Source: Antrihabitans cavernicola (GTDB taxonomy: Bacteria > Actinomycetota > Actinomycetes > Mycobacteriales > Mycobacteriaceae). Taken from it: a stretch of DNA of 40,688 nt. Both the position numbers and the translations under genes were made by a program. The notes beneath the pieces were generated by a model, which ran no database searches, was not told where the DNA came from, and worked only from the letters and a program-made list of their open reading frames with translations. Positions 1 to 40,688 of this stretch are shown in pieces. The stretch is taken from assembly GCF_008297975.1 (NCBI RefSeq), contig NZ_VLNY01000027.1, forward strand, positions 1-40,688. The letters run 5' to 3'. Positions within the stretch are counted from its first letter, which is position 1; the number at the start of each line of letters is the position of its first letter.

Positions 1-1639
1 ACCGACAACCAAATCCAACGACCGTCGCATCGCAACCGCAACCAACGATTCCGGACCCACACCATCCGCAATCAACCGCCGCGCAAGGCGATTCACACGG
101 TCACTGAAGTCTCCATACGTCAGAGACATGCCCTCGAACGTGATCGCAACTGCGTCGGGATCCGAAGGCGCCGACAACAACTCTGGCAACGTCAGTCGAC
201 CGACCGGGTGCTCCGTTGCGTTCCATTCCGTGACAACGCGATTACGCTCCGACGCGTCGAGCAGGTTCGCGTCACCGACTGGTGTCTGCGCGTCTGCGAC
301 CAGCGCACGCAACAGCATCACGTACTGCCGAGCGAATCGCTCCACAGTCTGCTCGTCGAACAGGTCTGCGGCATAGGTGAATCCGGCGGCCAGCCCGGCA
401 CCATCGAGCGGTGAAATGGTGAGCTCGAGATCGAATCGAGCGATCGCACCGTCGAGTCGAACCGTGTCGAAGGAGAGTCCGGCGACGTCCAGAAGTGCTT
501 GCGCCAGATTCTGGAACACCAGCGACACCTGGAACAGCGGGTGATGTGCAGGCGAGCGCACCGGGTCGAGCACCTCGACCAGTCGCTCGAACGGAACATC
601 GCTGTTACCGAATGCGGCGATGTCGCGTTCGCGCACGGTCGCGAGAAGATCGGAAAATGTCGCGGCGCCATCGATTTCGGTGCGCAACACCACGGTGTTG
701 ACGAACATGCCGATCAACGTGTCGAGCGCTGCGTCACCACGCCCGGCCACCGGCGTTCCGATTGCGACGTCGTCGGTGTTTGCCAACCGTGCGGTCAGCA
801 CAGCCAATGCTGTGTGCAGCACCATGAAAAGGGTTGCATCATGTTCCTGAGCAACAGCTTCCAGGGCGCCGCGCAGATCGGCATCGACGGTGAACTCGAC
901 AAGGCCACCCGCGCTGGTCGCAGTCGGTGGGCGCGGACGGTCGATCGGCAGCTCGACCCGCTCCGGAAGACCACAAAGGGTGTCCGACCAGTAGTCCAGC
1001 TGTTGTGCCGCAATCGAATCGGGGTCGGTTTCAGCACCCAACCACTCACGTTGCCACAGCGTGTAATCGGCGTACTGGACCGACAGCGGCGTCCAGTCGG
1101 GTGCGTACCCGCGGAGTCGAGCGCTGTAGGCCGTCACGAGGTCGGTGGCCAACGGCGCGATCGACGCGCCGTCGGCGGCGATATGATGTACCACGAGCGC
1201 CAGCACGTGTTCGGTCGGGCTGATGCGCAACAGCGCAGCCCGCAGCGGAACGTCCGTGGCGACGTCGAAGCCGCGTCGCGCGAATTCGGTTATCCAGTCG
1301 GTCGATTCGCCAGGATCGACGTTCACCCGTTGCAGTTGCGTCGTCACGCTCCCACGTTCTGCGATCGACTGGTGTCCAATCCCGTCGACATCGGGGTAGG
1401 TGGTGCGCAGCGTCTCGTGGCGATCGACGACGTCTGCGAGTGCTGCGGCGAGCGCATCGGCGTTCAGCGTGCCTGACAATCGTAGCGCGAACGGAATGTT
1501 GCTCGCTGCGGAGGAAGTGTCGAACCGGTTCAGGAACCACATCCGCCGCTGCGCCGACGACAACGGGATCAGCTCGGGCCGAACCATCGGCTCCAGCGGT
1601 GCACGGGCGCCCTCGCCCTTCTGCGGTTCCACGGCGGCG
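1..1639 (-). other. NRPS module 5: C and start of A5 (cut by window edge)
   Basis: An LCL-type C domain (about 400-1600; [11 protein letters not shown] at about 1165-1195) is followed by the first roughly 120 residues of an A domain, ending at [12 protein letters not shown] at base 1. The specificity pocket of A5, its carrier and anything after it lie outside the window. Confidence 0.87.
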
Positions 1640-4600
1640 GCAAGCTCGCGCACCGTCGGTGCCTGGAACAGGGTGCGAACGCTGATGGACGCGTCCAGCG
1701 CATTCCCCAGTCGAGCTGCCACCTGAGTCGCTGTCAACGAATTGCCACCGAGCGTGAAGAAGTCGTCATCACGGCCCGCCTGGTCGACACCCAGCACATC
1801 TGCATATACCGCGGCGACCACTTCTTCGACAGCCGTTGCCGGAGGACGGAACCTGCGCTGCTCGATCACCGGATCCGGCAACGCCTTTCGATCCAGCTTG
1901 CCCGCAGAATTCAGCGGCAATCGCTCGAGCACCACGACTGCAGCGGGCACCATGTACGTCGGCAGCGTCGACGAGAGGTCCGTGCGGACCCGCGCGGTAT
2001 CGACCTCGCCATCGAAATCGCCATCGACAACGACATACGCGACCAACTGATCGCCGACACGATCGTCCGATCGCACCACAACGACAGATCGCCGGATTGC
2101 CGGGAGCCGGTCGAGCGCAGCCTCGATCTCGCCCAGCTCGATGCGCTGACCGCGGAGCTTCACCTGGAAATCGCTGCGGCCCAGATAGTCGAGCTCGCCG
2201 GAAGTCCGTCGGGTGACCACATCGCCGGTTCGGTACAGCCGATCCCCCGCGTCGCCGAACGGGTTGGCAACGAATCGATCGGCTGTCAGTGCACCTCGCG
2301 ACTCGTAGCCGTAGGCGAGTTGTCGACCGGCCAGGTAGAGCTCACCTGCAACCCCGATCGGAACCGGCCGGAGCCGCGAATCAAGAACGTAGGCTTGGGT
2401 ATTCCACACCGGGCTGCCGATGGACACAGCCGCGCCGAGTTCCTCCGCTACCCGCGTCGCGGTGCTGTGCACAGTCACCTCGGTGGGACCGTACAGATTG
2501 TGCACGGCTGCACCCGAGATCGACCGGAATGCTGCGACCACATCAGACGTCAACGCTTCACCGGCCACGGCAAGCGCTCGCAGGGACGAGACCGCGTGCT
2601 GCTCCGCCGATTCCGCGAAGACGGACAGCATCGACGGGACGAACGATGTGAGCGTGACCCCGTGCGCTGCGATGACCTCCGCGAGGTAGGCGGGATCTCG
2701 ATGCCCGTCGGGCGTCACAACGACTATGGACGCACCGACCGACAGCGCGCCGAACAACTCCCACACCGAGACGTCGAAGGTCGCCGGCGTTTTCACCAAC
2801 ACGACGTCGTCGGCATTCATATCGAAACGAGCTGTGATCCAGCGGATTTGATTGACCACCGCGGCGTGCGAAACGACTACACCTTTGGGGCGACCGGTCG
2901 ACCCCGACGTGAAGAGTACGTACGCGGTGTTGTCGGATCGCAGAGCGCCCAGTCGATCGACGTCGGTGAGCGCAGCGTCGTCGTACGAACTCACGTCGAG
3001 CGCCGACAGATCGACGACGTCGATGTCCGCGGGCACCTGCACGTCACCCACTCCGATCACGCACACGGGACGCGCCGTGGCAAGCACGTGGGCAATGCGA
3101 TCGGCCGGGTGTTCCGGGTCGATGGGCACGTAGGCGCCACCCGCCGCCAGCACCGCATGAATTGCCACGACCAGCTCGGTCGACCGCGGAATTGCGACGG
3201 CCACCCGTGATTCCGGACCGACACCGCTGCCGATCAGGTAGCGGGCAAGCCGACGCACTCGAGAGGCGAACTCGCTGTAGGTGAGTACCTCGACGCCGTA
3301 ACGCACGGCGGTCGAGTCCGGCGTGGCGGCGGCTTGCTCGTCGAACAGTTCGACCAGTGTCTGTGTGCCATCGACACTGTGCGCGGTTCGATTGTGCTCG
3401 ACCAGCACGGTCTGCCGCTCCGCGGCATCGAGCAAATCGATTTCGCGGGTCAGCACGGTCGAATCGTCCGCAATTGTCGCCAGGATCGTACGCAGACCGC
3501 GCGCGAACAGTGCCGCGGTCCCCGGGTCCACGCTGTCCGGCTGGTACCGAATCCGCAGCTGCAGGCGCGAATCGAGCTGCGACTGCAGCATCAACGGATA
3601 GTGAGTTGCATCGACGCCGTCGATTCCGGTGACGCGAAGCCCGGCGCGGTCCACCTCGACGCCGATCCCGACGGGATCGACCGGATAGGACTCGAACACC
3701 GTCAGTGTGTCGAACAGCGCACCGGTGGTGTCACTTTCGCCGACGATGTCGGACAGGCCGAGGTAGTGGTGGTCCAGGACCTGTGATTTGTCGGCCTGCA
3801 ACGCGGCGAGCGCCTGGGCCAACGTCGCGCTCGGGTCGACATGAGCCGCGACGGGCACAGTGTTGATGAACAACCCGACCATCGACTCGACACCGGCGAG
3901 CAGCGCCGGTCGACCGGATACCGTCTCGCCGAACACCACGTGATCACGACCGGTGACAGTGGCGAGCATTATCGCCCATGCCAGCTGCGTCGCCGTGCTC
4001 ATCGTGATATCCAGCGCGCCAAGGCGTTCCGTCAGCCGACGAGTCGACTCTTCGTCCAGCTCGACCGACAGATCGACGGGGAACCGGCTGTCGCCGGTCG
4101 CCGCTCGCGCGATCAGCGTGGGTTCGGCGTCCTGCAGCACGGTCCGCCACGCTTGCCTGCTGAATGCGCTGTTCTGCGACTGCACCCACGACAGGTAGTC
4201 GACATACGGCCGGCTCGGTGGCAGGTCGACGTCCGAATTCGCTGTCGCATAGAGCGTCATCAATTCGCGTTGCACGAGTGGCATCGACCAACCGTCGAGC
4301 AGAATGTGGTGATTGTTCACGATCAGCACGGAAGCATCGGCCGGCATCTGCACGTAGGTGAAGCGAATCAGCGGCGGAGCAGCCATGTCGAACGGGGCAC
4401 GCCGGTCCGCTGCGAGGACTCTGTCGAGTTCCGCACGCGCGTCGTCGGGCCGCAGATCGTGAAAATCCAGGGCGTTCCAGGGCACGTCGACATCGGTCGA
4501 GATCACTTGGTAGGGACTGCCGTCCGCCGCGTGCAGGAAGGCTGCACCCAGGTTCGGATGTCGGCGCACCAAGAGATCGGCGGACCGACGCAGCCGAGAC

Positions 4601-7600
4601 TCGTCGACTTCTCCGGAGAAGTGGAGCGATGTCTGCGCGGTGTAGACATCCAAGTCGCCACCGCTGAGTTCGGCGTGGAAATACAGGCCGTACTGCAGCG
4701 GCGACAGCGGCCAGATGTCGGTGACCGTCGGATACCGGGTTGCAATGTGATCGACGTCGGTCTGCCGAATGCCCTGTGCGGCAACATCGGACGGCGTCAG
4801 GCCCGCATCGACGACGTCGACGGCGTAGCGACCGATCGAGTCGAGAGCGTCCGCCCACAGATCTGCAAGCTCCTGCACCGCGGAACGGTCCAGAATGCCG
4901 GGCGCGAAGAGGAACTCGGCGGCAAGTCGTTCGCCGTCCGCGGCGCCGCCGACGATCGCGTTGATCCCGATGACTGCCGACAGCGCAAGATCCTCGTCGT
5001 TCCCACCACCGAAGGCAATCGTCTCGGGCGCAGGTAGCCACGCACCCTCTCCTGCATCGACCGACCCGGCCCGCCCGAGGTAGTTGAAGCTGATCTGGGG
5101 ATCAGCGAAGCCACCGAGATGGGAATCGGTGTCGAGGTAGCGCAGTAGTCCGTAGCCAATTCCCTTGTCGGGCAGCGCGAGCAGACTCTCCTTCGCGTGC
5201 TTGACGACATCGCCGATCGACGCGCCGAGCGCGAGAGCGTCGAGCCGCACGGGGAACATGGTGGTGAACCAACCCACCGTGTTGGACAGGTCGGCGCCAG
5301 GAGCTATCTGCTCCTCGCGGCCATGGCCTTCGACGAAAACGAAGGCGTCGCGCTGCGTGCACTCACGTCTTCGGCGCCACTGCGCAAGTGCCAGTGCGAG
5401 ACCCGCGAGCAGACCGTCGTTCACCCCGCCACGAAACGCTGCGGGGACGGTGGTCGTCAGCCGCGAAGTGAGCTCCGTCGACAGCGTCAGCCGAACGCGA
5501 TCCGCTGTCGATTCCAGGTCGACCGTGGGGTCGAGGACACGGGTGCCGAGCAGCGCGTCGGGGGCATCGACGATCTGTCGCCAGAGGTCCCGCTCGCCGA
5601 TGCGATCGGTCGCAACGTTCCGGAGCTCGTGCGCCCAGCGGCGCATGGACGTGCCGACATCGGGCAGCGAGATCTGTTGTCCCGCAACCAACTGAGACCA
5701 TCCGGTCACCAGTTCCGGAATGAGGATGCGCCACGAGACGCCGTCGACAGCGAGATGGTGGATCACCAGCAGTACCCGGCCGGCGTCGTTGCGGTCGGAG
5801 GTCAGGTGGACCAGCTGCACCAACTTGCCCGTCGCAGGTACCAGTCGCTCGGCGGCTCGGGCATGTTCGGACAGCACTGCCTGCTCGAATGCGGCTGTCC
5901 CTGGCGCGGCGTCCAGATGAACCTCGGCGAGCATGTCGGCGGCGTCGACAGAACCGACCTCGCCGACCTCCCAGTGCCATTCGTCGTCGTTGACCGCGTA
6001 CAGCGCGGATCGCAGCATGTCGTGCCGGTCCATCAGTGCTTGGATCAGCAGGCGCACCGCATCGTGATCGGCATCGCTGGGCAACGTCAGCAGAACCGCC
6101 TGCGAGAAGCGATCGTGCGCCCCGGAGCGGCCGACCAACCAGCGGACGATCGGCGTCAGCCGCACCGCTCCGACGCCCGCGCCGGACATCTCTTCCAAGG
6201 TGGGAGCGGCGGTTTCGCGCACGGCCACCTGCGCGAGCCTCGCCACCGTCTTGCTTTCGAACACGTCCTTGGGCGTGAAGCGAACGCCGGCCGCGGAAGC
6301 ACGGGAGACCAGCTGAATGGACAGAATGCTGTCGCCGCCCAAGCCGAAGAACGAATCGTGAATGCCGACGCGCTCGACCCCGAGGACGTCGGCAAATACC
6401 GCTGCGATGGCGCGCTCGTCCTCCGTGCGCGGAGCCGAGAACGTGGTCTCACGCTCGATCGGTAGCGCCACCAGCGCTTTTCGGTCGAGCTTGCCGACCG
6501 GCGTGAGCGGCACCGCGTCCAGCACGGTGATGCTGGTCGGCACCATGTGAGCCGGCAGGCGCTCCGCCAGGAACGTGGTAACCGCGGCGAGATCGACCGT
6601 CCGCCCCTGCGCCGCGACGACGAATCCCGCAAGCGCGGACCGATCTGCGGTGACGACGGCGAAGTCGATCGCCTCGTGCTCGGCGAGCACAGCCTCGATC
6701 TCACCGAGTTCGATGCGCAGGCCACGCACCTTCACCTGGAAGTCGCTGCGCCCCCGGTAATCGAGTGTTGCGTCAGCCGTCCAGCGGACGAGGTCGCCGG
6801 TGCGATAAAGACGTTCGCCCGCAACGCCGTAGGGATCGGCAACGAAGCGCTCGGCGGTCAAACCCCTTCGCGCGTGATAGCCCCGCGCGAGCTGAATACC
6901 CGCGAGAAACAGCTCGCCGACAACGCCGACCGGCACTGGATGCAAGCGCTCGTCGAGCACGACCGCGCGCATCCCGCGGATCGGGCCGCCCATCGTCACC
7001 GGCTCGTCGGCGACCAGCGGATCGCTGATGGCGGCCATGATCGTGGTCTCCGTCGGTCCGTAGCCGTTGAACAGCAGGCGTCCGGGCGCCCAGCGCGCGA
7101 CCACATCTGCGGAGACGGCCTCACCGCCCGCGACAAGCACTTCCAGGGTTCCGATCATGTGCGCCGGGTCCATCGAGGCCAGCACACTCGGCGTGATGAA
7201 GGCATGCGTCACGCGACCTCGAACGATCACCTGCTCCAGCGCGTCGCCGGCAAATACCTCGGCAGGCGATATCACCAGCGTGGCAGCGGCATCGACGACC
7301 ATGAGCAGTTCCAGCATCGAGGCGTCGAAGCTGGGTGACGAGACACCGAGTACACGCGACGATGCGCGAATTCCGTAGCGATGCCGTTGTTCAGCAGCGA
7401 AGTTGGCCATTCCGGCATGAGTGACGATGACGCCCTTGGGCGTACCTGTGGAGCCGGAGGTGTAGATCACATAGGCGGGATGTTCGGTACGCAATGTCCG
7501 AACGCGCATCGCGTCTGTGATGGCTTCGGTCGTTTCCTCGAGGTCGTCGATACCGAGCCACTCGACGTTGTCCGGCAACGTCTCTCGAACGGCAGCGACC

Positions 7601-10600
7601 GACAGTCCGAGCACGGCACCGGAGTCCGTGATCATGTGGGTGATTCGATCCGCCGGATAGCTCGGATCGACCGGTACGAATGCAGCACCGGCCTTCGTCA
7701 CTGCCCACACCGCAACCACGGCTTCCACCGACCGCGGCACCGCGACGGCGATCAGATCTTCGGGTCCGACGCCGCGACGGATAAGGCTGTGCGCCAGCTG
7801 ATTCGACCGGCTGTCCAGCTCGCGATAGGTCACCTCGGCGCTGCCGGAGATCAACGCGGTCGCTGCGCCGTTCTCGGCGGCCGAGGCCAGGAGGTCGGGC
7901 AGCACTCGCGGCGTCTGCGCGGGTGCACCGCGGCGGGGGACGAGACGGCGCCGCTCTGCGTCGTCTAGCAACTCGATGTCGCCGATGGGGACATCTGCGT
8001 CGGCGACGATCGCCTCGAGGATCAGCAGGAACCGATCGGCGAATCCGGACACCGTCGCACGATCGAACAAGTCTGTGGCATAGGTGAATTCGGCCGCGCC
8101 GTCTTCGCGGAGTGTGAGGAGCAGATCGAACTTGGCCGTATCGATCGCGAGATCCACACCGGACGCCGTCAGACCGGAAAGCTCGAGCGAGATCGGCGGC
8201 AGGTTCTCGAACGAGAGCACCGACTGGAAGATCGGGTGCCTGCCTTGCGATCGCTCTGGGTCGATGACCTCGACCAAGCGCTCGAACGGCACCTCTGCAT
8301 GCGCGAAGGCCTGCAGATCGGTCTCGCGGGCGGCGGCGAGTACATCGGCAAAAGACGCGGACGGATCTTGCCGGGTGCGCAGCGCAAGGGTGTTGACGAA
8401 CATGCCGATCAGATCGTCGAGATCGGCATCGCCGCGCCCCGCGACCGGCGTCCCGATCACCACATCGGCCGACCCCGTCAATCGCGAGATCAGCACCGCG
8501 AATGCGGCGTGCGCAACCATGAACAGCGTCGCATCGCGATCGCGGGCAACCGCGTCCAACCTCGAATACGTCTCTGCCGCAATGTCGAACGAGTAGGTCG
8601 CTCCCCGACCGGACGCGACAGCGGGGCGCTGCCTGTCGGCAGGCAGGTCAAGTTGATCGGGAATGTCCGCGAGGTTCTCCGACCAGAACTTCAGCTGTTG
8701 GGACAGTAGCGAGTCGGGATCGGCTTCCGATCCCAGCATCTCGCGCTGCCACAGAGCGTAGTCGGCGTACTGCACTGCCAACGGTGCCCACTCCGGTGCG
8801 CCGCCGGCTGCTCGTGCCGCATAGGCGAGCATCACGTCCCGGGTCAGTGGTCCCATCGACCAGCCGTCGGCGGCGATGTGATGGACAACCGACACCAGCA
8901 CGAACTCCGCGGCACCCAACTGGAACAGCGTGATTCGCCATGGCACCTCGACGGCCACGTCGAAGCCGAGCGATATCGTCTCGGCCACCACGTCGGCAAG
9001 GTCGGACTCGGCGACCTGAATCGGCGTCAGCTCGGGAAGCTGCTGTCTCGCAGGCAGAACGATCTGCGACGCAACGCCATCGTGCTCCGGGTAACGCGTC
9101 CGTAGAGTCTCGTGCCGTGCGACCACGTCGCCAAGTGCCAGTCGCAGAGCGGCAAGGTCGAGAGCTCCCGACAACCGGATGGCGGCAGGGACGTTGTTCA
9201 CAGCAGACTCGGTGTCGAACCGGTTCAGAAACCACATCCGTTGCTGCGCCATCGACAGCGGAATCCGATCGGGGCGTGGGCGAGCGGTGAGCGTGGGAAG
9301 AACGGTGGCGCCGGTGCGCATTTCGGAGCGCGCCGCCAGCGCCTCCACTGTCGGCGCATCGAACAATGCACGCACGGGAAGCCGAACGCCGAGTGCCGCG
9401 CCGATACGAGCGACGACACGCGTTGCCACCAGTGAGTTTCCACCGAGGGCGAAGAAGTCGTCGTCCAGCCCTACCTGCTCGATGCCGAGCACGTCGGCAA
9501 AGACCTCGGCCACAACTTCTTCCACCGAATTGGTCGGTGCACGAAAGACAGCGACGTCGAAAACCGGAAGTGGGAGTGCTTTGCGGTCGAGCTTGCCCAC
9601 CGGTGTCAGCGGCACCTCGTCGAGCACCACGATTGCGGCCGGAACCATGTGCGACGCCAACGCTTCGGCCGCGAAATCCGTCAGTTGCTCCACATCGATC
9701 GCAGCGCCGGCGGCGGGGCGGACGTAGGACACCAGCATCGTCACACCGGCAGCGGATTCGCGGCCCATGGTGAGCACGAAGTCGACGTCGGGATGCGCCC
9801 CGATCACCGCATCGATCTCGCCGAGCTCGATCCGGAAGCCGCGGACCTTGACTTGGAAGTCACTGCGACCCGCGAACACCAACTCGCCGTGCGCATTCCA
9901 CCGCACCACGTCACCGGTGCGGTACAGCCGCTCCCCCGGTTCGCCGTAGGGGTCGGCGACGAAGCTCGCTGCGGTCAGGTCCGGCCGGTCGCGGTAGCCC
10001 CGGGCCAGCGCGTCACCCGCCAGGTACAGCTCGCCCGCAACACCGGGCGGAACGGGTCGCATCCGGGTGTCGAGAACCAGGGCCGACGTGCCGCGCACCG
10101 GTGATCCGATCGTCACGGTATCGCCCGGAGCCAACCGCGCGAACGTCGAGATGATCGTCGTCTCGGTCGGGCCGTAGCCGTTGATGTAGCGCCGACCGGG
10201 GGCCCATTTCGCCACCAGCTCGGGCGTCGTGACGTCGCCGCCGGCCGAGATCAATTTCAGATCGGACATGCCGTCGGGCGCCATGGTGCTCAGCACGGCA
10301 GGCGTCATGACGGTGTGCGTGACCCGCTCGGACTTCATCAGATCCGCGAGATCGGGGCCACCGATGATCGACGCAGGCACGATCACCAGGGTCGCTCCGG
10401 CGTAGAAGGTGGCACACCATTCGAGAATCGACGGATCGAAACTCGGAGAACAGATATGGAGGAACCGCGCGGCCGCGGTGAGGTGGTAGAGATCGGTGGC
10501 GATGTCGACCAACGGACCGAGACCGGAATGGGTGAGCAGCACACCCTTGGGCATTCCCGTCGAGCCCGACGTGTAGATCATGTACGCGGCATGCCGTGGT

Positions 10601-13600
10601 CGCAGCGGGAGCAGCCGCTCCGAGTCCGGTACCGGCGAATTGTCCTGCACGGCAGCGGCGTCGATCGTGGCCGGGTCGTCGAGCAAGAGCCAGTCGGTGT
10701 CGGTGGGCAGTGCCTCGACGAACTCGCTCGTCGTGATACCGATGATCGCAGCGGAATCCGAGAGCATGTAGCGGATCCGAGCATCGGGCAACGTCGGATC
10801 GATCGGCACATACGCGCCACCGGTCTTCGCGACTGCCCAGACGGCGAGCACCATCTGATAGCTACGCGGAAATGCCAAAGCCACAAAGGTTTCCGGCCCG
10901 ACACCGCGTTGGATCAACAGCCGAGCCAGTCGCGACGATGCCTCGTCCAATTCCCGATACGTAATCGATCGATCTTGGTATCGAACGGCCGTCTTGTCCG
11001 GATTGCGCAGCGCGCCTCGAGCGAAGCAATCGACGAGCAAGGTTCGCGTAGACGCTGCCGAACCGTGCACGTGAGTGAGAGTGCGATATTCGACCTCGTC
11101 CAACAGCGCGAGGTCACCTATTGGAGTACCTGCGCCTGTGACGATCGAGCGCAGCAGGCGAGTGAAGCGATCCGCAAAAGACTCGACGGTCGACTGATCG
11201 AAAAGATCACGGGCATAGGCGAGTTCAGCCGCAATACCGCCGACGTCAACGTTTTCCGTGAGCGTCAGCGCCAGGTCGAACTTGGCCGAGGTAACTTCGG
11301 CGTCGACACCGTCGACAGTCAGTTCGGGCAATGTCAGCGAGCTGGGCGCCAGGTTCGCGAACGACAGCGCGACCTGGAACAGCGGATGACGCGCTGTCGA
11401 CCGCTCCGGATTGAGCGCATCGACAAGTCGCTCGAACGGGACGTCCGCGTGTCCGAACGCTTCCAGATTGGCGTCGCGCGTCTGCCGCACCACGTCGGCG
11501 AACAGCGCACCGCCGTCGATGTGACTACGCAGGACCAGGGTATTGACGAACATGCCGATCATGTCGTCCAACGCACGCTCGCCGCGTCCTGCGACCGGGG
11601 TGCCGATGGCAATGTCGTCGGTGCCCGACATGCGTGCAAGGAACACCGCCAGCGCGGAGTGCATGACCATGAACAGGGTCGCGCCTTGATCGCGTGCGAG
11701 GTCAGACAGGCTCCGATGCAGATCGGCTGCGATCTGGAATTCGACGTTGCCGCCCGCGAACGATTGCACGGCAGGCCGTGGCCGATCCGATGGCAGGTTC
11801 AGCTCGTCCGGCAAATCGGCCAGTGCGGTCTGCCAGTAGGTGATCTGCTGCGAGACAATGGATTCTGGATCGTCTTCCGAACCGAGAACGGCACGCTGCC
11901 ACAGTGAGTAGTCGGCGTACTGGACCGGCAGGGGCGTCCAACTCGGCGCTGCGCCCGAGCACCGTGCCGAATATGCGGCCATCACATCGCGCGTCAGCGG
12001 TCCCATCGACCAGCCGTCGCCGCTGATGTGGTGAACGACGAAGACCAACACGAACTGTGCGTGAAGTCGGGTGCCAGGGCCCTGAATTTCACGCACGGGG
12101 CCGGAGGCCAACAGCTGCGCGCGCAACGGAACATCGGCGGTGACATCGAAGCCGGCCGACACGATGTCGTGCACACGGGTGGCGATCTCCGACTCGTCCA
12201 CCTCGATCGGGGTCAGGTCCGGAATCACGTGCGCAGCAGGGACGATCACCTGGTACGCATCGCCGTCGTCGACCGGGAAGACCGTGCGCAGCGATTCGTG
12301 GCGCTCGATCACGTCGCCGACCGCGGCTTGTAACGCATCGACGTCGATCTCGCCGCTCAACCGCAGCACCACCGGCAGGTTGTTCACCGCCGACTCTATG
12401 TCGAACTGGTTGAGGAACCACATGCGCTGCTGGGCAAGCGACAGCGGGATTCGCTCCGGGCGGACCTGCGGGACCAGCGGCACCGTGCGAACGTGCGTGA
12501 CGTCGGTTTCGACACGCGCGGCGAGCGCGCCGACCGTCGGAGCCTCGAACAACTCGCGAACCGTCACGCGACTGCCGAGCGCAACGCCCAACCGGGCGAC
12601 CAACTGCGTTGCCATCAGCGAGTTTCCACCGAGCTCGAAGAAGTCGTCGTCCACTCCGGCCCTGTCGATGCCGAGCACGGCCGAGAACGACTCCGCCACG
12701 ATCTCTTCGACCGGGTTTGTCGGAGCCGTGAACGTCCTTGCCTCGTACACCGGTTGGGGCAACGCATTTCGGTCGAGCTTGCCCGACGAGTTCAGCGGCA
12801 GCCGATCCAGCACGAGCACAGCGGCAGGCACCATGTAGGCGGGCAGGGTGCGGCCGGCATGTGCTGCCAGCTCCGCGGTGTCGATGGAACCGTTGCTCGG
12901 CACGACGTACGCGACCAGTTGTTGCTGTCCCGGCTTGTCCTCCCGCACGATCACCACCGAGCGCGCAACCGCGTCGTGCTCGGTCAGCGCGGCCTCGATC
13001 TCGCCGAGTTCGATCCGCAGGCCGCGCACCTTCACCTGAAAGTCCGTGCGCCCCAGATATTCCAGTTCACCGAGTGGTCCGGCCCCCGACTTGCCGCTCC
13101 ACAGCACCAGGTCGCCGGTGCGATACATCCGCTCGCCCGGTTCACCGAACGGGTTGGCCACGAACCGATCCGACGTCAACTCGGGTCGGGTGACATAGCC
13201 GCGGGCCAACTGCACGCCGGACAGATACAGCTCGCCTGCCACACCGGGCGGAACCGGACGCAACCGGGAATCGAGCACGAAAGCTCGGGTGTTCGCAACC
13301 GGCAGGCCGATCGGCACCGATGCCGTGTCGTTCGGCACCGCCTCGTGGAAGGTCGCCGACACCGCGGCCTCCGTCGGCCCGTACAGGTTGTGCAGGCGAG
13401 CCGACGACAGCGAACGAAGTTGCTCGGCCGTCGATGCCGGAAGTGCCTCGCCGATCGCAAGGACACTGTCGAGCGATTCCGCTATCCGGATGCCCGGCTC
13501 GGACACGAATGCGGTGAGCATCGTCGGAACAAACGTTGCGACCGTGATGGATTCGGCCTCGATCGTCTGCGCCAGATAGTCGGCATCCGCGTGCCGGTCG

Positions 13601-14565
13601 GGCTCGGCGATGACCAGTCGGGCACCGATTTGGAAGGGCCAGAACAGTTCCCACACCGACACGTCGAAGGTGACCGGGGTTTTCTGCAGCATCGCATCGG
13701 CTGCGGTCAACCCGTATTCCTGCTGAATCCACAACAGCTGGTTCACGACGGCGCCATGGGTCAACGCGACACCCTTGGGTCGGCCGGTGGACCCCGACGT
13801 GAAGATCACGTACGCGCAGTTGGCAGGTGTCAGCCCGCGCAGTCGTTCCTGGTCGGTGATCGTCGCGTCGGAGTTGATACCGGCGTCCACCACATCGACG
13901 GCGACCGTGGCTGTACCGGCAGGCAGCTCGAAGCCGTCGCGCTCGGTTACCAGCACACAGACCGGCTGGGCGACGTCGAGGATGTAGGCGGTGCGGTCCA
14001 TCGGGTGATCGGGATCGAGCGGCACGTACGCGCCGCCCGCCTTGATCACCGCATACAGGCCGACAAGCAGGTCGACCGACCTGCGCATGCCGACGCCGAC
14101 GAGGGACTCCGCGCCGACACCGAGGCCGATCAAATGGCGTGCCAACCGGTTTGCGCGTGCGTCGAACTGCCGATAGGTCAGGGCGATGCCATCGCAGACG
14201 ATCGCCACCGCGTCGGGTGTCCGCGCTACCTGTTCCTCGAAGAGCGATACCAGCGTCCGAACGTCCTCGGTGCCCGCCGCATCGCCCGCACGCGAGCGGA
14301 CGTCGATCAAAATCCGCTGAATCCGGTCGGCCACCTCTGCGGGACTACCCTGCGCGATCGTCGGAGCCAACATCGTGACCGCCGACGAGATCGCGGCATC
14401 GCCGTCGAGCCCTTGCATCTGCAGGATCGGTCGCAACTGGACCACCCGACCGTGCAGTTGCGCGAACGTCGCCGAGACGTCGTCGACGGCGAACGCCAAC
14501 AGCTCCGGCGACACGTCAGCCGCATGCTCCAGCAGATCAGTGAGGCTGGGCGCGGCACCTGTCAT
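1..14565 (-). CDS. Giant modular nonribosomal peptide synthetase, C-terminal part beyond the window
   Basis: This gene builds a peptide on carrier proteins in the cytoplasm. From the ATG at 14565 the minus strand stays open for 4855 codons to base 1, where it is cut in the N-terminal subdomain of a fifth adenylation (A) domain. The visible order is A-T, C-A-T, C-A-T-E, C-A-T, C-A(partial). A domains show FTSGSTG-type A3 motifs and YGPTE; carrier domains show GGNSL (three) or GGDSI (one, before the epimerase); condensation domains show HHxxxDG. There is no loading C domain, so module 1 probably starts the chain. An in-frame GTG at 14577 is the only alternative start before a stop codon at 14590-14592, and no strong ribosome site is visible for either. 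No thioesterase, MbtH-like protein or export gene is in view. The NRPS assignment is certain; the product is unknown. Confidence 0.97.
1640..4789 (-). other. NRPS module 4: DCL-type C, A4, T4
   Basis: The C domain (about 3430-4760) starts [13 protein letters not shown] and has [13 protein letters not shown] at about 4287-4320, the pattern of DCL domains that accept a D-residue donor, which fits the epimerase just before it. A4 (about 1880-3400) has pocket D-V-W-S-A-A-L-V-H plus lysine by eye, of the same D-V-W..L-V class as A1. The carrier GGNSL is at about 1735-1750. Confidence 0.87.
4790..9299 (-). other. NRPS module 3: C, A3, T3, epimerase
   Basis: An LCL-type C domain (HHIAADG at about 8860-8885) is followed by A3 (about 6480-7960) with pocket D-A-L-F-L-A-G-I-M plus lysine, again hydrophobic and loosely like valine-type codes. 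The carrier has GGDSI (about 6330-6345), the variant typical of carriers that feed an epimerase. The next domain (about 4850-6180) has [10 protein letters not shown] near 5740-5765 and FNYLGR, both epimerase marks, so this residue is predicted to be delivered in the D form. Confidence 0.88.
9300..12479 (-). other. NRPS module 2: C, A2, T2
   Basis: The C domain (about 11215-12470) opens with [15 protein letters not shown] and has HHISGDG near 12015-12035, the pattern of LCL condensation domains that join two L-residues. A2 (about 9610-11130) carries SPSFDPS and INGYGPTET. By eye its pocket is D-P-L-V-I-A-G-I-I plus lysine, a hydrophobic pocket with a rare proline at the second position. The carrier core GGNSL is at about 9430-9450. 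Confidence 0.88.
12480..14565 (-). other. NRPS module 1: vestigial N-terminus, A1, T1
   Basis: Residues 1-85 look like the first part of an A domain ([20 protein letters not shown], then a break), followed by a fresh complete A domain from about residue 95 ([15 protein letters not shown]). Aligned by eye to the GrsA pocket, A1 reads D-V-W-T-L-I-L-V-S plus the A10 lysine. The D-V-W..L-V frame is shared with serine-type codes but the other positions differ, so no substrate is assigned. The carrier serine lies in GGNSL near 12626. With no C domain ahead of it this is most likely the initiation module. Confidence 0.88.
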
Positions 14566-14790
14566 CGACTCAGGCACACGACACCGATGTCACTGACGAC
14601 CAACTCCGTTCGACGATATGGACAAACCCGGCACACCTCACAGTTGGGGGCTCGAGACCACCGTCCACCGTACTTCGGCGACGATCCTCTCGGCTCGAAC
14701 CAGGCCGGACCCCCTGAAGTCCGTATCCCAAAGTAGTAGCGCCGACCAGGCCCGGCCACCCCCAAAAAGCAACGGCAGCCGGGCCCGGTT
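14566..14790. other. Intergenic stretch between rtcB and the NRPS gene
   Basis: These 225 bases hold the NRPS leader. A CCGGGCCCGG palindrome with a T5 run 13 bases later on the minus strand (14761-14790) lies just after the rtcB stop and may be a weak terminator, but the stem has no proper loop. I see no clear -10/-35 pair and no RNA gene. Confidence 0.4.
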
Positions 14791-15978
14791 TCACCCCTTC
14801 ACGCACACGACCTGACGCAGCTTCGCCACGACCTCGACCAGGTCGGCCTGGGCTGCGATGACGCTGTCGATATCCTTGTAGGCACCGGGAATCTCGTCGA
14901 CAACGCCGGCGTCCTTGCGGGACTCCACGCCCATGGTCTGCGCGACCAGGTCGTCGACCGTGTACAGCTTCTTCGCCTTGGTCCTGCTCATGCGCCTGCC
15001 CGCACCGTGCGATGCCGACTGAAACGACTGCGCCGAACCCAGACCACGAACCACATACGACCCCGTGCCCATCGACCCCGGAATCAACCCCAGATCGCCC
15101 CGACCGGCGCGGATGGCACCCTTCCGGGTTACGAGCATCTGCTCGCCGTCGATCGTCTCCTCCGCCACGTAGTTGTGATGGCAGGAGATTGGCTCGTCGA
15201 AGGCGACACCGCGCTCGGCGAACGACTCGGCGAACGCCCGCATCACCAGCGCGACCATCACCGCCCTGTTGCGCGCGGCGTACTCCTGCGCCCAGGTGAG
15301 ATCACGCCGGTACGCGTCCATCTGCGGCGTTCCCGCGAGAAACACGGCTAGATCGCGATCGACGAGGCCCTGGTTGTGCGCGAGGCCCTTCGCGATCGAG
15401 ATGTGCCGCTCGGCGAGTTCCTTGCCGATGTTCCGCGACCCCGAGTGCAGCATCAACCACACCCGATCGTCGTCGGCGAGACACACCTCGATGAAGTGGT
15501 TGCCACCGCCGAGTGTGCCCACCTGTCGCATCGCCCGCGACTCCCGCTTATGAACGGCGGGATCAAGCGCGTCGAACCCACGCCAGAACTCGTTCCAGCC
15601 CTTTCCAAGACCCAGCAAGCCGACGTCGACGGCAGCGTCGTGCATCGAGAATCCGACCGGCACCGCAGCCTCGATGCGATCACGGATAGGCCGTAGGTCG
15701 TCCGGCAGATCGGACGCCGTCACATCGGTGCGCACCGCTGTCATGCCGCAGCCGATATCGACACCTACCGCAGCAGGCGCGACGGCCTGGCGCATGGCGA
15801 TGACCGAACCGACCGTCGCACCCTTACCCAGGTGCACGTCCGGCAGCACGCGCACGCCGTGCACCCACGGCAGCGACGCGATGTTGCGCAACTGCCGCAG
15901 CGCCGCCTCTTCGATCGTCGACTCGTCCGCCCACATCAATGTCGACGCGGCTGCACCTGACAACTCCACCGGAAACAT
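14791..15978 (-). CDS. rtcB: RtcB-family RNA ligase
   Basis: RtcB joins RNA ends bearing 2',3'-cyclic phosphate or 3'-phosphate to 5'-OH ends, using GTP and Mn, in tRNA splicing or repair. The 395-residue protein has the family hallmarks: DIGCGM (metal cysteine), GGGNHFIE, HSGSRNIG, a CHHNY metal-histidine segment and SHGAGR with the histidine that becomes guanylylated. The chosen start (MFPVELSG) follows a GAAGGGAAG ribosome site. A longer frame from 16032 would begin inside a terminator hairpin and is rejected. No archease gene is beside it. Only about 30 bases separate the gene from the upstream terminator, leaving no room for a separate promoter, so expression probably depends on read-through. 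Confidence 0.95.
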   Translation of the reverse strand: MFPVELSGAAASTLMWADESTIEEAALRQLRNIASLPWVHGVRVLPDVHLGKGATVGSVIAMRQAVAPAAVGVDIGCGMTAVRTDVTASDLPDDLRPIRDRIEAAVPVGFSMHDAAVDVGLLGLGKGWNEFWRGFDALDPAVHKRESRAMRQVGTLGGGNHFIEVCLADDDRVWLMLHSGSRNIGKELAERHISIAKGLAHNQGLVDRDLAVFLAGTPQMDAYRRDLTWAQEYAARNRAVMVALVMRAFAESFAERGVAFDEPISCHHNYVAEETIDGEQMLVTRKGAIRAGRGDLGLIPGSMGTGSYVVRGLGSAQSFQSASHGAGRRMSRTKAKKLYTVDDLVAQTMGVESRKDAGVVDEIPGAYKDIDSVIAAQADLVEVVAKLRQVVCVKG

Positions 15979-16014
15979 CCGGCTCACTTCCCTTCTCTCG
16001 ATTCGGTCGACAAC

Positions 16015-16045
16015 AAAAAACACCCCCGGCATAACGCCGGGGGTG
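16015..16045 (-). terminator. Strong intrinsic terminator or attenuator ahead of rtcB
   Basis: A perfect 10-bp stem (CACCCCCGGC with GCCGGGGGTG, 5-base loop) is followed directly on the minus strand by six T residues. It stops transcripts coming from the MarR/membrane-protein side. It ends 36 bases before the rtcB ATG. Confidence 0.9.
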
Positions 16046-16067
16046 CCTCCAGAATGGAACGAAGTCG

Positions 16068-16154
16068 TCAGACCTCAATACGACGACGGAGACACGGCTG
16101 ACCGGCGCGAGGCAGTCTGCGATACGTGCTCGGTTGTTTCCGAAACTCGATCAT
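16068..16154 (-). CDS. Arg-rich 28-residue ORF, possible leader peptide of rtcB
   Basis: An ATG at 16154 sits 7 bases after GGGAG and opens a 28-codon frame starting MIEFRKQPSTYRRLPRAG and ending RRRIEV. Seven of 28 residues are arginine, with RR and RRR runs. The stop codon lies 23 bases before the terminator stem. A CGCCGG segment inside the ORF (16102-16107) could pair with the 5' arm of the terminator (16035-16040), which would be needed for an antiterminator, though six pairs is short. Position and ribosome site suggest a leader peptide; it might equally be a small orphan gene or chance. Confidence 0.45.
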   Translation of the reverse strand: MIEFRKQPSTYRRLPRAGQPCLRRRIEV

Positions 16155-16200
16155 CGTTGTCTCCCTATCCTTCTCGTGTCCGGCACATTCGCTGTCGGGG

Positions 16201-16842
16201 CTACACGTTACGCACGTCCGACGGGTCCGGCGAGTGATTTACGAGGTCGTGCTGTACCTGCCACCTGTGTGCACGGTATTGAGTCCAGCCGATCAGGCTG
16301 AACAGCGTTCCGGGGCTGAGGATGCTCGTTGCCACCACAGCCACGGTGAGTGGCAACGAGTAGACAAGCGCGACGCCGGCGATACCCTCGCCGATCAGCC
16401 CGACCGCCCACACCGCGCTCATCCGTCGATGAAGGGAGCGAAAGCTGGGTTCCCGCGCCCAATTGTCGTCGAATTCCGCAGGCCGCCCGGCAATGTCACG
16501 TCGGATGCGCGCAATCAGCGGGCGTTGCCACAGCAGCGACACCGCCGCAACCAGACCGATCGATCCGGTGATCGCGAAGTCCTTCGCCAACTCGAGTTGT
16601 GGATCGCCGGTGATGACGGCGACCGCGATATCGAGGGCGAATCGGAGCAGGACCATCAATCCGAGCGTGGTGAGCTCCCGCGTCCGGAGGTAGCCGATCG
16701 CCAGCACCACAACCGACGTCGCGGCCGCACCGACCAAAGCCCATACCGGCTGCCACCCGATCGCGTGCAGCAGCAGATACACCGCGACGGGGATTATCAC
16801 GTTCTCTGTCACGGTCCACGCGACGCGGACTGCGCCGTTCAT
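16201..16842 (-). CDS. VC0807-like multi-pass membrane protein
   Basis: A 213-residue protein with about five or six hydrophobic segments (for example IIPVAVYLLLHAI, ALVGAAATSVVVLAIGYL, FAITGSIGLVAAVSLLW, SLPLTVAVVATSILS). The layout and the PLIARIRRD stretch resemble the VC0807 family, whose function is not known. Its ATG overlaps the MarR stop as ATGA, so the two are translationally coupled and the regulator probably controls it. A much longer frame from 17271 overlaps the MarR gene in another frame and is not used. Confidence 0.8.
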   Translation of the reverse strand: MNGAVRVAWTVTENVIIPVAVYLLLHAIGWQPVWALVGAAATSVVVLAIGYLRTRELTTLGLMVLLRFALDIAVAVITGDPQLELAKDFAITGSIGLVAAVSLLWQRPLIARIRRDIAGRPAEFDDNWAREPSFRSLHRRMSAVWAVGLIGEGIAGVALVYSLPLTVAVVATSILSPGTLFSLIGWTQYRAHRWQVQHDLVNHSPDPSDVRNV

Positions 16843-17285
16843 GTCTGGCGAGACCCAATGAGCTTGTGCAGCAATGCATTCAATGTCGCAGCCTCGTCGG
16901 CCGACATACCGAGTGCGGACGGTTGATTGAAGGCGCGAACCGAATCTCCTGCCGACGCCAAAGTGCGTCGTCCTTGATCGGTGAGCGTGACGGGCACCGG
17001 TCGACCCCGCCCCCCTGGCCCATGCCGCTCCAGCAGACCGCGCTCCACCAGCGTGCCGATCAGCTCGCCCATGCTCTGCGGCCTGATCAGCACCCGCCTG
17101 GCCAGCTGGGATTGAGTCAGACCCGGTGTCGCAGCCAGTTGCGCAAGCACTCCGAACTGGACCGGAGTGAGACGATGCTCCGCGAAGATCTCGCCAAAAC
17201 CTTGCGCCACAGCGTGATAGGCCTGAACCAATGTCCAGGCCGGCAGCGCGGCCAGGTCGTCGGTGGACCATTCGACATCGGGCAC
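16839..17285 (-). CDS. MarR-family transcriptional regulator
   Basis: A 148-residue MarR-type winged-helix protein: LTPVQFGVLAQLA, then the recognition region LTQSQLARRVLIRPQSM, the wing (HGPGGRGRPVPVTLTDQG) and a C-terminal dimer helix. The GTG start has GGAG two bases ahead and is the only start before an in-frame stop. It is divergent from the FAD monooxygenase, with palindromes in the 72-bp gap, so it is probably an autorepressor that also controls the monooxygenase. The ligand is unknown. Confidence 0.93.
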   Translation of the reverse strand: MPDVEWSTDDLAALPAWTLVQAYHAVAQGFGEIFAEHRLTPVQFGVLAQLAATPGLTQSQLARRVLIRPQSMGELIGTLVERGLLERHGPGGRGRPVPVTLTDQGRRTLASAGDSVRAFNQPSALGMSADEAATLNALLHKLIGSRQT

Positions 17286-17295
17286 AACTCCAAAG

Positions 17296-17327
17296 TATCA
17301 GGTACCTTATTAAATTGCAGGTCCCTG
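17296..17327. promoter_or_regulatory. Paired MarR operator candidates
   Basis: TATCAGGTACCTTATT (17296-17311) contains the perfect palindrome AGGTACCT, and CAGGTCCCTG (17318-17327) repeats CAGGTNCCT about 19 bases away, roughly two helical turns. Both lie between the divergent MarR and monooxygenase starts. Confidence 0.6.
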
Positions 17328-17357
17328 AAACTCAGCGTCGACAGAATCGGTTGTTTC

Positions 17358-18563
17358 ATGAAGGTGATCGTCATCGGAGCCGGGATCGGCGGCCTCACGC
17401 TCGCGCACATCCTGCGCGGATTCGGAGTCGATGTTCGTGTCTACGACCGCGACGCGCACGTCGACGACACCGGGGGCTACCGACTGCATCTGAACTCAGC
17501 GGCGACGGACGTCCTGCGTCGTCGCCTGTCACCCGAGGCTTTTCGCGCACTGCAGGCCAGCGCGTCGGGCCCGGAGATGTTCCGGCAGTTCACGTTTCTC
17601 GATCAAGGCATGCGGCCGCTCATGCGCATTCCACGCAACGAGACCGACGACGGGATGCTGATCGGCCGCATTCCACTGCGCAAGATCCTCGCGTTCGAAC
17701 TCGGCGAAGAACTACATTTCGGACGCGAGTACACCCGGTTCACCACTGAGGACGACGCGACGATCACCGCACATTTCGCCGACGACAGTGCCGAGAACGC
17801 GAACGTCCTGGTCGGCGCCGACGGCGCCCGATCCCTCGTCGCCGAAGCCCTCGCCGACGGGCCGACGGCAAACGAACTGCACGTGTTCGGACTGGCCGGT
17901 CGCACTCCCATCACCGATCGCAGTCTGCTCCCGTCGGCCCTCGGTTCCGGTCCGGCGTTCGCGATCGGCCCGAAGGGTCTCGCCGTGTTTCTGTCCTTCC
18001 ACGATCCGCGCACGTCGGTCGTCGACCCGACCACGTGCTCGGAGGTACCCGCGCATCGCGAGGAGCCGTACCTGCTGTGGGGTGCCGTTCTCGACGAAAA
18101 GCTCAGCAGTACAGGCGATCTGCACAGCCACGCCATCGACAGGTTCGCCGGATGGTCCCCACAGCTGCGCCGACTGATCGACGACGCCGACCCGGAATCC
18201 ATCACGTCGTTCCCCTACCTTGCGAGCGACCCGGACAATCTTCTCCCCTGGCGACCGGGACCGGTCACTGCGCTCGGCGATGCGGTGCACGCGATGCCGC
18301 CCACCGGCGGCCGCGGAGCCGCCACCGCGATCCTCGATGCCGAGCACCTCGGCGTGCAGCTCGCGATCGCGGCGAAGGGCACCACCACCCTCGACGCAGC
18401 CTTGCGCGAGTATCACCGAATCGTCGTCCCGTACGCCGCCGACGCGATCCGCGATTCGCTACAGCCCCTGAAATGGCGGAGCCGACTCGACAATCCGGTC
18501 AGCTATCAGGTGGTCCGCCGCCTACTGCCGATTGCTGATCGGGTCTTACGAATCGTCGACTGA
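17358..18563 (+). CDS. FAD-dependent aromatic-type monooxygenase
   Basis: A 401-residue class A flavoprotein monooxygenase. It has an N-terminal GxGxxG Rossmann motif (VIGAGIGGLTLAHIL), the VLVGADGARS motif (DG-type FAD/NAD contact) and the second FAD motif near the C-terminus (ALGDAVHAMPPTGGRGAA). It is related to the TetX/salicylate hydroxylase group that hydroxylates aromatic or polyketide compounds with NAD(P)H and O2. The start codon has no good ribosome site, so the message may be leaderless. Control by the divergent MarR protein is likely and would fit resistance to, or breakdown of, an aromatic compound. Confidence 0.92.
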   Translation: MKVIVIGAGIGGLTLAHILRGFGVDVRVYDRDAHVDDTGGYRLHLNSAATDVLRRRLSPEAFRALQASASGPEMFRQFTFLDQGMRPLMRIPRNETDDGMLIGRIPLRKILAFELGEELHFGREYTRFTTEDDATITAHFADDSAENANVLVGADGARSLVAEALADGPTANELHVFGLAGRTPITDRSLLPSALGSGPAFAIGPKGLAVFLSFHDPRTSVVDPTTCSEVPAHREEPYLLWGAVLDEKLSSTGDLHSHAIDRFAGWSPQLRRLIDDADPESITSFPYLASDPDNLLPWRPGPVTALGDAVHAMPPTGGRGAATAILDAEHLGVQLAIAAKGTTTLDAALREYHRIVVPYAADAIRDSLQPLKWRSRLDNPVSYQVVRRLLPIADRVLRIVD

Positions 18564-18803
18564 TCACGTCGCATCGCCGCTCTCCGGACGACCTGCCGAT
18601 TCGCTCTGCCCGTTGCGATTTCGCTCATGTCGGTTGTCTCGGACCTCTCCAGAGACATCCGGCTCCGTTGTCGGCAGCGGGATCGGAACGGCGGCGTCCT
18701 GCTCGTCGCGTGTCCAACGACGCACCGGCGTGCCGTCCTGGTCGGGAGAGCACGCCGGTTCCCCGCCGTTGGCGATATTTCCGCTCGAATCATCGGTGCT
18801 CAT
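18564..18803 (-). CDS. Small hydrophilic protein of unknown function
   Basis: A 79-residue ORF (MSTDDSSGNIANGGEP...) with a clear GGGAG ribosome site 8 bases before the ATG. It is almost free of hydrophobic residues and rich in D, E, S, R, N, G and P, so probably disordered, with a single cysteine. It begins 14 bases after the protease gene on the same strand and its stop abuts the monooxygenase stop, so it is probably the second gene of a protease operon. A role as partner or inhibitor of the protease is only a guess from position. Confidence 0.6.
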   Translation of the reverse strand: MSTDDSSGNIANGGEPACSPDQDGTPVRRWTRDEQDAAVPIPLPTTEPDVSGEVRDNRHERNRNGQSESAGRPESGDAT

Positions 18804-18817
18804 AAGCCGTCTCCCGA

Positions 18818-19807
18818 CTACGAGCCTACCGCCCACACTTTGAGCGAATGGGCGTTGTCACCGAAGTAGGGACTGTAGATCTCGAGCGGTTGACCGTTGA
18901 TCGAGTAGCTGTTTTCGCCGTTGACGTAGTTCGTGGAGCCGAAGCCCAGCGCCCACGGGCCGCCACTGCACCCACCGGTCATGCTGCAGCCGATTCCGAC
19001 CGTTGCGGGAGATCCGGGGACGGAGCCGTCGTTCGCGTACGCCGCCGTGTCCTGAAACATGCGCTGACCGTTGAAGGGCGCAGCCGCCGGGTAGCCGAGC
19101 GAGGTCCACACCTGATTACGATCGAAATTCCAGGCGAAGCCGAGCCAGCCGACCGTCTGACTGAGGGTCCTGCCGTTCAGCGGATCCGCGATCCCGGCAC
19201 CCATGTCCTCGTACAGACCACCCGGGTTGCCGTGCTGGTACCACGCGAGGCGCGTCGAAAGCTGGCGAACGGCGAACTGCCCGTACGGTGCAGCGCCGTC
19301 CTTGTATCCGGGCACGAAGACCATGTTGGTGGACCACCCGGTGGGCTTGTTGTCACCCGCGTGGACGACGTGGCCTGCCGTCCAGATTGCGTTGTTACCG
19401 ATGGATGCCGCGGAGGCCACCCAGCTGCCACCGTTCTGATTGAAGAACACCTTCCCCACGGTGCAATAGGGATACGTGGTGTAGGGCACCAGCACCTCGT
19501 GCTGATTGAACGGCGGCGGATAGCTGTGGCCGGCAGTCGGTTTGGCGTCGGCGATACCGGCCGACGACCCAGGCTCGCCGCCCGCGCTGGTGCTGCCTGA
19601 CTGCGATGCCGAGTCCAGTTGCTGTTGCAGAAACTCCTCGACCTGCTCTGGAGTCACGTCGGGAATGGGGTAGGGCTCCGCTGCCAGGAAGTCTTCGGTC
19701 AACCACTCGGATTGCGCGACCGCTTCTTGCACGGGCGACACGATGTTTCCGGCCGGAACGCCGACCGATCCGTTCGCGGGCTTCTTGGACTCGGGGTGTT
19801 CGGACAT
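18818..19807 (-). CDS. Trypsin-like (S1 family) serine protease without signal peptide
   Basis: A 329-residue protein whose second half is a chymotrypsin-fold protease: TAGHVVH (His146), YEDMGAGIAD (probable Asp201) and TGGCSGGPW (Ser281), with Cys274 and Cys280 near the active site. Residues 1-100 are polar, with WLTEDFLAAEPYPIPDVTPE, a short helix-forming stretch and a Gly/Ser linker. This resembles a propeptide, but there is no Sec or Tat signal. The start at 19807 follows AAGGAG. A longer frame to 20083 lacks protein-like sequence and crosses the SDR promoter, so it is rejected. The protein is either cytoplasmic, released by another route, or self-inhibited. Confidence 0.88.
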   Translation of the reverse strand: MSEHPESKKPANGSVGVPAGNIVSPVQEAVAQSEWLTEDFLAAEPYPIPDVTPEQVEEFLQQQLDSASQSGSTSAGGEPGSSAGIADAKPTAGHSYPPPFNQHEVLVPYTTYPYCTVGKVFFNQNGGSWVASAASIGNNAIWTAGHVVHAGDNKPTGWSTNMVFVPGYKDGAAPYGQFAVRQLSTRLAWYQHGNPGGLYEDMGAGIADPLNGRTLSQTVGWLGFAWNFDRNQVWTSLGYPAAAPFNGQRMFQDTAAYANDGSVPGSPATVGIGCSMTGGCSGGPWALGFGSTNYVNGENSYSINGQPLEIYSPYFGDNAHSLKVWAVGS

Positions 19808-19951
19808 GGCGATACTCCTTCGGGTATGTGGCTGATTCGGTTGGCACCGAATCGATTTCGAGCATGTCCACTGCCACCGCCGATGTCCTGAGTAACGAGC
19901 TACCCAATGTTCGTACGCAACCAGCGCCGCATACCGCGCGCAACGAGAAAT

Positions 19952-19968
19952 TGACTGATTATCAGTCA
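19952..19968. promoter_or_regulatory. TetR-type operator
   Basis: TGACTGATTATCAGTCA is a perfect 8+1+8 inverted repeat ending 18 bases before the SDR start. The SDR gene is overlapped by a TetR regulator gene, so this is most likely that regulator's own operator. It also lies in the promoter region of the divergent protease gene (start 19807). Confidence 0.85.
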
Positions 19969-19986
19969 GTATGCGAAGGTGGTCAT

Positions 19987-20796
19987 ATGGCACTCGAACT
20001 CGACGGCACACGAATCCTGCTGACCGGCGCCTCCAGCGGCATCGGCCGCGCGCTCGCGATACAACTCGCGGCGCAGGGGGCAACGCTCGCGGTTTCCGCG
20101 CGCCGCGTGGAATTGCTCGACTCCCTTGCTGATCGGATCACGGCGGACGGCCATCTCCGGCCGCACGTCCTCGTAGCAGATCTTGCGAAACCCGGTGCAG
20201 CGCAATACCTCGGTGAGCGTGCGCTCGCAGCGTTCGGCGGCAGCGTCGACATTCTGATCAACAATGCGGGCACCAGCCTGACCGGCGCTCAGACCAAGGT
20301 CAGCGATACCGCAGCCGCCCGATCGGTGTTCGAGACCAATCTGTGGTCGCCATTGGCGCTGACCGCCGCAGTGGTTCCGAGCATGCGCGCTGCCGGTCAC
20401 GGCACCATCGCCAACGTCACCTCCACTGTGCAAGCAGTGCCGATCCCCCTGCTCGGCTACTACGCGGCATCGAAATCCGCACTCGCGAAGGCAACCCAGT
20501 CGCTGCGACTCGAACTTGCCGACACCCCGATTCGCGTACTCGAAGTGGTGCCCGGCAGCACCGAGACCGCCCTGCGCGACATCGATGACCTGCCATGGAA
20601 GACAAGTCCGCCAAGGACTTTGCCGCCGATCGCACCCGAATCGATGGCAGCGGCAATCGTCAAAGCGCTCGAGCGCGGCGACACCAGGCTGGTACATCCG
20701 GCGTACTCGCGCATCCCGCTCGAACTGCCGGTCTTCGGTCGACTGGTGGCACGGTTCGCCGGTTCCAAGGTCAACACGCTCGACGCGATCCGCTGA
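19987..20796 (+). CDS. Short-chain dehydrogenase/reductase
   Basis: A 269-residue classical SDR that oxidises or reduces an alcohol/ketone with NAD(P). It has the TGASSGIG cofactor motif, the NNAG motif (ILINNAGTS), a serine in VTSTVQA and the YYAASK catalytic Tyr-Lys pair. SDRs of this size with a LRLEL..TPIRVLEVVPG segment are often involved in lipid or fatty alcohol metabolism, but the substrate cannot be read from sequence. The ATG follows AAGGTGG. It overlaps the TetR gene (TGATG) and is preceded by that regulator's probable operator. Confidence 0.93.
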   Translation: MALELDGTRILLTGASSGIGRALAIQLAAQGATLAVSARRVELLDSLADRITADGHLRPHVLVADLAKPGAAQYLGERALAAFGGSVDILINNAGTSLTGAQTKVSDTAAARSVFETNLWSPLALTAAVVPSMRAAGHGTIANVTSTVQAVPIPLLGYYAASKSALAKATQSLRLELADTPIRVLEVVPGSTETALRDIDDLPWKTSPPRTLPPIAPESMAAAIVKALERGDTRLVHPAYSRIPLELPVFGRLVARFAGSKVNTLDAIR

Positions 20797-21425
20797 TGCC
20801 GCCGGTGGATCGGCGTCAGCACTTGATCGATACCGCACGCGACCTCTTCATGCGGCGGCCCTACGAGCAGGTCACCACGTCGGAGATAGCCAAGGCCGCC
20901 GGCGTCGCATACGGACTGATCGCGCATCATTTCGAGAACAAACGCGGCCTCTACCTCGCCGTCATGTCCGCCATCGCCGACGAGCTACTGGCCAATCGCG
21001 ATGCCCCCCTTGCCTCCGGCACCCTGCACGACCAGTTGCGCCATGCGCTGACCAACCACATCACGTTCATCGACAAGCACTCGGCCTCGTTCGTCGCGAT
21101 CATCACGGGTGGACTCGGCGCGGACCCTGACATGCGCGCGATGGTCGACGCGTTGCGGTGGAGCGGTGCGCAACGCATTCTCGACGGACTCGGCCTCGCC
21201 GCCCCCATACCGCCCGCTGTCCGGACCACCATGCGCGGCTGGGTCGGCTACCTGGACGAAATGATGATCGACCGAATCACCCACGCCGACATAGCGATCG
21301 ACTCGCTGGTCGAGCTGGCGGCGGCGAACCTCGTCACGTCACTGCGAACGGCGCTCCAACTCGATAGCACCGGCGTCGCGTCCACGACAGTCGAGATCGT
21401 CGAAACGCTCCATCGAGAGCTATGA
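20796..21425 (+). CDS. TetR-family transcriptional regulator
   Basis: A 209-residue TetR-type repressor: an N-terminal helix-turn-helix (LIDTARDLFMRRPYEQVTTS, then EIAKAAGVAYGLIAHHFENK) and a helical C-terminal ligand domain without obvious family marks. It is coupled to the SDR by a TGATG overlap, so both come from one message under the operator at 19952-19968. This implies self-repression relieved by a small molecule, perhaps the SDR substrate. Confidence 0.95.
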   Translation: MPPVDRRQHLIDTARDLFMRRPYEQVTTSEIAKAAGVAYGLIAHHFENKRGLYLAVMSAIADELLANRDAPLASGTLHDQLRHALTNHITFIDKHSASFVAIITGGLGADPDMRAMVDALRWSGAQRILDGLGLAAPIPPAVRTTMRGWVGYLDEMMIDRITHADIAIDSLVELAAANLVTSLRTALQLDSTGVASTTVEIVETLHREL

Positions 21426-21445
21426 CGTAGGTCACGCGGGCCCGA

Positions 21446-21473
21446 TGTCACGAATCCGCGCCCTGCTTACGTC
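21446..21473 (+). promoter_or_regulatory. ECF41-type promoter
   Basis: TGTCACG (21446-21452), 17 bases, then CGTC (21470-21473). The ECF41 group is known to recognise TGTCACA about 16 bases from CGTC. The site is about 40 bases upstream of the oxidoreductase ATG, and the following gene is an ECF41 sigma factor, so self-activation is the simple reading. Confidence 0.75.
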
Positions 21474-21511
21474 TTGTGCTGGTCAGCAACTCGCTACGAA
21501 GGGCGACCACC

Positions 21512-22684
21512 ATGAAAACACGCATCCTGATTCTCGGCGCCGGCTACGCGGGAATGGCAACGGCGATCAATCTCGCTGCTCGGACCGCACGTCGCGATGA
21601 TGTGCAACTAACCCTCGTCAACGCCGACGATAGGTTCGTCGAACGTCTCCGCCTGCACCAAACGGCAAGCGGTCAGGTCCTCGACGATCTTCCGATTCCG
21701 GAATTGTTGGCGGGCACGCGAATCGAGTTCGTCCGTGGGTGGGTGACGGCCGTCGACCCCGATGCCAAGGCCGTGTGGATCGACGGTCGCGGCGCCCTGA
21801 CCTACGACACGCTGGTATTCGGAATCGGCAGTCACACCGACACGACCGCAGTGCCGGGCGTCGACGACTACGCGTTCACTCTCGACACTGTCGGCGATGC
21901 CGAGCGCCTCGCGACTCGACTGAACAGCCTGGGCACCGGAACCGTGGTGATCGGCGGGAGTGGCCTGACCGGGGTGGAGGTTGCGGCCGAGATTGCCGAG
22001 CAACACCCCGAACTCGATGTGGTGTTGCTCGGCAGGCACGCACCTGGATCGATGCTGTCGCCGAAACTGCGCACCTACCTGCAGGGGGCGTTGGATCGCC
22101 TAGGAGTGCAGGTCCGCGCAGGTGTCGACGTGGTCAAGGTACTCACCGACTCGGTCGAGCTGGCCGACGGTGACTCCGTCGCCGCCGACGTCGTGCTGTG
22201 GACCAGCGGGGTGCGGGTGTCACCGATGGCGGCCGCCGCAGGCTTGGCGGTGGACGAGCACGGTCGAATCGTCACCGACGAGGCGCTGCGATCGATCTCG
22301 CATCCCAACGTGTACGCAGTGGGCGACGCCGCGGCCGTCCGTCAAGAATTCGGCGTCCTGCACGGGACCTGCCAGAGCGGCATGCCTACCGGCGTCCATG
22401 CTGCGATGGCGATAGCTCGCGAACTGAAAGGCAAGCATCCCAAGCCGTTTCGGTTCGGGTACTACCACGCGCCGATCAGCCTCGGCCGGCACGACGGCGT
22501 CGTCCAGTTCACCAAACCGGATGAGAGTCCGCGGCGGATATCGCTGAAGGGCCGTCCCGCGGTCTGGTACAAGGAAACAGTGAGTTCCTCGCCGTGGCCG
22601 ACGTACGGCCGGATGAAGAAATACCCGCGCTCGGGTTCGATCTGGCCGCATGGCGGCAGGTACACGCGGGCTGCCCGGCGATGA
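21512..22684 (+). CDS. FAD-dependent pyridine nucleotide oxidoreductase (NDH-2/AIF-like)
   Basis: A 390-residue two-dinucleotide-fold flavoprotein. It has an FAD motif at the N-terminus (ILGAGYAGMATAINLA), an NAD(P) motif in the middle (VVIGGSGLTGVEVAAEIAE) and the C-terminal FAD motif (VYAVGDAAAV). It resembles type II NADH dehydrogenases and related oxidoreductases. The acceptor is unknown and no membrane anchor is evident. The MKTRIL start follows AAGGG; a start at 21476 would lie almost on the promoter. Its stop overlaps the sigma-factor start (ATGA). ECF41 sigma genes are typically beside carboxymuconolactone decarboxylases, oxidoreductases or epimerases, and this is the oxidoreductase kind. 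Confidence 0.92.
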   Translation: MKTRILILGAGYAGMATAINLAARTARRDDVQLTLVNADDRFVERLRLHQTASGQVLDDLPIPELLAGTRIEFVRGWVTAVDPDAKAVWIDGRGALTYDTLVFGIGSHTDTTAVPGVDDYAFTLDTVGDAERLATRLNSLGTGTVVIGGSGLTGVEVAAEIAEQHPELDVVLLGRHAPGSMLSPKLRTYLQGALDRLGVQVRAGVDVVKVLTDSVELADGDSVAADVVLWTSGVRVSPMAAAAGLAVDEHGRIVTDEALRSISHPNVYAVGDAAAVRQEFGVLHGTCQSGMPTGVHAAMAIARELKGKHPKPFRFGYYHAPISLGRHDGVVQFTKPDESPRRISLKGRPAVWYKETVSSSPWPTYGRMKKYPRSGSIWPHGGRYTRAARR

Positions 22685-23571
22685 GCGATCCCTTCGAAGA
22701 CCACAGAAATCTGTTGTTCTCTGTCGCGTACCGCATTCTGGGCACGGCCACCGATGCCGAAGACGCCGTTCAGGATGCGTGGCTGAAGTGGTCGGCCGCA
22801 GATCGTTCGCGGGTGAGCGAACCCAAGGCGTATCTGGCTCGAATCGTGTCCAACATTGCGATGGATCGGCTGCGATCGACGCAACGTCAGCGCGAAACCT
22901 ACATCGGCCCTTGGCTTCCCGAGCCGATTCTCACCTCGAGCGACCTCGCCGACGATGCCACGACAACCGAGTCGGTATCGATGGCAATGCTCGTCGTACT
23001 CGAATCTCTCAGTCCGTTGGAGCGCGCGGTGTTCGTGCTGAAAGAGGTGTTCGACTTCAGCTACGGCGAAATCGCCGACGCCATCGACAGTTCGGAGGCC
23101 GCGGTCCGGCAGGCAGCGCATCGTGCGCGTGGGCACGTCCAGTCGCGGCGACCTCGCTTCGACTCGGACCGATCACGGCAGAAAGCGGTGATGGAGCGAT
23201 TTTTCGCCGCAACGACGGGCGGCGACATCAACACACTCATGGAGCTGCTGTCCCCGGACGTCACGCTCTGGACGGACGGCGGCGGCAAGGTGCGCCAAGC
23301 CCTGCGTCCGGTGACCGGATCGAGCAAGGTGGCGACCTGGTTCGCCGGGATCGCTCAGCGTCCGTATCAGGGGATCGACTTCGTGGACATGCGCGCGCAG
23401 ATCGTCGAGATCAACGGCGGTGCAGGAATGGTGTTCAGCGGGGCCGGGCGCGTGATATCCACTGTGACAATCGATCTCGATTCCGACGGACGTATCGTCG
23501 GGATTCACAATGTCGCGAATCCCGACAAGTTGCACGCCATCGGAGGCGGTACTACTCACCCGATCGATTGA
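22681..23571 (+). CDS. ECF41-group RNA polymerase sigma factor (SigJ-like)
   Basis: A 296-residue extracytoplasmic-function sigma factor: region 2 (residues about 8-75, with DAEDAVQDAWLKW), region 4 (about 100-155, FSYGEIADAIDSSEAAVRQ) and a C-terminal SnoaL/NTF2-like domain of about 130 residues. All three signature motifs of ECF41 are present: WLPEP (78-82), DGGGK (199-203) and NPDKL (280-284). In this group the fused C-terminal domain replaces a separate anti-sigma factor and both inhibits and supports activity. No anti-sigma gene is nearby, as expected. It is translationally coupled to the oxidoreductase and convergent with the pirin gene (TGA TCA back to back). Confidence 0.96.
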   Translation: MSDPFEDHRNLLFSVAYRILGTATDAEDAVQDAWLKWSAADRSRVSEPKAYLARIVSNIAMDRLRSTQRQRETYIGPWLPEPILTSSDLADDATTTESVSMAMLVVLESLSPLERAVFVLKEVFDFSYGEIADAIDSSEAAVRQAAHRARGHVQSRRPRFDSDRSRQKAVMERFFAATTGGDINTLMELLSPDVTLWTDGGGKVRQALRPVTGSSKVATWFAGIAQRPYQGIDFVDMRAQIVEINGGAGMVFSGAGRVISTVTIDLDSDGRIVGIHNVANPDKLHAIGGGTTHPID

Positions 23572-24324
23572 TCACCGAGCCGATGCGTGCATCTCCCAGA
23601 CGACGATCTCGGCATCGTCCTTTGCGGTCACCCGATATCCGCCGCCTGCGGTGATGCGAGCAGCGTCGCCCTGCGCCAGGTTGCCGTGTCCCTCGAATTC
23701 GGCGGCGCCCTTCGCGACGAAGACGTGCAGATAGGGCGCTTCCGGAATCGTGACGGACTGCCCGGCGCCGAGTCGGGCCACATGCATTGCCGCATTGCGG
23801 TTTCCGATGGTGACCGAAGTGTCTTCGCGATGCTTCGCCATGCCGGATGCCACGGTCGTCAAGCCGTTGGCTGCCAGGCGGGTGCCCACATCACTCTCTT
23901 GATAGCTGGGCGCCACGCCGTTCTCGTCCGGCGGTACCCACATCTGGATCACATGCAGCGGCTTGCGGTCTCGCCAGCCGGACCCGTTCTTCTCGGAATG
24001 CATGATCCCACTGCCTGCGCTCATTCGCTGCACCAGGTCGGGGTAGATCACACCGGAGTTCCCGACCGAATCCTGATGGACGACACTGCCCTCGAGCACC
24101 CAGGTGACGATCTCCATGTCTCGGTGCTGATGCGTGTCGAAGCCTGCGCCGGAATCGACCACGTCCTCGTTGTGCACCAGCAACAATCCGTGGGCGTTAC
24201 CTGCGAGATCGAAGTTTCCGGTGGCAGGGAACGACTGCTTCGAGTCGAGCCACTCGTTCCACCAGTGCGCGCGATCGGCGCTGGGGATCACGGTCACGTT
24301 GTTCACATGTAGTTTCAACTTCAA
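23572..24324 (-). CDS. Pirin-family bicupin protein
   Basis: A 250-residue cupin protein. The N-terminal cupin has the pirin metal motif THQHRDMEIVTWVLEG (His65, His67) and GIMHSEKN (His109, Glu111). A second weaker cupin follows (VTIPEAPYLHVFVAKG). Pirins bind Fe and some act as quercetin dioxygenases or redox-sensitive regulators; the role here is unknown. The open frame begins at a TTG (24324) without a strong ribosome site, and a downstream GTG is possible, so the first few residues are uncertain. It lies 82 bases after the flavin monooxygenase gene on the same strand. Confidence 0.88.
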   Translation of the reverse strand: MKLKLHVNNVTVIPSADRAHWWNEWLDSKQSFPATGNFDLAGNAHGLLLVHNEDVVDSGAGFDTHQHRDMEIVTWVLEGSVVHQDSVGNSGVIYPDLVQRMSAGSGIMHSEKNGSGWRDRKPLHVIQMWVPPDENGVAPSYQESDVGTRLAANGLTTVASGMAKHREDTSVTIGNRNAAMHVARLGAGQSVTIPEAPYLHVFVAKGAAEFEGHGNLAQGDAARITAGGGYRVTAKDDAEIVVWEMHASAR

Positions 24325-24406
24325 TTACTTTGTCGATATTCCGCCGCCCAATGCGCACATATATCGATTCCACTCGGGCGATGCGACAACAAGTGCGCAT
24401 TCGTGC

Positions 24407-25471
24407 TCAGTCCTGGAGCAACGGCAGCAACTGATCGCCCTGCCGCTCGATCTCCTGCAGGTACGGCGTATCGGACAGCACGAAATGAGTGATGCCGAGA
24501 TCCTGATACTTGCGCAATGACTTGGCGACATCCTCGGCCGAACCGACCAGCCAGGTGGTGCCTGCACCGCCGCCCCCGAACTTCCCGGGCGCGGTGTAGA
24601 GATTGTCGTCGAGCACGTCACCACGCGTCGCCAAGTCCAGAAGTCGCTGCTGCCCGACCGCGGTGCCCTGGAAGGGATTCGCGGGCCGGGTCCCTTGCGT
24701 CGTCGCCAATTCGACCACCTTCGCCTCCGCATCGGCCCACGCTTGCTCGGTGGTGTCCCGAACGAAAGTGGTGACACGCAAACCGAATTGCAGGGGCGCA
24801 TGCTCGCGACCGAGTTGGTTGCTCAGTGCCGTCAGCCTCTCGATTCGCTTGCGCACTCCGTCGAGTGGCTCACCCCAGAACAATTGAACGTCGGCCTCCG
24901 TCGCCGCGACCCGTTCCGCCGCCTCGGACGCACCGCCGAAGTAGAGCGTCGGATGCGGGCGATCGCCGCGCGGCGTGATCCGCGGTGTGACCGTCGAGTC
25001 GGTGACGTGGAAGTGGTCACCGCGGTAGGTGACGTTCTCCTCCGTCCACAGCTTCCGAACCAGCTGAAGGAACTCTTTCGTTCGCGCGTATCGATCCGCC
25101 TGGTCTCCCTCACTGTCACCGTAGGCGCCCAGGTTGTCCTTTCCGGACACGATGTTCACCCGCACCCGACCGTTCGTCAGATGGTCGAGAGTGGCTGCCG
25201 CGGAGGCGAAGTGGGCCGGGCTCCAATACCCGGGCCGAACAGCGACGAGCGGCTCGAACGTCGTGGTCCGCGCTGCGAGTGCGGCGGCGACGGTCAGAGT
25301 GTCCGGCCGACCCCAGCCGGTGCCGAGCAACGCACCCTTCCACCGGTGCTTCTCGAGCGCCGTGGCCTGCGTGGTCAAGGTATCGAGGCTGTTGTGGTCG
25401 GCGACGATGTCGTCACCGCGGTGCCCGGGTGTGACCTGATTCGGTATGTACCAGAGGAATTCGGAGCTCAC
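24407..25471 (-). CDS. SsuD-like FMNH2-dependent monooxygenase (LLM class)
   Basis: A 354-residue luciferase-like flavin-dependent oxidoreductase closest in look to alkanesulfonate monooxygenase. It begins EFLWYIPNQ, then has WSPAHFASAAATLDHLTNGR, RVNIVSGKDNLGAYGD, YARTKEFLQLVRKLW and LYFGGASEAAERVA, all familiar SsuD-type blocks. These enzymes use reduced flavin from a partner reductase to split C-S bonds or oxidise other substrates. No ssuABC transporter or flavin reductase gene is next to it, so sulfonate use is not established. The GTG start has no ribosome site and may be leaderless. Confidence 0.9.
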   Translation of the reverse strand: MSSEFLWYIPNQVTPGHRGDDIVADHNSLDTLTTQATALEKHRWKGALLGTGWGRPDTLTVAAALAARTTTFEPLVAVRPGYWSPAHFASAAATLDHLTNGRVRVNIVSGKDNLGAYGDSEGDQADRYARTKEFLQLVRKLWTEENVTYRGDHFHVTDSTVTPRITPRGDRPHPTLYFGGASEAAERVAATEADVQLFWGEPLDGVRKRIERLTALSNQLGREHAPLQFGLRVTTFVRDTTEQAWADAEAKVVELATTQGTRPANPFQGTAVGQQRLLDLATRGDVLDDNLYTAPGKFGGGGAGTTWLVGSAEDVAKSLRKYQDLGITHFVLSDTPYLQEIERQGDQLLPLLQD

Positions 25472-25535
25472 CGATGCAGTATCGACTGGCCCCTGACCGG
25501 TCCACTACCAATCTACTCACGCAGATTTTCAATCG

Positions 25536-26597
25536 TCAGCGTGGGAAATGCCGTCCCGCTACGACAGGCAGATCCTTCAGCGTCACCACACCCGGCACGG
25601 CAGCGACGACGGCGGGTACGGCGTTGGTCACCGGCATTGCTGTGTAGATCATTCCGGCACCCATGAAGCCTTCCTCGTCCCAATCGGCGGGTGGCAGGCA
25701 GTGCAGGACGGTCCGCATGTTGGGACGCCCGAATACCTGGATGACGTGACCGTGCCTCAACGGCTTCGGCGGAACCACGTGGTGGCCCATGGTCCAGTTG
25801 AAGCCGACGGACACGACGTTGCGATCGCCAACCCACCCGCTGTGGTAGCCGAACACCCCGGCGACCGTGCCCTTCGGGATCCTCATGAACCCCAGGTCGG
25901 AATCGTCGGTGGCCGCGGTGAAGGTGACGTCGAAGGTGATCCGGTCCAGCGTCGCTCCGATCGCGTCGGCCATCATCGCGGCCGACTCGGCGAAGACCTC
26001 ACTCTCCACGCGGACACTCTCGGCCAGACCTTCGGTGTCGGGTGACTTGCCGAATCCCATGGCGGACTGCGTTTCTGCCGATTCATACGTGGAGCAATCG
26101 ACGGATTCGGTGATCCGGATCTCGTCGACCCGTTCGCACGCGCCGCTGAGCACCATCGCAACCATATTGGTGATGCCAGGGTGCGCACCGCTGCCGAACA
26201 TCGTCGACCGGCCGCGGCGGCATGCCTCCGCAATGCGCTGTTGGTCGGCCTCGGTCTGCTTACCGCCGGTGATCCACGCCGCGCTGCTCACCACATTGAT
26301 GCCCGCCGACAGCAGCGTCTCCAGCGCGTCGATGTCGGGCCACAGCGGGTTGTAGCAGCACGCATCCGGAGCCAAGGCCACCACCGCGTCGATGTCGTCG
26401 GTTGCCGTGATGCCAGTCGGCTCCGGCCAATCGCACAGGTCGGCCGCGTCCACCCCGACCTTGTTCGCACCGTGCGCATAGACACCGACCAGCTCCAGGT
26501 CCGGTCGAGCCAGAATCGCGTGCAGCGAGCGCTTGCCGATGTTGCCAGTGGTCCACTGGATCACGCGCAGCGGACGATCGGCGGTCGAAGTCGTCAT
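25536..26597 (-). CDS. NAD(P)-dependent dehydrogenase, dihydrodipicolinate-reductase-like fold
   Basis: A 353-residue protein starting VIQWTTGNIGKRSLHAIL, an N-terminal Rossmann fold of the dihydrodipicolinate reductase/amine dehydrogenase-like group. Further blocks are INVVSSAAWITGG and TMFGSGAHPGITNMV. Similar actinobacterial proteins are annotated only by fold; I do not know the substrate. The ATG at 26597 is preferred over 26615, which would lie within the operator; no ribosome site is visible, which fits leaderless translation. A KstR-like box lies 11 bases upstream. It is the first gene of a minus-strand set leading to the flavin monooxygenase (64-base gap) and pirin. Confidence 0.85.
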   Translation of the reverse strand: MTTSTADRPLRVIQWTTGNIGKRSLHAILARPDLELVGVYAHGANKVGVDAADLCDWPEPTGITATDDIDAVVALAPDACCYNPLWPDIDALETLLSAGINVVSSAAWITGGKQTEADQQRIAEACRRGRSTMFGSGAHPGITNMVAMVLSGACERVDEIRITESVDCSTYESAETQSAMGFGKSPDTEGLAESVRVESEVFAESAAMMADAIGATLDRITFDVTFTAATDDSDLGFMRIPKGTVAGVFGYHSGWVGDRNVVSVGFNWTMGHHVVPPKPLRHGHVIQVFGRPNMRTVLHCLPPADWDEEGFMGAGMIYTAMPVTNAVPAVVAAVPGVVTLKDLPVVAGRHFPR

Positions 26598-26607
26598 CAC
26601 GAAAAGA

Positions 26608-26621
26608 TAGAACACGTTCCA
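26608..26621. promoter_or_regulatory. KstR-like operator
   Basis: TAGAACACGTTCCA fits the TnnAACnnGTTnnA pattern known for KstR, the TetR-type repressor of steroid catabolism in mycobacteria and rhodococci. It sits in the core promoter position of the dehydrogenase gene. An eight-base pattern can occur by chance about once in a window this size, so position is the main support. Confidence 0.5.
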
Positions 26622-26863
26622 GTTCTTTGGAAGCTCCAGTGCACGGAAATCCGATATCGACTCGAGCAGATTTAAAGGTCGCGATCCCCGACTGGCCGCC
26701 CATTTCCGCAGCTAGTCAGTTCTTGACGATGCCGGGCCACGTACACCGACGCATCCAGCAGGCCCTCGCAGTTCGCGACCGAGCGGTACGTTCACCCTTC
26801 TGCACGATCGGCCTGTGAATGTCGGATCGCCGGCACCCAGCGCTGGCCGCGAGAGGGAGTTTC
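26622..26863. other. Divergent leader region of the ABC importer
   Basis: These roughly 240 bases separate the KstR-like box from the importer operon. A 63-codon frame (26627-26818) looks like noise. I see no clear promoter pair, riboswitch fold or further palindrome. Confidence 0.4.
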
Positions 26864-27505
26864 ATGCATATCTGGAATTACCTTCACGGGCGAGGTGAAT
26901 TTCTCGCGTTCCTGACGTATCAGCATGCGTCGCTTGCCTTTCAGACCGTGTTGGTCGGAACGATCGTCGCCGTGATCATCGCGGTACTGGTGTACCGCCT
27001 GCCCGTCTTCTCTGCGCTGACCCTCACCACGAGCCGAGTCGCGTTGACCATTCCGTCGCTCGCACTGCTGGCGCTGCTGATCGTTCCGTTCGGCTTGGGC
27101 GTCATACCGTCGTTCCTCATGCTGGCGTTCTTCGCAGCAATGCCGGTGATCGGCAACGCGATCGTGGGACTACGCGCGGTCCCCGACTCGGTCATCGAAT
27201 CGGCGAAGGGAATCGGGTTGTCGCGGCGCCGCATCCTCTTCTCGGTATCGCTGCCCATGGCATGGCCCGTAATACTCACCGGCATTCGGGTGTCGACGCA
27301 GATGATCGTCGGTGTCGCCGCGATCGTCGCCTACGTGCTTGGCCCCGGCCTCGGGTCGTTGATCTTCAACGGCCTCTCCCGATTGGGTGGCACCAATTCC
27401 GTCGAAATGGCCGTGACAGGAACCGTTCTCATCGTCGTCATCGCCTTGGTGTTCGACGCCCTGCTCGTCCTTCTCGGGCGCCTCACCATTGCAAAGGGAC
27501 TGTGA
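26864..27505 (+). CDS. OpuB/OpuC-type ABC importer permease 1
   Basis: A 213-residue permease with five or six membrane segments and the EAA-like loop (IESAKGIGLSRRRILFSVSL, then P) that docks the ATPase. It belongs to the quaternary-ammonium/compatible-solute importers of the OpuB/OpuC/ProW type. The MHIWNYL start follows GAGAGGGAG; an upstream start at 26819 lacks one. It overlaps the ATPase gene by TGATG. Confidence 0.93.
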   Translation: MHIWNYLHGRGEFLAFLTYQHASLAFQTVLVGTIVAVIIAVLVYRLPVFSALTLTTSRVALTIPSLALLALLIVPFGLGVIPSFLMLAFFAAMPVIGNAIVGLRAVPDSVIESAKGIGLSRRRILFSVSLPMAWPVILTGIRVSTQMIVGVAAIVAYVLGPGLGSLIFNGLSRLGGTNSVEMAVTGTVLIVVIALVFDALLVLLGRLTIAKGL

Positions 27506-28713
27506 TGACCGACAATTCCGCTACTGCCGACCGAAATGTGTCGGGTGTGTCCATCCGTCTCGACGGTGTGGTGAAGCAGTACAAGGGAACGGCGAAGCCT
27601 GCCGTGCAGAAGATCGATCTGGACATCGAAGCGGGCCACATCGTTGCCTTCGTCGGACCGTCAGGGTGCGGTAAGACGACCACGTTGAAGATGATCAACA
27701 GGCTCATCGAACCCACGCAGGGTCGACTCTTCATCGGCGACCGTGACGTCACCGGCGAAGATCCGGACAAGCTGCGGCAGTCGATCGGCTATGTCATCCA
27801 GGCGGGCGGACTGTTCCCACACTGGTCGGTGAGCAAGAACATCGGCGCCATCCCCCGCGTTCTCGGCTGGGACAAACAACGCATAGCCGAGCGAACCGAG
27901 TACCTCCTCGACCTGGTGGGCCTCGACGCCGACACGTTCCGCGACCGCTTGCCCAAGGACATGTCCGGCGGCCAGCAACAGCGTGTCGGTGTCGCACGAG
28001 CCCTCGCCGCCGATCCACCCGTTCTGTTGATGGACGAACCGTTCAGCGCAGTCGATCCGATCACCCGAGTACGCTTGCAGGACAGCCTCATTGCGATTCA
28101 GCACGAGGTCGCGAAGACCATCGTCATCGTCACACACGATTTCGAGGAAGCGACCAAGCTCGGCGACAAGGTGCTCATCCTTTCCGAGGGCGGCAAAATC
28201 GAGCAGTACGCGACGCCGGAAGAGATCCTTGCAAAGCCTGCCAACCCCTTCGTCGAAGAATTCATCGGATCGGGTGCCACGCTTGCTCACCTGACACTCA
28301 CCAGGGTCAGGGACGTCGAACACAATCCGGTGGTGACCGCGCGGGTCGGCGACTCGTCGCAAGAAGTCATCGGCCGGGCGAAGGCGCAGGGTGCGACGTG
28401 GGTCGCGGTCGTCGACAGCCAGGGCCGTCCGCAGTCGTGGCCGTCGCTCGACGAGGTGGCGACGAAGGAACGCATCTCCGACTATGTCGACGAACGCCTT
28501 CCGACGGTGGCGCCGTCGTCGACGCTCAACGACGCACTCGACTCCATGCTCGCCGCCAGCCAGGGCGGGGTCCTCGTCACCGACAGCCGAGGCGCGGTAA
28601 CCGGTGCGCTCACCGTCGCGACCGTCATGTCCGTCATTCGTGGACAACTCTCGGATGCCCGAGCCGACGACGAGCAGGTTTCGTACAGCGCTCACACCGA
28701 GGGCACGGCATGA
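27505..28713 (+). CDS. OpuB/OpuC-type ABC importer ATPase with CBS region
   Basis: A 402-residue ATPase: Walker A GPSGCGKTTT, the Q-loop (GYVIQAGGLFPHWSV), signature MSGGQQQR, Walker B VLLMDEP and the switch histidine in VTHDF. After about residue 245 comes a regulatory extension whose last part (APSSTLNDALDSMLAASQGG and following) resembles a CBS domain; in OpuA such domains sense ionic strength. Only one convincing CBS repeat is seen. It powers the two flanking permeases and overlaps the second by ATGA. Confidence 0.95.
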   Translation: MTDNSATADRNVSGVSIRLDGVVKQYKGTAKPAVQKIDLDIEAGHIVAFVGPSGCGKTTTLKMINRLIEPTQGRLFIGDRDVTGEDPDKLRQSIGYVIQAGGLFPHWSVSKNIGAIPRVLGWDKQRIAERTEYLLDLVGLDADTFRDRLPKDMSGGQQQRVGVARALAADPPVLLMDEPFSAVDPITRVRLQDSLIAIQHEVAKTIVIVTHDFEEATKLGDKVLILSEGGKIEQYATPEEILAKPANPFVEEFIGSGATLAHLTLTRVRDVEHNPVVTARVGDSSQEVIGRAKAQGATWVAVVDSQGRPQSWPSLDEVATKERISDYVDERLPTVAPSSTLNDALDSMLAASQGGVLVTDSRGAVTGALTVATVMSVIRGQLSDARADDEQVSYSAHTEGTA

Positions 28714-29447
28714 ACCGACTGCGACGCACACCGATCGACGTATGGTTCGAGCCGCTCATCATTCTGATTCTCGGAATCGGATACATCGCGTGGTATCGAT
28801 CGACCACGCTGACATCCACCGAACAGGCATCGCTGGGCTGGGACAACCTACGCTCGACGATCATCGACCACATCATCTTGACGCTGACCGCGACAGCGAT
28901 CGTCGTGCTGATTGCCATCCCGCTGGGCATCCTGCTCACACGGGAGAAGGCGAAACGGCTCAAGCCGTTCGTCATCAACATCGCCAACGTCGGCCAAGCC
29001 GCACCCGCTGTCGGTCTGATCGTGTTGCTGACGATGTGGCTGGGCACCGGATTCCGCACTGCCGTAATAGGACTCGTTGTCTACGCCATTCTGCCGATCT
29101 TGCAGAACACCATCATCGGCATCGATCAGGTAGACAAGCGAACGATCGAAGCATCTCGCGGAATCGGCTACTCCGGAGCGCGCACACTGCTGCAGGTGGA
29201 GTTGCCGCTCGCAGTTCCCGTGATCCTCAACGGTGTTCGGACCGCTCTGGTGATCCTGGTCGGGACGGCCACGCTGAGCACCTTCATCGGTGCCACCAGC
29301 TTGGGCACGCTCATCACCACCGGCGTGACGCTGTTCTTGCCGAAGCTGCTCATCTCGGGTGCCATCTTGGTCGGGCTCCTGGCTTTGACGATCGATTGGC
29401 TCGGCCGACTGGTCGAACTGGTCGCAACACCGCGAGGAGTGGCATGA
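28710..29447 (+). CDS. OpuB/OpuC-type ABC importer permease 2
   Basis: A 245-residue permease with about six membrane segments and the docking loop TIEASRGIGYSGARTLLQVEL. It pairs with permease 1 as a heterodimeric channel, the arrangement of OpuB and OpuC. It overlaps its neighbours at both ends (ATGA), so all four subunits are co-translated. Confidence 0.94.
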   Translation: MNRLRRTPIDVWFEPLIILILGIGYIAWYRSTTLTSTEQASLGWDNLRSTIIDHIILTLTATAIVVLIAIPLGILLTREKAKRLKPFVINIANVGQAAPAVGLIVLLTMWLGTGFRTAVIGLVVYAILPILQNTIIGIDQVDKRTIEASRGIGYSGARTLLQVELPLAVPVILNGVRTALVILVGTATLSTFIGATSLGTLITTGVTLFLPKLLISGAILVGLLALTIDWLGRLVELVATPRGVA

Positions 29448-30415
29448 GGCGCCTGCGGCTGGCTGCGGCGATTGCCGTCGCCGCGAGCACCTTGGCAAGC
29501 TGCGGCCTGGTCAGCTCGTCGGGCACGTTCCACAGTGCGTCGCTGCCCGGCGGCGATCGACCGCTCGCAGGTGCGTCGCTCGTGGTCACGTCGAAGAGCT
29601 TCACCGAAGGGGTGCTGCTCGGGAAGATCAGCGCGACATATCTTGCGGCAGCAGGCGCCAAGGTCACCGACCTCACCGGCGCTCCGGGATCAGCCTCGTC
29701 GCGCCAGGCGCAACTCAACGGTGACGCCGACATTCTGTGGGAATACACGGGCACCGGCTGGGTGAACTATCACAACGAAACCGAGACCATCGCAGATCCG
29801 AAAGAGCTGTGGCAGAAGGTCCACGACATCGAGCTGAAAGAAAACAACCTCGACTGGCTGCCGCCTGCGAACTTCAACGACACCTATGCTTTTGCGGCAT
29901 CCTCGCCGACTGCGCAACGCTTGGGCGTCACAACGATGTCCGACGTCGCGAAATTGCCCGTCGCCGACCGCACTTTCTGCGTGGACGACGAGTTCTTCAG
30001 CCGTGCAGACGGATTCGTGCCGATGTTGAAGACATACGGGATTCCGCTCAACGCGCCCGACGGCGTCCCGTCCGGCAACGTGACAAGAATGGATGCCGGT
30101 GTGGTCTACACCTCCACCGAGCGCAGCGCACCCTGCAACTTCGGCATGGTCTACACCACGGACGGTCGCGTGAAGAACCTGAACCTGAAAGTCCTCGACG
30201 ACGATCGGAAGTTCTTCCTGCCCTACAGCGGCACCGCGGTCGTGCGGGACGAAATCCTGAAGAAGTACCCCAAGGTTGCCGACCTGCTGGGAGTCGTCTC
30301 GTCGCACCTGACCGACGACTTGATGCAGGAACTGAACGGGCGCGTCGACATCAAGGGCGAGGACCCGTCGGACGTCGCATACGACTGGCTGAAGAGCGAG
30401 AAGCTGGTTAACTGA
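29444..30415 (+). CDS. Substrate-binding lipoprotein of the OpuB/OpuC-type importer
   Basis: A 323-residue lipoprotein with signal peptide and lipobox LASC (Cys20), then an OpuAC/ProX-type binding domain (VVTSKSFTEGVLLGKISATY, ILWEYTGTGWVNYHNE, YPKVADLLGVVSSHLTDDLM). Such proteins bind glycine betaine, choline, carnitine or, in some, ergothioneine through aromatic cages. I cannot decide which from sequence by eye. It is the last gene of the importer. Confidence 0.94.
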   Translation: MRRLRLAAAIAVAASTLASCGLVSSSGTFHSASLPGGDRPLAGASLVVTSKSFTEGVLLGKISATYLAAAGAKVTDLTGAPGSASSRQAQLNGDADILWEYTGTGWVNYHNETETIADPKELWQKVHDIELKENNLDWLPPANFNDTYAFAASSPTAQRLGVTTMSDVAKLPVADRTFCVDDEFFSRADGFVPMLKTYGIPLNAPDGVPSGNVTRMDAGVVYTSTERSAPCNFGMVYTTDGRVKNLNLKVLDDDRKFFLPYSGTAVVRDEILKKYPKVADLLGVVSSHLTDDLMQELNGRVDIKGEDPSDVAYDWLKSEKLVN

Positions 30416-30419
30416 CCGA

Positions 30420-31511
30420 ATGCCCAACGCCTACCAGGCGCCACTGCATTGCGGCGCAACACTTCCGGTTGTTGCGCGCGCGGTGTTGGCCAACCGTGCC
30501 CAGATCGATCGTCCTGGCCGCGCCTGGTTGGGGGCTGCCGCCAGCTTGGCGATCGCTCCGTGGCGCGCGACAGAACGTGTGGCCGTGCGACGGCGCTTGG
30601 ATCGTGTGCACGTGCAGCCGCCCATCATCGTGGTCGGGCATTGGCGATCTGGCACGACGTACCTGCACGAGTTGCTGTCGCAGGACCCCCGTTTCGGCTT
30701 CGTCTCTGGTCTGCAAGCCTTCCACCCGTCCACGAGTGTGCTCGGACGGCACACGGCGGCGCGAATGGCCGAGCGTCTTGCACCGCCCAATCGGCCGCTC
30801 GACAACATGGCCGCGGGCCCTCGCCACCCGCAAGAAGACGAGTTCGCCGTTGCCGCACTGACGTACGCGAGCTTCTACCACGCAATCCCGTTTCGTCGGC
30901 GCGAGCTCGAACTGTTCGACCGCTTCGGATCGTTCGAAACCGCACGCCCGCAAGACATCGCGAACTTCGCCGCAGCATGGCGTTCGGTGTTGGAAAAGGC
31001 GACGCTGCTGTCGGACGGTCGGCGGCTGGTTCTCAAGAACCCTGTCGCGATGGCTCGAATGCCGTTGTTGCGCAAGCTTGCTCCCGGTGCGCGATTCGTG
31101 CACATACACCGCCATCCCTACGAGGTGCTGCCCTCGGCAGTCCACGCTGCTCGCGTGTCCAACGACTATTGGGGCCTGCAGAAGATCGACGACGGCGAAT
31201 TGCGGGCCGGCGTGGTTGCCCTCTATCGCCGCGCGGTGCACAAGTACTTCGAGGACCGGAAAGACTTCGCCGACAACGAGGTGGTCGACCTCTCCTTCGA
31301 CGACCTCCTTGCCGACCCGCACAGTCAGCTGCAACACATCTACGACACGCTGGACCTCGGCCCCTACGAGCCTGCACAATCCTCCATCGCACAGCATGTC
31401 TCGTCACAGCGCACCTACCGACGCAACGACTACGCCTTGACTCAGCACGATCGAGAGCTGGTTGCCCGCGAATGGGGATTTGCCGCACAAGCGTGGGGTT
31501 ACCCGCTCTGA
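30420..31511 (+). CDS. Sulfotransferase-family protein
   Basis: A 363-residue sulfotransferase: the PAPS 5'-phosphosulfate loop IIVVGHWRSGTTYLHELL, a 3'-phosphate region (ARFVHIHRHPYEVLPSAVHA), LVLKNPVAM, and LSFDDLLADP. It transfers sulfate from PAPS to a hydroxyl or amine on an unknown acceptor; actinobacterial members modify lipids and other small molecules. It starts only 4 bases after the importer lipoprotein stop, so it is probably in the same operon, an unusual pairing. Confidence 0.92.
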   Translation: MPNAYQAPLHCGATLPVVARAVLANRAQIDRPGRAWLGAAASLAIAPWRATERVAVRRRLDRVHVQPPIIVVGHWRSGTTYLHELLSQDPRFGFVSGLQAFHPSTSVLGRHTAARMAERLAPPNRPLDNMAAGPRHPQEDEFAVAALTYASFYHAIPFRRRELELFDRFGSFETARPQDIANFAAAWRSVLEKATLLSDGRRLVLKNPVAMARMPLLRKLAPGARFVHIHRHPYEVLPSAVHAARVSNDYWGLQKIDDGELRAGVVALYRRAVHKYFEDRKDFADNEVVDLSFDDLLADPHSQLQHIYDTLDLGPYEPAQSSIAQHVSSQRTYRRNDYALTQHDRELVAREWGFAAQAWGYPL

Positions 31512-31556
31512 ACTGACGAAACGGCGCGGTAGCGATCGCCGTGGATATCGTGGCTT

Positions 31557-33133
31557 ATGTCCGTTTCTCGTCGCCAGCTGTTCCGCATCGGTGCGGGCGG
31601 ATCGGCGGCGGTGCTGGTGGGGGCGGCTGCGGTGGGCAGCGGGCAGCTGCCGCCGCCACGGTGGCGAGGCAACGACCCCTTCGCTTGGGGGTGGCGTCGG
31701 GCGATCCGTCGCCTGACGGCATCGTCCTGTGGACCCGACTGGCGCCGGATCCCCTGCTGCCGGACGGGCACGGCGGGATGAACTGGGATCCGGTGACCGT
31801 CGAATACGAAGTCGCACACGACGAGCGGTTCACCCGAGTGGCGGCCCGCGGATCGGCTGTCGCCACCCGCGAATTGGCGCACAGTGTGCACCCGGAGGTC
31901 TATGGCTTGGAACCGGATCGGTGGTACTTCTATCGATTTCGCGCGGGCTCGGCGATCTCACCCGTGGGTCGAACCCGCACAGCGCCCGCCCCGGGACAGC
32001 CGACGCCGCGCATGCGGTTCGCGTTCGCCTCCTGTCAGTCGTGGAGCTCGGGGTACTGCACGGCGTACGAGCACATGAGCCGGGAAGATCTCGACCTGGT
32101 GGTTCACCTGGGTGACTACATCTACGAGGGTGGGTGGCGACGCGGCCGCGAGGGCATGTCGATGGGGGTGGACAGCGTCGAGGCCGTCGATCTCCGGAGC
32201 TACCGGTTGAAGTACGCGCAGTACAAGGCCGAGCAGCCGCTGCGTGACGCCCACGCGGCTTTCCCGTGGATCGTGACAATGGACGATCACGAGGTCGACA
32301 ACAACTGGGCTGTCTACTCGCCGGGATTGGGTATCGATATCTATCTGATCCCGGCGCTGTTTCGCCGACGGCGGGCCGCCGCATTCCAGGCTCTCTACGA
32401 GCATCAACCGCTGCGGATTGCACAGCTGCCGTCCGGAGCGAGTATGCGACTGCACCGTCGCTACCGCTTCGGCGATCTCGCGGACATCACGATGCTCGAC
32501 ACCCGCCAGTACCGTGACCCGCAGGCCTGCGGTGACGACGTTTCCGCGACCTGCACCGAGCGGTTCGATCCCGATCGCACGATCCTCGGTGCACAGCAAC
32601 GGGATTGGCTGCTCGACGGATTCACGGACTCTCCTGCACGTTGGCAGATCATCGGCAATCAGGTGGCGATGGGCCAGGCCGACAACGACCCCGGTCCCGA
32701 CGTCGTGCTCTCCTCCGATGCCTGGGACGGCTACGTTGCCGATCGCAACGCGGTGCTGGGCGCCGCAGTCGATCGCAATGTCCGGAACCTGGTGGTGCTC
32801 ACCGGCGATCGACACCAGAACATCGTCTCCGACCTACGCAGCGACTACGCCGATCCGCGATCACCGCTGGTAGCACCAGAATTCACGGTCACCTCGATCA
32901 CCACCGGTGGCGACGGCGCCGACATGAACGACACCGGACGGCGCCTGCTGGCCGCCAATGAGGACATGAAGTTCTTCAATGCCCAGCGTGGGTACGCGCG
33001 TGTCGAGCTGGATCATCGGTTGTGGCGCACAGATTTTCGTGTCGTCCCCTACATCGGCAGACCCGGTGCGCAGATCGATACTCGGGCCGGTTTCGTCGTC
33101 GAAGATGGATCGCCGAGCGCTACACAGCTGTAG
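31557..33133 (+). CDS. PhoD-like Tat-exported phosphatase/phosphodiesterase, apparent 1-base frameshift
   Basis: The ATG at 31557 encodes a twin-arginine signal (SVSRRQLFRIGAGGSAAVLV) that runs to NDPFAWG. The catalytic domain then continues in another frame (GVASGDPSPDGIVLWTRL). Adding one G to the G5 run at 31687-31691 gives NDPFAWGVASGDP, the usual PhoD sequence, so one base is missing there. The catalytic part has FASCQSW, LGDYIYEGG, MDDHEVDNNW and LTGDRHQN metal motifs and ends at 33133. Either the read has a homopolymer error or the gene is inactivated or slippage-controlled. Translation from the GTG at 31541 in the second frame would lack the signal. The corrected product would be about 525 residues. 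Confidence 0.9.
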
Positions 33134-33187
33134 GTGCCCCTGGAATTCGGGGGTCGCACATCGGAACAATCATCATAAAGTGGACAA

Positions 33188-33721
33188 ATGGCCCTCAAAA
33201 ACGCGCTGGTGTCCACCGCAGTCATCGCACTCGTCGGAGGCGCGACGTGCGTCGCGACCGCAGGCACCGCGAGTGCCGCCGATCCGTGCATTCTCGGAAC
33301 GACAAACACCGGCATTCGATCCTGCGCAACCACCTCCACCGGATACCGGCAGGTGTTCACGCTCGGTAACGGCATCTGCGCGGGAATGATCACGACTCAG
33401 GGAACCGCATACGACGGCCCACGCGACAAGTACGCGGACATACCCGGAGCATCACATGCCATCGAATTGACCATCTCGCAAGGCTTTACACCACTGGGCC
33501 CGTTTCTTCCGCCGATCCTCAACTGCGACGTGACCGCAATCTACGACTGGCACAACGCCGATACCGGTCAGAGTGGATCGGTGAGCCGCTTCGTTCCTGC
33601 GAACCTGTCGAGCACGTCGAGGGTCGTCGTCACCGCCGTCACCGGACCGGGACGCGTCCAACTCACCATGCGCACCGATCACCCCAACATCCCCGTGACA
33701 CTCGACGTCGTCGTGCCCTAG
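33188..33721 (+). CDS. Small secreted protein of unknown function
   Basis: A 177-residue protein with a Sec signal peptide (ALVSTAVIALVGGATCVATA) and a likely cut at ASA-ADP. The mature part of about 147 residues has four cysteines, possibly two disulfides, and mostly beta-forming sequence (VFTLGNGICAGMITTQ, RVVVTAVTGPGRVQLTMRT). I do not recognise the family. It has no strong ribosome site, follows phoD by 54 bases and is convergent with the AraC gene. Confidence 0.85.
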   Translation: MALKNALVSTAVIALVGGATCVATAGTASAADPCILGTTNTGIRSCATTSTGYRQVFTLGNGICAGMITTQGTAYDGPRDKYADIPGASHAIELTISQGFTPLGPFLPPILNCDVTAIYDWHNADTGQSGSVSRFVPANLSSTSRVVVTAVTGPGRVQLTMRTDHPNIPVTLDVVVP

Positions 33722-33749
33722 CGCTCGTTGTTCACGCAGCTCTCGCTGT

Positions 33750-34745
33750 TCATGCCTGTGCGCGCCATTGTCGAGGACTCGCCCCGAATCGCCGCAGGAA
33801 CCACCGCGAGAAATTGCTCGGCGACGACAACCCCAACAACTCGGCAACTTCGCCGAGCGAATGCCGTTGCCCCGCAACCAGGTGTCTGGCCAGCTCGGCT
33901 CGTGCATCGTCGAGCACTCCTGTGAACGTAGCGCCGTCCGCGGCGAGACGGCGATGAACGGTGCGTCGGTCGACGCCCATGCTGATAGCGATCTGCTCGA
34001 CCGAGCACCGTCCAGTCGGAAGAAGCATCTCGATCAGCTCACGGACGCGCCCGACGGTGTCGATCTGTCGATCGGTAGCCGGTGGCAGCACCTGCTGGAT
34101 GTACGCCCGCAGCTGTGGGTCGGCCATGGCGTTGGGCCGGTCGAGGTCGGCCTCGTACAGGACCACTCCGTTGAAATCGTGGTCGTAGCGCAGGGACCCC
34201 GGAAACATCCGCCGCGCGGTAGTGCCGTCGGCGGGCTCCGGATGTCCGAAACACACAGCCAACGGCCGCCATTCCGGCCCGAGCAGCGCGCGCAGCAGCC
34301 CGTGCAGTACCCCGACCGCGAGATCGATCGACTGGTTGTCGGGTTGCACGGTGCCGAGGTCGAGTTCGACTCGCGCGGAAGCGATTCCGTCCATCGTGGT
34401 CACACGGGTATGAAGTGCCTCGTTGTACATGTTCTCGTGGCGAACCAGCACCTGAAGCGCGCTACGCACATCGGGTTCTTCGCGCAGCACCAAGCTGAGC
34501 GGACCGAGATGCGAGAGTCGTCGCAGCTCCGCGAGGCGTAGGCCGAGGTCTGCCCGACCTGTCTGCGCCGCCGTCCGCTCCAGCAGGTCCACGACCGCCG
34601 ACGCGGGCACCCACCTGTCTTGCAGTCGAACTCCGGCCGGGTCCAGCCCCGCGGAGCGCAACAGCGCGGCGGAATCGACACCCAAAGCGGCCGTGAGTTC
34701 CACGTAGTTGGCCAGCGAGGCATATCGCGCCAGCGGCTTCACCAC
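33750..34745 (-). CDS. AraC-family regulator with arabinose-binding-like N-domain
   Basis: A 331-residue regulator. Residues about 15-200 resemble the ligand domain found in OruR/ArgR-type AraC proteins (LRSAGLDPAGVRLQDRWVPA, LGLRLAELRRLSHLGPLSLV). The C-terminal 100 residues are an AraC double helix-turn-helix (SVEQIAISMGVDRRTVHRRL; LGEVAELLGLSSPSNFSRWF, then RRFGASPRQWR). It starts with GTG and is divergent from the catabolic operon, with two inverted repeats in the gap, so it is probably that operon's activator responding to the substrate or an intermediate. Confidence 0.94.
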   Translation of the reverse strand: MVKPLARYASLANYVELTAALGVDSAALLRSAGLDPAGVRLQDRWVPASAVVDLLERTAAQTGRADLGLRLAELRRLSHLGPLSLVLREEPDVRSALQVLVRHENMYNEALHTRVTTMDGIASARVELDLGTVQPDNQSIDLAVGVLHGLLRALLGPEWRPLAVCFGHPEPADGTTARRMFPGSLRYDHDFNGVVLYEADLDRPNAMADPQLRAYIQQVLPPATDRQIDTVGRVRELIEMLLPTGRCSVEQIAISMGVDRRTVHRRLAADGATFTGVLDDARAELARHLVAGQRHSLGEVAELLGLSSPSNFSRWFLRRFGASPRQWRAQA

Positions 34746-34754
34746 ACCCCCCAG

Positions 34755-34772
34755 AGGTGACCCGCGTCACCT
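34755..34772. promoter_or_regulatory. Inverted repeat in the AraC/catabolic-operon gap
   Basis: AGGTGAC, CCGC, GTCACCT: a perfect 7-bp inverted repeat just upstream of the AraC start, suited to binding a dimeric regulator. Confidence 0.55.
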
Positions 34773-34795
34773 GTGCGTTCCGATTTGAATAGAAA

Positions 34796-34809
34796 CTTGT
34801 CCCGACAAG
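34796..34809. promoter_or_regulatory. Second inverted repeat in the same gap
   Basis: CTTGTC, CC, GACAAG: a perfect 6-bp inverted repeat about 87 bases before the oxidoreductase start. AraC proteins often bind direct repeats, so a second regulator is possible. Confidence 0.5.
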
Positions 34810-34895
34810 AACAGTTTAAGCCTTCTTGCCTTCGTAGTGTCATCTGCATCACAAAGTCCGGCCACGTCGGTCGGGCAGGCAGGAAAGGACACACA

Positions 34896-35885
34896 GTGGC
34901 AACGCAGCTGGACGCCAAGGCAATCCGCTTCTACGAGACCGGCGGGCCGGAGGTGCTCCATTGGGAGAGCGTGGCGGTCGACGAACCCGGCCCCGGCGAG
35001 GTTCGGGTCCGACACGAAGCCGTTGGATTGAACTTCGCCGACACCTACTTTCGCACCGGCCTCTACCCGTCGCCTCTGCCCGCAGGTATGGGCGTCGAGG
35101 CTTCGGGCGTCATCGAGTCGGCTGGTCCGGGCGTCGTCGATTTCGCCGCCGGTGATCGAGTCACCTACACCGGTAGCCCGCTGGGTGCGTACAGCACCGC
35201 GCGAGTCATGCCTGCCGAGCACCTGATCGCCCTGCCCGACGCCATCGAGTTCGAGACAGCGGCGGCGATGACAATGCGCGGCCTGACAGCCGCATACCTG
35301 ATGCGCCGGATCCACTCCTATCGCGACGGGGACACCATTTTGCTGCACGCTGCAGCGGGAGGCGTCGGCCTGATCGTCACGCAGTGGGCAAAGCTGCTGG
35401 GCCTCAACGTGATCGGCACCGTATCCACCGAGGCGAAGGCCGAGATCGCCCGCGCCCACGGCTGCGACCACGTTATCCGCTACCGCGACGAGGACGTGGC
35501 GGCGCGAGTACGCGAACTCACCGACGGCAAGGGTGTGCCCGTCGTGCTGGACAGCATCGGCGCAACCACCTTTGCTACGTCGCTGGACTCCCTTGCCCGC
35601 CGCGGTCTGCTGGTGTGCTTCGGCACTGCGTCCGGCCCCATCCCGCCGATCGACGCCATGCAGCTCGCGATCAAGGGTTCAGTGTTCGTCACCCGGCCCG
35701 CCCTCGCCGACTACATCGCCGATCCGGCAGAGCGCGCCGAACTGGCAGGCGAACTGTTCGATCACGTCGCCGCAGGCCGCATCGCGATCGACATCAACCA
35801 GCGCTACGAACTCGCCGACGCCGTACGCGCACACACCGAACTCGAAGCCGGCACCAGCGTCGGCTCGTCCGTACTCACCGTCTGA
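34896..35885 (+). CDS. Zinc-less quinone-oxidoreductase-type dehydrogenase/reductase (MDR family)
   Basis: A 329-residue medium-chain reductase of the quinone oxidoreductase (QOR) type: MATQLDAKAIRFYETGGPEV, GLNFADTYFRTGLYP, GMGVEASGVIESAGPGV and the NADPH motif AAAGGVGLIVTQWAKLLG. It lacks the zinc ligands of alcohol dehydrogenases. Such enzymes reduce quinones or alpha,beta-unsaturated carbonyls. The GTG start follows AAGGA. As first gene of the operon it may act on an unsaturated or carbonyl intermediate. Confidence 0.93.
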   Translation: MATQLDAKAIRFYETGGPEVLHWESVAVDEPGPGEVRVRHEAVGLNFADTYFRTGLYPSPLPAGMGVEASGVIESAGPGVVDFAAGDRVTYTGSPLGAYSTARVMPAEHLIALPDAIEFETAAAMTMRGLTAAYLMRRIHSYRDGDTILLHAAAGGVGLIVTQWAKLLGLNVIGTVSTEAKAEIARAHGCDHVIRYRDEDVAARVRELTDGKGVPVVLDSIGATTFATSLDSLARRGLLVCFGTASGPIPPIDAMQLAIKGSVFVTRPALADYIADPAERAELAGELFDHVAAGRIAIDINQRYELADAVRAHTELEAGTSVGSSVLTV

Positions 35886-35904
35886 CCCGAGAACTGGAAC
35901 CACC

Positions 35905-36789
35905 ATGACCACAACAACTTTCGCCCCGGCGACCGAACTCATCCGCGCCGAGCGCCTGACCGCCAACCTCGGGGCCGAACTGTTCGACGTCGATCTCGCC
36001 GAGGTCGCCCGCGACGACGCCCTGTTCGCCGAATTTCACGCTCTTCTCTTGCGGCACAAGGTGCTCTTCGTGCGCGATCAGCCGATCAGCCGTGCCGACC
36101 ACGTCGCACTTGCCGAGAGGTTCGGCACCTTGGAAGACCATCCCGTACTGGGCTGCGACCCAGACCACCCCGGCCTCGTGCGCATCTACAAAGACCTCGA
36201 CAGCCCACCCGAGCACTACGAGAACGCCTTTCACTGCGACGCCACCTGGCGGCAGAACCCGCCCATGGGATCGGTGCTGCGCTGCGTCGAGGGCCCCGCG
36301 GTCGGCGGCGACACGATTTGGGTCGACATGGTCGCCGCCTACGAGCGCCTGCCCGAGAACGTCAAGGAGCGCATCGCGGGCCTGCGTGCACGGCACAGCA
36401 TCGAGTCCACCTTCGGTGCGGCCATGCCGCCGGAGCGGCGTGCGGAACTCCACCAGCGGTTCCCCGACGCCGAGCACCCGGTGGTGCGCATTCATCCCGA
36501 GACCGGCGAGAAGGCGCTCTTCGTCAACTCGTTCACCACCCACTTCACCAATTTCCACACGCCCGAGAACGTGCGCTTCGGCATCGACTACGCCCCTGGC
36601 GCAGCGGATCTCCTGCAGTACCTGATCAGCCAGGCAACCATCCCCGAGTTCCAGGTGCGGTGGCGCTGGACCCCGAACAGCTTCGCCATCTGGGACAACC
36701 GCCACACCCAGCACTACGCGGTGCAGGACTACTTCCCCGGCGTTCGCCGGATGGAACGCGCGGGCATCGCAGGCGATCGACCTTTCTGA
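35905..36789 (+). CDS. TauD/TfdA-type Fe(II)/2-oxoglutarate dioxygenase
   Basis: A 294-residue dioxygenase. The iron triad is visible as FHCDATW (His110, Asp112) and WDNRHTQHYA (His270), with Arg285 (RRMERA) placed to bind 2-oxoglutarate. Family members hydroxylate carbons next to sulfonate, ether, amine or carboxylate groups, often releasing a carbonyl product (taurine, 2,4-D, gamma-butyrobetaine relatives). The setting argues for generation of a hydroxy or keto acid for the next enzyme. It starts 19 bases after the oxidoreductase stop. Confidence 0.95.
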   Translation: MTTTTFAPATELIRAERLTANLGAELFDVDLAEVARDDALFAEFHALLLRHKVLFVRDQPISRADHVALAERFGTLEDHPVLGCDPDHPGLVRIYKDLDSPPEHYENAFHCDATWRQNPPMGSVLRCVEGPAVGGDTIWVDMVAAYERLPENVKERIAGLRARHSIESTFGAAMPPERRAELHQRFPDAEHPVVRIHPETGEKALFVNSFTTHFTNFHTPENVRFGIDYAPGAADLLQYLISQATIPEFQVRWRWTPNSFAIWDNRHTQHYAVQDYFPGVRRMERAGIAGDRPF

Positions 36790-36842
36790 CCCCAACCAGC
36801 TCGATCTTGTTACAGCTCAACACAACACACAAGGAGAATCCC

Positions 36843-37895
36843 ATGCATTTCCACGACGACGCCCTGTTCCCCGAGGTTCAGGACAAGCTGGTCATCACCT
36901 GCGCGCCGTACGGCCCCGAGTGGGAGCTCGACGACTTCCGCGAAGACCTGCCCCTCACCATCGAGGAGCACGTTCAGCAGGCTGTCGATTGCTACGAAGC
37001 CGGCGCCACGGTGCTGCACATCCACGTTCGTGAGCTGGACGGCCATGGCAGCAAACGGCTTTCGAAGTTCAACGAGCTGCTCGCAGGGCTCCGTGAGGCA
37101 GTGCCGGACATGATCCTTCAGGTCGGCGGCTCCATCTCGTTCGCGCCCGAAGGCGACGGTAAAGATGCCAAGTGGCTCTCCGACGACACCCGGCACATGC
37201 TGGCCGAGCTGGACCCGAAGCCGGACCAAGTCACCATTGCCATCAACACCAGCCAGATGAACATCATGGAGCTGATGACCGAGGACGACATCGCGGGAAC
37301 GTCCATGACCCGCCCGGAGCTGTCCGACACCTACCGCGAGATGACGGTGCCCGCAGGACCGGCATGGGTCGAGGAGCACCTGCGTCGGCTCACCGCAGCG
37401 GGCATCCAGCCGCATTTCCAGCTGTCGTCGATTCCGCAGCTGGAAACTGTCGAACGCCTGATCCGCCGTGGCAAGTACATGGGCCCCTTCAACGTGACCT
37501 GGGTGGGCATCGGCGGAGGCTTCGACGGCCCGAACCCGTACAACATCATGGAATTCGTCAAGCGCGTTCCCGACGGCGCGATCCTCACGCTGGAGACGCT
37601 GATGCGCTCCGTGCTGCCGGTGAACGCGATGGCCATCGCGATGGGCCTGCACGCCCGGTGTGGCAACGAGGACACGATCTGGGGCCGTAAGGGCGAGAAG
37701 ATCAAGTCGGTCGATCAGGTCAAGCAGCTCGTGCGGATCGCTCAGGAGCTCGGCCGCGAAGTGGCCGATGGCAAGGAAGCCCGCGACATCTACCGGATCG
37801 GCGAGCAGTACTCCAGCGTCGACGAGACACTCGCCAAGCTGGGCTACGCGCCGAACCGCGTGCTCGGCCAGGTCGGCTTCACCGGTCACGCCTAG
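36843..37895 (+). CDS. BKACE (DUF849) beta-keto acid cleavage enzyme
   Basis: A 350-residue TIM-barrel enzyme of the BKACE family, which condenses a beta-keto acid with acetyl-CoA and releases acetoacetate plus a CoA ester. Seen are VITCAPYGPEW at the N-terminus, the zinc motif HIHVREL (His59, His61), LQVGGS, and GNEDTIW with the probable third zinc ligand Glu276. A strong AAGGAG precedes the ATG. The family acts on many keto acids (3-keto-5-aminohexanoate, dehydrocarnitine and others), so the family alone does not give the substrate. The CoA-transferase subunit further down fits the acetoacetate product. Confidence 0.95.
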   Translation: MHFHDDALFPEVQDKLVITCAPYGPEWELDDFREDLPLTIEEHVQQAVDCYEAGATVLHIHVRELDGHGSKRLSKFNELLAGLREAVPDMILQVGGSISFAPEGDGKDAKWLSDDTRHMLAELDPKPDQVTIAINTSQMNIMELMTEDDIAGTSMTRPELSDTYREMTVPAGPAWVEEHLRRLTAAGIQPHFQLSSIPQLETVERLIRRGKYMGPFNVTWVGIGGGFDGPNPYNIMEFVKRVPDGAILTLETLMRSVLPVNAMAIAMGLHARCGNEDTIWGRKGEKIKSVDQVKQLVRIAQELGREVADGKEARDIYRIGEQYSSVDETLAKLGYAPNRVLGQVGFTGHA

Positions 37896-37913
37896 CAAGG
37901 ACGACGAAACAAC

Positions 37914-39248
37914 ATGATTGCCATCACCTCGTCGGTGGAAGAATCCATCGGGGCACCGACCGCCGGGACCTCGTCGTCCCGGCGGCGGCTCTACCCCTGG
38001 ATCGTCTTCGGCCTCGCATTCGCATTGTTGTTGTCGGACTACATGTCTCGACAAGTGCTCAGCGCCGTGTTCCCGTTCCTCAAGGCCGACTGGTCGTTGA
38101 CCGACTCGCAACTCGCGTCGCTCACCTCCGTCGTCGCACTGATGGTCGGGTTGCTCACCCTGCCGATTTCGATCCTGGCCGACAGGTGGGGGCGGGTGCG
38201 CAGCCTGGTCCTGATGGCCGTCCTCTGGAGCGTCGCCACCCTGGCGTGCGCCCTCGCAGGCGGGTACGAGCACATGCTCATCGCCCGTTTCATGGTCGGC
38301 GTCGGCGAAGCTGCGTACGGCAGCGTCGGAATTGCGCTGGTGCTCAGCGTCTTTGCGCCTCAAGTGCACGCCGCACTGGCAGGCGCCTTCATGGCGGGCG
38401 GGTCGTTCGGCTCGGTGGTCGGTGTGAGCTTGGGCGGCGTGATCGCCACCCAACTCGGCTGGCGCTGGTCGTTCGCGGCGATGGCGGTGCTCGGCCTGTT
38501 GCTGGCAGCGGCGTTCAAGGTGCTGATCACCGAACGCCGTCTTGCGAAGTACCAGGTGCGACGACCCGACGGCGGCGTGGTGGTCCGACGGGCACCGTTC
38601 TCCAGCCTGTTCACGAATCCGGCGGTGATGTGCGCCTACGTCGGCGGCGGCCTGCAGATGTTCATGGCGGCAGTGATGCTCGCGTGGCTGCCGAGCTTCT
38701 TCAATCGCACCTACGATTACCCACCAGCCCGCGCCGCGGTGGTCGCATCCGTGTTTGTTCTGCTGATCGCCACGGGAATGATCGGATGCGGCTACATCGC
38801 AGATCGGCTGAGCCGTAACGACATCACCGGAAAATGGACTGTCGGAATCGGTTACTGCGCAATCGGGTTCGTCTGCCTCATGGCGGCGTTCCGACTCGAC
38901 ACCGGAGCGGGTCAGTTGGCGCTGCTCGCCATCGGAGCGTTCTTCTCCGCAGGGTCCTCCGGCACTACCGCAGCGATGGTCGCGGGGCTGACCCACCAGT
39001 CGGTGCAGGCCTCCGGGATGGGCACTCTGACGCTGGCCAACAATCTGCTCGGTCTGGCACTGGGCCCGATGGTCGTGGGCATTCTCGCGGACCATCTCGG
39101 CCTGCTCGGCGCACTGCAGTGGGCACCGCTCGCGTACCTGCCCGCCGCTGCGGCGATGCTGCTCGGCAAGCGCCTGCATCCGCGCGGGCTGGCAAAGCTT
39201 CAGACCTTGGACGCCGCAACAACTATCAAATCCGACGAGGAATCATGA
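37914..39248 (+). CDS. MFS transporter
   Basis: A 444-residue major facilitator with 12 predicted membrane segments and the MFS loop motif ADRWGRVRSL between segments 2 and 3. The segment MSRQVLSAVFPFLKADWSLT is typical of the organic-acid/anion-type MFS carriers near dioxygenase operons. It probably imports the pathway substrate. It overlaps the hydrolase gene by ATGA. Confidence 0.94.
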   Translation: MIAITSSVEESIGAPTAGTSSSRRRLYPWIVFGLAFALLLSDYMSRQVLSAVFPFLKADWSLTDSQLASLTSVVALMVGLLTLPISILADRWGRVRSLVLMAVLWSVATLACALAGGYEHMLIARFMVGVGEAAYGSVGIALVLSVFAPQVHAALAGAFMAGGSFGSVVGVSLGGVIATQLGWRWSFAAMAVLGLLLAAAFKVLITERRLAKYQVRRPDGGVVVRRAPFSSLFTNPAVMCAYVGGGLQMFMAAVMLAWLPSFFNRTYDYPPARAAVVASVFVLLIATGMIGCGYIADRLSRNDITGKWTVGIGYCAIGFVCLMAAFRLDTGAGQLALLAIGAFFSAGSSGTTAAMVAGLTHQSVQASGMGTLTLANNLLGLALGPMVVGILADHLGLLGALQWAPLAYLPAAAAMLLGKRLHPRGLAKLQTLDAATTIKSDEES

Positions 39249-39826
39249 ACGACTCGAAGGTCACCGTGGTGATCGTGCCCGGCCTACGCGACCACGTCGC
39301 CGACCATTGGCAGACCCACCTTGCCGACCAGCTCGAACACACCGTTACCGTCCCGCCCCTCGAACACGACAAGCTCAGCCGCGCCGCACGGGTAGCAGCA
39401 CTCGACGAGGTGGTGAACTCGATAGACGGCCCGATCGTGCTGGTGGCGCACAGCGCAGGTGTCATCACCACAGTGCACTGGGCGCAGCAGTCGACCCGAC
39501 CGATAGTGGGCGCGCTGTTGGCGACGCCTGCCGACCTGGAACAGCCCCTGCCGCATGGGTATCCGACCGCCGATCAACTCGACGACGCAGGCTGGACTCC
39601 TATTCCGCGGCGACGTCTCCCCTTTCCCAGCATCGTCGCTGCCAGCAGCAACGATCCGCTCGGAAGCTCGCGGCGGATTGCGGGTATGGCCGAAGCCTGG
39701 GGCAGCCGCCTGGTTTCGCTCGGTCCGGTCGGGCACCTGAATCCTGCTGCAGGATATGGCCGTTGGCCGCAGGCCAAGGATCTGGTGCAGGATCTGATCG
39801 CTGCTCGCGAGCAGGTTGCGCTGTGA
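39245..39826 (+). CDS. RBBP9/YdeN-type serine hydrolase
   Basis: A 193-residue small alpha/beta hydrolase: VVIVPGLRDHVADHWQTHL at the N-terminus, nucleophile in VAHSAG, acid in SSNDPL, and base in GHLNPAAGYG. This matches the RBBP9/YdeN serine hydrolase family, whose natural substrates are mostly unknown. In the operon it may open an ester, lactone or thioester. Its stop overlaps the next start (GTGA). Confidence 0.92.
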   Translation: MNDSKVTVVIVPGLRDHVADHWQTHLADQLEHTVTVPPLEHDKLSRAARVAALDEVVNSIDGPIVLVAHSAGVITTVHWAQQSTRPIVGALLATPADLEQPLPHGYPTADQLDDAGWTPIPRRRLPFPSIVAASSNDPLGSSRRIAGMAEAWGSRLVSLGPVGHLNPAAGYGRWPQAKDLVQDLIAAREQVAL

Positions 39827-40629
39827 CCCGAACGTTCGCAACCGCCGCCGATGCTGTTGCCGATATCTCGGACGGCGCTTCGGTGGCAGTGGGTGGCTTC
39901 GGATTGTGCGGCATCCCTGACGTGCTGATCGCCGCCATCGCCGCGGGTACCGCCTGCGACTTGCAGGTGGTCTCCAACAACTGCGGCACCGATGGCTACG
40001 GCCTCGGGCTGCTGTTGGCGCAGAAGCGGATCCGGCGGGTCGTCGCATCGTACGTCGGTGAGAACGCCGAGTTCGCGCGCCAATACCTTTCCGGAGAACT
40101 GGAGGTGGAGCTGACACCACAGGGCACCCTTGCCGAGAAGCTTCGCGCGGGCGGCGTCGGGGTGCCCGCTTTCTTCACGCCCGCCGGAGTCGGCACCCCG
40201 ATCGCCGAGGGCGGACTCCCCTGGCGCTATCGCCCCGACGGATCGGTGGCGCTGGCCTCGCCACCGAAAGAGATCCGCGAGTACGGCGGGCGGCGCCACG
40301 TGCTCGAGGAATCGATCACGACCGACTACGCCCTGGTCCACGCTCTCGTCGGCGACACCGCCGGCAATCTCGTATTCGACAAAGCAGCACGGAATTTCAA
40401 CCCGCTTGCTGCCATGGCGGGTCGGATCTGCATCGCCCAGGTGGAGAAGCTCGTACCGATCGGCGAACTCGACCCGGGACAGGTCCATCTGCCAGGCGTG
40501 TTCGTCGATCGCATCGTGCACACCGGCGTGCAGGACAAGCAGATCGAAAAGCGCACCGTCACAGCACGAAAGACATCTCACGAAGCTAAATGTCAAGCCG
40601 CGAGCTCGGAAGGAGGTGGAAACGCCTGA
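39823..40629 (+). CDS. 3-keto-acid CoA-transferase, subunit A
   Basis: A 268-residue class I CoA-transferase alpha subunit: VAVGGFGLCGIPDVLIAAI, NNCGTDGYGLGLLL, FFTPAGVGTPIAEGG and VFDKAARNFNPLAAMAGR. Such enzymes move CoA from succinyl-CoA to acetoacetate or a related keto acid, which would use the acetoacetate released by the BKACE enzyme. About 20 unusual residues follow the normal family end (KRTVTA), carrying a strong GGAGG site for the next gene. The A subunit needs a B subunit to work; see the next entry. Confidence 0.94.
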   Translation: MTRTFATAADAVADISDGASVAVGGFGLCGIPDVLIAAIAAGTACDLQVVSNNCGTDGYGLGLLLAQKRIRRVVASYVGENAEFARQYLSGELEVELTPQGTLAEKLRAGGVGVPAFFTPAGVGTPIAEGGLPWRYRPDGSVALASPPKEIREYGGRRHVLEESITTDYALVHALVGDTAGNLVFDKAARNFNPLAAMAGRICIAQVEKLVPIGELDPGQVHLPGVFVDRIVHTGVQDKQIEKRTVTARKTSHEAKCQAASSEGGGNA

Positions 40630-40688
40630 TGTTCGTCGTAGAGCCGGCCGGTTTGCAGGCAGTGGTGCAGCTGGCCGAGGAACTTGTT
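40629..40688 (+). CDS. Start of an unidentified gene (cut by window edge)
   Basis: An ATG overlapping the previous stop (TGATG) and preceded by GGAGG opens a frame that begins MFVVEPAGLQAVVQL and is still open after 20 codons. A CoA-transferase B subunit is expected here, but those usually start with a MxWTRDEMA-like segment, which is absent. It may be a different pathway gene, or a B subunit with another start; 60 bases are too few to tell. Confidence 0.5.
   Translation, partial: MFVVEPAGLQAVVQLAEELV

Follow-up and report, generated by a model that had tools for sequence, protein, structure and literature searches.

The genes at the end of the window (the whole stretch of DNA analysed, 40,688 nucleotides from Antrihabitans cavernicola) form an operon that is real, conserved and larger than the preliminary description had it. 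It looks like an undescribed route by which an acid, possibly a sulfur-bearing one, is oxidised and then cut into usable pieces. Many soil bacteria have it, and one regulator probably switches its genes together. We tentatively read it as a catabolic regulon in which a TauD-type dioxygenase would make a beta-keto acid from a free acid, plausibly a beta-sulfonate, and a BKACE protein would cleave the product; we regard this as quite possible.

Divergent from the AraC gene, the genes run in the order QOR-TauD-BKACE-MFS-hydrolase-CoA-transferase A (Table 1). All those named in the preliminary description (AraC, TauD, BKACE, MFS, hydrolase and CoA-transferase) are present, its list having omitted only the first gene of the operon, QOR. 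The close packing it reported is also borne out, with 4-base overlaps between the MFS and hydrolase genes and between the hydrolase and CoA-transferase genes, and gaps of 18 to 53 bases elsewhere in the operon. Because the window is a complete contig (G000:C20), the operon is cut at the contig end. It most likely continues on contig C18, since genes for CoA-transferase subunit B and a CMD-family protein sit at the end of that contig. The final residues of CoA-transferase A differ from those of the relative in locus L036.

Table 1. Features of the operon and its regulatory region (window positions unless a locus is named)
Feature	Position	Strand	Remarks
AraC-family regulator (PF12625 + HTH_18)	33750..34745	-	divergent from operon
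Probable AraC operator, two direct half-sites, 22-bp period	34776..34814	+	
TAGTGTCATCTGCATCACA, possible -10 and start region	34835..34853	+	resembles several relatives
QOR, NADPH:quinone-reductase-family MDR protein, 329 aa, GTG start	34896..35885	+	
TauD/TfdA Fe(II)/2-oxoglutarate dioxygenase, 294 aa	35905..36789	+	PF02668
BKACE/DUF849 protein, 350 aa	36843..37895	+	PF05853
MFS transporter, 444 aa	37914..39248	+	
Small serine hydrolase, 193 aa	39245..39826	+	PF06821
3-oxoacid CoA-transferase subunit A (PcaI/ScoA family), GTG start	39823..40629	+	TIGR02429
CoA-transferase subunit B, intact	L176:15891-16550	-	end of contig C18
CMD-family gene	L176:15436-15951	-	end of contig C18

Conservation was scored in the best 80 loci of 125 relatives, several of which come from single species with close strains counted. 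We used tblastn counts because simple GC3-based ORF choices overlooked hydrolase and TauD genes in some cases. The set noted in the preliminary description recurs elsewhere in the actinobacteria and in certain Proteobacteria: in 72 of the 80 loci, QOR, TauD and BKACE lie in a single run on the same strand, so the lack of conservation named beforehand as refuting did not occur. An AraC match lies within the locus in 79 of the 80, and MFS, hydrolase, FadD and CoA-transferase A/B genes are found in 77, 71, 39 and 35, respectively. Two Streptomyces plasmid loci have, following the hydrolase gene, an acetoacetate--CoA ligase instead of the CoA-transferase, and some relatives carry FadD, acyl-CoA dehydrogenase, PHA synthase or methylcitrate genes. 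Across the family, BKACE and TauD are carried by the identical 34 of 151 genomes, that of the window included (Fisher p = 1e-34, calculated over related genomes that are not independent), and 34 of the 37 TauD matches lie <300 bp from BKACE. The gene set is far beyond chance. About one in five of the family species sampled has the TauD-BKACE pair, so its substrate is probably a common soil compound.

Several loci depart from the full set. The TauD-BKACE pair occurs without QOR in L100, and without QOR, MFS or hydrolase nearby in L117; in C. metallidurans the pair alone is labelled at the locus. In Diaphorobacter, a close BKACE lies ~10 kb away from a QOR-TauD-hydrolase group, a 46% identical BKACE homologue of Ensifer has no other member of the set around it, and a TauD-hydrolase cluster of C. 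necator (L133 and L134) has no BKACE within 10 kb. TauD is absent from L098 and L108, where an SDR gene precedes BKACE. A phylum-level search gained little (4 of 396 genomes).

The BKACE protein passes the PF05853 profile (202.9 bits against a cut-off of 24.8) and falls under the cut-offs of all the assigned-subgroup NCBIfam models that it matches (KCE, 132.5 bits against 382; 3,5-dioxohexanoate, 90.1 against 430; 3-oxoadipate, 81.7 against 350; bifunctional KAL/KCE, 72.9 against 725), in agreement with the earlier remark that many BKACEs are unassigned. As far as these NCBIfam models reach, the other refuting condition, a place in a subgroup whose substrate belongs to another described pathway, thus finds no match. 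It shares with Kce the fold, the zinc ligands, Arg226, Asp231 and Glu14 (Kce numbering). The zinc ligands His46, His48 and Glu230 are kept in all 80 best loci, as are the active-site residues Arg226 and Asp231. Unlike Kce, the protein is ~70 residues longer, has altered residues before GG, and in the window carries Gln193 in place of Glu143 and Ser195 in place of Tyr145. Glu143 is substituted in all 80 best loci (Gln in 78, Ala in 2), and position 145 holds Ser, Ala, Thr or Gly, with Tyr or Phe in none of the 80. Among 28 comparison sequences of the family from the order search, one of which (L164) is a member of the new group, Glu143 is found in 21, Tyr145 in 8 and Phe145 in 18. Tyr145, said to be present in all BKACE sequences (PMC12871164), is not universal among these 28; an aromatic residue at this position nearly is. 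The operon BKACE thus appears to form a group of its own, set apart from the subgroups modelled in NCBIfam. The tree was built with FastTree and midpoint-rooted, and the structure model (mean pLDDT 70.7) is adequate for the fold, not for pocket details.

The dioxygenase passes PF02668 (222.4 bits against a cut-off of 27) with its iron/2-oxoglutarate residues in place, and fails the taurine dioxygenase equivalog NF007104 (231.4 bits against 313). Counterparts of E. coli TauD H99, D101, H255 and R266, the iron/2-oxoglutarate residues, are retained together with F159, F206, H70 and R270, the last two of which are on the sulfonate side. Unlike its E. coli homologue, the protein sits in a BKACE operon and differs at the amine-side residues Y73 and N95, the latter position being occupied by Glu106, a Glu in 73 of 73 TauD sequences compared. 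The retention of H70 and R270 as proof of a sulfonate substrate was dropped: PlaO1 and 5hsx keep both residues, which are therefore not diagnostic. The solved structure 5vn6, known by its label 'taurine dioxygenase', matches residues 13-294 at 440.6 bits and shares a YEN motif with the operon protein. As for the other enzymes, QOR passes NF008024 (353.9 bits against 348), with QORs and the 2-haloacrylate reductase 1wly as its best solved-structure matches; CoA-transferase A passes TIGR02429 (228.4 bits against 128.5); and the hydrolase has 3bdv (DUF1234) as its sole solved-structure match.

A further clue comes from YeiH, whose family has been connected with sulfite resistance. YeiH genes lie <10 kb from BKACE in 12 of the 34 operon genomes, from nine genera. 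Of 35 matches, 12 are in this range against 0.15 expected, a Poisson figure that assumes even placement and independent genomes. The 12 include the query's own locus (G015) and two proteins merely 31% identical to the query, and the 35 are what remains of 36 rows once a broken gene (G077) is counted by its first fragment alone. YeiH is present in 28 of 34 operon genomes versus 41 of 117 others (p = 1.2e-6), a figure that the mostly large operon genomes may inflate. YeiH also adjoins the Novosphingobium operon. Against a sulfite link, no more than 12 of the 34 operon genomes have YeiH nearby, and the single match in the genome of the window is on a different contig. The YeiH neighbours in L121 and L116 score 159.6 and 164.7 bits against TIGR00698 (E = 1e-46 and 3e-48; cut-off 232.6), and hence appear related to that subfamily while falling under its cut-off. 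TauE/SafE exporters served as a control. The 32 genomes searched (every operon genome but G000 and G032) gave 121 matches, and a comparison of coordinates by eye placed not one of them within 10 kb of BKACE. As only ~0.5 was expected, this reflects no enrichment rather than avoidance. The YeiH link points to sulfur. A Salmonella yeiH mutant fails to recover under sulfite stress, according to a report that calls YeiH poorly characterised (PMC12880088), and a YeiH of Rhodococcus IGTS8 is reported as undetected in the proteome (PMC8557817).

From the gene set, the shared repeat described below, the co-occurrence, the active-site residues and the YeiH link, we infer the substrate and every chemical step as follows. 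AraC, probably binding the growth substrate or an intermediate, would activate the operon via half-sites 22 bp apart. The MFS transporter would bring in an organic acid, which the small hydrolase would free from a conjugate, or the hydrolase would open the conjugate. TauD would oxygenate the beta carbon of this free acid, yielding a beta-keto acid without prior CoA activation; if this carbon bears a sulfonate, oxygenation would release sulfite, as TauD does with taurine, and YeiH would stand beside the operon because of this sulfite. BKACE would then transfer the terminal two carbons to acetyl-CoA, so that acetoacetate and a shortened acyl-CoA are formed. Acetoacetate would be activated by the CoA-transferase, or by the ligase in the two Streptomyces loci, and these two kinds of genes make it likely that acetoacetate is a product, as first proposed. 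In some relatives, the products of FadD, acyl-CoA dehydrogenase, PHA synthase or methylcitrate genes would process the acyl-CoA further. An unsaturated or quinone-like intermediate would be reduced by QOR, whose place in the route is not fixed, and neither the hydrolase nor the CMD protein has a firm step. The SDR genes of the TauD-less L098 and L108 suggest that the beta-keto acid is made another way there, which counts for the pathway. The full scheme would be a beta-oxidation driven by oxygen and independent of CoA, with sulfonated carboxylic acids as substrates: desulfonation by TauD would directly give a beta-keto acid that the Glu143-less BKACE group without an aromatic residue 145 would cleave into acetoacetate and acyl-CoA. 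It is more speculative and, taken as a whole, rather unlikely.

The same enzymes could act on a sulfur-free acid, a reading to which we also give rather low odds: TauD would hydroxylate the beta carbon, in likeness to gamma-butyrobetaine hydroxylase, and the beta-keto acid would be completed by a dehydrogenase or by TauD acting a second time, the substrate being perhaps cationic or aliphatic and YeiH serving something else. Kce Glu14 contacts an amino group (PMC10470551). The corresponding Glu26 is invariant in the 80 best loci, and together with TauD Glu106 it could hold an amino group and would also fit a cationic substrate; in three Proteobacterial BKACE homologues, however, it is Ser or Ala. 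The SDR ahead of BKACE in L098 and L108 is what a beta-hydroxy-acid route would be expected to have, and neighbouring FadD, DUF1302/DUF1329 and PHA-synthase genes suggest aliphatic acids. However, QOR resembles quinone and haloacrylate reductases rather than alcohol dehydrogenases, and the YeiH link is left unexplained. Less probable is the splitting of a conjugate, in which TauD would desulfonate or deaminate one part and the hydrolase and BKACE would handle the other, the TauD product not being the BKACE substrate. The frequencies of hydrolase and FadD genes fit a conjugate of two acids, and some TauD relatives are found with a hydrolase and FadD and with no BKACE in the stretch examined, but the carriage of TauD and BKACE by identical genomes argues against such a division.

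More doubtful still is a role other than cleavage for the BKACE-like protein. The replacement of Glu143 and Tyr145 throughout the 80 loci could mean other chemistry, as in cis-epoxysuccinate hydrolases, which have the same fold, or in BsfD, which has Phe for the Tyr and a different chemistry (PMC12871164). Against this, the zinc ligands, Arg226 and Asp231 are kept throughout, two unrelated types of acetoacetate-activating genes accompany BKACE, and Phe145 is so common in the family that Tyr alone is a weak mark. Breakdown of carnitine or betaine, raised in the preliminary description with dehydrocarnitine as a BKACE substrate and no longer entertained as a leading reading, is very improbable, since carnitine dehydrogenase and betainyl-CoA thioesterase are not among the labelled genes of the 80 operon runs and the window's upstream ABC transporter of glycine-betaine type has a counterpart close to the operon in just 3 of the 80 best loci.

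Among known systems, the deoxyribonate pathway of Pseudomonas simiae as described in PMC6365646 is like the proposed route in turning a free acid into a beta-keto acid for BKACE cleavage, with MFS transporters in the operon and subsequent activation of acetoacetate; it differs in using an SDR dehydrogenase in place of TauD and QOR, and a GntR-like regulator. The triacetate acetoacetate-lyase of phloroglucinol breakdown is a BKACE-family enzyme that makes acetoacetate, with a CoA-transferase and a thiolase downstream, but that route is anaerobic, has no dioxygenase, and has Trp at the Kce Glu14 position (PMC10470551). Literature searches pairing 3-keto-5-aminohexanoate cleavage with TauD and quinone oxidoreductase, or with sulfonate, found no paper, most subscription journals being outside their scope. 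The pairing with Rhodococcus led to a study of aromatic metabolism in Betaproteobacteria (PMC6449761), in the accessible part of which the operon is not described. If true, the proposed route would be an aerobic one where the steps before BKACE fall to a 2-oxoglutarate dioxygenase in place of dehydrogenases and CoA ligation, with YeiH as a sulfur clue to the substrate, and it would provide an exception, open to testing, to the idea that a catalytic tyrosine is required in BKACEs. The sulfonate reading, if true, would imply a widespread organosulfur compound lacking a known breakdown route.

The AraC control proposed earlier gains support from an operator-like repeat upstream of the operon; the protein itself scores 189.9 bits against the QhpR model, under its cut-off of 250. 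A direct repeat of 22-bp period, counted with at most one mismatch and gaps of 16 to 18, is present in 68 of 71 AraC-linked regions (labelled QOR, BKACE or MFS genes after a divergent AraC within 1200 bases, the window included; missing in L106, L116 and L122) and in 41 of 1387 control regions; it was spotted by eye first and afterwards counted on a set containing those same regions. The first half is degenerate in the window (GTTCC, then GTCCC). In the genome of the window, the operator is the only match at up to three mismatches, and the reversed-pattern control gives 0. In ten of ten Nocardia loci with AraC-MFS kilobases away from QOR-TauD-BKACE, the repeat stands at both promoter regions. 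Of 22 loci whose QOR has no adjoining AraC, ten, all from Nocardia, have it upstream; the 12 without it are mostly Saccharopolyspora, Mycolicibacter, Intrasporangium, R. aetherivorans and plasmid loci. Judging from its distribution, the repeat is probably the AraC operator, which would allow the inducer to be found by a reporter in Rhodococcus. A perfect palindrome in the AraC-QOR gap, TTGTCnnGACAA, occurs in 1 of 51 regions and was put down to chance. The likeness of TAGTGTCATCTGCATCACA to its counterparts was judged by eye in 11 upstream regions, and GCATCACA and ATGTGATG were found, on either strand, in 18 and 19 of 50 upstream regions, respectively.

The operon is situated at the right end of the window, which is one complete contig (C20). 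The genes named in the preliminary description are all present, but the list had omitted the gene of an NADPH:quinone-reductase-family protein (QOR). The genes for subunit B of the CoA-transferase and for a CMD-family protein are at the very end of another contig of the same genome, C18 (locus L176). Because their order matches that found in relatives such as locus L084, the operon most likely goes on there. The last residues of subunit A and the bases that follow (window 40560-40688) diverge from those of a relative, L036, which suggests that a repeated insert separating the genes of the two subunits is the likely cause of the broken assembly.

Genes of the operon at the end of contig C20 and of its most likely continuation on contig C18
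Feature	Position	Strand	Remark
AraC regulator	right end of window		divergent from the + strand operon
QOR	34896-35885	+	
TauD	35905-36789	+	
BKACE	36843-37895	+	
MFS	37914-39248	+	
Small serine hydrolase	39245-39826	+	
CoA-transferase subunit A	39823-40629	+	
CoA-transferase subunit B	L176:15891-16550	minus	very end of contig C18
CMD-family gene	L176:15436-15951	minus	very end of contig C18

Conservation was assessed at 80 loci, the best of 125 that encode near relatives of the BKACE, from genera that include Williamsia, Antrihabitans, Skermania, Tsukamurella, Nocardia, Gordonia, Rhodococcus, Mycolicibacter, Intrasporangium, Saccharopolyspora, Nocardioides and Rhizocola. Matches to AraC (79/80), MFS (77/80), TauD and QOR (73/80 each) and the hydrolase (71/80) are nearly constant; those to FadD (39/80), CoA-transferase A and B and CMD (35/80 each), YeiH (18/80) and a 380-residue acyl-CoA dehydrogenase (13/80) are less so. 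The preliminary description had proposed looking for a conserved neighbourhood in other actinobacteria, and QOR-TauD-BKACE indeed form a single same-strand run in 72 of the 80 loci. In a survey of 151 genomes of the family (E <= 1e-60 for BKACE, E <= 1e-85 for TauD), both proteins were found in the same 34 genomes, with 34 of the 37 TauD matches <300 bp from a BKACE gene.

In Azoarcus, Novosphingobium, Caballeronia, Paraburkholderia and Streptomyces, too, the QOR, TauD, BKACE, MFS and hydrolase genes are found together, here on a plasmid or second replicon, with BKACE identities of 62 to 70%. The set is incomplete or scattered at other proteobacterial loci. In Diaphorobacter, BKACE is ~10 kb away from QOR-TauD-hydrolase, C. 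metallidurans has only TauD-BKACE of the whole set, and no other member of the set surrounds a 46% BKACE homologue in Ensifer. Several variant loci were observed. Three loci (L126, L127, L128) harbour TauD relatives (57 to 62%) with an AraC gene and without BKACE in the stretch covered, two of them also with a 2,4'-dihydroxyacetophenone-dioxygenase-like cupin; they may represent sister pathways in which a different enzyme cleaves the C-C bond. A small Rieske 2Fe-2S protein is added near TauD in five proteobacterial loci (L129, L133, L134, L124, L131), some of which also have a DsbA-family protein there. Operons of Intrasporangium and Saccharopolyspora carry a second, distant TauD-family gene 5' of QOR (L085:6800-7870, L088:6903-7955). 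A Prescottella BKACE locus (L109) lacks TauD and QOR, and the BKACE gene is followed by an apparent ABC transporter, with binding protein and permease (L109:11146-13070).

Between AraC and the operon, the intergenic regions have in common a direct repeat with a period of 22 bp (consensus TGTCCCGAAaTGAa.Agaaat.TGTCCCgt.AGGAtAAGcaT), present in 68/71 such regions versus 41/1387 control stretches of the same loci; it was first spotted in some of the 71 regions later counted. The extended pattern has a single match in the A. cavernicola genome, at 34776-34814 of the window. The AraC protein probably binds this repeat. At ten Nocardia loci an AraC-MFS pair is kilobases away from QOR-TauD-BKACE, yet the repeat is present in the promoter regions of both groups, which indicates that the transporter and the enzymes form one predicted regulon. 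Among the 22 loci without AraC directly upstream of QOR, the repeat is absent before QOR in the 12 other than these Nocardia.

Membership of the BKACE protein in its family is backed by Pfam and by fold, its scores against the four matching NCBIfam models are far under all cut-offs, and it appears to form a separate branch in a FastTree of 59 sequences. For a comparison of residues, the protein was aligned to Kce (2y7d), whose numbering is used here. Glu14, His46, His48, Arg226, Glu230 and Asp231 are kept in 80/80. At the position of Glu143 (Gln193 in the window protein), 78 proteins have Gln and two (L098 and L108) Ala; at that of Tyr145 (Ser195), 68 have Ser, 9 Ala, 2 Thr and 1 Gly. In homologues from Diaphorobacter and Caballeronia sp. 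Sq4a, Gln143 is kept, but position 145 is Tyr and the position of Glu14 is Ser or Ala. A recent report states that the Tyr is found in all BKACE sequences, and that BsfD, with Phe there, has another chemistry (PMC12871164). Among 28 other family sequences, 21 have Glu at 143, and since only 8 have Tyr at 145 (Phe in 18), Tyr145 is not universal, but a small residue there is unusual. A distant second BKACE-family match in the A. cavernicola genome (C38:8652-9383, 102.2 bits) contains one TAG within the matched frame.

Two unrelated activating systems accompany BKACE, a CoA-transferase in 35/80 loci and, on two Streptomyces plasmids, an acetoacetate--CoA ligase coded 3' of the hydrolase, which suggests that acetoacetate would be a product despite the changed residues. 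The second product might be an acyl-CoA, perhaps a short one, as suggested by neighbouring genes for FadD and acyl-CoA dehydrogenase in some relatives, PHA synthase in R. opacus (with a MaoC protein) and Nocardioides, and methylcitrate enzymes (prpB, prpC, acnD, prpF) 3' of the operon in Caballeronia grimmiae.

TauD retains the iron ligands and the 2-oxoglutarate arginine. On the amine side its residues differ from those of E. coli TauD, with Glu in place of Asn95, and a Glu-Asn pair occupies this site in 73/73 TauDs. The sulfonate-side residues are kept; as they are likewise kept in other superfamily members, they are not decisive for the substrate.

In the simplest chain, the substrate would be imported and the hydrolase would release an acid, whose beta carbon TauD would oxygenate to yield a beta-keto acid, with loss of sulfite if that carbon bears a sulfonate; BKACE would then cleave the beta-keto acid, and acetoacetate would be activated last. 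The QOR, hydrolase and CMD steps are not firm. The deoxyribonate route (PMC6365646) follows a similar logic, whereas the operon described here uses an oxygenase. Loci L098 and L108 lack TauD and have an SDR gene 5' of BKACE, as if these pathways started from a beta-hydroxy acid.

A sulfur clue comes from YeiH. According to a published study, Salmonella mutated in yeiH fails to recover under sulfite stress, and the protein is poorly characterised (PMC12880088). YeiH is found in 28/34 genomes with the operon versus 41/117 without it, a difference to which genome size may contribute. For 12 of 35 matches, in 12 genomes of nine genera, YeiH is within 10 kb of BKACE, with 0.15 expected; one of the 12 is the source locus of the query, and two share just 31% identity with the query. 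YeiH follows the operon in Novosphingobium and is near it on Rhodococcus gordoniae and Streptomyces chartreusis plasmids; the sole match in A. cavernicola is on a different contig, C38. For the YeiH proteins of two relatives, the score falls under the cut-off of the NCBIfam subfamily despite E values near 1e-47. None of 121 matches to TauE, another exporter family, in 32 genomes, is near the operon.

Elsewhere in the window, a glycine-betaine-type ABC transporter (27262-30415) comprises an ATPase with a CBS domain, a permease and an OpuAC binding protein, the latter matched near the operon in only 3/80 relatives. A sulfotransferase-family gene (PF13469) is present at 30420-31511; none of the 80 relatives has a match to it near the operon. 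Positions 1-14577 (minus strand) hold a very long open frame of 4859 aa that runs off the contig edge and resembles a multidomain synthetase.
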